This document shows positions 1-54,765 of a stretch of DNA of 54,765 nucleotides, piece after piece. Both the position numbers and the translations under genes were made by a program. The notes below the pieces were generated by a model. That model saw only the letters and a program-made list of their open reading frames with translations. It searched no databases and was not told the origin of the DNA. Each line of letters opens with the position of its first letter. The stretch's first letter is position 1. This stretch comes from a virus: the IMG/VR virus record IMGVR_UViG_3300025769_000149, positions 1 through 54,765 of that record; one strand, 5' to 3'.

Positions 1-31
<31 letters not shown>

Positions 32-67
32 CTACACTTTAGTTATATATACGCAACGTCCTTTTTT

Positions 68-122
68 GGAGGTACCTCTATATATGGGTACCCCTAAGGA
101 TATTAGTCCCTAATATCTAGGG
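68..122. promoter_or_regulatory. Cluster of dyad symmetries in the leader
   Basis: Three inverted repeats sit within 55 bases in the roughly 170-base non-coding leader before the first gene. A 10-base palindrome lies at 69-78 (GAGGTACCTC) and an 8-base palindrome at 86-93 (GGGTACCC). A hairpin has arms at 92-106 and 110-122, with a perfect 8-bp inner stem (GATATTAG/CTAATATC), a 3-base loop, a 2-base bulge and a 5-bp outer stem. No T-tract follows, so an intrinsic terminator is unlikely. An operator, a processing structure or a packaging-related site are all possible. The role is unknown. Confidence 0.5.
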
Positions 123-203
123 TATGACATAAGGTATAAGGATTAATAGTAGCAGGCTAGTGTCACAAGTAAAAAGTTAATTAAGTGTGTAATACTATAT
201 TAT

Positions 204-614
204 ATGAGACGACACGGAATAACGCGAAGACGCAGAAAAAGAAAAAAGTGTACAGAGTGCTCTCCTATGGAGATGGCCTCTAGTTCTCCTATGAAGTACG
301 TTCAGGAGGACGGTAGCCCACTTGCTGGATCTGACGCTGCAAAACAACAAGATAAGGATAAAGCTCTTAGTACGTGGGGCGAAGCGCATGGAGGTTTGAC
401 CGGTGGTATCGCGAGATACGCGGCTGGCGATGATCTTGGAGACATCGTAAAAGACGAATTAAAAAATCACGCGTTAATGGCTCTTTCTGGAGGCTTATAC
501 AATCCAGTAACAAAAATGGCGATCGAGGGTGTAAAGCATCTTCAGGAAGTAAAGAAAAGAAAAATATTCGAATCAGGCTACGAAGAATCCAACGTCGGGG
601 CTATGGAAATATAA
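204..614 (+). CDS. Small basic-N-terminus phage protein
   Basis: Predicted 136 aa. The first 15 residues are almost all Arg/Lys, followed by CTEC, then two short SPM-type motifs (SPMEM, SPMKY) like those near the start of other small proteins here. The rest is Gly/Ala-rich, with a stretch (about 65-110) that could form amphipathic helices and a basic C-terminal helix. I do not recognise a family. It is the first gene of the rightward block and is followed after 11 bases by the next gene. The N-terminus suggests nucleic-acid or virion binding, but that is inference. Start chosen at the first ATG after the A/T-rich leader; a later Met (residue 22) is possible. Confidence 0.6.
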   Translation: MRRHGITRRRRKRKKCTECSPMEMASSSPMKYVQEDGSPLAGSDAAKQQDKDKALSTWGEAHGGLTGGIARYAAGDDLGDIVKDELKNHALMALSGGLYNPVTKMAIEGVKHLQEVKKRKIFESGYEESNVGAMEI

Positions 615-625
615 AGAATTAAACA

Positions 626-1033
626 ATGGCTATAACATTAACACCAACACTAACATTATCGAGCACTGGCGGATCAAGTGGAGTTAGCGAAGACGAAACT
701 CTAAGTCTAACCGTTACCGACACACTTTCTATTGGACAAGAGACACACGGTATATCTAGAACTACCGTGTCAACTACAGGCGCAAATAATATTGTACAGC
801 CTCGTACAGACGGTCAGACGTACTATATATACGTAAAGCACACTGGCACGTCTGATGGAACTAGTGCAACAACAGAAACTTTAAACGTAGAGCTAACAGG
901 TGACGTACCATTTGCAAAACTTGCTGCTGATGAGTTCTGTTTTCTGCCTTGTGGTGGCCATTCGTTAGGAGTACAACTACAAGCATCGTCTGGCTCTATT
1001 GTCGCAGAGTACGGATGGTGGGTGAAAGCATAA
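626..1033 (+). CDS. Putative minor virion protein, beta-rich
   Basis: Predicted 135 aa. It is Thr/Ser/Gly-rich at the N-terminus, with alternating polar/hydrophobic strands throughout. A YYIYVKHTG strand is followed by a segment (FAKLAADEFCFLPCGG) and a WWVKA end, the layout of small beta-sandwich phage decoration or fibre-associated proteins. The gene at 49350-49796, near the other end of the rightward block, has a similar layout (KYIRITNLD, then a LGPPDD turn). No signal peptide or catalytic motif. Function is inferred only from composition and neighbours. Confidence 0.55.
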   Translation: MAITLTPTLTLSSTGGSSGVSEDETLSLTVTDTLSIGQETHGISRTTVSTTGANNIVQPRTDGQTYYIYVKHTGTSDGTSATTETLNVELTGDVPFAKLAADEFCFLPCGGHSLGVQLQASSGSIVAEYGWWVKA

Positions 1034-1037
1034 TTAA

Positions 1038-1766
1038 ATGGCATTTAAACTAAAAGCCGGTAATTCAGGCAACCCAATACATAAAAATTTCTCAACGTCA
1101 TTTAAGCACGGCGGACATAACTTAGGAAAAGGCGTTCCTGAAGATACGCCTCACTATAACAAGGAGGGTGGAGCACACACAGGTGGTGACTTCTGGTTCG
1201 AGAAGCAAGGTGACGCATCTGGCTGGACGCAAAAAGGAGGTCGTGTAGAAACGACTGAAGTCCCGCATACACCAGAGGGAGATGCTTACTATGCTAGTTT
1301 ATCAGATGAGGAGAAAAAAGCTGCAGACGAAAGGCAAATAGCAAGATCCTCTCAATTCATACCGCTAGAGGACGCGGGTGGTGAAACAATAGAGCCTATA
1401 ACTCCACGAGTTGGGACTCTACCGTCTCCAGAAAGAGATTTTGAATTGAAACCCTCAACCTCTAGCATCAAAGAATACGCTGGTAAACAAGAAGAAGAAA
1501 AAGAAAGTAAAACTGGCGGTAATCTTAAGTACGAACTTAAGCAGGTAGGGAAAGGAATTAAACACGGGGCTAAGCAAATTGGCACTGATGTAGGGAAATT
1601 CATCAAAAACATTGGCAAAGGTGTTGGAAAATGGTGCGACGCATACGGCTGTTACGAAGGAGAGATGCCTCAAAGCACAACGGAAACAGGTGATGACCCC
1701 GCTTTTGCTAAAAAATACGGTAAATCTACAAAAGGACGTGGATATACTATGAAAAACTGTAAATAA
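1038..1766 (+). CDS. MAFK-leader protein, Lys/Gly-rich, 242 aa
   Basis: Begins MAFKLKAGNSGNPIHKNF, the longest member of a family of proteins here sharing the leader MAFK(M/L)KG followed by a SP/NP-M/I-H-K/R-N-F motif (compare 2108-2401). The remainder is hydrophilic and probably disordered. It has a Gly/His segment (about 25-60), an acidic region (85-160) and a Lys/Gly-rich repeat-like stretch (GKGIKHGAKQIGTDVGKFIKNIGKGVGK, here split as GKGIKHGAK, then IGTDVGKFIKN, then IGKGVGK) with amphipathic-helix periodicity near 165-200. It ends with two Cys pairs. No known enzyme fold is visible. A virion or host-interacting role is inference. Confidence 0.65.
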   Translation: MAFKLKAGNSGNPIHKNFSTSFKHGGHNLGKGVPEDTPHYNKEGGAHTGGDFWFEKQGDASGWTQKGGRVETTEVPHTPEGDAYYASLSDEEKKAADERQIARSSQFIPLEDAGGETIEPITPRVGTLPSPERDFELKPSTSSIKEYAGKQEEEKESKTGGNLKYELKQVGKGIKHGAKQIGTDVGKFIKNIGKGVGKWCDAYGCYEGEMPQSTTETGDDPAFAKKYGKSTKGRGYTMKNCK

Positions 1767-1806
1767 AGTAGGGAAAATCCCTATACCAAACATAAAACCA
1801 TAAATA

Positions 1807-2097
1807 ATGACCTATTTATACTACAAGACGTCGACTTCGACGCACACAATGAAGCCAAGTAAACAAGAAATTGAGCAATGGACGCACATGTCTGACAAAT
1901 CTAACTGGCGAATTACCCAATTACCTAACGGATACTACCAAACAGAGGTTTCTCACCCTGCAATTGACGATAATTGGCACTCTGTAACCCGTAGAGAGAC
2001 CATGGAAGGTGCAGAATCCGCGATTGACGGCAGTATCGACTACTTTTCTAAAAAATTAGAGGCTACAAAAGGGCCGAAAGTAGTAAAAACTTTTTAA
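1807..2097 (+). CDS. Small hypothetical phage protein
   Basis: Predicted 96 aa from the first ATG, or 82 aa from ATG at 1849 (MKPSKQEIE), which looks at least as likely because the first 14 residues are low-complexity Tyr/Thr/Ser. The mature region has a beta-like run (NWRITQLPNGYYQTEV) then a helix (ESAIDGSIDYFSKKLEATK), consistent with a compact alpha/beta domain. A 40-base gap precedes it and 10 bases separate it from the next gene. Family not recognised. Confidence 0.6.
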   Translation: MTYLYYKTSTSTHTMKPSKQEIEQWTHMSDKSNWRITQLPNGYYQTEVSHPAIDDNWHSVTRRETMEGAESAIDGSIDYFSKKLEATKGPKVVKTF

Positions 2098-2107
2098 TAT
2101 AAGAAAT

Positions 2108-2401
2108 ATGGCATTTAAAATGAAAGGCAGCCCTATGCACCGTAACTTCGGTGTTGGCAGCGCAACAAAAAAGCGTGGCGAAGATATGGAAGAGATGGAG
2201 AAAATAGACGCTACCGCTGCGTTTGATCCAGAGGGAGACGGTACAGGGGGAAGTGGTAAGAACTGGCAAGCAGCAATTAGTCTACAGCAAGAGACTGATA
2301 CAACCATTGGCGCTGATAAAAGTCTTAAGACGGGCGGATCTACTGTAGCTGATACTGTAAGTACTGACAAAAAGAAAAAAAGAAAGAGAAAAAACAAGTA
2401 A
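2108..2401 (+). CDS. MAFKMKG-leader mini-protein A
   Basis: Predicted 97 aa starting MAFKMKGSPMHRNFGVG, the clearest example of the shared leader. The rest is hydrophilic and low complexity: an acidic patch (EDMEEMEKID), Gly-rich linker, Thr/Ser region and a strongly basic tail of Lys/Arg (residues about 85-97). It appears disordered. It is followed after two bases by another leader-sharing gene. The leader is also conserved at DNA level with the genes at 2404, 2675 and 43346. Not recognised as any named family. Confidence 0.65.
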   Translation: MAFKMKGSPMHRNFGVGSATKKRGEDMEEMEKIDATAAFDPEGDGTGGSGKNWQAAISLQQETDTTIGADKSLKTGGSTVADTVSTDKKKKRKRKNK

Positions 2402-2403
2402 TC

Positions 2404-2673
2404 ATGGCATTTAAAATGAAAGGCTTCCCAAAACAGTCAGGTGTAGGTGGCGTTGAGGCTGAAGAGCGTAAAATAGAAAACATACCGACTAGCGCCCCTG
2501 GCTCTCAAAACCCTAGTTTTCCTGAAGTTTTGTATACCACAGACGGTAAAGCTGTGAAAAGTCAGAGCTTAGACGAAGGGGAGATGCCACTTAAGCCTAG
2601 TTCAGACAAGAACGGTAAATATATAACTTATCCTGGTAGAGGAAGACTCTACTACAAAAATCCAACAAACTAA
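2404..2673 (+). CDS. MAFKMKG-leader mini-protein B
   Basis: Predicted 89 aa starting MAFKMKGFPKQSGVGG. The leader matches the previous gene nearly base for base over about 21 nt, then the proteins diverge completely. The C-terminal half contains short strands (VLYTTDGKAV, KYITYPGRGRLYYKN) suggesting a small beta domain. The stop is followed by ATG of the next leader gene with a one-base gap. Function unknown. Confidence 0.65.
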   Translation: MAFKMKGFPKQSGVGGVEAEERKIENIPTSAPGSQNPSFPEVLYTTDGKAVKSQSLDEGEMPLKPSSDKNGKYITYPGRGRLYYKNPTN

Positions 2674-2674
2674 T

Positions 2675-2959
2675 ATGGCATTTAAAATGACAGGCTACTC
2701 AGCCTTTGATAAAGAAGACCCTAAAACTATGCGCGTAGAAGTTGATCGCGTAGGATCTGATGGTGGAACCTTATGGGTAAATACGAATGAAGGCCCGCGT
2801 AAAGTTAAAGGCGGCGCTGCAGGTATCGCTGAAATTCAAGCAGGCGACATGGTGACAGTTAACGTTGGAGGCGGTGGTATGCTAACATTAGACGCTAAGG
2901 CTGCTGACGACGACGCAACTCACGACTTGCGTAAAAAAAAGACTAAAGCTAGCGCATAA
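2675..2959 (+). CDS. MAFKM-leader mini-protein C
   Basis: Predicted 94 aa starting MAFKMTGYSAFDKEDP. After the leader lies a beta-rich core (MRVEVDRVGSDGGTLWVNT, EIQAGDMVTVNVGGGGMLTLD) resembling a small barrel with a GDMV turn, as in SH3/OB-like or GroES-like cores, then a basic tail (RKKKTKASA). It lies directly upstream of the groEL-like gene with a 37-base A/T-rich gap. A link to the chaperonin is suggested only by position. Confidence 0.65.
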   Translation: MAFKMTGYSAFDKEDPKTMRVEVDRVGSDGGTLWVNTNEGPRKVKGGAAGIAEIQAGDMVTVNVGGGGMLTLDAKAADDDATHDLRKKKTKASA

Positions 2960-2996
2960 GCTAACTACTATAATTTAATTTAATTTACTATAATTC

Positions 2997-4568
2997 ATGG
3001 AATACAACTTACCTAGTGAGTTGATCAAACGTTTAGACTTTGGTCAAACCGCTAAAGAAAAAGTAATAGCTGGCGTACATAAGCTAGCACAAGCCGTAAA
3101 GAGCACATTAGGCGCATCGGGTAAATGCGTAATATACGAGGATGCTCGCGGCCGACCGGTGATCACAAAAGACGGAGTAACCGTTGCCCAAAGCGTAGTC
3201 TTATATGATCCGGTTGAAAACATAGGTGCTACCCTTATTAAAGAAGCAGCTAACAATACAGTGAAAGAAGCAGGCGACGGTACCACTACGGCTACCGTCC
3301 TTGCTGAAGCACTACTTAAAGAGGTAAACAAAGAAAAATATGCTGATGAATCTATTAGAGAAATCAAAGCAGGTATTAGTTCAGGCTTGGAGAAAGTTGT
3401 TAAACATCTTGAAGACAGGGCTATTGAAGTTGAAGGGAGCATGCTTAGCGCTGTTAGCGCGATTAGTTGCAATAATGATAAAGCCCTTGGAAGCGTTATT
3501 GCAGAGGCTTACGAAAAAGTAGGTAAGCATGGTGTCGTACTTATGGAGGAAGGTGACACCGAAGACACGCATGTGGAGTTAGTTGACGGAGTGCAGGTTG
3601 ATTGCGGGCTTACGTCTCCGCACTTTGTCACTAACACTGATAAGCATTTAGCAGAACTAGATAATCCCTACGTATTAGTAGTATCTAGTTTAATACCTAA
3701 CGTACGCAAAATACAAAACGTGTTAGAGCATGTCATCAAGACTGGACGAGCTTTACTTATCATAGCTCCAGTAGATCAGCAAGTGAAAGCCGCGTTGATG
3801 ATGAACAAGGTTAAAGGCAATATCAAAGTTAATATTATTGACCTACCTGGCTTTGGACCTACTAGAAAAGATGCTACAGAAGATTTAGCTATATTAACAG
3901 GCGCTACTATTATTAACGAAGAACTAGGTGATGATCTAGATCTTATTAGTGTAGATCATTTAGGAGAAGTAGAATACGCCGTTACTAGCGATACTAATAC
4001 AGTTATAACATTAGATGGTGTAACTGAGGATATAGAAAATAGGATTAAAGAGGTTAATAACAAAATCGCTGAAGAGAAAAACGGTTTTATTAAGAAAAAG
4101 CTAGAACAACGTCTAGCGACTCTTTCAGGTTCAGTAGGTATTGTTAAAGTAGGTGCTGCTTCAAAAGTAGAGCTTAAGGAAAAGAAAGATAGAGTCGAAG
4201 ACGCTATATATGCTACAAAGGCCGCGCTGCGAGAAGGTATTATTCCTGGTGGAGGTTCGGCGTTATGGTGGGCTTCTAAAAAAATTAAACCCACTAACGT
4301 GGGTGAGGAGATTCTCCTTGAGGCTATTAAGTCTCCAATGCTGACTATCCTAGATAACGCAGGTCTTACTAATGCTAAGTGTGATGGTAAAGACTATTGC
4401 GGTATTGATGTTATATCTGGTAAATGTACAGATATGCTAGACGTAGGAATAGTAGATCCGGTTTTGGTAACAAAATCGGCGCTGAAAAATGCTGTATCAG
4501 TAGTATCAACTATTATATCAGCTGATTGTGTAATTTCAAACGCTAGAGCAGATGAGAGCAATCAATGA
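2997..4568 (+). CDS. groEL: Phage-encoded chaperonin GroEL (Hsp60)
   Basis: Predicted 523 aa group I chaperonin, an ATP-driven folding cage for substrate proteins such as capsid or tail subunits. The ATP-site motifs are intact: TKDG with Asp59 (E. coli Asp52), GDGTTT at 93-98 (Asp87 equivalent) and the DAIYATKAAL segment with Asp402 (Asp398 equivalent) followed by PGGGSAL. The protein lacks the Gly/Met-rich C-terminal tail of bacterial GroEL and ends ARADESNQ. The P-loop-like segment reads ASGKC rather than the usual GPKGR, a notable divergence. The gene overlaps groES by 17 bases. It is divergent enough to be a long-established phage gene rather than a recent host capture (inference). Confidence 0.95.
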   Translation: MEYNLPSELIKRLDFGQTAKEKVIAGVHKLAQAVKSTLGASGKCVIYEDARGRPVITKDGVTVAQSVVLYDPVENIGATLIKEAANNTVKEAGDGTTTATVLAEALLKEVNKEKYADESIREIKAGISSGLEKVVKHLEDRAIEVEGSMLSAVSAISCNNDKALGSVIAEAYEKVGKHGVVLMEEGDTEDTHVELVDGVQVDCGLTSPHFVTNTDKHLAELDNPYVLVVSSLIPNVRKIQNVLEHVIKTGRALLIIAPVDQQVKAALMMNKVKGNIKVNIIDLPGFGPTRKDATEDLAILTGATIINEELGDDLDLISVDHLGEVEYAVTSDTNTVITLDGVTEDIENRIKEVNNKIAEEKNGFIKKKLEQRLATLSGSVGIVKVGAASKVELKEKKDRVEDAIYATKAALREGIIPGGGSALWWASKKIKPTNVGEEILLEAIKSPMLTILDNAGLTNAKCDGKDYCGIDVISGKCTDMLDVGIVDPVLVTKSALKNAVSVVSTIISADCVISNARADESNQ

Positions 4569-4809
4569 TTATATAGTGGTAGATAAGCAGAAAGCAGGGC
4601 CTAAAAAGATTGGAGGTCTTATTCTCACTGAAGATCTAGATCAAGACAATAGATATGTTAAGGCTACAATTATATCTACAGGAAACTTAGTTGAAGGCTT
4701 AAAAGATAACGATGTTATATATTACGACAAACACGCTGGGCATGGTATAACCTGGGCAGATACAATGTACCATGTGATCCGAGCAAGAGATGTTGTGTTA
4801 GTGGAGTAA
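4552..4809 (+). CDS. groES: Phage-encoded co-chaperonin GroES
   Basis: Predicted 85 aa, shorter than bacterial GroES (about 95 aa). It keeps the family layout: an N-terminal strand (INDYIVVDK), a mobile-loop region (KKIGGLILTEDLDQ) with the hydrophobic GLIL tripeptide type contact for GroEL, a central VKATIIST strand, a KDNDVIYYDK turn and a final strand (IRARDVVLVE). Starts inside the end of groEL, so the two are probably translationally coupled. Expected to cap the phage GroEL, or host GroEL, in the cytoplasm. Confidence 0.88.
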   Translation: MRAINDYIVVDKQKAGPKKIGGLILTEDLDQDNRYVKATIISTGNLVEGLKDNDVIYYDKHAGHGITWADTMYHVIRARDVVLVE

Positions 4810-4907
4810 CTACTTCGCTAAACGTGTGATATATATATTAGACCTAAACCTTAAATCACAAACCCTAAACGGTAAATCTTAAACAATTAATAAATAAAAA
4901 TTTAAAA
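4810..4907 (+). promoter_or_regulatory. A/T-rich intergenic leader, possible promoter
   Basis: This 98-base gap is among the longest in the rightward block. It holds loosely repeated CCTAAA/TTAAATC segments and ends in an A/T-rich leader immediately before ATG, without a Shine-Dalgarno sequence. No terminator-like hairpin is visible after groES. A promoter or leader for the following virion gene is plausible, but I cannot assign specific boxes. Confidence 0.25.
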
Positions 4908-5825
4908 ATGACAAACGGAAATTTTTTGTATTTTGCGGAATCAGACGTAGAGACTGGTGGCCACATTGATGGTGAGCCAGAAGCTATTTGTTTTCCTGCA
5001 AGCGCATACATTGGCACTTTCCCTAGAACTGCTACTTCAGTCCTTGTAAAAGCAGAGGCTGGCGGTTATCAGTACAGTTTAATCATGGGCACTAACACCG
5101 GTAAGAATAAAGAGGTTGTTAAGGCTATGGATTCGATCGTGTACGCTAACGCGTCTCAAGGAAAGATGATCACTGTGTATGATGCTGAGGCTGGTACAGT
5201 TAAAGAAGCTAGAATCAACAAAGCCCTACAAGGTCTTGTGACAAGCGTTGCTGGGTTTAGTTGTAGGGCTGTAGGTCCTATTGAAAACAAGGTGAGCACT
5301 ACTGCTAGTGATTTTGGAAACTACGGAGCCGGTGTAGTAGGCACTAGCGCTACTCAACCAACTCCGCTAAACTACACTTGGCGACATGGTTCTGGTTACA
5401 TAACAGAAACGTTTATTGATATAACGGGTCTTGGTAGTGCTAATGACGCTGGTGATGCGATTGGACTCGCTGCTGGTGGTAGAGCTTTTTTCTCAGTAGG
5501 TAAACCGCAAGCCGCGGCTGTAGTTCCATATAAAGTGGAAATGACTTGCCTTGTTGTTCCAACATCTGGATCTAACAACTTGACGGATATTGATCTTTAC
5601 GCTAACTCTTCTGCTGACATTGAGTATGACGGCGCTGTTGATGGCGGTGGTGGTGATCAACTAATTAACAGTGGAACTTGGACAAAAGGTAAGACTTTAG
5701 TTCAAGAAGACAATGTAAACGATACGGTTTTAAACAAACCTCTTTATCTAGCCGCAGGTGCGACTCACAGTGGCGCTAACACGTTTACGGCGGGTAAGTA
5801 TGTCGTAAGAGTATACTGGGTATAA
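4908..5825 (+). CDS. Putative virion structural protein, beta-rich
   Basis: Predicted 305 aa, rich in Gly, Ala, Thr and Val with short strands and loops. It has an Ala/Gly-rich middle and a C-terminal strand reading GKYVVRVYWV. There is no signal peptide, membrane segment or catalytic motif. The preceding A/T-rich leader is typical of well-expressed Bacteroidetes genes. Composition and position between the chaperonin pair and further small virion-like genes suggest a head decoration or fibre component. The family is not recognised. Confidence 0.6.
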   Translation: MTNGNFLYFAESDVETGGHIDGEPEAICFPASAYIGTFPRTATSVLVKAEAGGYQYSLIMGTNTGKNKEVVKAMDSIVYANASQGKMITVYDAEAGTVKEARINKALQGLVTSVAGFSCRAVGPIENKVSTTASDFGNYGAGVVGTSATQPTPLNYTWRHGSGYITETFIDITGLGSANDAGDAIGLAAGGRAFFSVGKPQAAAVVPYKVEMTCLVVPTSGSNNLTDIDLYANSSADIEYDGAVDGGGGDQLINSGTWTKGKTLVQEDNVNDTVLNKPLYLAAGATHSGANTFTAGKYVVRVYWV

Positions 5826-5852
5826 TAATAACATTTAAAAAATAAAGAAATT

Positions 5853-6239
5853 ATGGCAAGATTATTATTTGCAAGCGGCGCTGGAATTGACGCTACAGGA
5901 AGAACGATAGACGCATGCTCAGTAGATGGAAGTGAACTTATAGGTGTAATGCCAGTAAGCGCTACTACTACAGAGGCAATTTTTAGAACTGACAACGGTT
6001 ACGCACCTAACACTACAAGAGTCGTTTTTACTCACGACGATACGCACGCTGTAGAAAGTGGCGCGTCAGGTCATAGAGTTAGAGAAATTGCTGAGGTATT
6101 AACTAAAGCAGCTTCTGCTGGCCCACACTCAGTTGTGGTAGATGTACTTGATTTTGACAATAACGTTAAAACACCAGGTTTAAACTTTGTGACTGGAATT
6201 AGTATCGAAGCTATGTCTGGATACTTCTGGAACACGTAA
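5853..6239 (+). CDS. Small putative structural protein
   Basis: Predicted 128 aa, beginning MARLLFASGAGIDATGRTID and made mainly of short beta strands (ELIGVMPVSA, RVVFTHDD, HSVVVDVLDFD). It looks like a compact beta-sandwich of the type found in phage decoration proteins. It is followed directly by the next gene (one base gap). No motif allows a functional call. Confidence 0.6.
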   Translation: MARLLFASGAGIDATGRTIDACSVDGSELIGVMPVSATTTEAIFRTDNGYAPNTTRVVFTHDDTHAVESGASGHRVREIAEVLTKAASAGPHSVVVDVLDFDNNVKTPGLNFVTGISIEAMSGYFWNT

Positions 6240-6240
6240 G

Positions 6241-6681
6241 ATGAGACTGACAGCGCAAGATTTGCGTGATATGAATATCCTTAAGTATTACAGGCTCACG
6301 CGTAAGTGGGCCTGTAAGACTTATGGATTAACTGATGCTGATCTAGAGTTACTTATATATCTAGATCACAAGGGTAGATTTACCCGCAACGAATTTATCG
6401 AGGGTGCTTACACATATTCTTGGGATAAGAAAAGGTGGGAGAAACTTCGATCAGCTGGCTGGATAGAAGTTTGGCGACATAGAAATAGAACGAGTATTAA
6501 ATACTCTGTATTTAAAACGTCGTTTAAATGCTCACAGCTAGTAACACGAATATATCGCATATTACTAGGCGAAGAAGATATGCCAACTTCTGAACGTAGT
6601 ATTTTTTACAACAATAAATCGTATACAGATAAAGTCTATAACAAAGCTATAGACGATATGATACGAGATAAAGACAGATAA
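6241..6681 (+). CDS. Winged-helix-like phage protein
   Basis: Predicted 146 aa. Residues about 10-95 fit a winged helix-turn-helix: helix 1 (NILKYYRLTRKWACKTYG), helix 2 (DADLELLIYLDHKG), a second helical pair (RNEFIEGAYTYSWDKKRWEKLRSAG) and a wing (WIEVWRHRNRTSIKYSV). The LTDADLELLIYL / GRFT pattern is similar to MarR-type regulators. The C-terminal 50 residues are basic and helical. It could be a DNA-binding regulator of late genes or a virion-associated DNA protein. The fold call is by eye. Confidence 0.65.
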   Translation: MRLTAQDLRDMNILKYYRLTRKWACKTYGLTDADLELLIYLDHKGRFTRNEFIEGAYTYSWDKKRWEKLRSAGWIEVWRHRNRTSIKYSVFKTSFKCSQLVTRIYRILLGEEDMPTSERSIFYNNKSYTDKVYNKAIDDMIRDKDR

Positions 6682-6682
6682 C

Positions 6683-6853
6683 ATGGCTTTTAAAATGAAA
6701 GGGCCTTACCACAAGGCTTTTAAAAACGTTGGTAAATCAGGTATGAATGAAGAACCTTATAAAAAAGTTAAGCATAAGTCCAAAGAAAACGAAGGATGGA
6801 GTATGACTATTGAAAAAGGAGGTTCTTCAAAAGAGAAAACAGTCGTAAAGTAA
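6683..6853 (+). CDS. MAFKMKG-leader mini-protein D, 56 aa
   Basis: A 56-aa gene starting MAFKMKGPYHKAFKNVGKSG and ending KEKTVVK. It is Lys-rich and probably disordered. The start lies one base after the previous stop, and its stop TAA shares the A with the ATG of the following leader gene (TAATG), arguing for real, coupled translation. The repeated leader with the genes at 2108, 2404, 2675, 6853 and 43346 supports the call despite the small size. Function unknown. Confidence 0.65.
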   Translation: MAFKMKGPYHKAFKNVGKSGMNEEPYKKVKHKSKENEGWSMTIEKGGSSKEKTVVK

Positions 6854-7227
6854 TGGCTTTTAAACTCGGTCGTAAACCTTTACCTGGCATTGCTCACAAC
6901 GGTCAACTAAATAAGAAACTTAACATTAAGCACAAAGATCTTGAAGAAGGCACTGTAGCAGAGGCTGTTAATGGCAACGAAATGGTAATAGACAAAGACG
7001 TACCTAAAGACAGTAGATTATACAAAGAAGCCGTAGCTCATGAGGCTGTTCATTGTAAAGAAATGGCTGAGGGCAGAATAGCTTATGGAAAAGACTGGGT
7101 TAGATCAGACGGTAAGACTTACCCTAGAAAAGACGGTAAGATAAAGTATAACGGCGAGTGGCACGAAGAGGGAAGCGAAGTATTTCCTTGGGAGCAACGA
7201 GCTATGAACGCAGAAAAATATGTCTAA
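6853..7227 (+). CDS. MAFK-leader zincin-like protein
   Basis: Predicted 124 aa starting MAFKLGRKPLPGIAHNG. It contains an HExxH zinc-peptidase motif (HEAVH, residues 63-67) in a helix, preceded by a strand (NEMVIDKDVP) and followed by WHEEGSE...PWEQRA (103-118), whose acidic residues could supply a third zinc ligand. This is the minimal layout of small phage zincins. The substrate is unknown; virion maturation or host-protein cleavage are possible. It combines the family leader with a folded, possibly catalytic domain. Confidence 0.65.
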   Translation: MAFKLGRKPLPGIAHNGQLNKKLNIKHKDLEEGTVAEAVNGNEMVIDKDVPKDSRLYKEAVAHEAVHCKEMAEGRIAYGKDWVRSDGKTYPRKDGKIKYNGEWHEEGSEVFPWEQRAMNAEKYV

Positions 7228-7366
7228 ATTCGCAAAAAGATTTTGTAAAAAATCACCGTTTAAACACGCGGTTACAGCTAGTGGGCACAAGCACGTTGAT
7301 GCTAAAGCGCCAAAAAAACCTGCGCCAGCTGGCGAGGTTGATAAATCAAAGTTAGAATTATTATAG
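7220..7366 (+). CDS. Basic mini-protein, 48 aa
   Basis: A 48-aa gene beginning MSKFAKRFCKKSPFKHAVTA, overlapping the end of the zincin-like gene by 8 bases and ending one base before the next ATG. It is Lys/Ala/Pro-rich, and its KSPFKH motif is similar to the SPMH/SPLA motif in the leader-sharing proteins. Probably a small virion or nucleic-acid-associated peptide. Supported by tight packing, not by a known family. Confidence 0.55.
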   Translation: MSKFAKRFCKKSPFKHAVTASGHKHVDAKAPKKPAPAGEVDKSKLELL

Positions 7367-7367
7367 T

Positions 7368-7580
7368 ATGTTTGAAATATTTAAAGACAATAACGAATGG
7401 AACGAAAAAGCAATAGTGGGCTTTGTAGCCTTTGCCCTTATGGTGGTGGTGATGCTTGTGGATACTGTATCTGGGGCCGTAGGTAAAGATTTAATAATTA
7501 ACGAATTTGTATACAACTCTTTTGTGTGGGTGGTTTTGGGATCGTTTGGAATTAGTGGTGTAGAAAAGTTTGCAAAGTAA
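7368..7580 (+). CDS. Small two-helix membrane protein, holin-like
   Basis: Predicted 70 aa with two hydrophobic segments, about residues 16-35 (AIVGFVAFALMVVVMLVD) and 47-63 (YNSFVWVVLGSFGISG), joined by a short polar loop, with charged ends. Two-helix membrane proteins of this size next to a three-helix holin are typical of phage lysis clusters. The stop shares a base with the next ATG. Could instead be an antiholin. Confidence 0.6.
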   Translation: MFEIFKDNNEWNEKAIVGFVAFALMVVVMLVDTVSGAVGKDLIINEFVYNSFVWVVLGSFGISGVEKFAK

Positions 7581-7810
7581 TGGATTTTATTGATAGAAAC
7601 TGGGTGTTATTTGAAGCTAACGAGATTAGCTCTATAATGTATAATAAGATGCACGAAAACTCTGCGGATGATCTTATATATAACGCAGACAGATCTAAAG
7701 CGTTTGGATCATTTTCTACATGCTCTGGTTGTAAGACACCTACATTTTTATCAGGTAAAACTATATACAGTTTCGAGGAGTTTGCGAATACACTTAACAC
7801 ATCTTGGTAA
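7580..7810 (+). CDS. Small cytoplasmic protein in the lysis cluster
   Basis: Predicted 76 aa, mostly helical with a CSGC pair (residues 49-52) and no membrane segment. It is packed between two membrane-protein genes, overlapping both start and stop by single bases (TAATG junctions). Family not recognised. A regulatory or accessory lysis role is suggested by position only. Confidence 0.55.
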   Translation: MDFIDRNWVLFEANEISSIMYNKMHENSADDLIYNADRSKAFGSFSTCSGCKTPTFLSGKTIYSFEEFANTLNTSW

Positions 7811-8202
7811 TGAACTTTTTAACTAATTTATTTTCCGCTGGAGCTACTGAACTGGTTAAAGGTGTAGGTGGTGTATTAGATAACCTCACTACTTCTAAAG
7901 AAGAAAAGCTTGAAGCAGAACAAAAGATAAAAGAATTAGTAGCCAACTACGAAGTTGAGATGGAAAAGAATATTACATCTCGATGGGAGGCGGATGCAAA
8001 ATCTGACTCATGGCTTTCAAAGAACGTAAGGCCTATGGTTCTTATATTCTTAATAGTATGCACGATGCTATTGATATTCATTGATGCTGGTGCAATCAAT
8101 TTTAACGTGAAGGATTCTTACGTGGACCTTCTTCAATTAGTATTAATAACAGTGATCGGTGCATACTTCGGTGGTAGATCACTAGAAAAAGTAAAAAAAT
8201 AA
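7810..8202 (+). CDS. Three-TM-type holin
   Basis: About 130 aa from ATG at 7810 (a TTG two codons earlier is possible but ATG overlapping the upstream stop is preferred). An N-terminal amphipathic helix (residues 1-30) precedes a charged coiled stretch and the signature RWEADAKSDSWLSKNVRP. Two strong membrane helices follow, MVLIFLIVCTMLLIFI and LLQLVLITVIGAYFGG, and a basic tail. This matches the 3-TM holin family known from gene-transfer agents and marine phages (PF11351 type). It would permeabilise the inner membrane at the end of infection. Confidence 0.8.
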   Translation: MNFLTNLFSAGATELVKGVGGVLDNLTTSKEEKLEAEQKIKELVANYEVEMEKNITSRWEADAKSDSWLSKNVRPMVLIFLIVCTMLLIFIDAGAINFNVKDSYVDLLQLVLITVIGAYFGGRSLEKVKK

Positions 8203-8204
8203 TT

Positions 8205-8984
8205 ATGAGTAAATTTTTTCAAGCAGTAGTTAGGCCTGAAATGACTGTTACGGCTTTAAACGCTGGCAACATAACCGCTGGACAAATTCTATTTGACTTC
8301 GCTCAGTTTGATATACCTAATGGATCTGCTAGATTTTTAGGTGGTCACTGTTTGTATAGAGGTAAAAACGGAGCAGATTACACTCCAGTTGATTTTGAAG
8401 TATATTTTGCAAAGTCAGACAAAAATGGAACAGCTCCATTTCTTTCGGCTGATAGACGTGGTAGTGTAGATTCAACCTTAACTCAATGCGGTGCTGCGGA
8501 TTTAATTCAAAGTAGAACTTACGTTGACGCAAGCGTGGCTAGTAATGGCACTAGTTTAATATATGGCAACACAATTTTGATAGAGGCCTCTGGTGGTGCT
8601 TCTACATCTTCAACAATGCAAGATCTAGTAGTTACACCTATTTTCCAGGGAGTACCTAACACAGGTTCAGGCACGGGTTACACCAGTTTATACATGGCTG
8701 GTATATCTAAGGGTAATCATAACTGGGGACCTTCAACAATGACTGTTGATGGCACGATGTCTACAGATAGTCCAATACTTACTGTTGCTGATCTAGACGC
8801 AACAATAGCTTTAGCGCCTGGTGATATTTTAAGAGACGAAGATGACAATTTACTTGGTACGGTTAAACGTGTGGATAGCGCTACTCAAATAACGTTAGAA
8901 GATAATTTAGCCAACGCAAGCGCAGACGATAAGCTGGTTTTCAATACGACTCCTCTTACATTCGTGCTTGGATTTGAGCAATAA
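8205..8984 (+). CDS. Putative virion structural protein
   Basis: Predicted 259 aa, beginning MSKFFQAVVRPEMTVTA. Beta-rich with long runs of Gly/Thr/Ser/Asp, including DFEVYFAKSD, LVVTPIFQGV and an ILTVADLDATIALAPGDILRD segment followed by GTVKRVDSATQITLED, reminiscent of the short Ig/tudor-like repeats in phage tail and fibre proteins. It follows the lysis cluster by two bases. The precise role is unknown. Confidence 0.6.
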   Translation: MSKFFQAVVRPEMTVTALNAGNITAGQILFDFAQFDIPNGSARFLGGHCLYRGKNGADYTPVDFEVYFAKSDKNGTAPFLSADRRGSVDSTLTQCGAADLIQSRTYVDASVASNGTSLIYGNTILIEASGGASTSSTMQDLVVTPIFQGVPNTGSGTGYTSLYMAGISKGNHNWGPSTMTVDGTMSTDSPILTVADLDATIALAPGDILRDEDDNLLGTVKRVDSATQITLEDNLANASADDKLVFNTTPLTFVLGFEQ

Positions 8985-9018
8985 ACAATAAACAATTTTA
9001 ATTTAATACAATTTAATT

Positions 9019-9297
9019 ATGGGAAAAAAGAAAGAAAAGGTCATTGACCTAAAGCCAGAGAAGATCTCTGAAGAAGAGCTTAAAGAATTACAGCAAGTTG
9101 TAGCTGCTATTAATAAGTTGCAGTTTGATATTGGAACAATGGAAGTTCAAAAGCATAACGCTTTACACGCGTTGTTTCAAGGTAATGATAAGCTAAATGC
9201 AATGCAAGATAAATTTAATGAAGAGTACGGTACTGGTGATGTGAATATTCAGGATGGTACTATAAATTACAAAGAAGATGAGCCATCTGATTCGTAA
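9019..9297 (+). CDS. Small coiled-coil phage protein
   Basis: Predicted 92 aa. Basic N-terminus (MGKKKEKVIDLKP) followed by heptad-like helices from about 17 to 75 (ISEEELKELQQVVAAINKLQ, GTMEVQKHNALHALF), then a conserved-looking YGTGDVNIQDGTINY end. This arrangement is common in small conserved proteins found just upstream of packaging genes in marine phages. Overlaps the next gene by 20 bases. The role is unknown. Confidence 0.65.
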   Translation: MGKKKEKVIDLKPEKISEEELKELQQVVAAINKLQFDIGTMEVQKHNALHALFQGNDKLNAMQDKFNEEYGTGDVNIQDGTINYKEDEPSDS

Positions 9298-9499
9298 GAT
9301 AACGATAGGTAAAGATTATAAAAATGATGCCATGCACTATTCTGTTGGACAGGAAGTGTATGGTGGTCATACCATTTGTGATATACTAGAGGAAAAAGAA
9401 AAATACTCAGTATATATTAGAAAGGGTGAAGCTGTAATTCCGTGGAAAGACTTTAATAAGAACATGGCTATATCAGTTGAGTATAATCTTGAGTATTAA
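9278..9499 (+). CDS. Small conserved-type phage protein
   Basis: Predicted 73 aa starting MSHLIRKITIGKDYKNDAM. It has a short barrel-like pattern with a HYSVGQEVYGGHTICDIL strand-turn, a YSVYIRKG strand, a WKDFNKNMAISVEYNLEY end and no catalytic motif. The start overlaps the previous gene by 20 bases and the stop shares its last A with the next ATG. Function unknown. Confidence 0.65.
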   Translation: MSHLIRKITIGKDYKNDAMHYSVGQEVYGGHTICDILEEKEKYSVYIRKGEAVIPWKDFNKNMAISVEYNLEY

Positions 9500-10089
9500 T
9501 GCAAGCACTCTATAATTTTGTTGTAGAACCTATAGGTGAAAGATACAACAATAATAAAAAAGTAGGTGATAAAGAACTAATACTTAACACAGAAATATTT
9601 AACCATCAATATATAAATCGAGAGGCCGAAGTTAAAATAACACCTCGTATAGGCTGTAACGATATTGATGTTGGAGATAAAGTTATATTGCACCATAACG
9701 TCTTTAGACGATGGCACAATATAAAAAGCAAAGAAAAGAACAGTAGATCTTACTTTAAGGAAAATCAATACTTTGTAGCTCCAGATCAAATATTTTTGTA
9801 TAAAAAAGATAAAGACTGGATTTGTCCTAATGGTTATTGTTTCATACAACCTATAAAAAGTAATGACAACTTTGACGTAGAAACTGAGAGACCGCTAATA
9901 GGTGTTGTTAAGTATTCTGACGGAACTGTTAACGTTGGGGATCTAGTTGGTTTTAACCCTAGCAGTGAATTTGAATTCGTTGTTGATGGGCAAAGAATGT
10001 ACAGAGTGTTATCTAAATATATTACAATTAAATATGAATATCAAGGAGACGAAGAAGAGTATAATCCAAGCTGGGCACAGAGCAGTTGA
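9499..10089 (+). CDS. Tandem GroES-like fold protein
   Basis: Predicted 196 aa. Two halves each resemble the GroES core. The first (1-90) reads FVVEPIGERYNN ... LILNTEIF ... AEVKITPRIG ... DIDVGDKVILHHNVFR. The second (110-192) reads YCFIQPIKS ... IGVVKYSDG ... VNVGDLVGFNPSSEFEF ... YRVLSKYITIKYEY. The V-GD-V turn and final strand match GroES (VGDIVIFND and ILAIVE-type end). It has no obvious mobile loop. It lies at the head of the packaging module, apart from the canonical groES at 4552. It might be an assembly chaperone or a virion protein that has borrowed the fold. The call is by pattern, not search. Confidence 0.6.
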   Translation: MQALYNFVVEPIGERYNNNKKVGDKELILNTEIFNHQYINREAEVKITPRIGCNDIDVGDKVILHHNVFRRWHNIKSKEKNSRSYFKENQYFVAPDQIFLYKKDKDWICPNGYCFIQPIKSNDNFDVETERPLIGVVKYSDGTVNVGDLVGFNPSSEFEFVVDGQRMYRVLSKYITIKYEYQGDEEEYNPSWAQSS

Positions 10090-10309
10090 AGAGTTGATCA
10101 AGGTAGCTAAAGAAGCTATTGTTGATTCAGACGATGATATATCAGCTGACAGACTTAAAAACGCCGCTGCCACAAAGAAGCTTGCTATCTTCGACGCCTT
10201 CGAGATATTAAACAGAATCCAAGAAGAAGAAAATCTTTTAGAAGGTAAAGCACCTGAAGAAAAGAAAGAGAGAGTATTTAAGGGTTTTGCTGAGGGTAGA
10301 TCTAAATAA
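10034..10309 (+). CDS. terS: Putative terminase small subunit
   Basis: About 91 aa from ATG at 10034 (MNIKETKKSIIQAGHR), inside the end of the preceding gene (56-base overlap). Upstream in-frame starts exist but give an unlikely hydrophobic extension. The protein is all-helical and charged (HRAVEELIKVAKEAIV, DRLKNAAATKKLAIFDAFEI), and its stop overlaps the terL start. A short helical protein immediately before the large terminase is the usual place for TerS, the DNA-recognition ring. No sequence signature confirms it. Confidence 0.55.
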   Translation: MNIKETKKSIIQAGHRAVEELIKVAKEAIVDSDDDISADRLKNAAATKKLAIFDAFEILNRIQEEENLLEGKAPEEKKERVFKGFAEGRSK

Positions 10310-12525
10310 TGTACGAGCAGACTTTATATAAGATAATAGAACCTATAAAGAAAACAACTCTTACTAGATTAAATAGAGGTAAGAAGTGGAAGTACGGTTA
10401 TAACAAAGAGCACGACTTAGTAGTTCTTGCAAATAACGGGGTTATAGGTGATATATACGAAATACAAGGATTAAAGATAGCTTTGCCCAAAGCACCAAAA
10501 AACGTATTTAAACACGAGAAAAATAAGTGGGTTAAACAAGAGTATCCTAAAGAGCTATCTCGTATTAAAAATATATTCGACTGGAGAAACTATCCAGACG
10601 AGCAGAAAGAAAACTGGCACGACTATATTGACGAAGAATTTAGACGTAGAGAAGAAGGGTTCTGGTTCACTAATAACGGAGTGCCAACATACATAACGGG
10701 TACACACTATATGTACCTACAATGGAGTAAGATTGACGTTGGAGCTCCAGACTTTAGAGAGGCGAACAGACTATTCTTTATATTTTGGGAAGCCTGTAAA
10801 GCTGACAAGAGATGCTATGGGATGTGCTACCTTAAAAACCGTCGTTCAGGTTTCTCGTTTATGTCATCAGCTGAAACAGTTAACTTAGCCACTATATCAA
10901 GTGATAGTAGATATGGGATCCTTTCTAAGTCTGGTGCCGATGCAAAGAAGATGTTTACTGATAAAGTAGTACCTATATCAATAAATTACCCATTCTTCTT
11001 TAAACCTATACAAGATGGTATGGATCGTCCAAAATCCGAACTTGCGTATAGAGTTCCAGCTAGTAAATTTACTCGTAAAAAAATACAAGTAAACGAACAG
11101 CTCGAGGAGATAGCGGGTCTTGATACTACAATTGACTGGAAGAACACGGGTGATAATAGCTATGATGGTGAAAAGCTAAATTTGCTAGTACATGATGAGA
11201 GTGGTAAGTGGGAGAGACCTGATAACATATTAAACAACTGGCGAGTTACTAAGACCTGTCTAAGGTTAGGTAGTAGAATCGTCGGTAAGTGCATGATGGG
11301 TAGTACCAGCAACGCGCTTGATAAAGGTGGGGATAACTTTAAAAAACTGTACAATGATTCTGACGTATCAAGACGAAATGCTAATGGACAAACGAAGTCT
11401 GGCCTTTATTCTCTCTTTATCCCAATGGAATGGAACTATGAAGGATTTATTGACGAGTACGGACTTCCAGTCTTTGATAATCCAGGTGATGATGTACGAT
11501 ATGGACCAGACGGTGAATTAATAGACGTAGGTGTAATAACAAGTTGGGAAAACGAAGCGGAAGGTTTAAAAGATGATCAAGACGCGTTAAATGAGTTTTA
11601 TCGTCAATTTCCTAGAACTGAAGAGCATGCGTTTAGAGATGAGACTAAAAACAGTATATTTAATTTAATTAAAATATACGAGCAAATAGATTTTAACGAA
11701 GCTAGCAGACATAGCGCTCATGTTACTACTGGTAGTTTTGGTTGGGTAAATGGGGTAAGAGACACACAAGTTGTTTTCCACCCTGATCCATCAGGTAGAT
11801 TTAAAGTGAGCTGGGTTCCTCCAGGTCATTTACAAAATAAACAGATTGTAAAAAATGGAGTTAGATACCCTGCAAATGAGCATATCGGAGCCTTTGGCTG
11901 TGATAGTTACGACATTAGTGGTACTGTTGACGGTCGTGGTTCGAAAGGCGCATTACACGGACTAACAAAGTTTTCTTTAGAAGAAGCGCCATCAAGCACT
12001 TTTTTCTTAGAGTATATAGCTAGACCACAAACCGCAGAGATGTTCTTTGAAGATGTTTTAATGGCACTAGTGTTTTACGGTATGCCGCTACTCGCAGAGA
12101 ACAATAAACCTAGACTACTATACTATCTACGCCGCAGAGGCTATAGAGGATACAGTATGAACAGACCAGACAAAACTTTGAGAAAGTTATCTGTAGCCGA
12201 ACGAGAGGTTGGAGGTATACCAAACTCAAGTGAAGATATTAAACAGGCTCACGCAGCCGCTATTGAAATGTACATACAGAACTATGTAGGACATTTAGGG
12301 GACGGTGATTTTGGCACGATGTATTTTAATGATACATTACTGGATTGGAGCAGGTTTGATATAAACAAAAGAACAAAGTTTGATGCGTCTATAAGTTCTG
12401 GCTTAGCCATCATGGCTTGCAATAGACATTTATACGCACCAAACGCTAAGACTCAAAAAACACCTTTGAATTTGAATATAGCAAAATATGACAATGAGGG
12501 ATTTATGTCTCAAATAATTAAATAG
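10309..12525 (+). CDS. terL: Terminase large subunit
   Basis: Predicted 738 aa ATP-driven packaging motor and nuclease. The deviant Walker A is KNRRSGFS (residues 176-183) and Walker B is LLVHDESGK (292-300, with Asp296/Glu297). A C-terminal nuclease segment includes AFGCDSYDISG, consistent with an RNase H-type acidic active site. The N-terminal 150 residues have a family extension with GFWFTNNGVPTYITGTHYMY. The Arg-rich Walker A and HDESGK Walker B are like those in crAss-like phage terminases. It overlaps the small putative terS by one base and is followed by portal after two bases. Confidence 0.93.
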   Translation: MYEQTLYKIIEPIKKTTLTRLNRGKKWKYGYNKEHDLVVLANNGVIGDIYEIQGLKIALPKAPKNVFKHEKNKWVKQEYPKELSRIKNIFDWRNYPDEQKENWHDYIDEEFRRREEGFWFTNNGVPTYITGTHYMYLQWSKIDVGAPDFREANRLFFIFWEACKADKRCYGMCYLKNRRSGFSFMSSAETVNLATISSDSRYGILSKSGADAKKMFTDKVVPISINYPFFFKPIQDGMDRPKSELAYRVPASKFTRKKIQVNEQLEEIAGLDTTIDWKNTGDNSYDGEKLNLLVHDESGKWERPDNILNNWRVTKTCLRLGSRIVGKCMMGSTSNALDKGGDNFKKLYNDSDVSRRNANGQTKSGLYSLFIPMEWNYEGFIDEYGLPVFDNPGDDVRYGPDGELIDVGVITSWENEAEGLKDDQDALNEFYRQFPRTEEHAFRDETKNSIFNLIKIYEQIDFNEASRHSAHVTTGSFGWVNGVRDTQVVFHPDPSGRFKVSWVPPGHLQNKQIVKNGVRYPANEHIGAFGCDSYDISGTVDGRGSKGALHGLTKFSLEEAPSSTFFLEYIARPQTAEMFFEDVLMALVFYGMPLLAENNKPRLLYYLRRRGYRGYSMNRPDKTLRKLSVAEREVGGIPNSSEDIKQAHAAAIEMYIQNYVGHLGDGDFGTMYFNDTLLDWSRFDINKRTKFDASISSGLAIMACNRHLYAPNAKTQKTPLNLNIAKYDNEGFMSQIIK

Positions 12526-12527
12526 AT

Positions 12528-14903
12528 ATGGCGGAAAACGTACACGTTAACTTTCCTTCTCAAGCAGTACCTGACCTAGAAAAGATGACGCCTGAGTATG
12601 GGCTTAAGGTAGCGAAAGCAATTGAACAAGAGTGGTTCACAGACGCCAACTCTAATAGATATATGGATACTAAAAATAGTTTCCATAGATTAAGACTGTA
12701 TGCTAGAGGAGAACAATCTATTCAAAAATATAAAGATGAGTTATCTATTAACGGTGATTTATCTTATCTTAATTTAGATTGGAAGCCAGTACCAATTATA
12801 CCTAAATTTGTGGATATCGTAGTTAACGGTATGGCTAATAGAATGTTTACCATTAAAGCTTATTCACAAGATCAATACGGTGTAAGTAAGCGTACTGAGT
12901 ACATGGATTCTCTTTTATTTGACATGAAGTCTAGAGAGTTCAACGATCAGGCACAAGAGATGTTTCAAATCGATTTATATAAAAACGATAAAGAACAACT
13001 ACCAGACACCGAAGAAGAACTAGCATTACACATGCAGCTCAATTATAAGCAAGCTGTAGAGTTAGCTGAAGAACAGGCTATAAATGTGTTGCTTGAAGGT
13101 AGCAACTATAATAACATTAGACAGAGGTTTTTATATGATCTTACTGTTCTTGGTATTGGTTGTATAAAAACAACTTTTAACTGGAGTGATGGCGCAAAAG
13201 TAGAATACGTAGATCCAGCTAACATTGTTTACTCTTATACTGATTCACCTTATTTTGAAGATATATACTATATTGGTGAAGTAAAAACAATACCTATTAA
13301 TGAGTTGGCTAGAGAGTTTGATCACTTAACTGAACTAGATTTAGAAGAGATACACGAAAGCTCAAGCAATAGATATATAGGGGCTAGGCGTATACATGAG
13401 TCTGATAAAAACAAAGTTCAAGTTCTATACTTTAACTATAGAACACACATGAACGAGGTTTATAAAATTAAAGAAACTACTACCGGAGGTTATAAAGCTA
13501 TAGAAAAAAGCGACTCATTTAACCCTCCTGCTCAAGTAGTAGGTAACTACTCTAAAGTACAAAGAGCCGTAGAATGTGTTTTTGAGGGCGCTGTCGTTTT
13601 AGGTACAGATAAATTACTAAAGTGGAACAAGGCTGAAAACATGATGCGAGCAAAGAGTGATTTTAACAAAGTTAAAATGAACTACTCTTTAGTTGCACCA
13701 AGGATGTACAATGGTAAAATAGAATCTTTAGTTAGTAGAATTACGGGGTTTGCTGATATGATTCAGCTTACACACTTAAAGCTGCAGCAAGTGATGTCGC
13801 GCATGGTACCGGATGGAGTATACCTTGATGCTGACGGACTTGCTGAAGTAGATTTAGGTAACGGCACAAACTATAATCCACAGGAGGCACTTAATATGTT
13901 CTTCCAAACTGGTAGTGTAATTGGTAGATCGTTTACACAAGACGGCGATCCAAACCCTGGTAAAATACCTATTCAACAGATATCCAACGGTCAAGGGGCT
14001 GGAGCTAAGCTACAAGCTTTAATTGGTAATTACAATTATTACTTACAAATGATCCGTGATGTAACGGGTTTAAATGAGGCTAGAGACGGTAGTATGCCAG
14101 ATGAAAGGTCTTTAGTTGGCGTTCAAAAATTAGCAGCAGCAAACTCTAATGTTGCAACGCGCCATATATTACTAGGATCAATGTTCTTAACTACCGAGGC
14201 GGCTGAAGCTTTATCTCTTAGAATATCTGATATACTAGAATACTCGCCAACGGCCGATGCATTTGTGCAAGCTATAGGTGCTCACAACGTAGCTACATTA
14301 AAAGATATGGCGGAGCTATACTTGTATGATTTCGGTATATTTATTGAGCTTGAACCTGACGAAGAAGATAAACAGCTATTAGAAAACAACATACAAACAG
14401 CTCTTGCACAACAGTTAATAGATTTAGACGATGCTATAGATATACGTGAAATAAGAAACATTAAGTTAGCAAATCAACTATTAAAAGTAAAGCGTAAGAA
14501 AAAACAAGAGCGTGATCAGAAAATTCAAGAGCAGAACATGCAAGCGCAAGCACAAGCAAATGCGCAAACTCAACAAGCCGCTGCTCAAGCTGAGATACAA
14601 AAAAATCAGGCAAAAACTCAAGCGGACATCCAAATAGAAACTCTTAAGTCTCAAAACAAGATAGCTCATCTTCAAGAGGAAGTTAAACTAAAGAAAGAGT
14701 TAATGGCTTACGAGTTCCAACTTAACAATCAGATAAGAGAACAAGAGCGAGCTTCCAACGAAAGAATGGAGACAATGAAGGAGCAGGGTAAAGATAAGCG
14801 AGAAAAAGCGAAAGCAACTGCTAAAAGATTTGAATCTTCAGGTAATGATGTATTAGGAGGCGGAATGGGTTTAGATAAGTTTACCCCACAAATAGGTAAT
14901 TAA
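12528..14903 (+). CDS. Portal protein
   Basis: Predicted 791 aa, forming the dodecameric DNA channel at the head vertex. It has the usual position right after terminase, and a WKPVPIIPKFVDIVVNGM segment (residues about 85-102) like portals of crAss-like phages. The N-terminal two-thirds is mixed alpha/beta and the C-terminal quarter (about 640-760) is a long Gln/Lys/Glu-rich coiled coil (QAQAQANAQTQQAAAQAEIQ) that probably forms the crown or barrel. The length is on the large side of portals. Confidence 0.9.
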   Translation: MAENVHVNFPSQAVPDLEKMTPEYGLKVAKAIEQEWFTDANSNRYMDTKNSFHRLRLYARGEQSIQKYKDELSINGDLSYLNLDWKPVPIIPKFVDIVVNGMANRMFTIKAYSQDQYGVSKRTEYMDSLLFDMKSREFNDQAQEMFQIDLYKNDKEQLPDTEEELALHMQLNYKQAVELAEEQAINVLLEGSNYNNIRQRFLYDLTVLGIGCIKTTFNWSDGAKVEYVDPANIVYSYTDSPYFEDIYYIGEVKTIPINELAREFDHLTELDLEEIHESSSNRYIGARRIHESDKNKVQVLYFNYRTHMNEVYKIKETTTGGYKAIEKSDSFNPPAQVVGNYSKVQRAVECVFEGAVVLGTDKLLKWNKAENMMRAKSDFNKVKMNYSLVAPRMYNGKIESLVSRITGFADMIQLTHLKLQQVMSRMVPDGVYLDADGLAEVDLGNGTNYNPQEALNMFFQTGSVIGRSFTQDGDPNPGKIPIQQISNGQGAGAKLQALIGNYNYYLQMIRDVTGLNEARDGSMPDERSLVGVQKLAAANSNVATRHILLGSMFLTTEAAEALSLRISDILEYSPTADAFVQAIGAHNVATLKDMAELYLYDFGIFIELEPDEEDKQLLENNIQTALAQQLIDLDDAIDIREIRNIKLANQLLKVKRKKKQERDQKIQEQNMQAQAQANAQTQQAAAQAEIQKNQAKTQADIQIETLKSQNKIAHLQEEVKLKKELMAYEFQLNNQIREQERASNERMETMKEQGKDKREKAKATAKRFESSGNDVLGGGMGLDKFTPQIGN

Positions 14904-14920
14904 TTATATAATATTTTATT

Positions 14921-16120
14921 ATGGAACAAAATAATCAAACAGATCTTGAGGAGGTGATCCAAGAGGTCGAAAACGAAACACCACAAGAAGAGGCTGTAGA
15001 ACAAACGCCTGAACTTGATTTAGAAAAATTTGACAGCAAAGATGACCCAGATGTTATTAAAGTTGATTTAAGCAAACCACCAACCAATGAAACTAAAGAA
15101 AGTAACCCTGACGACTCAGGAGTGGCTGGAGTCGATGAAAGTCCCGAGCCCACACAAGAACAAGAAGAAGTACAACCGCAAGGAGAAGTACAAGGAGAAG
15201 TACCAGTACTAGAGGAAGTAACAGAGGAAGAAGTTGAAGAGTTTAAAGAAGAGGTTAGCGAAGCTATAGATGAAGCCAAAGCTTCTGGCGAGCCACTTCC
15301 AGAAAACGTTCAAAAGCTTATTGACTTTATGGCTGATACTGGAGGAGATCTCGAAGATTACGTTAGGTTAAATAGGAATGTCGAGGATATTGATGATCAA
15401 GACGCTCTTAGAGAATACTATAAAGTTACTAAACCTCATTTATCTACTGAAGAAGTAGAGTTTTTATTAGAAGATAAATTCTCTTATGATGAAGACGTAG
15501 ATGGCGAGAGAGATATTAAAAGAAAGAAGTTAGCCAGAAAAGAGCAAGTTGCAGAGGCTAAAGCCTACTTAGACGGGCAAAAGTCTAAATATTACGAAGA
15601 AATTAAAGCTGGAAGTAAGTTGACAGAAGATCAACAGAAGGCAATTGATTTTTTCAACAGATACAATAAAGAGTCAGAGCAGACTCGTAAGATAGCTGAA
15701 AAAGGTAAATCTATTTTTAAACAAAAAACCGATCAGGTTTTTAATGACAAGTTCAAAGGTTTTGAATATAACGTCGGAGATAAAAAATATAGATTTAACG
15801 TTAAAGACGCGGATAGGGTAAAGGAATCACAAAGTGATATGAATAATTTCATCGGAAAGTTTCTTGATGAAAATCAAAACATGAGTGATGCTAAAGGTTA
15901 CCATAAAGGTTTGTTTACAGCCATGAATCCGGATGTCGTAGCTCAGCATTTTTATGAACAAGGAAAAGCGGATGCTATTAAAGAAAGTATGGCAAAAGCA
16001 AAAAACATTAACACGTCAGCAAGATCAACTCATAACGAGGCTCAAACTAGCGGGTTAAAGTTTAGAGTTCTAGGTGATGATTCTGATTCTTTAAAGTTCA
16101 AAATTAAAAGAAAAAAATAA
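14921..16120 (+). CDS. Capsid scaffold protein
   Basis: Predicted 399 aa. The first about 130 residues are extremely acidic (Glu/Asp/Gln/Pro-rich) and disordered. The middle is helical (LEDYVRLNRNVEDIDDQDAL), followed by a basic C-terminal region ending KFKIKRKK. A highly charged protein with a basic C-terminus directly between portal and major capsid protein is the classic scaffold position and composition. No protease motif is visible, so prohead protease activity is not suggested. Confidence 0.8.
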   Translation: MEQNNQTDLEEVIQEVENETPQEEAVEQTPELDLEKFDSKDDPDVIKVDLSKPPTNETKESNPDDSGVAGVDESPEPTQEQEEVQPQGEVQGEVPVLEEVTEEEVEEFKEEVSEAIDEAKASGEPLPENVQKLIDFMADTGGDLEDYVRLNRNVEDIDDQDALREYYKVTKPHLSTEEVEFLLEDKFSYDEDVDGERDIKRKKLARKEQVAEAKAYLDGQKSKYYEEIKAGSKLTEDQQKAIDFFNRYNKESEQTRKIAEKGKSIFKQKTDQVFNDKFKGFEYNVGDKKYRFNVKDADRVKESQSDMNNFIGKFLDENQNMSDAKGYHKGLFTAMNPDVVAQHFYEQGKADAIKESMAKAKNINTSARSTHNEAQTSGLKFRVLGDDSDSLKFKIKRKK

Positions 16121-16139
16121 CAATTAAAAATTACTTAAA

Positions 16140-17621
16140 ATGTCTATTACAGCAGGAGGTAGTTTAAACAGCGTAGCTTTACCAAACAAAGTAGCTACAG
16201 CTCAAAACTACCTAGATTTTACAACAGCAAACGACGGTTGGGCTAAACAATACCTACCGGAAGTTATGGAAAAGGAAGCTGAGGTGTTCGGTAACAGAAC
16301 AATCGCAGGATTCCTTTCGCAAGTAGGCGCAGAAGAGGCAATGATGTCTGACCAAGTTATTTGGTCTGAGCAGGGTCGTTTGCACCTATGTTTTACAGGT
16401 ACTATTAACACCCAAAGTTCGGTTATTCATATCAATAATGATATTGATGGAACTGGTGATCCAGCAGCTAACCAACCTATCCGTGTTAACGATCAGGTTC
16501 TAGTTGCGATCGATGATTCAGGTGTTACTAATACTTTAATGTGTCACGTACAGTACGTAGACGGCGATGATATCACAGCAACTCCTTACGGATACGAAAA
16601 CTGGGATGATCACACTTCTATTGCTACTGAAACTGGTACTGGTACAACTTGTACAGTTCTAGTTGTTGGTTCTGAATACGGAAAAGGTACTGATGGACCA
16701 GCTTCTTCAAACTCTCCAGCGCACAAGACGTTTACTCAAAAGCCTATTATCCTTAAGGATAAGTACACGGTTAACGGATCTGACACAGCTCAGATTGGTT
16801 GGGTAGAAGTTTCTGGAGAAGATGGAACTGGAGGTTACCTATGGTACCTTAAGGCAGAAGGTGAAACTCGTATGCGTTTCACAGATTACTTAGAAATGGC
16901 TATGCTTGAGTCTGTTCTTCCTGATTCAACTAACTCTCACGTTATTGACGCAGGAGCTGCTAGCTCTGTAGCTGATTCTCTTGGTACTAACTCTGGTCAC
17001 GAAGGTCTATGGGCTGCTATCACTTCTCGTGGTAACGTGTCTACTGGTATCGACGGCGTTAACGCTGCTACTGACTTAGCTGAATTCGATTTAATTCTAG
17101 CTGAGTTTGATAAGCAAGGCGCTATTGAGGAGAACATGCTATTCTGCAACAGAAGCGTTTCTCTAGCGGTAGATGATATGCTTGCATCAATGAACTCTTA
17201 CGGTTCAGGTGGAAGTTCTTACGGAGTGTTTGATAATGACGAAGATATGGCTCTTAACCTAGGATTCTCTGGATTCCGCCGTGGGTCATACGACTTCTAC
17301 AAGTCAGACATGAAGTACTTGAACGACCGTGGAACTAGAGGAGCTATCAACGAGAAAGATCCTACTAATGCAATTCGCGGATGTTTCATTCCAGCAGGAG
17401 TGTCTTCAGTATACGATCAAATGTTAGGTAGAAACCTTAAGCGTCCGTTCTTACACGTACGTTACAGAGCTTCTCAAACTGATAACCGTCGTTTCAAGAC
17501 TTGGGTTACTGGTTCTGTAGGAGCTGCTACATCTGATCTTGACGCTATGACAATTAACTACCTATCTGAAAGGTGCTTAATTACTCAAGGCGCTAATAAC
17601 TTTATGCTACTTAAAGGGTAA
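16140..17621 (+). CDS. Major capsid protein
   Basis: Predicted 493 aa, the expected size for a HK97-fold capsid protein with an inserted domain. It follows the scaffold directly and has the mixed alpha/beta composition and the flexible loops typical of the fold. Its codon use stands out: Arg is often CGT/CGC, and C-ending codons are frequent, where neighbouring genes prefer AGA and T/A-ending codons. That is consistent with very high expression. A strong hairpin with a U-rich tract follows within 50 bases. The call rests on position, size and bias, not on a single motif. Confidence 0.88.
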   Translation: MSITAGGSLNSVALPNKVATAQNYLDFTTANDGWAKQYLPEVMEKEAEVFGNRTIAGFLSQVGAEEAMMSDQVIWSEQGRLHLCFTGTINTQSSVIHINNDIDGTGDPAANQPIRVNDQVLVAIDDSGVTNTLMCHVQYVDGDDITATPYGYENWDDHTSIATETGTGTTCTVLVVGSEYGKGTDGPASSNSPAHKTFTQKPIILKDKYTVNGSDTAQIGWVEVSGEDGTGGYLWYLKAEGETRMRFTDYLEMAMLESVLPDSTNSHVIDAGAASSVADSLGTNSGHEGLWAAITSRGNVSTGIDGVNAATDLAEFDLILAEFDKQGAIEENMLFCNRSVSLAVDDMLASMNSYGSGGSSYGVFDNDEDMALNLGFSGFRRGSYDFYKSDMKYLNDRGTRGAINEKDPTNAIRGCFIPAGVSSVYDQMLGRNLKRPFLHVRYRASQTDNRRFKTWVTGSVGAATSDLDAMTINYLSERCLITQGANNFMLLKG

Positions 17622-17635
17622 CATGTATATTTCGT

Positions 17636-17669
17636 AAAGAGCTGGGGCGCTAACGCGTCCCGGCCCTTT
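17636..17669 (+). terminator. Terminator or attenuator after capsid gene
   Basis: An imperfect 15-bp stem (arms 17636-17650 and 17655-17669) with a TAAC loop, G/C-rich at the core, followed by ATATTATTTTTTATTTTATT. The single mismatch and two G-U pairs leave a stable helix. A partial terminator after the capsid gene would lower transcription of downstream tail genes relative to capsid. Confidence 0.8.
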
Positions 17670-17694
17670 ATATTATTTTTTATTTTATTATATT

Positions 17695-18537
17695 ATGGCA
17701 AAGAAAAAACCAACACCAGCTGTTGCACAAGAAACTGTGGCAGCTATGGAACAGTCGTTTGAAAATGAAGTTAAAGTAGCTTCTACTCCAAAAGACTCTA
17801 AACCCGATGTTAACAAGAAGTGGGAAATTAAAGATAGAGATTACTATCTTGTAGGTAAAGCAAAACCCTTAACGTATTCGATTAAATCATCTAACATATA
17901 TTACTTTGACGAGGAGTTGGGATATGAAAGAGAGTTAAAGAATACTTCCAATCAACGAACTTGTTTTGTTGATGAAATGAAAGGTGACCAAAGATTAGAG
18001 CATATTGTTTTTAGAAACGGTGTTCTACGTGTACCTAGAAATAAAGTAGCTTTACAAAAATTACTTTCTTTATACCATCCATGGAAGGGCAACGTATATG
18101 ACGAATACAATCCAGTTAGCGTAGCAGTAGACCAGGTTGCAAGTATAGAGCTAGAAATCGAAGCGCTTAATACCGCTCAACAGCTAGATATTGACTTGGC
18201 AGAGGCTGTATTACGTGTAGAGATTGGTTCTAGAGTATCAGAGATGAGTTCTAAGGAACTTAAACGTGATTTACTACTATACGCTAAGAGAAACCCTGGT
18301 TTGTTCTTAGAATTAGTTAATGATGATAACGTTCAGTTAAGAAACGTTGGTATCAGAGCTACGGAAAGAGGGCTTATTAAGTTATCTTCCGATCAAAGAA
18401 CGTTTAAGTGGGCTTCTAACGATAGAAAGTTAATAACAGTTCCTTTTGACGAACACCCTTACTCAGCGCTTGCCGCCTGGTTTAAGACTGACGAAGGTAT
18501 GGAGGTATTTAAGAATATCGAAAAACGATTACAATAA
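17695..18537 (+). CDS. Conserved-type protein following capsid gene
   Basis: Predicted 280 aa. The first 35 residues are disordered, then a beta-rich core starts at WEIKDRDYYLVGKAKPLTYSI. Later come FRNGVLRVPRNKVALQKLLSL, a helical stretch (SIELEIEALNTAQQLDIDL) and a C-terminal helical region (KELKRDLLLYAKRNPG). It has no enzyme motif. The position after the capsid gene suggests a head-completion or capsid-associated protein. It is flanked by hairpins on both sides, so its dose may be set separately. I do not recognise a named family. Confidence 0.7.
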   Translation: MAKKKPTPAVAQETVAAMEQSFENEVKVASTPKDSKPDVNKKWEIKDRDYYLVGKAKPLTYSIKSSNIYYFDEELGYERELKNTSNQRTCFVDEMKGDQRLEHIVFRNGVLRVPRNKVALQKLLSLYHPWKGNVYDEYNPVSVAVDQVASIELEIEALNTAQQLDIDLAEAVLRVEIGSRVSEMSSKELKRDLLLYAKRNPGLFLELVNDDNVQLRNVGIRATERGLIKLSSDQRTFKWASNDRKLITVPFDEHPYSALAAWFKTDEGMEVFKNIEKRLQ

Positions 18538-18552
18538 TAATCACTTAGTTGG

Positions 18553-18576
18553 GTGGCCACCCTTCGGGGTGGTCAC
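18553..18576 (+). terminator. TTCG-tetraloop hairpin between tail genes
   Basis: A perfect 10-bp stem (one G-U pair) closed by a TTCG tetraloop on a C-G pair, the exceptionally stable type. Only a weak A/T run follows, not a U-tract, so efficient intrinsic termination is doubtful. It may act as an attenuator, RNA-processing barrier or mRNA-stabilising structure. It lies just upstream of the start at 18597. Confidence 0.6.
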
Positions 18577-18596
18577 TAAACTATAAAAAACGAATT

Positions 18597-19328
18597 ATGG
18601 CAGTAAGTGTAGATACAGTTTATCAAAGAGTTTTAGCTCTTGCTAATAAAGAGCAAAGAGGTTATATTACTCCGCAAGAATTTAACTTGCTAGCCAATCA
18701 GGCTCAATTAAGTATATTTGAGTCTTACTTTTACTCAAGAAACCAAAGAGATAGATTAGAGCCGGACGTTGGTATTGAAACTGACGAGACGGATATATCT
18801 GAACTAATAAGCAAAAAGCTAGGGCCGTTTGTGTCTTTTGAAAACGTAGGTAGTGGTCACACGTATCCTACAGATATAGTCGTAGACGGTGCTTCATATC
18901 CAATTTATCAAACGGGTAGGGTTTTTTATGGTAATGAACTATGTCAGAGAATAAATATAGGTGAAGCAAGAAGATATATAAACTCTACGAGGCATATGCT
19001 AGCGCCATCCACTGCTCCTATATATACAGACAATATAGTTAGTGGTAGAGATATACTAGTATACGCAGGAAGCTCCACGGCACAAACCTCAATGGTAACT
19101 GTTGAGTGTTTTAGAAAACCTGTGACTGTAGAGTGGGCGTATGTAGTAGTTAACGGTAAGGCACTTTACAACGCAAACTTAGCTGTTGATTTCGAATTAC
19201 ACCCGGCTGAAGAGGACACTTTAGTTAACTTGATATTAGAAATGGCAGGTATAATAATTAACAAAGCAGGCATAGCAAACATCGCCAAAGGATTAAAAGG
19301 TGAGGAGCTAGGTCTTCAAGCAGTATAA
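18597..19328 (+). CDS. Head-tail connector or ring protein
   Basis: About 243 aa from ATG at 18597 (MAVSVDTVYQRVLALANKEQ); the longer reading from an upstream TTG would run through the hairpin and adds an unlikely Gly-rich extension, so ATG is preferred. The N-terminal region (NKEQRGYITPQEFNLLANQAQ) resembles a conserved start of connector or ring proteins in crAss-like and related marine phages. The rest is beta-rich. The neighbouring connector-like gene and the giant tail protein fit a head-tail joining role. Confidence 0.68.
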   Translation: MAVSVDTVYQRVLALANKEQRGYITPQEFNLLANQAQLSIFESYFYSRNQRDRLEPDVGIETDETDISELISKKLGPFVSFENVGSGHTYPTDIVVDGASYPIYQTGRVFYGNELCQRINIGEARRYINSTRHMLAPSTAPIYTDNIVSGRDILVYAGSSTAQTSMVTVECFRKPVTVEWAYVVVNGKALYNANLAVDFELHPAEEDTLVNLILEMAGIIINKAGIANIAKGLKGEELGLQAV

Positions 19329-19331
19329 TAA

Positions 19332-20276
19332 ATGGGAATACAAAGAGCAAATCCGTTTACGTATTATGACAACTCAGGGCCAGACTTTGGGAGTTATAGG
19401 TACATACCGTTGAGTGAAATAATAGATTCTTTTTCCGCAACTTATGTGGGTAAAAACAAGATATGTGAAAATGTATCTGCTAATGATATAACATTTCACG
19501 CTATTAGAGCGTTGCAAGAGTTGAGTTATGATACTCTGCGTTGTACAAAAGATTGGGAGGTTGAGATTCCTAGCTCTTTAGTTTTAGTTATGCCCGTAGA
19601 TTACGTTAATTATGTTAAGGTTTCTTGGTCAGATAGTAACGGTATTGAAAGGATACTATATCCTGCACGCAAGACTTCTAACCCATTTGATGTTCAAGAG
19701 TCTGTAGAATCGTGGGGTGGTTTTACTACAGACGGTAGTGGCCAAGATTTAGACAGAACAGCAGCAGATGCTAATGGCAACTACACATCATCAACAGCAG
19801 CAAACTACAACGCACAAGCTACTAGCTCTGATCTAGGTTCTGTTGATTCAGACGATATGGATGATGAATATGGAGAGCTAGTGGGTGGTAGATACGGTAT
19901 CGATCCACAGCACTCACAAGGTAATGGTACTTTTTATATTGACGAAACCCAAGGTAAGTTTCACTTTAGCTCAAACATTAGCGGTAAAACGGTTGTATTA
20001 AGATACATAAGTGATGGTATAGGAACATCTAGCCCTGATTCTCAAACACCGAGTTTAGCTAACAGTATGGTACCTAAACTTGCTGAAGAAGCTATATACC
20101 AACATATACTATTAGGTATTCTGTCTGCAAGAAAAGATTCTCCAGGTCCTTTATTAGCAGAGGTTAAAAAGAGAAGGGCAGCAGAAACTAGAAAAGCTAA
20201 GCTTAGGCTTTCAAATATTAAGCTAGAAGAATTAACTCAAGTACTTAGAGGAGCCTCTAAAATAATTAAGCACTAA
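19332..20276 (+). CDS. Head-tail adaptor or tail tube protein
   Basis: Predicted 314 aa. N-terminal segment IPLSEIIDSFSATYVGKNKIC and the following HAIRALQELSYDTL and VLVMPVDYVNYVKVSWSD are like those of connector proteins in crAss-type tail modules. A Ser/Gly/Asp-rich loop (about 145-195) follows, then strands and a C-terminal basic helix (KRRAAETRKAKLRLSNIK). It is followed after three bases by the giant tail gene. Call by position and pattern. Confidence 0.68.
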   Translation: MGIQRANPFTYYDNSGPDFGSYRYIPLSEIIDSFSATYVGKNKICENVSANDITFHAIRALQELSYDTLRCTKDWEVEIPSSLVLVMPVDYVNYVKVSWSDSNGIERILYPARKTSNPFDVQESVESWGGFTTDGSGQDLDRTAADANGNYTSSTAANYNAQATSSDLGSVDSDDMDDEYGELVGGRYGIDPQHSQGNGTFYIDETQGKFHFSSNISGKTVVLRYISDGIGTSSPDSQTPSLANSMVPKLAEEAIYQHILLGILSARKDSPGPLLAEVKKRRAAETRKAKLRLSNIKLEELTQVLRGASKIIKH

Positions 20277-20279
20277 CAC

Positions 20280-23200
20280 ATGGCAGAATTAAAACGCGGC
20301 TTTGCTGCGGGTAAGATGAACAAGGACTTCGATGAAAGACTTGTACCCGACGGGCAATATAGAGATGCTTTAAACATACAAATAAATACGTCAGATGGAT
20401 CTGATGTTGGTGCTGCTCAGACTTTACGTGGTAACACCAAGCACGACACTATGGTTAGTGGGTCTGGGTATTATGGTATACCTGATACTGCTACAGTGGT
20501 TGGCTCTATAGCTAACGCTGCTACCGATAAAGTATACTACTTTGTAACTGACGGTGCTACTGATATTAAGAAGGATTATATATTAGAGTATGACTTAGTA
20601 ACAGAAAAAATTAAATACGTATTTGTTGATATATGGAAGGTTACAGAGCAAACTGCCGCGGCTAGTTCTTCATCAGATAATTTCCTATATATACCCGTTT
20701 TAACTATTGCCGATGTAACTAGTAGTAATCAAAATATTACTGGTGTTAGGATAGGTATGAAAGTCACTTTCGACTCAGGTTCGTTATCATATAATTTAGA
20801 TGATGACGTACGCGTGTCGGATATTATATTTGACTCTGGTCAAAATAGATATAAAATATACTTAGAGCAAGACGGCGCTTCATTTACTCCTGCTAACGGA
20901 GTGGCTGAAAGCGCTCAAATTAACTTCTTTGGAGGTCAAGTGCTAAACTTTAGCTCTCACGAAGGCGAAAACATTAGCGCTATAAATATAGTTGACGATA
21001 TGATTTATTGGACTGACGGTAGATCAGAACCAAAGAAAATTAATATCACTAGATGTATACTAGGTACAGGAGGTACGGAGTACGCTGTCGGAGGTGGGGT
21101 TGATGGATGGAGCTCAACATCAACTGAAAACACGTGGCAGACATTTCAAGGAGATACTCCTTTTTTCCACACAAGGTTAGTTGAAAAGTTTAATAGCTTC
21201 AATTCCGTGGATGACGACACGAGTATGCCTGAGGACGGTATGTACAGAATAGCGTTCCAGCAAGATAGGAAGAGAGTTGTTTGGATGGACGAAAGTCACG
21301 TTACTGTTATTAAAAAAGCGCCTACCGAGCCATTAAGCCTGGATATGTACAGGTCCAAGGAAAATAGATCTTCTGGTGGTGAAGTTAACCCCGTGCACAC
21401 TGAGCACGATACTTTAAGCTTTATAAATGAAGACACAGAGGAACTGTACGTACCTGGCGATCCGATAGAAGATGTGTATTTCGATTCACCTGTAGACTTT
21501 AGAGAAGGTGACACAATATTATTTGCAAGACAAGAAGATGCGCCTAACGCAACCACATTTGAAGACTATAGCGTAAGATGTTTAGTTACATCAGACGGTG
21601 GCGCAGAGCCTTGGGATTTACAGACTGGACCATTTAATCTTGAAATTCTATCGATATCTTCAAGCTTACTTGCCTCTGACACTAAGTGGTACGTAAGGCT
21701 AGAGGAAGCTGAACCTCTATTTGAATTTAAGTTTCCAAGGTTTTCTTATAGATATAAATACGAAGATGGAGAATATTCTACATTTGCTCCGTGGTCTGAA
21801 ATAGCTTTTCTACCAGGTAGGTTTGAATATCAACCTAAGGAAGGATATAACATAGGTATGACAAATCAAATAAGAAAGCTAGTAATTCGCGATTATATAC
21901 CAGCTGACTTATATATGCCTGAGGATGTTGTAGCTGTAGATATACTTTATAAAGAAACTAACAATCCGACCGTATACAGTGTTAGAACTATAACGCCTGA
22001 AGACGCTGGGAAATTATGGCCAGTTGTTGAGGGTTACTATTACGATAATGACGAACGTGGAGAGTATGTTTTAGAAACTGATCTTATACACGCGGTATTA
22101 CCTTCTAATCAAATACTAAGACCCTGGGATAACGTACCTGTAAATGCTCTTGCGCAAGAAATAACCGCTAATAGACTTGTTTTTGGAAACTACAGATCTG
22201 GTTATGACGTGCGTAAAGAGCCACAGTTTACAGTTGGATATTCAAGTAAAGGTTTAGACAATGTTTATGACGGAGGTGGTAGGCAAATTGCTCGCGAAGA
22301 TTCTGTGGGCAGTGATTTTGCTTGGCCGTCAGTTAAAACAATGCGTACGTATCAAATTGGATTAGTGTGGAGTGATAGATATGGTAGAGAAACACCGGTA
22401 TTAACAGCGCATAAAGCGGGTGATGAGGACACTAACAGCTGGGCGTCAGTGCATGTACCTAAGGAGCATTCTCACTATTCGAATAGGCTTACAGTGCAAC
22501 TTAATTCTGGTAGCTCGTGGGATCCTCCAAACGGCTCAGAAATACCTAGTTGGGCGGAGTTTTACTCTTGGTATGTAAAAGAAACTACCACGGAGTACTA
22601 CAATATGGCTATGGACCGTTGGTACGATGCTGAAGACGGTAATGTGTGGATTTCATTTCCATCTTGTGAAAGAAATAAGATTGACGAAGAGTCTTATATC
22701 ACGCTGAAAAAAGCTCATGGTTCAGATAGAATAGTGCATGATAGAGCTAGATACAAAGTTATAGCTATAGAAAACGAAGCTCCTGATTTTATTAAAGAGC
22801 AAACTAAGAGCTTGGGTATAGTATGGAATAACGCTGATAAGACTGATATAGGTAACTCAACTAGAGGTTATCCATTACAAGATCACACATTCATACTGGT
22901 GGACAGCGGAGCTTTTGAAGACGCTTTTGGAGATACAGAAACGTGGATAAGTTATCCAGACAAAATGACCGTAAGATTACTAGGCGCGGGTCAAGTATCT
23001 GAAGAATACCTAGTAACTAATCTAGCAAAAATAGGTAGTGATTATAAAATAAAAATAGAAGGCAAGTTTGAGGACGACGCAGGATTCGCGTCTACAGACG
23101 ACACTTGGTCAGGTAGAATAGTTGGTTTAGGTGTTGAACTGTTGGAGAAAAAAATAGAAAATAAACCTGAGTATGTAGGTAGGTTTTTTGTTAAAATAAG

Positions 23201-26200
23201 AAGAGATCACGTTTTACAACAATACGTTTTATCAGCCAATCAAGAAGCGGACTATATAGTTAAAGCTAGCTGGCAACTTAGGTATCTTTGCAATAATGGA
23301 TATGGAAACGCATACTGGGCCGAAGATAGCCCAGGTTACCAACAAATTTACCCAATACCTGAAGACGCAAAAGAGTGGGGTTTTTCACCGTCTTACGCAA
23401 CTAACGCTCAACACGTTTACCACGACGACGGCGGGGACTTTAGAGTCTATGACTGGTGGTGTACAACCGGTGCTCAAGTAAGAGAGTTTGATAACGTGCT
23501 TGGGGAAAGCGCCGCTAAACACCCTACCCAATATTCTCATCATGGAAACTACTGGTGGGCTGATCAATCAGAAGGCAGCGTACCAGGAAATAACGCGCAC
23601 GGAGAACTCAAAAACAAGCACATGCACATGAGTCCAATATTATCAATAAATGATGGTAATGCTGATGGTGATCAAGCTGATGAGTTTTGGCTGCATATGG
23701 CAGGTAAGCAAGATTTCTTTATTGACGCTTGCACCGCTTTTTCATGGGAGGGTCATAAAACTCCTGGCGGTTATTTTGGAGGTAACATATTTGTAGATGG
23801 CGGAGGTAGTAACTATCCATCTACTTGGAGTAATGCCGACGTGGCTAACGACAAAGAGGAAGGCGCTCCGGACTGGGAGGGGCACGACACGTGTTTTGCA
23901 AATATGAAAAAAGACCATGGTATGCCTAGTAGAGGTATATGGAACGGTGGTAGTTGCATAGATATATCGTGGACTGGTATGGGTGAAGGTTATGACGGTA
24001 GTAATTGGAGTGACAAACCTTTCCCACAAAGACTTCAAGATGTTGGTGGGGATATATACGAAGCTGCTGCAAGGTTTATAGAGTTATTAGCTACACCAGG
24101 TACTATGTGGAGATTCCAAAAAGATCCTGACGAAGTAGTTTATACAAGCGAAGACTTTGCTAACTACCCTACTTTTGGATACCCTGCTCCTGGTACTGCT
24201 AATTCGTTTTTTAAATCAGGAACTAATTACTTAAGTGGCGCGTTTGGTATTCGTAATTGGAGTACTGCGGGTAGTGATAAAAAACAATATTACGGTCATA
24301 ATATAAGACAGCGTTGGACTATTATGGTTACACCGGAAATAGGTAGTGGTCCTAGTGGGTATATGCCTACTACGGGTACAAACGCCAATGCTGAGACTCA
24401 AGTACCAGCATTAAAGCACGATGCTTGGGACGCGGATGTTATAGAGATAGTAGAGAGGTATTATGATCCTGAGTCTGGTAAGCATTTCTCTAAAAACCCT
24501 GCTATATGGGAGACAGAGCCAAAAGAAGATGTAGAGTTAGACATATACTGGGAGGCTAGTCCAAAATGTCCTTTGTACCTAACACCAGAGACAAAAGAAA
24601 ACTTTGTACAGCGAGGAGATACATTTGTAAAGCACACGGACATAAACAATCCAGAAGCTCAAGTTTACAAGGTGTTAAGATGGAGTAATGGAAGCGCCGA
24701 CTCTCATACATTTGATTTTACAACAATAGAAAATTGGCCTAGTGGTCCAAGCTCGCAATATGGTTTAACCGAGGGAATGTCGAAAATAGCTCTTACTAGA
24801 AGAGGTAGGTACACGCGAATATTAGACATTAACACAGCTTCAGCGAATGATACGAGTATCACGCTACGCTCTACTGGCTCTACTTGGGACGATATACAAT
24901 ACAACCCTATATATAGTAAACAATATTTAGACTGGAGTAATTGTTGGAGCTTTGGTAATGGCGTAGAGTCGGACAGGATTAGAGATGATTTTAATCAGCC
25001 TCAATTAGACAATGGTGTTAAGGCCTCTGCCACTATAGCCGAACCTATTAGACGAGAAAATAAGAAAAACGGTTTAATATGGTCTGGTATGTATAACGAT
25101 ACAGCCAATGTAAACAACTTAAACCAGTTTATCGCAGGCGAGAACATAACGAAAGACTTGAACCCTGCACACGGTAGTATTCAGGCTCTTGTAAATAGAG
25201 AAACTCGCGTAGCTATATTCTGTGAAGACCGAGTACTTAGAGCAGAGACAAATAGAGACTTGTTGTATAATGCGGATGGTAATCCACAAGTCGTAGCAAG
25301 TAACGCGGTTATAGGTGATGTAGTTGCTTACCAAGGTAACTACGGTATATCTGATAATCCTGAATCGTTAGCCGTAACTCCATACAGGTGTTTTTTCACT
25401 GATAGACGCAGAGGAGTAGTATTACAACTCACAACAGAGGGTATAACGCCTATATCAAGCCAAGGTATGATAGATTATTTTGGTGATATATTTGACGAAG
25501 ATGTATATCAATGCTTAGGCTTATATGACGAAAATAAAAAAGAGTATAACCTATCTATAAAAAAGAAGTACTCAGGTTACAATCACCACCCGGGTACCAG
25601 TGCTTTTTCAAGCACTACATTAGCTTGGTCTGAAATGGCTAGTGGCTGGGCAAGTTTTAGATCGTATGTACCAGAAGACGGCGTAACTATAAACAATAAG
25701 TTCTTTACGTTTTACAATGGTCACGTATGGAAGCATCATGCTGAAACCGCTGAAGATAGTACTACTGTACCTAGAAATAATTTCTATGGAACTCAGTATA
25801 CTTCTAATATCACAATACCGTTTAACGCAGAGCCCGAGTCTGTTAAAGGGTTTACAGCCATAAACTATGAGGGTTCTATCGCGAAGATAACTAACTTTGA
25901 TACAGAAGATGCACATGCTGAAGGTACTACAAATGATAACTGGCTTACTGGAGTATATAGCTCTAACAATGGTATTGAAGCCGGCAGAACAGTTACTGAC
26001 GGTGAATACTATAATATAGAAGACACTGTAAATGGGTGGTATGTAGAAAGCATAAACACGAACTTACAAGAGTGCGGTACGATAGAGTTTAAAAACAAAG
26101 AGGGTAAATACTACGGTCAAATAGCTGGTGTTACAACTACTTTAGGTAATCTTGACGAAAGGGAGTTTAGCGTGCAAGGTTTAGGTAGCGCAACAATACT

Positions 26201-28727
26201 ACATAGCAACCCTAGTCTTGGAGCATCAGGTGCTATAACCGTTGCAAATAATACTTCTACCACATACGAAGGCTCTGACGGATCTGGAGGGGCGTGGGAT
26301 TCTACTGCGGATAGCGGTAACTGGACTGTAACTTCAAATACTTTTGACGCTACAATAGGTGTAGCAGAATCAGCTCAGCAAGTTGACTTAACGATAACAG
26401 GTTCTACTTCAGATGGAATACTTGTACAAGCAAGTAATTTTAAAATCGGTGGTGCTACTGAAAGCCCTACAAACACTTGGACTGGTGGCAATGTAGATTC
26501 ACCTATTGCTAAAGTCGTGTTTAGCGATAATGGAGATCCAGTTAACGACGCTCCGAATAACACTGTAAATGCTAAGGTTTATTTAGACGCGTACACACCT
26601 GCTAATTTAAACACACTTTACGTTGATATTGACGAAGGCACTAGACCACCTTCTGCTACAGAAGATAGAGTTGCTTGTTTTAAAGTTATTACTCCATATA
26701 CATATCACGATTCAATTAATTCTAATCAAACAATAACTGTTGAAAATATAACTGATCCAGTTATAACAGAAACTGTTCAGAACGATGGTACGGCAGCTAT
26801 ACAAGCAGGTCTTACGTCTGGAGGTCAAGGTCACTATATAACTGTTCACCAAAGTGAGGTTGTTCAAAGTGATACTACGAATTTGTTAGCTAAATATACA
26901 TTTACGGCAGCTACAAATTACTACTACAGTAATAACATGTCTGTAGATGATTATGTTTCCGCTAACTACAATCCGGGACAAGCCTTTCCTTATGACGAAT
27001 ATTATTCAACCGATATTGAAAAGACTTTTGACGCTGATGGTAATGTAAGTTCTTTTATCGTAAGAGTTTACTATCATCCGCCAAATATACCTGAGTTATA
27101 CCCAGATCCAGCTCTTAGTGATTTTTGTAAAATGAATCATCACTTTATTATTAACTACAATTTAAGAACTAAAGTAGGTTCGGTTGTAGTGGAAGAGGAA
27201 CCAACCTTACAGGGTGTTTCTATGCCGGTTTCTGCCCTGCCGTACAATGGAGGAGAGTATCCTATTATTGTTAAGGGAACTAAGGATACTGATTATAATA
27301 TACGTATTGTACAGACAACCAGCACTAGCAGTGGAATCCCAGCAACAAGTGGTTATTACGACTGGGTGGCTAAGCGTTTTACTACTGAAAAAACAAAAGA
27401 CGAAAATCTTCAGTCGAATAAGTTAGATAAAACTAGAAAAGCCATACACAGAGTTAGTTTTCCACAAGTAACTTCAGACACTAGATACGATATATATATT
27501 GAGAAAGTTAACTTAACAACTGGTAAGATTTCTAAGTTAAACTCAAGAGTACCTATTAAAGCGGGTGACTTAAGTATTACGCAATACGGTGTTAATACAC
27601 TTACGCTAGCATGTACACCACAAGCGCCGTCTAGTTCAGACTATACAACAGCTAACCTGTCAGATGGCTCGGCAACAAACAAAGTGGTAAAACGCCCTAA
27701 GAGGTTTGACGGCGATCTTTACACAAGCGTTAAATATAGGCAAATTGACGTAGCGACAGACGAGGCGTCTTCTAATTCAACCAGATTACTTTTAGAAAAG
27801 TCTAGACAGCTTAATTACATTAAAAGAGGTTATTACGCTATAGGAGAAGGTATACCTCATTTAACTAAAGTTGATAGCATAATAGATCGCGTTGTAACTC
27901 TTAGCGCCGCTGCTACTGTACCTATTTACACGGAGGTAAAGTTTGTAAAAGATTGTCCATCTATTATTCCTTTTGAGTTTAAGGTTACACCATCTAGTAA
28001 TGTACTGTTTGTAAAAGATAAAGAGCGTACAGTGAATCAAGCTAACGCAACTACAAACAAAATAATATTTGACCAAGAAAACTACGTTAGTGACTCTGAT
28101 CAAATACGTGTTGGCGACTTAGTACATGATAGCGACGGTACTCTACATGGTACTGTTACCGCTTTAAACCCTGATAGTGATAACACAAAAGAAATACAAA
28201 TTAGCGCTAGTGCAGCAATTACTAATAACGAAACACTTTACATAAGTACTAAAAACCGAATTGAGTGGCAAGACAGGTTTGTAGGGTTTTCAAAATGGGC
28301 GAGAGCGAAAGCTAATGGAGCTCACGTGTCGGCTGACGGTAATACACTAGACGTTGATAGCTCTAGAGGTGTTCAAATAGCTGATATACTAATAGACCCA
28401 GAAACAGTTGGTAGACCACTTACGACCACCGACGGCTCGCCTAAAATGGTACAATTAGGTCTAGTAACAGCGGTAACAGATACACAGATAACAGTATCTA
28501 ACTTAGGTACGGCTCTAAGTCAAGACGCATACCCAAGTTCTTCAATAGCCGATGATCAAGAGTTATTATTTTACCGAGCTTTAGCACAAACAAGCGCACG
28601 TCCTGTATACATGACGGCTGAAAAAGTAGGTAACGACATTATTATTTCAGGTTATTTACGAGTATCAGACGTAGATAAAACCAGTACAATTGGAGTTTAT
28701 ATAGACGATATAATTACAGCAGTTTAA
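20280..28727 (+). CDS. Giant tail muzzle/nozzle protein, 2815 aa
   Basis: Predicted 2815 aa, the second largest gene here. The N-terminus reads GFAAGKMNKDFDERLVPDGQ and then GSDVGAAQTLRGN (about 39-51), the signature I associate with muzzle/stabilisation proteins of crAss-like phages. Later landmarks include LVFGNYRSGYDVRKEP, MRTYQIGLVWSDRYGRETPV and GDVVAYQGNYGISDNPESLA with YFTDRRRGVVLQL, typical of beta-propeller-like tail ends. The central and C-terminal parts are beta-rich and Gly/Asn/Asp-rich, as expected for receptor-facing domains. It is much longer than T7 gp12-type nozzles, so it probably carries added receptor or glycan-binding domains. No catalytic motif seen. Confidence 0.78.
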   Translation: MAELKRGFAAGKMNKDFDERLVPDGQYRDALNIQINTSDGSDVGAAQTLRGNTKHDTMVSGSGYYGIPDTATVVGSIANAATDKVYYFVTDGATDIKKDYILEYDLVTEKIKYVFVDIWKVTEQTAAASSSSDNFLYIPVLTIADVTSSNQNITGVRIGMKVTFDSGSLSYNLDDDVRVSDIIFDSGQNRYKIYLEQDGASFTPANGVAESAQINFFGGQVLNFSSHEGENISAINIVDDMIYWTDGRSEPKKINITRCILGTGGTEYAVGGGVDGWSSTSTENTWQTFQGDTPFFHTRLVEKFNSFNSVDDDTSMPEDGMYRIAFQQDRKRVVWMDESHVTVIKKAPTEPLSLDMYRSKENRSSGGEVNPVHTEHDTLSFINEDTEELYVPGDPIEDVYFDSPVDFREGDTILFARQEDAPNATTFEDYSVRCLVTSDGGAEPWDLQTGPFNLEILSISSSLLASDTKWYVRLEEAEPLFEFKFPRFSYRYKYEDGEYSTFAPWSEIAFLPGRFEYQPKEGYNIGMTNQIRKLVIRDYIPADLYMPEDVVAVDILYKETNNPTVYSVRTITPEDAGKLWPVVEGYYYDNDERGEYVLETDLIHAVLPSNQILRPWDNVPVNALAQEITANRLVFGNYRSGYDVRKEPQFTVGYSSKGLDNVYDGGGRQIAREDSVGSDFAWPSVKTMRTYQIGLVWSDRYGRETPVLTAHKAGDEDTNSWASVHVPKEHSHYSNRLTVQLNSGSSWDPPNGSEIPSWAEFYSWYVKETTTEYYNMAMDRWYDAEDGNVWISFPSCERNKIDEESYITLKKAHGSDRIVHDRARYKVIAIENEAPDFIKEQTKSLGIVWNNADKTDIGNSTRGYPLQDHTFILVDSGAFEDAFGDTETWISYPDKMTVRLLGAGQVSEEYLVTNLAKIGSDYKIKIEGKFEDDAGFASTDDTWSGRIVGLGVELLEKKIENKPEYVGRFFVKIRRDHVLQQYVLSANQEADYIVKASWQLRYLCNNGYGNAYWAEDSPGYQQIYPIPEDAKEWGFSPSYATNAQHVYHDDGGDFRVYDWWCTTGAQVREFDNVLGESAAKHPTQYSHHGNYWWADQSEGSVPGNNAHGELKNKHMHMSPILSINDGNADGDQADEFWLHMAGKQDFFIDACTAFSWEGHKTPGGYFGGNIFVDGGGSNYPSTWSNADVANDKEEGAPDWEGHDTCFANMKKDHGMPSRGIWNGGSCIDISWTGMGEGYDGSNWSDKPFPQRLQDVGGDIYEAAARFIELLATPGTMWRFQKDPDEVVYTSEDFANYPTFGYPAPGTANSFFKSGTNYLSGAFGIRNWSTAGSDKKQYYGHNIRQRWTIMVTPEIGSGPSGYMPTTGTNANAETQVPALKHDAWDADVIEIVERYYDPESGKHFSKNPAIWETEPKEDVELDIYWEASPKCPLYLTPETKENFVQRGDTFVKHTDINNPEAQVYKVLRWSNGSADSHTFDFTTIENWPSGPSSQYGLTEGMSKIALTRRGRYTRILDINTASANDTSITLRSTGSTWDDIQYNPIYSKQYLDWSNCWSFGNGVESDRIRDDFNQPQLDNGVKASATIAEPIRRENKKNGLIWSGMYNDTANVNNLNQFIAGENITKDLNPAHGSIQALVNRETRVAIFCEDRVLRAETNRDLLYNADGNPQVVASNAVIGDVVAYQGNYGISDNPESLAVTPYRCFFTDRRRGVVLQLTTEGITPISSQGMIDYFGDIFDEDVYQCLGLYDENKKEYNLSIKKKYSGYNHHPGTSAFSSTTLAWSEMASGWASFRSYVPEDGVTINNKFFTFYNGHVWKHHAETAEDSTTVPRNNFYGTQYTSNITIPFNAEPESVKGFTAINYEGSIAKITNFDTEDAHAEGTTNDNWLTGVYSSNNGIEAGRTVTDGEYYNIEDTVNGWYVESINTNLQECGTIEFKNKEGKYYGQIAGVTTTLGNLDEREFSVQGLGSATILHSNPSLGASGAITVANNTSTTYEGSDGSGGAWDSTADSGNWTVTSNTFDATIGVAESAQQVDLTITGSTSDGILVQASNFKIGGATESPTNTWTGGNVDSPIAKVVFSDNGDPVNDAPNNTVNAKVYLDAYTPANLNTLYVDIDEGTRPPSATEDRVACFKVITPYTYHDSINSNQTITVENITDPVITETVQNDGTAAIQAGLTSGGQGHYITVHQSEVVQSDTTNLLAKYTFTAATNYYYSNNMSVDDYVSANYNPGQAFPYDEYYSTDIEKTFDADGNVSSFIVRVYYHPPNIPELYPDPALSDFCKMNHHFIINYNLRTKVGSVVVEEEPTLQGVSMPVSALPYNGGEYPIIVKGTKDTDYNIRIVQTTSTSSGIPATSGYYDWVAKRFTTEKTKDENLQSNKLDKTRKAIHRVSFPQVTSDTRYDIYIEKVNLTTGKISKLNSRVPIKAGDLSITQYGVNTLTLACTPQAPSSSDYTTANLSDGSATNKVVKRPKRFDGDLYTSVKYRQIDVATDEASSNSTRLLLEKSRQLNYIKRGYYAIGEGIPHLTKVDSIIDRVVTLSAAATVPIYTEVKFVKDCPSIIPFEFKVTPSSNVLFVKDKERTVNQANATTNKIIFDQENYVSDSDQIRVGDLVHDSDGTLHGTVTALNPDSDNTKEIQISASAAITNNETLYISTKNRIEWQDRFVGFSKWARAKANGAHVSADGNTLDVDSSRGVQIADILIDPETVGRPLTTTDGSPKMVQLGLVTAVTDTQITVSNLGTALSQDAYPSSSIADDQELLFYRALAQTSARPVYMTAEKVGNDIIISGYLRVSDVDKTSTIGVYIDDIITAV

Positions 28728-28728
28728 C

Positions 28729-29103
28729 ATGCCATCAATAACACTAACATTCTCAGCACCATTAAATGTATCTTGCCAAGTAGGTGATACAGCATACTAT
28801 GTTGATACCACTGCAGACGGTGGGTTCACAAAGAACAGCGCGGCTGTGGTAGAAATAGGTCAAATAAGACAGATTACTAACGGGCAAAGTACTAGCCCTC
28901 AAGTTATATGTGAAACTACAGCTCCTGGATCTTTAAATGGTACTACTAAATTTATATTATTTAGTAAGGATAACAAAGCTAATCTAAGTTCTATATTAGG
29001 TTATTATGCAGACATTAAGATGGTAAATGACTCTACGACTGAAGCTGAGTTGTTTAGCACGGCTGTTGAAGTGTTTAGTAGCAGCGGTACGCCACCTATG
29101 TAA
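28729..29103 (+). CDS. Small tail-associated structural protein
   Basis: Predicted 124 aa of short beta strands: MPSITLTFSAPLNVSCQVGD, YYVDTTADGG, KFILFSKDNKANLSSILGYY and a conserved-looking YADIKMVNDSTTEAELFSTAVEV end. Directly follows the giant tail gene by one base. This pattern (GYYA...K.VN.ST..AELF) is one I associate with small marine phage tail-tip or fibre-attachment proteins, but the specific function is not established. Confidence 0.6.
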   Translation: MPSITLTFSAPLNVSCQVGDTAYYVDTTADGGFTKNSAAVVEIGQIRQITNGQSTSPQVICETTAPGSLNGTTKFILFSKDNKANLSSILGYYADIKMVNDSTTEAELFSTAVEVFSSSGTPPM

Positions 29104-29159
29104 ACAAGTAAATAAACACTAAAAAGTGTAACTATACCTATGTAATATAATTAAATACA

Positions 29160-29726
29160 ATGGGTAAAGAAGTCGATAATAGTGCACGCAATCAATTACT
29201 TGCAAAGCAAAACTACACGTTAGAAGATATAAATAGGATCGAGGACTTTAGAGAATCACTATTAAATTTTGAGAAACAGCTAGTTAACGTTGAGGGTTCT
29301 TATGGTAAAGCATCAGAATCTGGCTCAAAAGCTGGTCTTGATGAAGTCGCAAATAAAACTAACCCATTAGTTCATACTTTTGGTGATGGTTTTTATATGA
29401 GAAATATATCAATGCCTAAAGGGCAATTAATTACAACTGGAATTCATAAAAAAGAGCATCCGTTCTTTGTAATGAAAGGAGATGTATCTGTGTTAACTGA
29501 AGATGGTGTGCATAGAATTAAAGCCCCTTATAACGGTATAACTCAACCCGGAACAAAAAGACTTATATACACACACGAAGATACAGTGTGGATAACCGTC
29601 CATATAACGGACGCTAAAACAATAGATGAAGTACACGACGACGTAATGGCTGAGGATTTTAATGATCCAGCTGTTAGTCTAGAAAAAGCTAAAGAAATGT
29701 TACAAATTAAATCAGATAAATCATGA
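29160..29726 (+). CDS. Cupin-domain protein
   Basis: Predicted 188 aa. A helical N-terminus (residues 1-65) is followed by a cupin barrel at about 78-150: FYMRNISMPKGQLITTGIHK, then HPFFVMKGDVSVLTEDG and ITQPGTKRLIYTHEDTVWITVHIT. Candidate metal ligands are His96, His100 and His139 or His148. Cupin proteins with this G(I)HKxEHP layout occur in phage tail modules with unknown substrates; a glycan-binding or virion-stabilising role is plausible. It is followed by a gene with a 4-base overlap. Confidence 0.8.
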   Translation: MGKEVDNSARNQLLAKQNYTLEDINRIEDFRESLLNFEKQLVNVEGSYGKASESGSKAGLDEVANKTNPLVHTFGDGFYMRNISMPKGQLITTGIHKKEHPFFVMKGDVSVLTEDGVHRIKAPYNGITQPGTKRLIYTHEDTVWITVHITDAKTIDEVHDDVMAEDFNDPAVSLEKAKEMLQIKSDKS

Positions 29727-30565
29727 GTTGGATAATGGCCGGAATTGCTGCGGTTGGTGCTGTGACGCAAGTTGTGCAAGCCGTAGACCAAGGTATAAAA
29801 TCAAAGGAAGCTAAAGAAAGAGCTGAAGCTGCGGAAGCGGAGCTAGACAGGCAAACAGAGATGCTGGATATGCTCGATACTAGTAACCCGTATATGAACA
29901 TGGAAAACGCTTTTGAAGATTTAACTGTTAACATGCAGCAGGCTGAGTTTGAGAGATCACAAGCTCTTCAGTCACAAGCTAATATTATGGATCAATTTAG
30001 AGAAGTAGCTGGAAGTTCTGGTATAGCATCGTTAGCACAGTCGCTAGCACAGCAAGGTCAACTCCAAGCGCAACAATCGGCCGCGTCTATTGGTCAGCAA
30101 GAAGCAAGAATAAACCAGCAAATCGCTGGCGAAGCCTCAAGAATACAGGACATGGAGCGTGAGGGAGACGTGATGTCTAGACAAATGGAGTTTGGTAAGC
30201 TAGAAACTAAAATAGGATTAACCGCAGAAGAAATAGCTAGAGAACGACAGCTACAATATGGCCATAGCGCTCAAGCAGCTGAATCAACTCAAGGTGCTGT
30301 TGAAGGTCTGGGTGACGCCGCGTCTGTGGCTGCTGCATCAGGAGCGTTTTCTGATAGAAAGTTAAAGACAGATATTGAGAAAATAGGTAGATCACCTAGC
30401 GGATTAACAATATACTCGTTTAAGTTTATAGACAAGTCTTTTGGAGAAGGTGTGTGGCAAGGCGTTATGTCAGATGAAGTACCTCAAGAACTTGTGACTA
30501 AACATTCTAATGGCTATGACATGGTTGACTATTCTAAACTAGACGTAGAATTTAAACAGATTTAA
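29723..30565 (+). CDS. Internal virion protein with S74-like C-terminus
   Basis: Predicted 280 aa. The N-terminus is hydrophobic/Ala-rich (MSWIMAGIAAVGAVTQVVQ), then long charged and Gln-rich helices (30-200). The last about 70 residues read SDRKLKTDIEKIGRSPSGLTIYSFKF, with Ser210 and Lys215 spaced as in the S74 intramolecular chaperone domain that self-cleaves in fibres. YSFKFIDKSF and WQGVMSDEVP fit the same domain. A helical protein with an autoprocessing C-terminus in the ejection region is a probable internal virion protein (inference). Overlaps the cupin gene by 4 bases. Confidence 0.65.
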   Translation: MSWIMAGIAAVGAVTQVVQAVDQGIKSKEAKERAEAAEAELDRQTEMLDMLDTSNPYMNMENAFEDLTVNMQQAEFERSQALQSQANIMDQFREVAGSSGIASLAQSLAQQGQLQAQQSAASIGQQEARINQQIAGEASRIQDMEREGDVMSRQMEFGKLETKIGLTAEEIARERQLQYGHSAQAAESTQGAVEGLGDAASVAAASGAFSDRKLKTDIEKIGRSPSGLTIYSFKFIDKSFGEGVWQGVMSDEVPQELVTKHSNGYDMVDYSKLDVEFKQI

Positions 30566-30566
30566 C

Positions 30567-32072
30567 ATGGCTGAAACTACAAGAAGCGGTAACATATACA
30601 GCATGTCCTCTCACACGCTTGATAGGATAAGTAAAATAAGGGAGGCTGACGAGGCTTTGTTCGATGAGGATAGAGTTAGGCTTGGTGATATTGGTGAATC
30701 ATTTTCTGAAGCAGGAACTAATGTTATGAACGCCAAAAAGTTTACGGATGATATAAATTCTATAAACGAACGCGCTGGATCTATGTTAACAACAGAAGAT
30801 CATGATGCCCTACGTATCCAGTTGGAGGATATGAAAAATCAAAATTTAGAGGGAATATTAAGCGGCGATAAAGGCACACAGCAAACACAAAGAAACGCTT
30901 TAAATACTGTACAAACGGACATTATGGGTTGGCAGGAAATGGGTAAGAACTTACCGGAAATACAGAAAACCGGTTGGTCAATGAGCATGAGCGAAGATGA
31001 GCGACATGTCATAGGCCAAATGGCAGCTGGCAAAGGTAGGATGAAGCTTGGTGAAGGTGGTAAAGTCACGTTTGAAGTAACAATGCCTGATGGTAATACG
31101 ATTGAGTTAGATAGAACTGCGTTTGATAATATAGTTACCGAAAATGTTAAACCCTCAGAATTTATAAATAACAGAGCGAAGTTTAGTCAAAGTGTAGAAA
31201 ACTCTGGATATGAGGGAGGCGAGTTTGATCAAGAAGAAAGATTAAGTAGTAATTTAGAAACTATACAAGGTCCTAACGCGCCCAGGTTAAGCTCTTTAAT
31301 GAAAGATAAAAACATTATATACGGAACTAACAAGAGCGTTGTAGACATGCTACCTGAATCACCTTGGCTACAGTCACTTAATATACCTGTTGACAAAGAT
31401 AATGCTTATGATGAAAATGGAGATGGTGTATTAACTATAGAGGATTTCCAAGGCGAAGATATTAACAATCTAGTCGACTTATTAGAGCAACCAGAAAACC
31501 AAGATTTAGCATATCAAGTTATTGCTGAGATGATGACATTAAATGATAAGGGTAATTGGCAAAAAGGTAAAGACAGAAAAGCAGCGGAAGAAGAAAAAGC
31601 TGGTATAGAATCTAATGAGCCTGTGGTAGAAGAAGGAGACACTTCAAGCCAAACTACAGAAGCAGCTGATTTAATTAACGAAGCTTTAGGTGGAAATACA
31701 ACGCAGACTGATACAACATTACCTGATGCGGTATCACCTGACGATACCTTTATTTCAGAGGGTACAATAGCCACGGAAAGTGGTGGTAAAATAGTAGCTA
31801 CGACGCAACCTATTAAACCAACGTTTGAAGAAAGTTTAAAAAAGCTAGAGGGTACAGTTTACGAAGGCGATGATATTACTCAACTACAAAGACGATTTGA
31901 AAGACAAGCTAGAAGCAATGGCATGTCGCAGGTTGATATAGACAAACTGTTTAAAGGTGGTGGTCCAGCCATAATAACTAAATTACCAAACGGTAAATAC
32001 ACAGTTAGACTAAGAACTGATGCTGACGCAAATTTACCTCGCCAACGTCCAACAGGAGAACCAGTAGAATAG
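30567..32072 (+). CDS. Virion protein with EF-hand-like loop
   Basis: Predicted 501 aa. Helical N-terminal two-thirds, then a canonical-looking calcium loop DENGDGVLTIED (residues 282-293, Asp at position 12 rather than Glu) preceded by DKDN. A long acidic low-complexity linker (about 340-400) follows, then a C-terminal helical/basic end with RRFERQARSNGMSQ. It sits between the S74-like protein and the giant polyvalent protein, where podoviruses carry ejection proteins. The calcium-dependence is inferred. Confidence 0.62.
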   Translation: MAETTRSGNIYSMSSHTLDRISKIREADEALFDEDRVRLGDIGESFSEAGTNVMNAKKFTDDINSINERAGSMLTTEDHDALRIQLEDMKNQNLEGILSGDKGTQQTQRNALNTVQTDIMGWQEMGKNLPEIQKTGWSMSMSEDERHVIGQMAAGKGRMKLGEGGKVTFEVTMPDGNTIELDRTAFDNIVTENVKPSEFINNRAKFSQSVENSGYEGGEFDQEERLSSNLETIQGPNAPRLSSLMKDKNIIYGTNKSVVDMLPESPWLQSLNIPVDKDNAYDENGDGVLTIEDFQGEDINNLVDLLEQPENQDLAYQVIAEMMTLNDKGNWQKGKDRKAAEEEKAGIESNEPVVEEGDTSSQTTEAADLINEALGGNTTQTDTTLPDAVSPDDTFISEGTIATESGGKIVATTQPIKPTFEESLKKLEGTVYEGDDITQLQRRFERQARSNGMSQVDIDKLFKGGGPAIITKLPNGKYTVRLRTDADANLPRQRPTGEPVE

Positions 32073-32088
32073 AATAAAATAAAGCAAT

Positions 32089-35000
32089 ATGAATCCAGAA
32101 CTAGAACGTCTTGTTCAAGAAAAGATTGATGCCGCGAAAGCTGCTAATGAGGGTGTGTTAAGCGAAGAAGCTAAAGCTGACATAATGAAATTCGTACAGC
32201 AGTACAAAGAGGACGAGCAGATAAAAAAAGATCAAGACTCTCAGCCAGGCCCAGGCGGGGAGTCAACGACTTCAGGGCAACCAGACGCTTCACAGTCTAC
32301 TACGGAAGTGAGTACAGACGACTCTTCATTGGAGCAAGAAGATGAGGATCAAGTAGTTGTAGATGGTGATAGTGAAGAAGAAGTTATAATTGAAGACCAA
32401 AACCAAGAGGAGGAGGTTGTAGTTGAAGAGCAACAAGATCCACCTAAAATTATTTCAGATAGAGGAGATGGATGGGAGTATAAAAGAGAAAACGGCATAT
32501 ACTACACTAAAAAAGCAGGTGCGTCAAGTTGGACGAAAACTTCAGGAGATGTAGCTAATACAATAGCCAAGGAGATGTTCCCTGAGTACGGAGAATTTGT
32601 AGACAAAGTTGATGCTGATTATGTTGAAGGCGATGGTGCGGATCAGCCGGGTATATTTGAGGGTATTGAGGATAAATTCACTCAAGACCTTAAAACTAAT
32701 ATTAAACGAGAGTATGAAGGTGAATCTAACTACTCTTCTTCTACTGTAGCTGGAGATTTTAAGGGCACCGCAGCTTTTCCTAACTTACAAGCAAGTCACA
32801 GCAACGATAATAGATATTACGTCGAACACGCTGCTGTGTTTAGACCAGACGGTGGATATTTAACAATATCGGACGATGATGAAACAGGTATAGATCGCAC
32901 TGTAGATAATGTTACAGAATGGTATAATACTGGCGATAACAGTCAAATAGCGTCTAATCCTATATGGTCTTTGTTTGAAAGGAAAGATAATGGTAACGCA
33001 GACCCAGCATTTGGTGGTTCTGAAGCTATATTTGGCATGGCTAAAAATAAGGCGGGCGAAGAATACGGCTATCAATTTAATGATGTTGAAGGTATGAACG
33101 AGGCACTTAGTGTTTCTGGATATACTATTGAACCAATTTATCCCGTGCAATATATGAGCAAAAACATACACGGTGAATATATGCTTGATCAATGGTCTAC
33201 TAATAATAGATACAACCAACAAAAAGGAAGACATGGAGTAGTTATAAGAGGATATAGAGTATTAAAAGACGGCGAAGTTGTTTTAGGAGAAGCTCCTGAA
33301 GGTTTTGAAGGCTACAATCCTAACCCTTTAGGTGAAGATGAAGCTAATGAAATTGGTGGTACGATGAACAATAATTACGCTGGCGTAAGTAGTGCTGAAG
33401 TACAAAACTATTTTTGGAACTTAGCGAAAGATTTTCATGAAGAAAATGGATTTGGCTATGATGATGAAGGTAATCCTACCGTAAACTTTCTGCAAAAGTC
33501 AAGAGAGTATATGGTTGGAAGAGAAGCTGAAGTACTTAGTGGCATTGATGCTGAGCTGTCTGACTTTGAAGATAAATACATTATCACTCGTGATGATCCA
33601 TCAACGCTTGACATAGATGAAACAGAATACAGCGACACTGCTACTAGGTTAGCTTTTAAAAACAACGACATTCTAACGAAGGATGTGGTTGGTGTTATAC
33701 TAGAAGGCTCAGACTTACCACAAGAAGAAGTAGATTTAATAAGCAATTATTTTAACGAACCTATATACTACACAACAAAGACAGAGAAGAATATAAAGGG
33801 AAGGACGTTCGTCGAAACTAAAGAAACACTAGCTTCAGATTGGCAAAAGCAAAGGCTTGACAACGTGCTTGAGTCTGACATGTATAAGAGCTTATCGCCT
33901 GAAGGTCAAGAGGTAGTTAGAAATTCATTGACAGCAGGATCTGAGATGATAGACATCATGGTAGGCGCTGCTGTAGACGAACAGGTTGCTAGACGTAAAA
34001 GTATATTGCTTGAAAGAGAAATAGCAAACTCTCCTGACGCTAATATAGTAAGAGGTGTTATAGACGAAAAAACAGCGCCTCACAATATACAAGCTAAGAT
34101 CAATGCTTTTAGTGCGAGACAATCTACTATTGAAAACCATTTAAAGCAAAAGAGTGACACTTTAGCCACAACTATCAATGGCGCTTTAGCTGATGTTGCT
34201 GAAGCAGGATATGGATATCATTCTGAGGGTAATGTTGAAGATGGTACATTTAGGCTTATAGTAGATATGCCTGAAGATGGTAGCGAAGAGGATCGCAAGG
34301 TGTTTCAGAAGAGAATTGACGACTTATATGGTCAATACGAGACTATAAATTCAGACTATATGAATGGTCTTAGAGGTGAAATGCTTAGCTACTTGGAGTT
34401 TGTTAATGAAACTCAAGACAATGCGGCAACGCTTGCTACTGTTTCAAAAGAATTTGATGAGCGCGACGTTCAGTGGAAAGACTGGATGGACGCTTGGAAG
34501 GGTATGTGGTGGGGTACTACGGCTTTTTTTGGTAGCGAAGAAGGTATGGCGGGCTTGCAAAGAATAGATGACAGAGGCGAGGTATATAGAACCATGCTTA
34601 CTGGTAGTGAGGCTTGGGCTATTGGTCAGAAAGGTGAGTATGCGTCTAGAACTTTCACACAGCAATTACCAAACCTACTTGTAGCTGTCGGTACAGGTGG
34701 TGTAACTTCTACTGGGTTGAAAGCGCTTGGAGCTTCAGCTAATGTTATAAAATACGGAAGCTCAGCAACCACTGGTTTTGGTGTATTTGGAACTGGATCT
34801 GCAGGCCAAAAGAAAAAGCAGATATACGACATGCGTACTGCTGGAGAAGAGGCTCAAAAGCAACTTACTAATTTAGAAGCGCAATATAAAAACGGCGATG
34901 TCTCAACAGCTGAATATTTAGTACAAAAGGGGCAGTTAGAAAAAACTATTGCTCTTGGAGATATAGATGATACAGAACTGTATACAGCTATGGCTTCAGC

Positions 35001-38000
35001 TCTTGTTATTGAAGGTGGTGTAACTACGTTCTTTGGTACAGCTATAAACTCTCAAAAGTTATTAAAAGCTTTTGGAGGTGAAGTTGATGACGTACTTAGA
35101 ACAGCAACTAATACGTGGTATCAAAACGTAGGTAGAGGTATTTTTGCTACTGCTAAGGAAACAGGTAGTGAAGTTATTGAGGAAAGCTTAATATTCTTTG
35201 GAGATCAAATGGCAGGTAGTTTAATACTAGGCCAAGACGCGGATTACTCTGGAGCTCTTGACGTAGTTATGTCTTCTATTATATCAGCTGGCCCAACTCA
35301 AGGTTCAGGTAACGTGTATAACGCGTTTACGTCTACAATGGCAACTAGTGATACTAGAGCTGTCTATAATGACGTAATGACGAACCTAGACATGATTACC
35401 GCCAGCATGGAAAGAGCCGCAACACCAGCTGAGAAAGCAGCTCTTAAAGTAGATTATCTTCAAGAGGTAGGTAGACTATCTAACCTGCAAGCCGGTTTAG
35501 AGCTTGACGTTTTGGTTGGTGGTTCAAAGACCTTGAAAACCACACTGGAAGCTAATAAAGCTTTATTAAAAATACATCAAGAAGCTGGTATTAAAGGATC
35601 TGATTCGCAAGCTACAATAGATAAAAAACTAAAGGCGTATAGAGCTACACTAAGCGGTGGTGATTTAAAGTCTTTTGATCAAAGATTATCTAGCGCTCAA
35701 AATAGAATTAGCCAAACACATGCCGAGGTTGCTCAGGCGTACGAAGACGGTAATGTGGTAGAAGATGTATATGGCGAAGAAGGATTAAAGGTACAAGAAA
35801 GATTATCTAAAAAACCTGGTTGGGAGCAGTTGTCTAACAGAGAAAAAGCTGTTGCTGTTCATACTGAAATGCAGCGTAAAGCTAGAAACAATAGAATCAA
35901 CTCACATCGTAAAGATGAGAAGTTAATGGACTACGTAGAGCTGCAAGTTTATGGAGGTAAGTTTAGCGAAAGCGGTAGAAAAAACAGAAACCGTAAAGCA
36001 GAAGATGCTATAATAGACAGGTACGCTACTGATCTTCAAGTTCGTAAAGGTTGGACTACTATGCAAGCTCGTGAGGGTAACGTATCTTTAGAATCTATAT
36101 TAGCTGACCCAAGCGTCGCTGGTAACTTTGAGGTAATACAAGCGGACTCTAACGAGGACTTAATGGCAAAGCTTAAGCAAGAGTTTGATAATGGTAATAT
36201 TACTGAAGACGAGTATAACGCGCTTAGAGATGATATGCAAGACATGTTTAAGTCTTCTACTAAGGATGGTGTTGAGTTTGGTGCTATTGTAGGTGGTAAG
36301 TATATAACTATGGCTGATACACAGCAGGTCCAAGACGCGTTAGATAACGGGGAAATGCTTCAGGGTACAGTAGCTCTTCACGAGGGTACTCACGCTATAG
36401 ATGTATTAAGCGGTATGAACGCTGAGGGTCAGATGGAAAACTTTGCCGTAAATTTACAGCAAGGTTTAGCTGCCGATGAAAATCTTAGATGGGTGGATCA
36501 ATCTGCTAGAGATAGAGTTAATGCGTTAAATCTTGAACCTGGTAGTCAAGAGTATTACGACGAGTACACAAAGTCTGTTCAAGATATACTTGGTAATAAG
36601 TACTACAAAAGTGAGTTTAACGCTGCTAAAAAAGCTGCTGGTAGAACTAGTTTACGCAACTGGTACAGAATGTCTACAGGTAAAGGCTTTACAATAAAGA
36701 CTGGCAAGGACGCACTTAATTTTATGGTAAGTAATATTGAAGCGTTTAGAAACGGCGAGGTTTCGAAGCTTACAAAAAGTAGAATTGAGGGCACGCTTGA
36801 TGGAGAGACTAGTAAAAAGAGATTTTCAAGATCTGGGCAAGAGGCATCTGAACGTGTGCAAGCTCTATACGAAGATCAAGGCGTAGGTGCTGCTATGGAT
36901 ATTATAGATGAGTTTGGTGCTAGAGTGAACAAGCTAGTTAATAAGTACCAAGATGTACCTGGCTTTGATAGGCAGTTACTGACAGATGAAATCAACACTG
37001 GTAGAAGAGGTATACTTGATATGATATTAGAGTACGATCAAGACGCAAATCCTGGAGTACCTGTTGCTGCTTATATCAATAAGTTCTTAGACAGAAGAGC
37101 TATTGAAGCTGCTAATAGAATACTTAAAACAGATTTTGAATCTGATGTTACTGAAGCTAGAGGCATAGCTGCTGAAGAAACAGCTGACGTAGATATACAA
37201 ACAAGAACTAGAGAGGGTATAAGGTTAGGTGATAGATTTGGAGAGAGAGGGCAAAGTATGCACGACAGCGTTGTTGAACGTGTTAAGAATGGAGACATCG
37301 ATACTGATGGTAAATCTTATAAAACATTAGGTAATGCTTTAGTAGACGAGACACAAGTCATGTTTGGTGTATCGCCTAAGCCTGGTAACCTTACTAAAGG
37401 TGATGTAGCTAACGCTCAAAACTTTATTCTCAAGCATGCCGATACGTTATTAGCGATGCTTCCAGAAGGAACAGATAGCTCTGGTAAATCAACAGGTGTT
37501 AATAAAGTTTTATTAGAATCTTTATATACTAAAGGCTCTAGAGTTTCCGCCTCAAAGACTGGGAGCAAAGCTGGTCTAGCAGCTCAAGTAAAACGAGGCG
37601 ATATAACAAAGCAAGAATTTTTAGAGATATTTGGTATTACACCGGCTGGTACGCCTAATGTAAGTGATCGTAACACTAGCGCTAGAGTAAAAGCGTTAAT
37701 AGATCAAACAGGCAAGGCAATAACTAATCAAGCCGCTAAAGAAGCTTTAATACAAAATGGTGAGGAAGGTGCTTTTGCGTTTGAAGACGGTAAATCAAAA
37801 GTGCTTTATTCTAAGACGCTGTTAGACACTTCAACAAAGTACCCTAAAATAGCTCAAGCAGTACTTAATAGATTGCATAGACCTGAAGGTTTAGATATAA
37901 TTAAAAGCTTGTCAGGCAATGTTAAGGGAGCTTTCAATAGCTTGTTTACAGAAGATGATATAAAAGCAATGGCTATGGACCAGTTTGGAAAAGCTGGTAA

Positions 38001-41000
38001 TAGAGAAATTAAACTAGTTACAGAAAGGCTAAACAAAATAGGTACGGAAATACAGGCTCTACACGATCAGTATAGCAAGTATCTTGATATTCAAGATCAG
38101 ACAGACTTTGTCATGATTGATACGCCTATTGAAGAAGTAATTCTCGGTCACGTAATTAATGATTCAACTGAACATAGACAGTATTACAAAACTATAATAG
38201 GCGCAGAAAACGAGCTGGATATGAGAAATCCAGAGCACAGAGACTTAGCTAGAAACGCTACTGGAAAACTGGCTGCCAAGTTTAGCCCTGAGTTTAATGA
38301 AAGGTTTTTAGTACCAGGTTTATCAGCTGCTACAAATCCTAAGCGAGGGTATTTCGTAGACGGTGTAGATGATACTAGGCTTTTAGTTGGTTCTAAAAAA
38401 GGTGAGACTGGTAAATACTCTAAGCCACCTTCAGGCTATATGAAGGGAAAGCTTGATAACGATGGCGTAAACAAAATAAAAAACAATAAAGCCGTAGTTA
38501 AAGCCCAGCAAGAAAACAATCAAGCGTTTAGACAGGTTGTTGAGGAGTTGAGGAATATGGTAGCCAATGGTGAAATAACTTTAGGTCAAGCAACAGCTAT
38601 ACTTCAGGTTATGAACGCAAACCAAAAAGGTTTAACTAGAGCTTCTGCTATATTAGACTTTGTTCCTTCAAAAAAGTTTAAAGGTCCAGCTACACTTGAG
38701 CATATGACACCAGCGCTGCAAGTAAACTTACAAGCGTTAAGATATATAGCAACTGGTGACGTTGATCAGAAAACAATGTTTGATCAAACTATGGATAACT
38801 ATAGGTTAGCTTATCTACCTGAAAAGTATGACAAGATTGTAAACTTATTCTACAAGTCAACCGTTCCTTACTGGCAGACGCCAGACATGTCTCCACTTGG
38901 TAGATACTACGGACCACAACTTCTTGCTGCTGGTTTTGATTTAGAGCTAGACATGATGTCAACTGGCGTTACGGTCGGTGGCGATGCTGGTATAGATATT
39001 AAAAACTGGAGAAAAGCTAACACTGGTAGAAAGAAAGCGCTAGGTAATTTAGCTGCTAACACTGATATAGCTACTGATCAAAAAACAGTTAATGACGCTA
39101 GACAAGCCGTTAAGTTTTCTAGATCTGGTAAAGTAAAAGGTATGACCGCGTGGGATTTTGACGACACGTTGGCTACTACGAAGTCTAATGTTATATTTAA
39201 TAAGGATGGTGAAACAAAAATAGTAAGCGCTGAAGACTTTGCAAAAGAAGGCGCTGGCTTAGTGGCTGACGGTTGGATACCGGACTTCTCTGAGTTTAAC
39301 AAGGTGACAGGTGGTAAACCTGGACCTATGTTTGATAAAGCTATGAGGCGTGCTAAAAAGTATGGTACAGAAGATACATACATACTTACCGCGAGAGCGC
39401 CTGAGGCTGCGCCTGCTATTAAACAGTTCTTAGACGCGCTAGGTTTAAATATACCACTTAAAAATATTACAGGATTAGGTAACTCTACTGGCGAGGCAAA
39501 AGCTAGATGGCTGTTAGATAAACACGCACAGGGATATAACGACATCGCGTTTGTTGATGACGCTATGCAAAACATTGATGCCGTAAACAAAGTGTTTAAT
39601 CAGTTTGATATTAAAGGTAAAGTTGAATTAGCTAAAACTAAGTTTAGTAGATCTGCGCCAACTGAGTTTAGTAAAATATTAAGTGAAGGCGAAAAAGATT
39701 TAAACGACGACTTTAATATTGTACTAGAAGAGTCTAAAGACGTAGGTAAAGAAAAAACTTTTTCTACTGCTAAAGCTAAACAACGCGGTAAAGGCAAAGG
39801 TAAGTTTAAATTTTTCTTGCCTCCATCTGCAGAAGACTTTAAGGGTTTAATATATCCTTTCTTAGGTAAAGGTAAGGTTGGTGAGCAGCACCATAAGTGG
39901 TTCAAAGAAAATTTATTTGACCCTTATTCTAAGGGTATGAAAAGAGTTAACGCTATTAAGCAAGAGGTTTCTTCGGATGTTAGAGCTTTAAAGCGTAATA
40001 ACAAAGATGTTACCAAAAAACTAAAGAAAAAAGTACCTGGCACAGACTTTACGTACGAGCAAGCTATAAGAGTGTACAACTGGAACAAAGCTGGTTTAGA
40101 CGTACCGGGTTTATCTAACGCTGATCTTAAAGCTTTAAACAAAGCTGTAAATGATAACCCTACTATAAAGCTTTTTGCAGAAGGTTTAGCGCAAATACAG
40201 AGCAAACCAGGCGCGGACGTCGATGTCAAGGAAGACTGGTTAGCGGGTACAATCACGTCTGACATGGTTGAGCTTATAGATCAGTCGAGAGACATGTTAC
40301 TTCAAGAGTTTAACGACAACGCTGATGTTGTGTTTAGTGAGCAGAACTTAAATAAAATAGAAGCTGTGTTTGGTTCGCGACATAGAGAGGCTATAGAAGA
40401 TATACTGTACCGCATGAAGACTGGTAGTACTAGAAACTTTGGCTCTAACAGAATACTCAATGACTTTATGAATTGGGTTAACGGTTCTGTTGGTACTACA
40501 ATGTTCTTTAACGCTAGATCAGCTGTGTTGCAGATGATCTCTAACGTCAACTTTATAAACTGGCACGATAACAACCCGCTAAAAGCCGCTAAAGCCTTTG
40601 CCAACCAAAAGCAATATTGGGGTGACGTAGCTATGATATTTAATTCACCTACGTTAAAACAAAGACGTGGTGGTATCGGCACTGACTTAAACGCGGCTGA
40701 GCTTCTTAAAGACTTAGAAAAGTCTGACAATAAGATGAAGGTAGTTACAAGCCATTTACTTCAGCTTGGTTTTACACCAACGCAGATAGCGGATAGTTTG
40801 GCTATTGCTACAGGTGGTGCTACAATGTACAGGAATAGAATCCAAACGTATTTGGATGAAGGTATGAGTCAGAACGAGGCTGAGTCTAAAGCTTTTGAAG
40901 ATATGATGGACATAGCTGAAGAAACTCAGCAGTCTACTAGACCAGATAAAATATCTCAACAACAAGCCTCTCCACTTGGTAAGTTAATACTTGCTTTCCA

Positions 41001-42033
41001 AAATACACCAATGCAATACAACAGAATCATGAAGCGCGCTGCGCAAGACATGGTTAATGGTAGAGGTGATCCAAAAGAACATATTTCAAAAATTATCTAC
41101 TACGGTGCTGTACAAAGCATGATATTCTATGGTCTTCAAACAGCGCTATTTAGTGTTATGTTTGGTGATGACGAGGAAGAAGACGATTTAGATACTAAAA
41201 AGGAAAGAGTAGTTAACGGTATGTTAGATAGCATACTGCGTGGAGCAGGTATTGCAGGCGCTGTAGTATCTACAATAAAGAACACTATACTAGAGCATCT
41301 TGATCAAAAGGCAAAAGAAGACGATGATATATACTTTACAGAGTATAATGAAGCTGACGTACTTATAGAAGCCCTTAATCTCTCGCCACCAATAGGTATT
41401 AAAGCTAGAAAGTTAGTTAGTGGTATGCGTACTTGGGAGTACAATCAGGACGTAATAGATCACATGTCTAAAACTGATATCGACAATCCTATTTACGACG
41501 CTTCATTCTCTGTAACAGAGGCTGTAACTAACATACCCTTAAGTAGACTTCACAGCAAATTTGAGAATCTTAGAGAAGCTATGGACTCTGATAACGAAAC
41601 CTGGAAACGTGTTGCCATGTTCTTAGGTTGGAACAAGTGGAGTTTTGGTATTAAAAACCAAGATGTGGTAGATGCCAAGGGTGAAATTAAAGCAATCAAA
41701 GACGTAGAGAAGGAAGAAAGAAGAGAGCAGAAGAAAGTAGAAAGAGAAATAGAAAAAGCTGCTGAAGAAGAAGCTGAGATAGAAGATAACATGCTTGATC
41801 AGGACGAGCAGAGAGAAGAGGGTGCTGAAGAAGTTCAGTGCGCGGCTGTTAGTGGATCTGGCAAACGTTGCTCTAACATGGCTTTACCTGGTAAAAACTT
41901 TTGCACTATACACGAGCAGGTTGAACAACGTGAAGACGGTAAAGAAGTTCAGTGCTCACATATAAAATCAAACGGCGAGCGCTGTAAAATGAAAACAAAA
42001 AATAACTCAGGAAAATGTTACTACCACGATTAA
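32089..42033 (+). CDS. Giant polyvalent ejection-type protein, 3314 aa
   Basis: Predicted 3314 aa. The N-terminal 130 residues are acidic and disordered. A hydrophobic segment lies near 860-905. A metallopeptidase motif HEGTH is at 1431-1435, a HAD-fold domain at about 2352-2515 (DFDDTL from Asp2356, TAR, and a VDDAM end), and a conserved-looking virion region at about 2560-3200 with a membrane-like helix near 3002-3026. The C-terminus has two zinc-binding units at 3251-3275 and 3289-3313, each C-x9-C-x10-C-x2-H. Phage proteins with many enzymatic domains are known as polyvalent proteins (Iyer and colleagues) and are injected with DNA. A short FSRS motif recurs at 1579, 2343 and 2519. No polymerase or lytic motif is seen. 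Confidence 0.85.
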   Translation: MNPELERLVQEKIDAAKAANEGVLSEEAKADIMKFVQQYKEDEQIKKDQDSQPGPGGESTTSGQPDASQSTTEVSTDDSSLEQEDEDQVVVDGDSEEEVIIEDQNQEEEVVVEEQQDPPKIISDRGDGWEYKRENGIYYTKKAGASSWTKTSGDVANTIAKEMFPEYGEFVDKVDADYVEGDGADQPGIFEGIEDKFTQDLKTNIKREYEGESNYSSSTVAGDFKGTAAFPNLQASHSNDNRYYVEHAAVFRPDGGYLTISDDDETGIDRTVDNVTEWYNTGDNSQIASNPIWSLFERKDNGNADPAFGGSEAIFGMAKNKAGEEYGYQFNDVEGMNEALSVSGYTIEPIYPVQYMSKNIHGEYMLDQWSTNNRYNQQKGRHGVVIRGYRVLKDGEVVLGEAPEGFEGYNPNPLGEDEANEIGGTMNNNYAGVSSAEVQNYFWNLAKDFHEENGFGYDDEGNPTVNFLQKSREYMVGREAEVLSGIDAELSDFEDKYIITRDDPSTLDIDETEYSDTATRLAFKNNDILTKDVVGVILEGSDLPQEEVDLISNYFNEPIYYTTKTEKNIKGRTFVETKETLASDWQKQRLDNVLESDMYKSLSPEGQEVVRNSLTAGSEMIDIMVGAAVDEQVARRKSILLEREIANSPDANIVRGVIDEKTAPHNIQAKINAFSARQSTIENHLKQKSDTLATTINGALADVAEAGYGYHSEGNVEDGTFRLIVDMPEDGSEEDRKVFQKRIDDLYGQYETINSDYMNGLRGEMLSYLEFVNETQDNAATLATVSKEFDERDVQWKDWMDAWKGMWWGTTAFFGSEEGMAGLQRIDDRGEVYRTMLTGSEAWAIGQKGEYASRTFTQQLPNLLVAVGTGGVTSTGLKALGASANVIKYGSSATTGFGVFGTGSAGQKKKQIYDMRTAGEEAQKQLTNLEAQYKNGDVSTAEYLVQKGQLEKTIALGDIDDTELYTAMASALVIEGGVTTFFGTAINSQKLLKAFGGEVDDVLRTATNTWYQNVGRGIFATAKETGSEVIEESLIFFGDQMAGSLILGQDADYSGALDVVMSSIISAGPTQGSGNVYNAFTSTMATSDTRAVYNDVMTNLDMITASMERAATPAEKAALKVDYLQEVGRLSNLQAGLELDVLVGGSKTLKTTLEANKALLKIHQEAGIKGSDSQATIDKKLKAYRATLSGGDLKSFDQRLSSAQNRISQTHAEVAQAYEDGNVVEDVYGEEGLKVQERLSKKPGWEQLSNREKAVAVHTEMQRKARNNRINSHRKDEKLMDYVELQVYGGKFSESGRKNRNRKAEDAIIDRYATDLQVRKGWTTMQAREGNVSLESILADPSVAGNFEVIQADSNEDLMAKLKQEFDNGNITEDEYNALRDDMQDMFKSSTKDGVEFGAIVGGKYITMADTQQVQDALDNGEMLQGTVALHEGTHAIDVLSGMNAEGQMENFAVNLQQGLAADENLRWVDQSARDRVNALNLEPGSQEYYDEYTKSVQDILGNKYYKSEFNAAKKAAGRTSLRNWYRMSTGKGFTIKTGKDALNFMVSNIEAFRNGEVSKLTKSRIEGTLDGETSKKRFSRSGQEASERVQALYEDQGVGAAMDIIDEFGARVNKLVNKYQDVPGFDRQLLTDEINTGRRGILDMILEYDQDANPGVPVAAYINKFLDRRAIEAANRILKTDFESDVTEARGIAAEETADVDIQTRTREGIRLGDRFGERGQSMHDSVVERVKNGDIDTDGKSYKTLGNALVDETQVMFGVSPKPGNLTKGDVANAQNFILKHADTLLAMLPEGTDSSGKSTGVNKVLLESLYTKGSRVSASKTGSKAGLAAQVKRGDITKQEFLEIFGITPAGTPNVSDRNTSARVKALIDQTGKAITNQAAKEALIQNGEEGAFAFEDGKSKVLYSKTLLDTSTKYPKIAQAVLNRLHRPEGLDIIKSLSGNVKGAFNSLFTEDDIKAMAMDQFGKAGNREIKLVTERLNKIGTEIQALHDQYSKYLDIQDQTDFVMIDTPIEEVILGHVINDSTEHRQYYKTIIGAENELDMRNPEHRDLARNATGKLAAKFSPEFNERFLVPGLSAATNPKRGYFVDGVDDTRLLVGSKKGETGKYSKPPSGYMKGKLDNDGVNKIKNNKAVVKAQQENNQAFRQVVEELRNMVANGEITLGQATAILQVMNANQKGLTRASAILDFVPSKKFKGPATLEHMTPALQVNLQALRYIATGDVDQKTMFDQTMDNYRLAYLPEKYDKIVNLFYKSTVPYWQTPDMSPLGRYYGPQLLAAGFDLELDMMSTGVTVGGDAGIDIKNWRKANTGRKKALGNLAANTDIATDQKTVNDARQAVKFSRSGKVKGMTAWDFDDTLATTKSNVIFNKDGETKIVSAEDFAKEGAGLVADGWIPDFSEFNKVTGGKPGPMFDKAMRRAKKYGTEDTYILTARAPEAAPAIKQFLDALGLNIPLKNITGLGNSTGEAKARWLLDKHAQGYNDIAFVDDAMQNIDAVNKVFNQFDIKGKVELAKTKFSRSAPTEFSKILSEGEKDLNDDFNIVLEESKDVGKEKTFSTAKAKQRGKGKGKFKFFLPPSAEDFKGLIYPFLGKGKVGEQHHKWFKENLFDPYSKGMKRVNAIKQEVSSDVRALKRNNKDVTKKLKKKVPGTDFTYEQAIRVYNWNKAGLDVPGLSNADLKALNKAVNDNPTIKLFAEGLAQIQSKPGADVDVKEDWLAGTITSDMVELIDQSRDMLLQEFNDNADVVFSEQNLNKIEAVFGSRHREAIEDILYRMKTGSTRNFGSNRILNDFMNWVNGSVGTTMFFNARSAVLQMISNVNFINWHDNNPLKAAKAFANQKQYWGDVAMIFNSPTLKQRRGGIGTDLNAAELLKDLEKSDNKMKVVTSHLLQLGFTPTQIADSLAIATGGATMYRNRIQTYLDEGMSQNEAESKAFEDMMDIAEETQQSTRPDKISQQQASPLGKLILAFQNTPMQYNRIMKRAAQDMVNGRGDPKEHISKIIYYGAVQSMIFYGLQTALFSVMFGDDEEEDDLDTKKERVVNGMLDSILRGAGIAGAVVSTIKNTILEHLDQKAKEDDDIYFTEYNEADVLIEALNLSPPIGIKARKLVSGMRTWEYNQDVIDHMSKTDIDNPIYDASFSVTEAVTNIPLSRLHSKFENLREAMDSDNETWKRVAMFLGWNKWSFGIKNQDVVDAKGEIKAIKDVEKEERREQKKVEREIEKAAEEEAEIEDNMLDQDEQREEGAEEVQCAAVSGSGKRCSNMALPGKNFCTIHEQVEQREDGKEVQCSHIKSNGERCKMKTKNNSGKCYYHD

Positions 42034-43058
42034 GTTTATTATTAACCTTACTATTTAGCTGTACACTACTACAAGCTCAAGAACTAAAGAAAGCATTTAA
42101 GTTTTCTACGTTCTACGCAGCTGTTAACGGAGGTAACTCCGTGTCGGATCAGACTATATACTCTGTTACTGATGGATTAACTCAAGAGACTATAGCGACT
42201 CCATTTGACTACAGTTTGTCTATGGGTGTACGTAAAATCGCTAGGTTTGGATACGAGAATAGAGCTAACGCTTTCTACGATGGAACAGAAACATCTTACT
42301 CTGCTGATGCTAATATAGGTAAGCGCAACGGTATAGAGTTTCTTGGAGAGGTTACATACGAAAGACAGCAAGGCCGGGAGTTCTTCAACCAGCACCACTT
42401 TTTTCGTTACATTGGAGATAAAGTTATGGCAAAAGTTGAATACCTTGAAGACGGGTTTGCAGACATCGAGTACTTCGAGGCCTCTCAAAGATATAGACTT
42501 AAGCTCGGTAAGAAGTTTTCTATCCACGCAGGAGTTGCTCAACGTATCTCAGAGCCCTATGGATATGATCCACTCGCTGAATGGAAACTTGCAAACGGAG
42601 ATATTCACTACACTTACCTCGCGCTTCAAGAAGGATATACTCACAACCTTACAACTGGAGAATATATGGCTCCAGACGGAACAGTTGTCGCTTCAAACAC
42701 TGAGGTCTGGGAAGCAGTCACTATCCCTGAAGTCTTATCTGAATACTCTGCTAGAAAAAGAAATGAACTTGCTCGCCAGTGGAATTACTCGGTGGTTGCC
42801 GGGTTCGACTTCTATCACTTTACAGAGGACTTCTGGTTCCACACTTGGGGAAATGTTATGCCCTACCATTACGACACAGGTGGGGAATATATGTATCACA
42901 ACACAGTGGACGGCCAGTGGCTTGACTACTCGGGCGGACTTATTTTCGGACACAGATTCAACAAACACATTGGAGTTTTTCTTGAAGGTAGATATAACAA
43001 ATACTGGAATAGGGAATGGTATAACTTTAAGTGTGGTGCAAACTATGTAATCTTTTAA
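42015..43058 (+). CDS. Phage-encoded outer-membrane beta-barrel protein
   Basis: Predicted 347 aa. A signal peptide (MLLPRLSLLLTLLFSCTLLQAQ, basic then hydrophobic and ending QAQ, 22 aa) precedes repeated amphipathic beta strands (IEFLGEVTYERQQ, SQRYRLKLGKKFSIHAGVAQR, QWNYSVVAGFDFYHFT, FNKHIGVFLEGRYNKY) and it ends in Phe, the outer-membrane barrel signature. Starts 19 bases inside the end of the giant gene. Codon use favours GGA, TTC, CTT/CTC and ATC, unlike the neighbouring genes, hinting at transfer or high expression. A receptor-masking, porin or adhesin role in the host envelope is inference; it could instead be displayed in a membrane-containing particle. Confidence 0.8.
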   Translation: MLLPRLSLLLTLLFSCTLLQAQELKKAFKFSTFYAAVNGGNSVSDQTIYSVTDGLTQETIATPFDYSLSMGVRKIARFGYENRANAFYDGTETSYSADANIGKRNGIEFLGEVTYERQQGREFFNQHHFFRYIGDKVMAKVEYLEDGFADIEYFEASQRYRLKLGKKFSIHAGVAQRISEPYGYDPLAEWKLANGDIHYTYLALQEGYTHNLTTGEYMAPDGTVVASNTEVWEAVTIPEVLSEYSARKRNELARQWNYSVVAGFDFYHFTEDFWFHTWGNVMPYHYDTGGEYMYHNTVDGQWLDYSGGLIFGHRFNKHIGVFLEGRYNKYWNREWYNFKCGANYVIF

Positions 43059-43061
43059 GAT

Positions 43062-43346
43062 ATGGCTACTGATCAATATAATAAAGGTCCGCTAAGAATA
43101 ACAGAAGAGGCCTATGAAAGACGCAATAAAAAAATGCGCAAAGATAACCCTGGTATGGGTAAGAGACTTACCAAAGGTAAAAACAAACGAAGAATAAGCT
43201 TTGCTTGTAGATTTGGTGCACAGAACCACCCTATGAAGAATAAGAAAGGAGAGCCTACGGCTTATGCTAAAGCTTTAAAAAAGTGGGGTTTTAGTAGCGC
43301 TGCTGAAGCTAGAAAATTTTGTAACGCAAATAAAGAAAAGAAATAA
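43062..43346 (+). CDS. Small basic phage protein
   Basis: Predicted 94 aa, strongly basic. The core reads GMGKRLTKGKNKRRISFACR ... AQNHPMKNKKGEPTAYAKAL and KWGFSSAAEARKFCNANK. The pattern C-R-x-G...PM-x-(N/D)-K-K-G-x-PT...K-WGFSS is one I have seen in small marine phage virion-associated proteins, of unknown function. Stop TAA shares its last base with the ATG of the next gene. Confidence 0.65.
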   Translation: MATDQYNKGPLRITEEAYERRNKKMRKDNPGMGKRLTKGKNKRRISFACRFGAQNHPMKNKKGEPTAYAKALKKWGFSSAAEARKFCNANKEKK

Positions 43347-43516
43347 TGGCATTTAAAATGAAATCACCGCTTGCAAAAAAGAAATGCGGTCCTTATAGAA
43401 AGAAAAACGCTCAAGGCAAAGAACAAGGCGTGGACGGTATGGCTTGTTGGGAAGGCTATAGATATGCTGGAACAGAAGACGGTTCAGATAAGTGTGTACC
43501 AATAGGAAGAAAATAA
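43346..43516 (+). CDS. MAFKMK-leader mini-protein E, 56 aa
   Basis: A 56-aa gene starting MAFKMKSPLAKKKCGPYRKK. It is the only family member outside the left-end cluster, about 36 kb from the others, and carries four Cys (14, 34, 50 plus GMACWEGY) that could form a small metal-binding or disulphide fold (pattern CGP...ACWEGYRY...DKCVP). It overlaps the previous stop by one base and ends one base before the next ATG. Function unknown. Confidence 0.65.
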   Translation: MAFKMKSPLAKKKCGPYRKKNAQGKEQGVDGMACWEGYRYAGTEDGSDKCVPIGRK

Positions 43517-43517
43517 A

Positions 43518-43799
43518 ATGGCAAAGCAAATAGGTGAGGATACTAAAGTAACATTAGACCTCAAGACAATAGGTATGGCATCAGCAGGTTTGGCTGCTTT
43601 AATTGGTATGTACTTTACACTACAAGCTGATATAGCTTTAGCAAAGGAATTACCTGAACCGCTACCTGCAGAAGTTACTCGTATGGAGTTTGATATGAAA
43701 GATCAATTGATTCGTCAAACTATTATGACCACACAAGAAGACGTGACTGAGATTAAGGACGACATGAAACGTATCGAAGAGAAAATAGATAACCTGTAA
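43518..43799 (+). CDS. Membrane-anchored coiled-coil protein
   Basis: Predicted 93 aa. A hydrophobic segment (about 18-36, GMASAGLAALIGMYFTLQA) follows a short polar start, and the C-terminal half is a heptad-rich coiled coil (EDVTEIKDDMKRIEEKIDNL). This is the layout of membrane-tethered accessory lysis or structural proteins. It is directly before the thioredoxin-like exported gene. Not recognised as a named family; a spanin- or holin-accessory role is speculative. Confidence 0.55.
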   Translation: MAKQIGEDTKVTLDLKTIGMASAGLAALIGMYFTLQADIALAKELPEPLPAEVTRMEFDMKDQLIRQTIMTTQEDVTEIKDDMKRIEEKIDNL

Positions 43800-43803
43800 T
43801 GAT

Positions 43804-44175
43804 ATGGAAACAGATACAATGAACTTTGGAACAGTGATTGCATACATATTCTTAATGTTATGTATGTTCGCAGCTGGTACAGCGCTTGGGCAGAACATGT
43901 GTAATAGTGATATTTGTGTTGTGCAGTTTAACGCTAGTTGGAACGAGAGCAATAGTGTAGATTATCTTGATGAACTCACTGATTGCAACGTTATGAACGT
44001 CAACATAGATGAAGGTACTTATCAATCTGATTACAAGATAGTTGTAGTGCCTACGATTATAGTATTTAACGGAGAAGAGGTTGAGAGGTTTCAAGCTAAT
44101 ATTATGATGCAAATGGATGCTACTAGGAAAGACGTGCAGAGTGTTGTCGATGAAATAATCTATAGCGATTTTTAA
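43804..44175 (+). CDS. Exported thioredoxin-like protein lacking CxxC
   Basis: Predicted 123 aa. An N-terminal hydrophobic segment (residues 7-28) ending ALGQN looks like a signal peptide or membrane anchor. The rest fits a thioredoxin core: ICVVQFNASWNES, an LTDCNVMNVNIDE strand, a cis-Pro strand KIVVVPTIIVFNGEEV and a C-terminal helix. The usual WCxxC active site is replaced by FNASWNESNS, so redox catalysis by the classical mechanism is unlikely. A binding or structural role in the periplasm or envelope is suggested. Stop overlaps the next ATG by one base. Confidence 0.65.
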   Translation: METDTMNFGTVIAYIFLMLCMFAAGTALGQNMCNSDICVVQFNASWNESNSVDYLDELTDCNVMNVNIDEGTYQSDYKIVVVPTIIVFNGEEVERFQANIMMQMDATRKDVQSVVDEIIYSDF

Positions 44176-44588
44176 TGGAGAAGTATATATACAAAGCTAA
44201 ACTAGAAAGAGTCGTTGACGGTGATACTATTGACGCTCTAATAGATTTAGGGTTTGATACGTGGGTGAAGAAGAGGATTAGATACAAAGGTATTGATACA
44301 TGGGAGTCGCGAACGAAAGATTTAGACGAAAAAAAATTAGGTCTCGCCGCAAAGGATCGCAACAAAGAGCTTTTGGAGTCAGTAAGTTCCAAACCAGGTT
44401 GCTTCAGATTAAGAAGTCACGGCGTAGGAAAGTACGGTAGAGTACTTGGTGAGATCTTTGTTAAAGATATAGAAGGAATAGAATATAATGTTAACCAAAC
44501 ATTGATAGACGAAGGCCATGCGTATGTTTACGATGGTGGTAAAAAGAAAATGTTTGTCAATAAAGAAAGTAAAAAGAACGTATTATGA
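44175..44588 (+). CDS. Staphylococcal nuclease-like protein
   Basis: Predicted 137 aa SNase/TNase-fold nuclease, a calcium-dependent DNA/RNA hydrolase. The active-site set is complete: DGDT with Asp15/Asp17 region, then Arg36, Asp41 and Glu44 in IRYKGIDTWESR (matching Arg35, Asp40, Glu43 of the S. aureus enzyme), and Arg89 in GKYGRVLGEIF (Arg87 equivalent). The NQTLIDEGHAYVYDGG end is typical. No signal peptide, so it is expected in the cytoplasm, perhaps for host DNA or RNA breakdown. Confidence 0.9.
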   Translation: MEKYIYKAKLERVVDGDTIDALIDLGFDTWVKKRIRYKGIDTWESRTKDLDEKKLGLAAKDRNKELLESVSSKPGCFRLRSHGVGKYGRVLGEIFVKDIEGIEYNVNQTLIDEGHAYVYDGGKKKMFVNKESKKNVL

Positions 44589-44734
44589 TTGATTGGATTA
44601 ATGGCTTTGATGCCGGAAACAAAAAGGAAAAGTATTTTTTAGAATTTAGATTAGGAACCCTAACTCTATTAGAGATTAAGTGGGAAGCTAAGAAGTTTAG
44701 GTTTATGATATTCAACTTAGGATTTGAAGTATGA
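44585..44734 (+). CDS. Mini-protein, 49 aa
   Basis: A 49-aa gene starting MIDWINGFDAGNKKEKYFLE with beta-like strands (LEFRLGTLTLLEIKW, KFRFMIFNLGFEV). It begins in the ATGA overlap with the SNase-like gene and ends in an ATGA overlap with the T9SS-cargo gene. The double 4-base coupling, with length a multiple of three and no internal stop, supports a real gene. Function unknown. Confidence 0.55.
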   Translation: MIDWINGFDAGNKKEKYFLEFRLGTLTLLEIKWEAKKFRFMIFNLGFEV

Positions 44735-47028
44735 AAAAGCTAGGTTACTTATTTGTAATACTATTTTGGTTATTAGCTAGTTCAGTATTAGGACAAGGTA
44801 GTTGGCTGGACATTACTGTACAGACAGATAACTATGCGGCTGAAACATCATGGGAGATATTAAACGAAGACGAAGAAGTTGTTGCTGTTAATCCTCCATA
44901 CCAGGACAATAGCTTATTAACTATAACAAAGTTTTTACCTGCTGGTGATTACCAGTTTGTAATGATGGACTCTTTTGGTGATGGTATATGCTGTGGCTTT
45001 GGCGAAGGTTTTTATAGACTGCACAACGCTTGCGGTTTAGATACAGCTAACTATGAGTTTGCTACCGCCGTTGACACTATAGACTTTACACTTAACCCTT
45101 GCTTACCGCTAGTACCAGGTTGCACTAATGATCTAGCGAACAACTATAACCCATGGGCCACTGTTGAAGATGGCACGTGTAACGTAATCGAGTGTGACTC
45201 AGCTGAGACGCTGGTGTCTATGGAGTTAACGTTAGACACTTGGCCTAACGAAACTGGTTTTACATTAGTTGATTTAGCTGTTGGTCAGTTTTACGAACAG
45301 GTGTTTCCTGGTGAGTACAATTTCGGTGACCAGCTCGTTACGTATACATACGACTTTTGTGTATCACTAGGTTTTGAGTTGATACTAGTAGATACGTTTG
45401 GTGATGGACTAAATGGTTCAGCATCAGGTGGTGAAGACGGAGCGTGTGTTATTACAGCTTGTGATAGTGTTATATGGGAGCTAGAAGATTTAGCGTTTGA
45501 AGAGTTTGACGGTGGCACAATGTACTCTGGTGCTATATTTACTGAGCCGTGTCCACCTGCACCTGATGTGCCTGGTTGCATGGACGACGATTATGTAGAT
45601 TATAACCCATTAGCTACAGTGCAAGACACCTGCGAAACTTTACACGTATGGGGTTGCACAAACCCTGAGGCATTTAACTACGATAGCTTAGCTACTATAT
45701 CAGATAACAATAGCCCTTGTGCTATTAACGTTACTATTGAAGACGATGGCGGTGATGGTTGGGGTAACTCAAAGCTAGGTATGATACAAGGTGATCAACA
45801 GTGGTTGTTTACTATGGGCCCTGGTTCGTTTGAGCAGTCATGGACTATCGACTTAGACTCTGACGCAGAGGTAAAGCTTTATTACTTTCAACAAGGTAAT
45901 GCTCAGCAATCAGCTCAAGAGTTAGCGTTCCAGACTCTACATAACTCTGTATTGATTACTAACGAAGCTGGTGATACATTATTATCTGAGGGTACAAACC
46001 CTTTCTTTGATAACGGACAGGGTGCGTTACAACCGTTTGACGAACCTAACTGGACTACATATAGCTTTGTACCTTACTGTGGTGATAGCTGTGAGCCTTT
46101 TAGCTACGGATGTACAGATATGATGGCGCAGAATTACAATGCTGATGTAAACACGGAGGATGGTAGCTGCTACTATCAAGCTGGTTGTACTCAAGCAGGT
46201 TACTTAGAATATTATACACAAGGATATGAAGCTGACTTTGATAACGGTAGTTGTAATACTCTCGCGGTATTTGGCTGCATGGATAGCGAGGCTTTTAACT
46301 ACAACCCAGAGGCAAATGTAGATAACGAAGGTTGTATACCTGTAGTACTAGGCTGCACGAACCCACTTGCCTTTAACTATAACTCGGCTGCTAATACCGA
46401 TGATGATAGCTGTATACCCTTCATCTACGGTTGCACAGACGCAATGATGTTTAACTATGATCCAGAAGCTAACGCTGAAGATGGTAGCTGTATTCCTTAC
46501 ATTTATGGTTGTACTGATGTGTACGCCTTTAATTATGATCCGTTGGCTAATACTGACAATGGCTCGTGCGAGGAAGTGGTGGTCGACTGTATGGACCCGC
46601 TAGCCTACAACTACAACGAACTTGCAAACGAACCTGCAGACAATTGTTTATACGACGCTGGTTGTGTAACAGGACCTGGTGAACCTTACTGGTTAAACGA
46701 TATGTGTTATGCTTGGGTTATTCAAGCGGATCCATTCTGCTGTGATGAAGCGTGGGATGCTACGTGTCAAGATACATATAACTACTGTTCATCTACAGGT
46801 ATAGAATCCATATTAGCTGGTGAAGACTTAGTTGTCTACCCAAACCCAGTTGGTAACGTGTTAAACATAAATCAAAAAGTTGACATAGACGTGATCGATT
46901 CAAACGGACGTATCATAGTATCTAAAACAAATACGAACGCGATAGACGCGTCCCTATGGCCTCCAGGAATGTATATGGTACGCATTGTTTGGAACGGTCG
47001 CGTTGTTGTCAAGAAGATTATCAAATGA
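44731..47028 (+). CDS. Phage-encoded T9SS cargo with Cys-rich repeats
   Basis: Predicted 765 aa. A signal peptide (MKKLGYLFVILFWLLASSVL, then GQ) is followed by short acidic DxxGDG segments (DSFGDGICCGFGEG, DTFGDGLNGS, DDGGDGWGNS) and about ten Cys-flanked repeats of the form GCT(D/N)xxAxNYxPxAxxxDGSC (calcium-binding-like). The C-terminal about 70 residues form a type IX secretion sorting domain: YPNP at 703-706, then LNI, SNGRIIV, and GMYMVRIVWNG. It should be exported by the Sec system, crossed by the host T9SS and anchored on the cell surface. The T9SS exists only in Bacteroidetes. Its role during infection (surface masking, adhesion) is inference. Confidence 0.85.
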   Translation: MKKLGYLFVILFWLLASSVLGQGSWLDITVQTDNYAAETSWEILNEDEEVVAVNPPYQDNSLLTITKFLPAGDYQFVMMDSFGDGICCGFGEGFYRLHNACGLDTANYEFATAVDTIDFTLNPCLPLVPGCTNDLANNYNPWATVEDGTCNVIECDSAETLVSMELTLDTWPNETGFTLVDLAVGQFYEQVFPGEYNFGDQLVTYTYDFCVSLGFELILVDTFGDGLNGSASGGEDGACVITACDSVIWELEDLAFEEFDGGTMYSGAIFTEPCPPAPDVPGCMDDDYVDYNPLATVQDTCETLHVWGCTNPEAFNYDSLATISDNNSPCAINVTIEDDGGDGWGNSKLGMIQGDQQWLFTMGPGSFEQSWTIDLDSDAEVKLYYFQQGNAQQSAQELAFQTLHNSVLITNEAGDTLLSEGTNPFFDNGQGALQPFDEPNWTTYSFVPYCGDSCEPFSYGCTDMMAQNYNADVNTEDGSCYYQAGCTQAGYLEYYTQGYEADFDNGSCNTLAVFGCMDSEAFNYNPEANVDNEGCIPVVLGCTNPLAFNYNSAANTDDDSCIPFIYGCTDAMMFNYDPEANAEDGSCIPYIYGCTDVYAFNYDPLANTDNGSCEEVVVDCMDPLAYNYNELANEPADNCLYDAGCVTGPGEPYWLNDMCYAWVIQADPFCCDEAWDATCQDTYNYCSSTGIESILAGEDLVVYPNPVGNVLNINQKVDIDVIDSNGRIIVSKTNTNAIDASLWPPGMYMVRIVWNGRVVVKKIIK

Positions 47029-47939
47029 TTAAGTGGATAGGTCAACATATATTTGACTTCATAGCTAGGTTTCGTAGTGATGTATATATTGAAAGTGACA
47101 TATATATTGAAAGTAATCTTAGAATAGATAACGCAACTATAGGCAGCGTACAAACATCTTTAGAATCATTTGCAGATAACGACACTAGCTTAATGACGTC
47201 AGCTGCTATTGACGATCGTATTAATGCTGCTGGTGGTGGCGTAAGCGTATCTGATAGCACCGCTAATACAGACTTTCCCGTAGTGTTTCACGACGAGTCA
47301 AACAATCTACACGATGACACAGCTGCGTTTACATATAATCCTAGTACTGGTAACGCAGTTATCCCTAAGATACAGACAGCTGGAAACATAGAACTAGGTC
47401 ACGCGTCAGATACTACTATAGCTAGATCTGCGGCTGGTAGAGTTACTATTGAAGGAGAAGAAATAGTTACTACTAGAACACCAGGTTTAACCAGTGCCGC
47501 AGCTGGTATACCATGCGCGATAATGCAGGTTAGAAGAACTATAACACAGGCTGAAGCTAACTCTATGCATTCAACACCTATTGAAATAGTTCCAGCTCAA
47601 GGAGCCAATACTGTCATTATACCTTTAGGAGGTATGGTAAGGATAGATAGAGCTACTACTCAAAGTAATAGTGCTACTGACTGGAACATGCACTACGCTG
47701 ATCAGGAACCAGGTGCTTACCTTACCACGTCAATTCATCACATAAGAAGATTTATGTACAACGAAGCTGGTGATAGAATATATCACATAACACCTGGTCT
47801 TGCGTCCACAGAAGTAGCTCAAAATTTAACTGACGACGTTAACAAAGCTGTAGAGGTTAGCTTTGATTCAGCGGCAACAACAAATGCTTTTACAAGCGTG
47901 GATGTGTATTTAACTTATTACGTAATATCAATAGCATAA
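47025..47939 (+). CDS. Tail fibre-like protein
   Basis: About 304 aa from ATG at 47025, which overlaps the previous stop as ATGA; an upstream ATG at 46956 would place the start inside that gene and is rejected. N-terminal MIKWIGQHIFDFIARFRSDV is a start I associate with marine phage tail fibres. A tandem 18-base repeat at 47079-47114 encodes DVYIES/DIYIES. The body is beta-rich, Gly/Ser/Thr-rich, with a parallel-strand character and a C-terminal beta end. Consistent with a trimeric receptor-contacting fibre. Confidence 0.65.
   Translation: MIKWIGQHIFDFIARFRSDVYIESDIYIESNLRIDNATIGSVQTSLESFADNDTSLMTSAAIDDRINAAGGGVSVSDSTANTDFPVVFHDESNNLHDDTAAFTYNPSTGNAVIPKIQTAGNIELGHASDTTIARSAAGRVTIEGEEIVTTRTPGLTSAAAGIPCAIMQVRRTITQAEANSMHSTPIEIVPAQGANTVIIPLGGMVRIDRATTQSNSATDWNMHYADQEPGAYLTTSIHHIRRFMYNEAGDRIYHITPGLASTEVAQNLTDDVNKAVEVSFDSAATTNAFTSVDVYLTYYVISIA
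47079..47114 (+). repeat. Tandem 18-base repeat in fibre gene
   Basis: Two consecutive 18-base units (47079-47096 and 47097-47114) differ at two positions and encode DVYIES and DIYIES. The insertion lengthens a beta segment by six residues. It may reflect slippage or recombination in a receptor-facing gene. Confidence 0.7.
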
Positions 47940-48556
47940 TGGCACTATCATCAGCAAAACACGAAAGTTTTTATGTGACTTCAGGAGGAGGAGCAGACGA
48001 AGTATCTGCAAAAAACTTAACTAACGCAACGAATGGTTGGGCTGCAGAAAAAGCCGAGGGATGCACTAAATATATAAGTGATCCTATATTAGGTCCGTTA
48101 ATATATCAGCTTCAGCAAATGCAAGATGAGATTGATTATCTTAGAACAGAGATTAGTGCTAATAAAGATAAGACTGGTATAACTACAAGTCAAGCAAACG
48201 CTATTACAGCCAACACAGCTAAGACTTCTTTTCCAGGTTTAGGCACGTCTAGCACAACAGCATTAGCGGGTGATACTACAACTATATCAGGAGCTCAAGC
48301 TAGCGCTATCACGGCTAACACAGCTAAGACAAGCATGACTTTAGGAACTAGCGGATCTACGGCTTTAGCGGGTGATACTAAAATAGTTGGTTATGTAGGT
48401 AGTAGTGATACGAATATAACTATAGGTAACATGGCTTCTGCTACGGCGAAAGGGCAAACTACTTATACACTGCCTATAACAGTAACACAAAGTGGTACAG
48501 ATAAACTCGGAAACCCTACGACACTAACTAAAACAGCGACACTAACACTAACGTAA
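47939..48556 (+). CDS. Repeat-containing fibre protein
   Basis: Predicted 205 aa. The N-terminal 65 residues are helical/capping (PLIYQLQQMQDEIDYLR, a likely trimerisation coiled coil). Two tandem repeats at residues 81-113 and 116-147 share the motif SAITANTAKTS followed by GTSxSTALAGDT. The C-terminus is Thr-rich beta. Repeat-built shafts of this kind occur in phage fibres. It starts in the stop of the previous gene (TAATGG). Confidence 0.68.
   Translation: MALSSAKHESFYVTSGGGADEVSAKNLTNATNGWAAEKAEGCTKYISDPILGPLIYQLQQMQDEIDYLRTEISANKDKTGITTSQANAITANTAKTSFPGLGTSSTTALAGDTTTISGAQASAITANTAKTSMTLGTSGSTALAGDTKIVGYVGSSDTNITIGNMASATAKGQTTYTLPITVTQSGTDKLGNPTTLTKTATLTLT
48179..48379 (+). repeat. Tandem repeats in the fibre shaft gene
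   Basis: Two about 33-residue repeat units in the fibre protein (nt 48179-48277 and 48284-48379) share SQ/AQ-A-x-AITANTAKTS and a GT-S-x-TALAGDT tail. Repeat number could change shaft length by recombination. Confidence 0.65.
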
Positions 48557-48557
48557 A

Positions 48558-48881
48558 ATGGCATTAACAAATCCGTATACAGGTATTTATGATATAGACA
48601 GCGTCTCAAGCGGTGTCACAATGATTAATAAGTTTTCAAATAAAGGTAACTTAAACTCCATTAGTATATGTAATCAACACGCGTCAACTACCGCTGTTGT
48701 TACGTTGTATCTTGACGATGGTCTTGGCAACGATAATTCTGATGTCCACATAATTAACGCTGTGTCGATACCAGCTGGAACAACATTGGTGCTTGACGGT
48801 AACGTTAACTTTAACAACGACACGTACGATTTAAAAATAACTAATACAGGTGGTGTACCGCTTTCTATAATAACAAGGTAA
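48558..48881 (+). CDS. Small beta-sandwich fibre-tip protein
   Basis: Predicted 107 aa with alternating strands: SISICNQHASTTAVVTLYLDDG, VHIINAVSIPAGTTLVLDG and YDLKITNTGGVPLSIITR. This layout (ICN.HAS, LYLDDG, SIPAGTTLVLD) is common in small marine phage fibre-associated or decoration proteins, of unknown ligand. Stop overlaps the next ATG by one base. Confidence 0.65.
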   Translation: MALTNPYTGIYDIDSVSSGVTMINKFSNKGNLNSISICNQHASTTAVVTLYLDDGLGNDNSDVHIINAVSIPAGTTLVLDGNVNFNNDTYDLKITNTGGVPLSIITR

Positions 48882-49342
48882 TGGAAAACATAAGTAAACA
48901 CATAAGCTATAAAGAAGCTACTCGTAGCAACACGGCTCTGCGTAGGGGTATAGAAAATATACCAGACGTAGAAGAGTTAGAGAACATGAAAGTTATAGCT
49001 GAAAAAGTATTTGAACCGCTAAGGAAATGGGTTGGAGGTCCGATTAAAATAAATAGTTTCTATAGATCGCCTGAGTTAAACGTGGCGATTGGAGGTAGTA
49101 AAAAATCCCAGCACTGCCACGGTCAAGCAATGGATATCGATGATACATATGGGCATAGAAGTAACGCTTCAATGTTTCACCACGTAAGATACAACATGGA
49201 TTATGATCAGATTATTTGGGAATTTGGTGATGATAAAAACCCAGCGTGGATTCATATAAGCTATGTATCAGAAGAAGAAAATAGACACAGGTGTCTTAAA
49301 GCTGTAAAGAAAAACGGTAAGACACATTACGAATTAATGTAA
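48881..49342 (+). CDS. M15 peptidase endolysin
   Basis: Predicted 153 aa metallopeptidase of the M15 family (L-Ala-D-Glu or D-Ala-D-Ala hydrolysing type), the likely peptidoglycan-cleaving endolysin. The signature SxHxxGxAxD is intact (SQHCHGQAMD, residues 76-85), with zinc ligands His78, Asp85 and His125 (WIHISY). IKINSFYRSPELN is typical of the family. No signal peptide, so a holin is needed for access; the holin cluster lies 40 kb away at 7368-8202. Confidence 0.85.
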   Translation: MENISKHISYKEATRSNTALRRGIENIPDVEELENMKVIAEKVFEPLRKWVGGPIKINSFYRSPELNVAIGGSKKSQHCHGQAMDIDDTYGHRSNASMFHHVRYNMDYDQIIWEFGDDKNPAWIHISYVSEEENRHRCLKAVKKNGKTHYELM

Positions 49343-49349
49343 AGAAATA

Positions 49350-49796
49350 ATGGCAGATTTAAAAGTAACAATTACCGAAGATATATCCTTAAACAATAAG
49401 TCTAGAGGATCGACAAACAGTTTAACTATTACAGGGATTAACCACACTGTGGATAGAATAGTAACATGCCCAGCGAGTCAAACAACTACTATAGCCACGT
49501 TCAACGCTAATGTGTACGGCGCGGCTAACGCTGTTGACTTAGAGGATACAAAGTATATTCGAATCACTAACTTAGATAGTTCTAACGCTATTGAGTTAGC
49601 TGTGGTTGGAGCCGCTACGTTGTATCAAGTCAGTGTAGCCGCTGGTCACTCACATATATTAGGACCTCCAGATGATTGTATGTTAGCAGAGGCAGATACA
49701 TCACCTTCGTTTGGAACTATGGCTGACTTAGCGAGCATACAGGTTAACCCGGGAAGCAACGCTGTTAAAGTTGAAATGTTTATAGCAGGCGCGTAA
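49350..49796 (+). CDS. Beta-rich virion protein, similar layout to 626
   Basis: Predicted 148 aa, last gene of the rightward block. Alternating strands (LTITGINHTVDRIV, KYIRITNLDSSNAIELAVVG, YQVSVAAGHSHILGPPDD, IQVNPGSNAVKVEMFI) suggest a small beta-sandwich, like the gene at 626-1033. Probably a tail or decoration component. It is followed by a strong terminator. Confidence 0.6.
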   Translation: MADLKVTITEDISLNNKSRGSTNSLTITGINHTVDRIVTCPASQTTTIATFNANVYGAANAVDLEDTKYIRITNLDSSNAIELAVVGAATLYQVSVAAGHSHILGPPDDCMLAEADTSPSFGTMADLASIQVNPGSNAVKVEMFIAGA

Positions 49797-49809
49797 GTAC
49801 TGCTACAAT

Positions 49810-49844
49810 AAAAAAAAGGGGAGCCTTTCGGTTCCCCTTTTTTG
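49810..49844. terminator. Bidirectional intrinsic terminator
   Basis: A near-perfect hairpin with a GGGGAGCC/GGTTCCCC core, TTTC loop, a run of A before it and a run of T after it (roughly 49810-49844). Because A-rich and T-rich flanks sit on either side, it can stop transcription from both the rightward structural block and the leftward nucleotide operon, which converge here. Confidence 0.92.
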
Positions 49845-49860
49845 TATCCGGTGGTTTAGG

Positions 49861-51726
49861 TTATGTAACCTCACACGATCCACCTGAGCAAGCTAGCTCA
49901 CCAGAAAGATCTGTATTATCCTCGGTCTCCATTACATTTGATAAGTCAACAGTATCTAGTGACTTAACCATTTCATTAAATTTAGTTTTAGTAATGTCCT
50001 CAAATGGAGCTTGAGTATATGTACCACCGTTGTATGGTAGAACAGATAAACCGTTATAGTATTCTCTGTTCTTCCACATCCACTCACCAGCCTCATCCCA
50101 CTCGTTAGCTTTTAAACTAATTGTGGCAGAAACATTGTGGGTGTTTGAACCAGCCCTATGACCAGGCGATACCCAGTCGGTTGATACTTTCTTTACTCTC
50201 TCAAGTAAATCAAACGCAGACTCAGTTCTTACAATACAACCATCAGGTGCCGCTTGCGGTACACTGATCACAGCTGTATCATGAGGTCTGAAGTATTCGT
50301 CTTCAATCAACTCAGGGTGGTTCTTAACTAGATAAGAATAAATAGCTTCGTTCTTGCCAACTCGTAGTCTACGCACGTAGTGCTTGTTGTGCCAAGCGTG
50401 TATACCAGATGATGTACCTAGTACTAGCGATGTGGTGCCTGCTGGTTTAACACACGTTGTACGCGCTGCCTTGTTGATACCAATAAGCTTAGCAACTCTA
50501 GTGTTTTCACGCTTAACTATATCAGCAGCTTTTTTCATATCAAGATTCATAACCTTGTTAGAGCCGATGCCTGTCATTGATACACCAATCAAAGCGTCTT
50601 TCTCAGTTGTATCTTTCCACACCTCACGTAGATAGTGGAAGTCTGTGTAACCTGCTTGTAGCGTACCTATGAAGGCAGCAACTTTAACTCTGGCATTTAA
50701 ATCATCTTGATCAACTATATCTGATACGTTAACCTCACATAGGTTACAGAACTGATAAGGACGAAGAGCAATCTCGCAACACGGGTTTGTTCCCCAGTCC
50801 TTATCATTGTTTAGATATATACCAGGCTCGCCAGCTCCTGATGCTTCAACTCTTTTCCACAGATCCATAAAGAAGTTCTTCTTAACTTTATGTCTCATCA
50901 ACACAGCGGAGTTATTAGCTCTACCACGTTGCGGGTTAAGTTCCCACCAGTTACCTGACTTACATGATATCATTTCTTCATCTGTAGCACTAAATAAAGA
51001 TATAAGTGCTGCACGCCTAATACCACCAGCAAGCACAGCGTCTGCAATATGGCAAATAATGTCATGAACTTCGAGGCTAGTGAGTTGCGTTCCATCTTCT
51101 TTGTTATCTAATATACCTTGAACTTTAACTAAGCATTCTTTGAGTGGCTGTGGGCCAGGAGCTTTACCTCCTGACGTCACTAGCCTTGCGCCTTTAGGTC
51201 TAATGTCTGAGTAATCAAATTTTACTTTAGAACATCTGCGACCACCAAGGTACGATTCAATAAGCACTTTAACGGCATCTGCCCAACCTTCAATGCTATC
51301 ACCAATTACAAAACGCCTGTGTCGCTTTTCAAACGGTTTAATGATGTGTGGTAGTCTTCCAACGTGGTGCTGCTGCACTGAATAACCCACCCCACAGCCT
51401 GAAAGAAGTAAGAACATAGTCTCGCTAAAGCTATCAATGTGGTCAATAGGTAGGTAACTACAGTTATACAACCTGTTCGGAGATATTTCAATGGGCTTGC
51501 CACTAAACTGGAGTGAACGCATTGACGGTAAAACTTTTTTATCATATACATATTTATAAGCTTCGTTTATTTGATCTACTAGTTCAGGATATTTCTTAAC
51601 GTGCATCTCTAAGTTACGCGTAACTAACTCCTCCCATGTCTCTCTTCTGTTAAGCTCAGGTATATACTTCGCATACTTCATATGCACTGTAATATCTGAT
51701 AAAATATCTCTGCTAATCTGACTCAT
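49861..51726 (-). CDS. nrdJ: Class II (B12-dependent) ribonucleotide reductase
   Basis: Predicted 621 aa, monomeric adenosylcobalamin-dependent enzyme reducing ribonucleotides to deoxyribonucleotides for phage DNA. The catalytic pattern fits the Lactobacillus RTPR type: Cys89 near YNCSYLP, Asn314-Pro-Cys316-Cys-Glu318 (NPCCE, active-site Asn/Cys/Glu spacing of two) and Cys327 eleven residues after the thiyl Cys (FCNLCE). The C-terminus has a CxxxxC redox pair (Cys613/Cys618). It is shorter than RTPR (739 aa). It is the last gene of the leftward operon. Activity needs host cobalamin and needs no oxygen. The upstream 49-aa gene overlaps its start by 14 bases. Confidence 0.92.
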   Translation of the reverse strand: MSQISRDILSDITVHMKYAKYIPELNRRETWEELVTRNLEMHVKKYPELVDQINEAYKYVYDKKVLPSMRSLQFSGKPIEISPNRLYNCSYLPIDHIDSFSETMFLLLSGCGVGYSVQQHHVGRLPHIIKPFEKRHRRFVIGDSIEGWADAVKVLIESYLGGRRCSKVKFDYSDIRPKGARLVTSGGKAPGPQPLKECLVKVQGILDNKEDGTQLTSLEVHDIICHIADAVLAGGIRRAALISLFSATDEEMISCKSGNWWELNPQRGRANNSAVLMRHKVKKNFFMDLWKRVEASGAGEPGIYLNNDKDWGTNPCCEIALRPYQFCNLCEVNVSDIVDQDDLNARVKVAAFIGTLQAGYTDFHYLREVWKDTTEKDALIGVSMTGIGSNKVMNLDMKKAADIVKRENTRVAKLIGINKAARTTCVKPAGTTSLVLGTSSGIHAWHNKHYVRRLRVGKNEAIYSYLVKNHPELIEDEYFRPHDTAVISVPQAAPDGCIVRTESAFDLLERVKKVSTDWVSPGHRAGSNTHNVSATISLKANEWDEAGEWMWKNREYYNGLSVLPYNGGTYTQAPFEDITKTKFNEMVKSLDTVDLSNVMETEDNTDLSGELACSGGSCEVT

Positions 51727-51862
51727 TAATTCCTTTTAAAACTGTTAAACATATATCTATAAACGGTAGGTATAACACGTGGTTATTCCTATCCTCTTGT
51801 TCGTAAGACCTAAATCCTACTATTATACCTGGGTAAAACCCAATACTTAATTCCCAATTCAT
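51713..51862 (-). CDS. Small conserved-type protein, 49 aa
   Basis: A 49-aa gene starting MNWELSIGFYPGIIVGFRSY and ending KGINESD. Start overlaps the previous stop (ATGA) and its end overlaps the reductase start by 14 bases. The composition, a hydrophobic/aromatic core with YLPFIDICL, is like small proteins found between nuclease and reductase genes in marine phages (pattern recalled, not searched). Possibly membrane- or reductase-associated; unknown. Confidence 0.6.
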   Translation of the reverse strand: MNWELSIGFYPGIIVGFRSYEQEDRNNHVLYLPFIDICLTVLKGINESD

Positions 51863-52317
51863 TGTTTGCTTTTTATTAGTTCTACAACTTTATCGCATTC
51901 CTTCTGATTCTGGGGTTTATATAAAGTCACAGGCATATTGTGTTTATTAATGTATTTCTTAAACATTTTCCAACGCATAGGAAAACTTTCATTTGCCCTG
52001 CCCTTTGTTTCAATTATAAAACCCTCACCGATGAAATCAGGAGTGTATTTGATAGGTAATATTTTCTTTTCTCCGCGATTTACCATATCGCCTTTACCGT
52101 TGCTCTGGCGTTCGTAACATTGTATCTCACACATAAATCCTTCTTGAAGAACAAATGTCTCCGGCTCGTACTCGGCTTTGATCTTAGCTTTCTTTAGTGC
52201 TTGATACATATAACGCTCAAGACCCGAGGCGAAGGTTATACCGTCATAGGTAACCTTCTTTGACCTTACTGGACCTCGTTTCCTGCTTTTCGTTTTATGA
52301 GTTTTTGAACGGCCCAA
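51859..52317 (-). CDS. T7 endonuclease I-like Holliday junction resolvase
   Basis: Predicted 152 aa. Active-site pattern of the PDDEXK-type T7 endonuclease I: SGLE with Glu34, then YTPDF with Asp94, and ETKGR with Glu103 and Lys105 (T7: SGLE, TPDF, ETKG). The N-terminal 20 residues are Lys/Arg-rich. A Cys-containing segment (MCEIQCYERQSNGKGDMVNR, split as MCEIQCY and ERQSNGKG) is inserted between Glu34 and Asp94. Start is TTG at 52317, because an in-frame TAG lies three codons upstream and no ATG is available. Cuts branched DNA before packaging, in keeping with the neighbouring nucleotide enzymes. Confidence 0.88.
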   Translation of the reverse strand: MGRSKTHKTKSRKRGPVRSKKVTYDGITFASGLERYMYQALKKAKIKAEYEPETFVLQEGFMCEIQCYERQSNGKGDMVNRGEKKILPIKYTPDFIGEGFIIETKGRANESFPMRWKMFKKYINKHNMPVTLYKPQNQKECDKVVELIKSKQ

Positions 52318-52576
52318 CGATTTCGTCTATTAATTCACGAGCTGTTTGTATATATAGTATTGCATCCATAAGTTCCTCTTGAACATCGTTAAGATAACCG
52401 TCAAGATGTTTGTGTCCACCGCGCATTTCAGCATCTAATGTACGACCATACTTTTTAAAACCTTCATCAGATCGCTGCATAAACTTTTCACATACGCGTT
52501 GTACCACTGGATCGCGAAACGTCATAATTACTTTTTTATTAGACGACTTTGAGTTCATTATTTCTCTATCACTCAT
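52295..52576 (-). CDS. MazG-like nucleotide pyrophosphohydrolase
   Basis: Predicted 93 aa, all-helical. The core reads DPVVQRVCEKFMQRSDEGFKKYG and a helix with LNDVQEELMDAILYIQTARE, carrying the EELMDA acidic cluster used for metal-dependent pyrophosphate hydrolysis in MazG-type folds. The expected reaction is NTP or dNTP hydrolysis to the monophosphate. It is a short single-domain form. It overlaps the previous gene start by four bases and the endonuclease by 23. Confidence 0.72.
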   Translation of the reverse strand: MSDREIMNSKSSNKKVIMTFRDPVVQRVCEKFMQRSDEGFKKYGRTLDAEMRGGHKHLDGYLNDVQEELMDAILYIQTARELIDEIVGPFKNS

Positions 52577-53391
52577 AACGTATCTTTTACAAATGTCCCG
52601 TTAATCATCTTACCCGTGCGCTTACTGATAACGTCGTATGCTTGATCAATACAAAGCTCAATCGACGTGTCACCTAATCTAGCTAAGTTTGTAAGCACAA
52701 CAACCATATCACCAATAGCGTCTATAAACTCAGCTTCATCTTGCTTTAATATAGCTCTGCCAAGCTCACCAGCTTCTTCCATGAGTTTTAAGTATTGAGT
52801 TTTAGTATCACCTTTGTCATACAAACCTCGTTCATCTGCCCACGTTCTGATTAAATCAAAACGACTATGAAGATGCTCACGTTTATGGCCACTCATGTTT
52901 AACGCGCCCGTAGTTGTTCTACAGCATTCGTTGTTATCAAAGTACCTAGCAAACGCCTTATTATATACGTAGCACCTATCGTTATTATACATAGATGTTT
53001 TTACGTTTTCCATAATCCACCTAATAGAGTCAGGGTCAATACAGCACCTACCGTGATCTGTCTCCCAACTCATACCGATCTCATCCATAAGCCTACCTTT
53101 AAGCTTATTTACTGGGCATGGAAATGTAGTTGTTTGTTCTGTTATGTTTATATTCATTGAATTTAATTCTTGTTTTATAGGGTTTAAATCTTTATACAGT
53201 TTACGATCTACTTTGTAGCCATATTCTTTTTGTAGCTCTATCTCCTTGTGAGATATATAACAAATGTCGTCGGACATGTCTAGTATTTCATATTCATCTT
53301 CTGTATAACCTTGCTGACGTGTAACTCTTTCCTCCAGGTTATTTGTTACACCAATCTTTTTACCTGGTATGTGGTATATACAATATGTCAT
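52573..53391 (-). CDS. GIY-YIG-like / MazG fusion protein
   Basis: Predicted 272 aa. Residues 1-70 resemble a reduced GIY-YIG module: CIYHIPGKKIGVTNNLEERV, then a conserved-like DDICYISHKEIELQKEYGYK segment. Residues 71-190 have Cys/His/Asn-rich parts (GRCCIDPDSIRW, ARYFDNNECC) that are not assigned. Residues 195-240 form a MazG-like domain: EEAGE at 205-209 and EFIDAIGD at 221-228, an EExxE plus ExxD arrangement. It probably couples nuclease-like binding to nucleotide-pool control. Whether the first domain is catalytically active is uncertain. Confidence 0.7.
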   Translation of the reverse strand: MTYCIYHIPGKKIGVTNNLEERVTRQQGYTEDEYEILDMSDDICYISHKEIELQKEYGYKVDRKLYKDLNPIKQELNSMNINITEQTTTFPCPVNKLKGRLMDEIGMSWETDHGRCCIDPDSIRWIMENVKTSMYNNDRCYVYNKAFARYFDNNECCRTTTGALNMSGHKREHLHSRFDLIRTWADERGLYDKGDTKTQYLKLMEEAGELGRAILKQDEAEFIDAIGDMVVVLTNLARLGDTSIELCIDQAYDVISKRTGKMINGTFVKDTL

Positions 53392-53687
53392 TTTGCTTTA
53401 CTAATAGATATAACATCTACCGACTTCATGTTGACACTACAAACCTTATTGTTTTTTGTAGGAAACGTGTGGTGCATATGGCTACCGTCCTTAAAAAAAA
53501 CCGTAACGTCTCTAGTTTTTTCTACACCGTCAAGAAAGTGTAAGCAAACAGCATTATTACCCTCTGGTTTTACAAAGGTTTTTTCATCCGCTAGTGTTAT
53601 ACTGACGTGAGTAGTATCCTGCGCTAAACAACAGCTCACTGTAATCCAGAATAAAACAACGAATATGTATGTTAGTTTATTTTTCAT
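53388..53687 (-). CDS. Secreted or envelope small protein
   Basis: Predicted 99 aa with a signal peptide (MKNKLTYIFVVLFWITVSCC, then LAQD), of the Bacteroidetes type ending in LAQ. The mature part is a small beta domain (HVSITLADEKTFVKPEGNNA, VTVFFKDGSHMHHTFP). It sits in a nucleotide-metabolism operon, overlapping neighbours by four bases at each end. Its context is unexpected for an exported protein; the function is unknown. A Cys pair near the cleavage site also permits lipid attachment. Confidence 0.65.
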   Translation of the reverse strand: MKNKLTYIFVVLFWITVSCCLAQDTTHVSITLADEKTFVKPEGNNAVCLHFLDGVEKTRDVTVFFKDGSHMHHTFPTKNNKVCSVNMKSVDVISISKAK

Positions 53688-54343
53688 AGTTTATTATTAT
53701 ATAAGTGTAAATTATGTGCGTAATGGTAATACTCACCTACGTCAATACCAAGCTCGTATGCTACAAGCATTTGTAAGTTAGCAAAACAATACTGATCGTT
53801 ACAGAAGCCAAACCATAAATCGTTTGATCGCATAACTACAGCCATGTTAAGCTTATTAGTTTTAGGCATTATCGTAAACTGTACAGCGTAAGTACATGGC
53901 GTATCGTTATCGTATGCGTGTATTTCCTTACCATCATATATCGATATAGCAGCTTGTCTAGTAGATTGTAGATGGTGCAACTCGTTAGATAACATGGTTA
54001 TAACTTTCTCAAGCTGATCGTTACGGTTCCATTGCCAGCCATAGTTAGAGTTAACGTTACCATCTTCATCGGCCATACGTTTCCATATTGGTGGTACTTT
54101 ACCATACAAATCACCTAGCTTATGTATACTGCGATCGCCCGATAAATACCACTGCCATTCAGCTTCGGCATATTCTCTGTTCCACTCACGCTCTTTGTTT
54201 AGTATAAATATATCACGCGGTTGTTCCATGGTAAAGCCTACATTGAATAAAGCTTTAGTATCACCAAACTCTATACCATTACATCTGATTTCGTTTAGGA
54301 AATAAGTAAAAGCAGAGTCCGCATTGTAAAATCTATTTTTCAT
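53684..54343 (-). CDS. Thymidylate-synthase family, probable dCMP hydroxymethylase
   Basis: About 219 aa from ATG at 54343 (MKNRFYNADS); an earlier ATG at 54418 would overlap the upstream gene heavily. Nucleophile Cys150 (TPCTYAVQF), the phosphate-binding RSND (172-175), and a VNSNYGWQWNRND segment are like T4 dCMP hydroxymethylase (INSNYGW, MRSNDVVFGFRND). Asp183 occupies the site that is Asn177 in thymidylate synthase (dUMP) and Asp179 in T4 gp42 (dCMP). It ends soon after HLYNNKL, lacking the C-terminal tail of both, and the stop overlaps the next start (ATGA). Makes 5-hydroxymethyl-dCMP or dTMP; specificity is inferred. Confidence 0.8.
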   Translation of the reverse strand: MKNRFYNADSAFTYFLNEIRCNGIEFGDTKALFNVGFTMEQPRDIFILNKEREWNREYAEAEWQWYLSGDRSIHKLGDLYGKVPPIWKRMADEDGNVNSNYGWQWNRNDQLEKVITMLSNELHHLQSTRQAAISIYDGKEIHAYDNDTPCTYAVQFTIMPKTNKLNMAVVMRSNDLWFGFCNDQYCFANLQMLVAYELGIDVGEYYHYAHNLHLYNNKL

Positions 54344-54611
54344 ATTTATCGTAGTAGTATTTATAGTATTCGTAAACTTTAGCCATAACTTCTTCTCCTG
54401 TGTATGTGTTAGGATCAACGCTTGATTTGTTGTTGATTTTTATATCAATAGTCCAATCATCTTCTGAATCCCATATAGGAGAAAAACCAACGACTATACT
54501 GTTGTTCATACACCAAGCAACGTGCTTCATGTTATCATCAGTATAAGGTATTGATTCGGGTGCTCTACCTAAACCTTTTTTCTTTTTCTTTTTCTTATCG
54601 TTTATTCCCAT
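54333..54611 (-). CDS. Conserved-type small phage protein, 92 aa
   Basis: Predicted 92 aa. A poly-Lys N-terminus (residues 6-12) is followed by HVAWCMNNSIVVGFSPIWDS, a strand DDWTIDIKINNKSSVDPNTY and a helical YEYYKYYYDKYEK end. This pattern (AWC.NN...VVG, strand, YEYYKYYYDKY) is one I associate with small proteins in marine phage DNA-metabolism operons. The start overlaps the upstream gene's stop and the end overlaps the start of the thymidylate-synthase-family gene by 11 bases. Confidence 0.65.
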   Translation of the reverse strand: MGINDKKKKKKKGLGRAPESIPYTDDNMKHVAWCMNNSIVVGFSPIWDSEDDWTIDIKINNKSSVDPNTYTGEEVMAKVYEYYKYYYDKYEK

Positions 54612-54763
54612 GGCATAGCTTCTTGTTCAGCAACGTCCGCCATCATAGGTACAAAACTACCAGATCTAGGTTCCCACGTAAAATGAGCTTCAGCTCCGTT
54701 CTCACCTAGGTTTTGGAATTTAACCTTGAGTACCTTCGCTTTAACCGTTTTATTTTCGTAGTC
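54602..54763 (-). CDS. Partial gene at right edge, C-terminal end only
   Basis: The last 53 residues of a leftward gene, entering from beyond the window, reading TVKAKVLKVKFQNLG ... AHFTWEPRSGSFVPMMADVA and ending EAMPWE. The end is acidic, as in single-strand DNA-binding proteins, but too little is visible to name it. The stop lies inside the start of the next gene, so the two are coupled. Confidence 0.6.
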   Translation of the reverse strand, partial: DYENKTVKAKVLKVKFQNLGENGAEAHFTWEPRSGSFVPMMADVAEQEAMPWE

Positions 54764-54765
54764 AC

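Follow-up and report, generated by a model that had tools for sequence, protein, structure and literature searches.

Seven small genes in a viral DNA of 54,765 nucleotides (IMG/VR record IMGVR_UViG_3300025769_000149; this whole stretch is hereafter the window) begin with variants of one short leader, MAFKMKG, a modular peptide tag that is conserved at the protein level, occupies fixed genomic slots and is restricted to a single lineage of podoviruses. We consider it probable that the leader is a targeting tag that loads its payloads into the phage head via a lineage-conserved partner, for delivery with the DNA. All seven MAFK(M/L) genes listed in an earlier note on the window were recovered at the same start positions, on the plus strand throughout, and the ATGGCNTTYAARWTG pattern occurs there in 5 copies, all on the plus strand, as against none in 100 dinucleotide shuffles. 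The leader genes and their relevant neighbours are as follows.

1038..1766, plus strand: leader gene 1, slot A; MAFKLKAGNSGNPIHKNF start (MAFKLKAG), 242 aa
2108..2401, plus strand: leader gene 2, slot A; MAFKMKGSPMHRNF / MAFKMKGSPMHRNFG start, 97 aa, low-complexity basic tail
2404..2673, plus strand: leader gene 3, slot A; MAFKMKGFP start, 89 aa
2675..2959, plus strand: leader gene 4, slot A; MAFKMTGYSAFDKED start (MAFKMTGYSAF), 94 aa
2997-4568, plus strand: phage GroEL (PHROG match 6.9e-135), between slots A and B
4552-4809, plus strand: phage GroES (PHROG match 2.1e-11), between slots A and B
6241..6681, plus strand: HTH-like core gene, boundary of slot B; homologue of phi40:1 gp078
6683..6853, plus strand: leader gene 5, slot B, immediately 3' of the HTH gene; MAFKMKGPYHK, 56 aa, basic
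6853..7227, plus strand: leader gene 6, slot B; MAFKLGRK, 124 aa, small HExxH...E zinc-peptidase-like domain
7220..7366, plus strand: MSKFAKRFCKKSPFKH ORF adjoining leader gene 6; 48 aa, net charge +8
10309..17621, plus strand: head module with TerL, portal, scaffold-like protein and MCP (phrog_6681, phrog_6547, phrog_13704)
43062..43346, plus strand: DUF6321 gene without leader, adjoining leader gene 7; Pfam DUF6321, E 9.6e-8
43346..43516, plus strand: leader gene 7, slot C; MAFKMKSPLAKKK start, Cys-containing, 56 aa

The ORF at 7220..7366 is possibly a degenerate relative, judging by its letters, and is excluded from the count of leader genes. The roles of scaffold and major capsid protein (MCP) were assigned from gene position and from structural annotation in relatives, not experimentally.

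Across contigs the leader is about 7-20 residues long, comprising MAFKMKG and close variants, with a core running from residue 2 to about residue 7, [A/G/S]-[F/Y]-K-[M/L]-K-G, that is wider than MAFKM in admitting G, A or S at position 2 and F or Y at position 3. An S-[P/A]-hydrophobic-K element often lies within 25 residues downstream of the core. The composition is basic and aromatic, with no acidic residues at positions 2-7 and few at 8-22. The leader of gene 1038 lies near a MAFKMKAGKEGPMRKNF subgroup of other contigs, that of gene 2108 is a subtype found elsewhere on different payloads (e.g. L085, L094 and L096), G073 has a MAFTRKSFP subtype, and the payload of gene 2404 (VLYTTDGKAVKS region) belongs to a cluster of 10 members with variable linker lengths. 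Pfam and PHROG searches give no match covering the leader as such, which bears out the earlier statement that no named family is involved, and a literature search for the string MAFKM returned a sole, unrelated occurrence.

The leader was found in at least 120 viral contigs. By contrast, 257 Gb of cellular genomes yielded 27 matches that appear to be due to chance, and MAFEMEG, a control pattern of the same degeneracy, gave 6 chance matches; the observation is real, and larger than first noted. Of the 856 genes called across 12 genomes (or large portions of genomes) of the lineage, 50 begin with MAFK[ML], against an expectation of 0.047 from position-wise residue frequencies, a ratio that is inflated because these genomes were picked for carrying leaders; searches free of leader-based selection lead to the same conclusion. 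Each record carries its leaders on a single strand, in 1-8 strict copies. Because phrog_13704, the capsid family of the window, is present in 51 of 51 leader-bearing records examined, we conclude that the leader is confined to one podovirus lineage; TerL is present in 50 of the 51, and the same capsid family in 34 of 35 records with a second leader (described below). One member of the lineage, G066, has no leader across its 40 kb. Searches with tblastn of 50,697 phage records, using leader proteins, a leader-only peptide and several payloads, returned no relevant match, and the system is therefore either absent from those cultured phages or unrecognisable in them.

Selection on the leader is at the protein level. 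The earlier claim that protein and DNA are both conserved holds for the protein; the DNA is not conserved beyond what the residues dictate, as synonymous codons vary. The leader might instead be a translation-initiation element, its start-region DNA (ATGGCATTTAAAATG) being selected for expression, and the preference for GCA at codon 2 and the A-rich upstream sequence would agree with this. However, the GCA preference is equal in ordinary, leaderless MA-starting genes (100 of 143), synonymous codons vary at positions 3 and 7 (the leader Phe codon is TTT in 88% of cases vs 89% in the background, and all four Gly7 codons are in use), and Gly or Ser is allowed at position 2. Copies of the motif also occur far from any start, internally, in tandem or at the C-terminus (e.g. 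L018 SSGFKMKGSS, L108 SSGFKMKGSHHYGKKKKV, L102 MAFKLKSGNKPAFKMMGSSP), and an alternative leader is found on payloads. We regard this explanation, which the earlier note had offered, as very improbable, and hold the other DNA-level option it raised, shuffling of payload genes through a site of DNA swapping or recombination, to be just as hard to credit. Slot contents do differ between genomes, as such shuffling would have it, but sharing a genome makes neither the leader codons (identity within vs between genomes of 0.727 v 0.742, 0.519 v 0.517 and 0.464 v 0.480) nor the 30 bases upstream (0.407 v 0.413) more similar. Leader residues 6-14 are slightly closer within a genome (0.269 v 0.233; 6 of 3000 permutations), a significant, small difference. 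Taken together, the varying synonyms, the internal copies, the equal likeness within and between genomes and the interchangeability of leaders speak for a protein tag read by a shared partner, and against both the translation signal and the swapping site.

Clustering the payloads of the roughly 243 leader proteins gives about 105 groups, an upper bound because short disordered payloads may mask homology. Payloads carry a net charge of +7.5 per 100 aa (vs +0.3 in other proteins) and few hydrophobic residues, and most are disordered judging by composition. A second leader, MAY[TVI]QKNNPF, is interchangeable with the first: homologous payloads, 62-83% identical, bear one or the other, and either may be present on DUF6321 homologues in related phages. 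In a search of phage records DUF6321 also matched pelagiphages and Methylophilales phages, in which these proteins have no structural annotation. With the peptidase payload alone as query, a leader was found on 79 of 79 complete ORFs. In this payload (gene 6853) H63, E64, H67 and E114 are invariant among 38 sequences; its predicted structure has a pLDDT of 79, falling below 50 at residues 7-20, and the model has a weak fold likeness to minigluzincins, the matches to jannalysin and selecase being not significant (E 0.65). One payload module matches phrog_36695 ('virion structural protein') over about 50 of 895 positions only, which is no more than suggestive.

These proteins could alternatively represent a single ancient gene family whose start is conserved and whose tails diverge fast, the leader having no current tag function. 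The conserved slots and the recurrence of leader subtypes within a genome are in keeping with such a history, and homology may hide in short disordered payloads. Nevertheless we find it improbable: a peptidase-like domain is found among the payloads alongside DUF6321-type domains unrelated to it, the second leader occurs on the same payloads, the motif is also internal or near the C-terminus, and the leader residues stay fixed despite varying synonymous codons.

Leader genes are placed in fixed slots near the late genes, outside the block that runs from the terminase to the giant protein: 80 of 522 genes outside TerL..BIG2 carry a leader vs 2 of 257 inside (Fisher 8e-13). A protein tag with a non-virion destination, such as the phage GroEL/GroES, the nucleoid or membrane of the host, or a non-retained assembly factor, fits the protein-tag evidence as well as virion loading does, and GroEL/GroES are flanked by leader genes in most genomes. 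Yet for delivery to GroEL/GroES in particular, the slot C leader genes lie about 40 kb away, the mostly disordered-looking payloads would not need a chaperonin, and relatives without the leader have GroEL/GroES too; we judge a non-virion destination unlikely.

The earlier suggestion of an N-terminal tag on varied payloads, read by a common partner, stands as a protein-level module, with the virion or assembly destination as a best inference. In the mechanism we propose, the tag, joined by variable linkers to about 100 apparently unrelated small, mostly basic payloads, would be bound during head assembly by a lineage-conserved partner (scaffold, capsid or portal), and the tagged payloads would be packed in the virion and enter the host together with the DNA. 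The scaffold, whose N-terminus is acidic in most, not all, genomes, is a candidate electrostatic partner of the leader. The cultured phage phi40:1, for which MS/MS data exist, has no leader, but two genes past its HTH homologue it encodes gp080, a small basic protein that is structural by MS/MS annotation; homologues of gp080 in the lineage, likewise without leader, lie in slot A, the L009 copy immediately 5' of a leader gene. A weak low-complexity match between another small, basic structural protein of phi40:1, gp069, and leader protein L116 was discarded. More tentatively, at somewhat below an even chance, the lineage has a hitherto undescribed addressing system in which two interchangeable tags would bring dozens of unrelated proteins, a small metallopeptidase among them, to dock inside the head, no proteolysis being involved.

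In T4-like phages a packaging leader made the internal proteins listable, and several proved to be injected restriction-enzyme inhibitors (PMC12373910). The present leader appears to behave like a swappable protein address label, with head loading as in T4 its most likely use; if it works in that way, candidate injected proteins of an uncultured marine phage lineage, mostly without match to known families, could be recognised by sequence, and P22-like heads could be loaded with proteins by means of a natural tag. Docking by two tags, if true, would imply that the injected proteins are numerous, change fast and are listable from their N-termini. Even with another destination, about 100 payload types in one capsid lineage point to a specific partner to seek.

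Three known systems invite comparison. The Bacteroidota phage crAss001 carries cargo proteins in its virion, stored there until they are ejected (PMC10172136); unlike in the present lineage these are few and large, and the part of that account used here reports no shared leader. The cargo loading peptide (CLP) of encapsulins is a short sequence, carried at one or the other terminus by cargo proteins of unrelated kinds, that suffices for loading into an HK97-type shell (PMC7355545). The present motif resembles it in being N-terminal and occasionally internal or near the C-terminus, but encapsulins are cellular compartments, the capsid family here is identified by sequence only, and the likeness considered is one of arrangement. 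The third parallel is with T4 Ip1-3, whose N-terminal leader is their sole common part and packages them (PMC12373910; PMC9026906), and we propose that the present leader may be a functional analogue of this capsid targeting sequence that arose independently and probably stays uncleaved. In IPI, IPII and IPIII, as here, a short N-terminal leader heads small basic, otherwise unrelated proteins at variable loci (per 100 aa, the T4 proteins have a net charge between +2 and +5). The T4 starts, MKTYQEFIAE (IPII, IPIII) and MKTFKEFTST (IPI), nevertheless agree with the present leader at just 1-2 of 20 positions, Met1 counted. No prohead protease was recognised among the head and neighbouring proteins by PHROGs and Pfam scans, although an unrecognised one is conceivable, and the T4 route with cleavage is therefore not applicable as such. 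An [LI]xE motif, the T4-type cleavage consensus, lies a short distance downstream of the leader in 34 of 196 leader proteins vs 24.9 (sd 4.2) in shuffled sequences, a small excess, counted without the peptidase family, whose LGE inflates it. Unlike T4, this is a GroEL/ES-carrying podovirus with a P22-like portal, and its leader is attached to far more payload types and shares them with a second, interchangeable one.

Seven genes of the window begin MAFK(M/L), all on the plus strand and at the positions that an earlier note had claimed (1038, 2108, 2404, 2675, 6683, 6853 and 43346), and the degenerate pattern ATGGCNTTYAARWTG matches five of the seven, with none expected by chance. A MAFKMKG pattern degenerate at all synonymous sites matched at least 120 viral contigs, against 6, all unrelated, for the equally degenerate control peptide MAFEMEG, and the MGFKMKG variant matched a further 67. 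The same MAFKMKG pattern occurs at 27 places in 257 Gb of cellular genomes, mostly as very short frames or within longer frames, and by eye none of the 27 resembles the phage cassettes. Strict leaders number 1-8 per record, always on a single strand (50 long records).

The window comes from an uncultured virus. PHROG families match its terminase, its portal and the protein presumed to be its major capsid protein (MCP). That MCP shares 46% identity with its counterpart in an uncultured podovirus (MW202828), 43% with the one in Maribacter phage Panino, 38-39% with those of Flavobacterium elemo phages and 35% with those of Cellulophaga phages phi38:1/phi40:1. Capsid family phrog_13704 is present in all 51 leader-bearing records (50 plus the window) and a matching terminase in 50 of the 51 tested; neither occurs in any of 14 control genomes. 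On the sequences compared, the leader is confined to one phage lineage. Among 31 records retrieved by MCP rather than by leader, 5 carry the strict form, and 6 of 7 strict-negative records read (nearly) in full hold relatives of it, such as MGFKMKGPSM, MAFKQKGPLFF, MAFNMKGSPMHRNF, MAFTRKSFPT, MPFKQKG, MSFKLGK and MAFSMKP; the same-lineage record G066 has no leader or relative in the 40 kb read. In the related genome G073 (L287-L289), where MAFTRKSFPTI..SALKQ and MAFKQKGPLFF.SALK each occur twice, the leaders have drifted jointly, a pattern which suggests that the tag changes in step within one genome.

The lineage also has a second leader, MAY[TVI]QKNNP[FI] (L377-L446); it was found in 76 contigs, where the payloads that follow it are mostly of DUF6321 or WPSAYASG type, and 34 of 35 records bearing it hold phrog_13704. 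The earlier proposal of a short tag joined to different payloads is well supported by payloads 62-83% identical that occur with either leader (DUF6321, the WPSAYASG domain, the CLPAAK domain, there with a related start, MAFVQSNNPFKK, and one further family); more clearly than any other result, this points to leader and payload being separate modules. At E < 1e-4, 243 payloads fall into 105 clusters (78 singletons), an upper bound because homology between short disordered proteins goes unseen. The net charge of leader proteins is +7.5 per 100 residues and their share of hydrophobic residues 19%, versus +0.3 and 31% in other proteins of similar size. When the biggest payload family, a small HExxH...E domain, was searched for by domain only, all 79 complete genes began with the leader (78 M-x-[FY]-K-[LM], one MANFKLG), MGFKL being more frequent than MAFKL; G, A and S are therefore all accepted at position 2.

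The earlier note held that protein and DNA were both conserved, of which only the protein half stands. Across 206 distinct leader genes, in which the search fixed residues 1-4, position 5 holds M in 85% and L in 15%, position 6 holds K in 80% and position 7 holds G in 75%. These percentages are biased upwards because the viral scan required MAFKMKG in each contig; beyond residue 7 conservation is loose. Compared with codon constraint, leader DNA has no excess conservation beyond start context: Phe uses TTT at background frequency, Gly7 uses all four codons, and ordinary MA-starting genes likewise prefer GCA at codon 2. Neither codon agreement at identical residues nor the likeness of the 30 upstream bases is higher within genomes than between them, so nothing points to recent copying of DNA, and no DNA-level feature is needed beyond start context. 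The leader is very likely a protein signal, read as a protein tag. Within genomes, residues 6-14 resemble each other slightly more than expected (6 of 3000 permutations), as would follow from a partner-matched tag, although common descent could have the same effect.

The motif is not tied to the N-terminus: FKM(K/M)G also appears in the interior of leader proteins and close to a C-terminus, and there are doubled leaders. The numbers are small, with 8 loose-motif copies versus 2.6 expected and 8 also the maximum among 100 shuffles, but chance does not readily account for the full SGFKMKG(S/F) strings. In 51 of 243 leader proteins, versus 3.9 in shuffles, residues 8-32 contain a second element, S-(P/A)-hydrophobic-K. 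A leaderless 136-aa protein at 204-614 repeats SPM/SPL motifs (SPMEM, SPMKY, SPLAG) resembling those after the leader.

Core gene order is nearly constant: YYK, GroEL, GroES, the HTH-like gene (HTH), several small genes, terminase (TerL), portal, scaffold, MCP and two giant genes, BIG1 and BIG2. The window's giant genes are:

20280-28727: giant gene, 2815 aa, position conserved across the lineage
32089-42033: giant gene, 3314 aa, position conserved across the lineage

Leader genes occupy slots before GroEL, after HTH and after BIG2. Counting genes on the same strand, they account for 80 of the 522 that lie outside the TerL to BIG2 block and for 2 of the 257 within it. The phage GroEL and GroES lie in tandem (2997-4809), a position kept in nearly all relatives read. 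Positions 1-31, at the contig end, consist of 31 consecutive G, which is probably an artefact of sequencing or assembly. The stretch 52573-53391 (minus strand) encodes a 272-aa protein with a MazG-type pyrophosphatase domain in its C-terminal part, near a ribonucleotide reductase gene. In phi40:1, the gene two places past the HTH homologue encodes gp080, a small basic protein with a structural annotation from MS/MS. Its homologues in the window's lineage adjoin leader genes (as in record L009) and none carries a leader, so gp080 links leader proteins to the virion as neighbourhood evidence only.

We consider it rather likely that leader proteins are loaded into the virion; a conserved partner would read the tag, direct them there, and they may then be ejected. 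T4 internal proteins likewise combine a shared start with unrelated small basic cargo, in variable slots beside late genes of one capsid lineage; their leader directs packaging and their mature parts inhibit different restriction enzymes (PMC9026906, PMC12373910). However, the T4 leaders compared are unrelated in sequence to this one, and no prohead protease was found among the head and neighbouring proteins scanned with PHROGs or Pfam; the system is therefore not a member of the T4 family. It would instead be an independent one that works like the T4 internal-protein leader, perhaps closer to encapsulin cargo loading peptides (PMC7355545).

Follow-up and report, generated by a model that had tools for sequence, protein, structure and literature searches.

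A phage gene for a type IX secretion cargo is probably part of a four-gene envelope module of marine Bacteroidota phages

We read a viral gene for a type IX secretion system (T9SS) cargo protein as one of four genes of a T9SS-exported phage envelope module, and, leaving the purpose of the module aside, we put the probability of this reading at roughly 0.72. The gene lies on the plus strand at positions 44731 to 47028 of the window, that is, of the whole stretch of DNA that was analyzed, an IMG/VR virus record that is 54,765 bases long. The other module members are a predicted outer-membrane beta-barrel (OMP), a small coiled-coil protein (TMcc) and an exported thioredoxin-fold protein (TRX).

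The cargo protein and its sorting domain

The cargo gene encodes 765 residues and was assigned on the basis of the ORF list, matches to PF18962 and TIGR04183, viral relatives and dN/dS. From N- to C-terminus, the protein has a signal peptide, DSFGDGICC domains, Cys-flanked acidic repeats, a pre-tail domain and a sorting domain. A first-pass annotation of this DNA had proposed a signal peptide, about ten Cys-flanked acidic repeats and a C-terminal T9SS sorting domain, all of which were borne out. By inspection, the protein begins with a hydrophobic, Sec-type signal peptide (MKKLGYLFVILFWLLASSVLG, followed by Q). Sequence and homologs place it at residues 1-21 (44731 to 44793, plus strand), with predicted cleavage before Gln22, a residue that is invariant in cargo homologs (n=25). 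A hydrophobic N-terminal stretch is present in 107 of 108 distinct intact cargo relatives, and a cleavage-like A-x-A/G/S-Q motif in 101 of them.

The N-terminal part of the cargo contains two or three beta domains of the DSFGDGICC/DTFGDG type. A regular expression found nine Cys-flanked repeats of the type GCTDPxAFNYNPxANxDxGSC between 45118 and 46665 (plus strand); these are not contiguous, but lie at residues 130-155, 282-301, 308-330, 460-486 and 515-645. The protein is rich in cysteine and strongly acidic, with 37 Cys and 119 D+E residues against only 14 K+R. Such Cys-flanked repeats are not confined to T9SS cargo: a virion protein of cyanophage S-CAM3 has similar ones. GCTDPxAxNY-type repeats were also seen in large phage proteins without a signal peptide at two other loci (L080:3105-7610 and L084:5169-7616), and the repeat is therefore also used inside phage structural-type proteins. 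Homolog alignment defines a conserved pre-tail domain rich in WD and CC at residues 641-695 (46651 to 46815, plus strand; consensus PYWLND.CYAWVI..DP.CC...WD..C...Y.YC). This domain is the junction at which two kinds of C-terminus, type A and a short tail discussed below, are swapped among cargo homologs.

The C-terminus of the window cargo, residues 702-765 (46834 to 47025, plus strand), is a true T9SS sorting domain of type A, with an Ig-like fold. Both sorting-domain profiles were matched far above their cut-offs: PF18962 at 44.9 bits against 27 in Pfam (E 1.5e-11, residues 702-764), and TIGR04183 at 47.3 bits against 23 in NCBIfam, with 53.1 bits in the genome search. In Foldseek, the AlphaFold2 model of the domain aligns to solved sorting domains, with TM scores by target length of 0.71 to 8glk_D (a NucA substrate-bound T9SS complex), 0.56 to 7pq4 (RgpB) and 0.59-0.61 to 8qb1 (mirolase). 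The sorting domain is the faster to diverge, with YPNP, the G-R core, GxY and KKIIK retained.

The sorting domain was the sole credible match when the whole cargo was searched by sequence against the PDB, and no solved relative was found for the other domains. No family for the cargo was found in PHROGs, nor was any enzyme or carbohydrate-binding family matched in Pfam, NCBIfam or PHROGs. As a whole, the AlphaFold2 model of the cargo is of low confidence (pTM 0.27), and for this reason we do not read function from the protein outside the sorting domain; its structural matches to the calcium-binding adhesin SiiE and to a glucan-binding SGBP are weak and of low probability. One relative (L036:9746-12052) is chimeric, its N-terminal part swapped and its C-terminal part near-identical to that of the window cargo, and thus the cargo recombines module-wise. 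At four loci (L029, L031, L032 and L035), a smaller second sorting-domain protein of 411-521 residues lies directly behind the cargo, as at L035:12076-13641. Outside the module, a 99-residue protein on the minus strand of the window (53388 to 53687) has a signal peptide resembling that of the cargo; no family match was found for it.

Phage origin of the cargo gene

The contig carries genes for a terminase (phrog_6681), a virion protein (phrog_13704), a holin (phrog_3427) and an M15 endolysin, together with a weak match to a P22-like portal, and the earlier description of 44731 to 47028 as a phage gene is well supported by them. Genes for a GroEL-like chaperonin, thymidylate synthase and ribonucleotide reductase are also present. 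The chaperonin gene (Cpn60_TCP1) is at 2997 to 4568 of the window, and a GroEL/GroES pair is annotated in Flavobacterium elemo phages too. Relatives of the large terminase subunit (TerL) number 87 records in the phage collection, from phages of Flavobacterium, Cellulophaga, Tenacibaculum and Maribacter and from one unassigned virus, and the host group of the window phage is, judging by these relatives, likely to be the Flavobacteriia.

Could the cargo gene instead be host DNA, acquired accidentally or joined to the contig by misassembly? The cargo does resemble many host secreted proteins. Relatives of the cargo, however, are found at 57 viral loci, four of them from other metagenomes and 93-94% identical across all 765 residues, and the module has phage genes on both sides in viral contigs of many metagenomes. 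The cargo gene is under strong purifying selection: dN/dS is about 0.05-0.15, with about 0.06 for the cargo between the window and its close relatives and similarly low values in the neighboring genes. Its stop codon shares four bases (ATGA) with the ATG of the next phage gene, a tail-type gene (MIKWIGQHIFDFIARFRSDVYI...) at 47025 to 47939 on the plus strand, homologs of which adjoin the cargo in other phages; given the overlap, the two are probably translationally coupled. In addition, the barrel is found in just four genome contigs among 84,980 species, all four in metagenome-assembled genomes (MAGs) and two with long phage-type neighbors. An origin in host contamination or misassembly is hardly credible, and for the cargo family we exclude it on the viral loci, the ATGA overlap, the phage neighbors and the rarity in genomes. 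The two MAGs with module contigs that were tested have six PorP-family genes apiece; of these, G093 was tested for SprA and has it. In one case (L142), the module is on a contig assigned to an archaeal MAG, Nitrosopelagicus, almost surely by a binning error.

The four-gene module and its possible purposes

OMP, TMcc and TRX accompany the cargo in its relatives, although sequence identity in terminase and virion proteins is often no higher than 20-50%. An alignment of OMP detected at least 570 viral contigs, and TRX at least 576. Among loci with complete 4.5-kb flanks, all four genes are present at 44 of 44 anchored on OMP and at 40 of 40 anchored on TRX; with identical barrels removed, each of the 64 modules with full flanks holds the four genes on one strand. 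These sets come from the best 80 matches of each scan and extend to a barrel identity of about 60%, so divergent barrels without a cargo could exist. MW202828 and Flavobacterium phage elemoF, two complete or cultured TerL relatives without the sorting domain, have no barrel either. The cargo, OMP, TMcc and TRX thus apparently form an obligate module, a point that the first-pass annotation missed.

Three gene orders occur: CARGO-OMP-TMcc-TRX (29 modules), OMP-TMcc-TRX-CARGO (28) and TMcc-TRX-CARGO-OMP (7). All are cyclic rotations of the first, which suggests spread via tandem duplication and loss, or via a circular form, and the block is sited at different places among the phage genomes. The rotated orders are illustrated by L014, L085 and the window. 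In the window phage, a DUF6321 gene (PF19846; 43062 to 43346, plus strand) lies between OMP and TMcc, and a gene for an SNase-like nuclease (PF00565, phrog_452; 44175 to 44588, plus strand) is inserted in the module; such a nuclease is near 9 of the 64 modules.

OMP (42015 to 43058, plus strand; 347 residues) has a signal peptide, 12 predicted strands with a conserved insert of about 75 residues between strands 7 and 8, and a C-terminal F; the last residue is F, L, I or Y in 118 of 132 homologs. Its AlphaFold2 model is of modest confidence (pLDDT 68), and all 50 PDB matches to this model at E<=0.001 are outer-membrane barrels, by which OMP is, as modeled, an outer-membrane beta-barrel. By sequence, the barrel found nothing in the PDB and no convincing family match in Pfam, NCBIfam or PHROGs. 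We considered the possibility that OMP is a relative of PorP/SprF and rejected it, as no such model matched and hhalign against six PorP/SprF proteins gave a probability of 1.9%. The arrangement does recall the SprB/SprF pairs, in which a T9SS surface protein gene stands beside that for an outer-membrane barrel thought to anchor the protein (PMC10202324). There, however, the cargo is type B and the barrel belongs to the PorP/SprF family, whereas the phage cargo ends in a type A domain or a short tail and no relation of the phage barrel to PorP/SprF could be detected; neither a type B sorting domain nor a PorP/SprF-family barrel was found.

TMcc (43518 to 43799, plus strand; 93 residues) is present in every module by alignment and shows, by inspection, one transmembrane segment near the N-terminus and a charged coiled coil at the C-terminus. 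TRX (43804 to 44175, plus strand) was recognized through alignment and Pfam, with a thioredoxin fold that is weakly matched: the homolog at L049 reaches 22.3 bits against a Thioredoxin cut-off of 23.5. The alignment shows N-x-x-N with both N invariant, and since these two asparagines replace the CxxC active site of an active oxidoreductase, redox activity would not be expected. In PHROGs, TMcc and TRX have only weak matches. Topology predicts that OMP would be placed in the outer membrane, TRX in the periplasm and TMcc in the inner membrane.

From the gene content, obligate co-occurrence, domain assignments and selection, we infer how the module may work. The four proteins would be made together with the phage late genes; structural or packaging genes are near 47 of the 64 modules, a position from which late expression is likely. 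The cargo would pass through Sec to the periplasm and, guided by its sorting domain, leave through the host SprA/PorV T9SS; once on the cell surface, it would be cut by PorU and then anchored or released. Export by SprA/PorV with processing by PorU is the established T9SS mechanism (PMC10202324), and export of the phage cargo to the surface is likely. Meanwhile OMP would sit in the outer membrane as a beta-barrel, the redox-dead TRX in the periplasm, and TMcc, anchored in the inner membrane, beneath them. Jointly occupying the inner membrane, periplasm, outer membrane and surface, the four proteins would remodel the surface of the infected cell. They probably have such a joint envelope function; they may form one complex, but need not contact one another.

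As to purpose, we tentatively suggest receptor masking or the exclusion of further phages, two of the roles proposed in the first-pass annotation, which also named changes in aggregation. Further adsorption would be blocked, whether of competing phages or of progeny re-binding to dying cells and debris.

The module might otherwise replace spanins and breach the outer membrane at lysis, with holin and endolysin acting first and the module then destabilizing the outer membrane so that progeny escape. Its four products are predicted envelope proteins distributed from the inner membrane to the surface, the modules are mostly among late genes, an M15 endolysin follows the module immediately in some phages (L024, L049-L051), and no spanin was recognized within the window. 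In the window, however, holin and endolysin lie elsewhere; a holin or M15 gene is near only 22 of the 64 modules, about what chance would give for a 10-kb stretch of a 50-kb genome; and an adhesin-like secreted repeat protein would be an odd spanin. A breach is thus an unlikely purpose, and without constant linkage to holin or M15 we rejected a lysis cassette as the main reading.

In hosts, proteins that combine repeats of this kind with a sorting domain tend to be surface adhesins or enzymes. By analogy, the cargo could attach an infected cell to particles, to polysaccharide or to other cells, bringing progeny into contact with new hosts or feeding the host in the manner of an auxiliary gene. 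The weak matches to SiiE and SGBP noted above point in this direction, and the T9SS cargoes of Cryophage include glycoside hydrolases (PMC7468147). Against this stand the lack of any match to an enzyme or carbohydrate-binding family and the constancy of the module, as one would not expect an adhesin that is dispensable to keep these three partners in 64 of 64 modules. We regard adhesion or nutrition as rather less plausible than a role at lysis.

Several Flavobacterium phages require gliding or T9SS surface proteins to infect. It is thus conceivable that the cargo, whose sorting domain is genuine, competes for or blocks the host translocon and so keeps T9SS-dependent phage receptors and gliding adhesins off the surface. 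The sorting domain, however, is under purifying selection like an ordinary functional signal, with no sign of a defective or stalling version, and jamming leaves the barrel, TRX and TMcc unexplained; we consider it improbable. The rest of the probability falls to purposes other than these and masking.

Lysogenic conversion was also considered. Phage-borne outer-membrane proteins are familiar from lambda Lom and the PA-2 porin Lc, which are single genes of temperate enterobacterial phages. They resemble OMP as phage-borne barrels that alter the host surface, but the present case is a set of four genes, and 30 module-bearing records, three of them near 120 kb, yielded no integrase. The module phages are therefore probably lytic, and we rejected lysogenic conversion.

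A second C-terminal tail and the relation to known systems

The 122 intact, distinct C-termini in the cargo family are either type A (98) or a short tail (24), with none that is neither. At the junction where type A would begin, the short tail adds about 40-50 residues (...ITDILGRPxK...NKLLFFIYDDGTVEKKI..). A scan of viral contigs with this tail confirmed 153 stretches, of which the best 80 are all on this cargo family. Among cellular genomes, it occurs in 57 of 148 Flavobacteriales genomes, at up to 46 copies per genome. Most of the host tails belong to proteins that have a signal peptide and, in some cases, an LRR, beta-lactamase or thioredoxin domain; in the examples examined the tails end 2-4 residues from the C-terminus. 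All 16 of the tail-rich genomes tested for SprA are positive, each with 25-64 type A cargoes. C-termini at L232-L247 and L087-L137 likewise show a tail of about 40 residues (ITDxLGRxxK...N.LLFYIYDDGTVEKK...) on many different signal-peptide proteins of small-genome Flavobacteriales.

No model for the short tail was found in Pfam or NCBIfam, and it differs in length from the T9SS types A, B and C of the literature (PMC10202324). We tried to recognize it as a remnant of type A; a D..GR core is common to both by eye, but hhalign gave 4.5%, which is not significant. Because the cargo family exchanges the two ends, the short tail may do the job of type A, for which the exchange is evidence but not proof. 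We thus propose the short tail as a candidate unmodeled T9SS sorting signal of marine Flavobacteriales.

A phage-encoded T9SS cargo is not new as such. T9SS-labeled cargo proteins of Cryophage were reported in 2020, with a hijack of the host system proposed, and T9SS sorting domains were reported in 2019 in cluster 2 of the BACON-repeat gut phages (PMC7468147, PMC6949934). The Cryophage proteins share type A sorting domains with the present cargo, but they comprise an endoglucanase, a GH39 and a PA14 protein, all encoded in variable islands, and we found no four-gene module described there. In the BACON phages, also phages of Bacteroidota, the sorting-domain proteins adjoin head genes; they differ in having BACON rather than GCTD repeats, a sorting domain being fused to one BACON ORF, and function was left open by the study (PMC6949934). 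The first-pass suggestion that such a cargo is not a standard phage strategy therefore needs narrowing: the cargo has precedents, while we found no description of its four-gene context. Nor did the open-access literature yield a description of the barrel or the short tail, which is weak evidence of novelty, since subscription papers and preprints were mostly outside its scope.

There is somewhat less than an even chance that the whole of a wider reading is correct, namely a widespread, undescribed envelope-spanning system of four phage proteins, one of them T9SS-exported, that hundreds of lytic marine Bacteroidota phages carry as a mobile block, together with a second, short sorting signal of about 40 residues (...TDILGRxxK...NxLLFYIYDDGTVEKK...) on dozens of proteins per small-genome marine Flavobacteriales. 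If so, a fixed four-gene kit with T9SS export would be a distinct route for taking over a Gram-negative surface, and it would account for a block of unknown genes that recurs in phages of marine Bacteroidota. The swapping of C-termini inside a single family amounts to a natural experiment pointing to an unmodeled T9SS sorting signal in marine bacteria, and if the short tail is confirmed, secretome predictions for those bacteria would overlook as many as tens of proteins in each genome.
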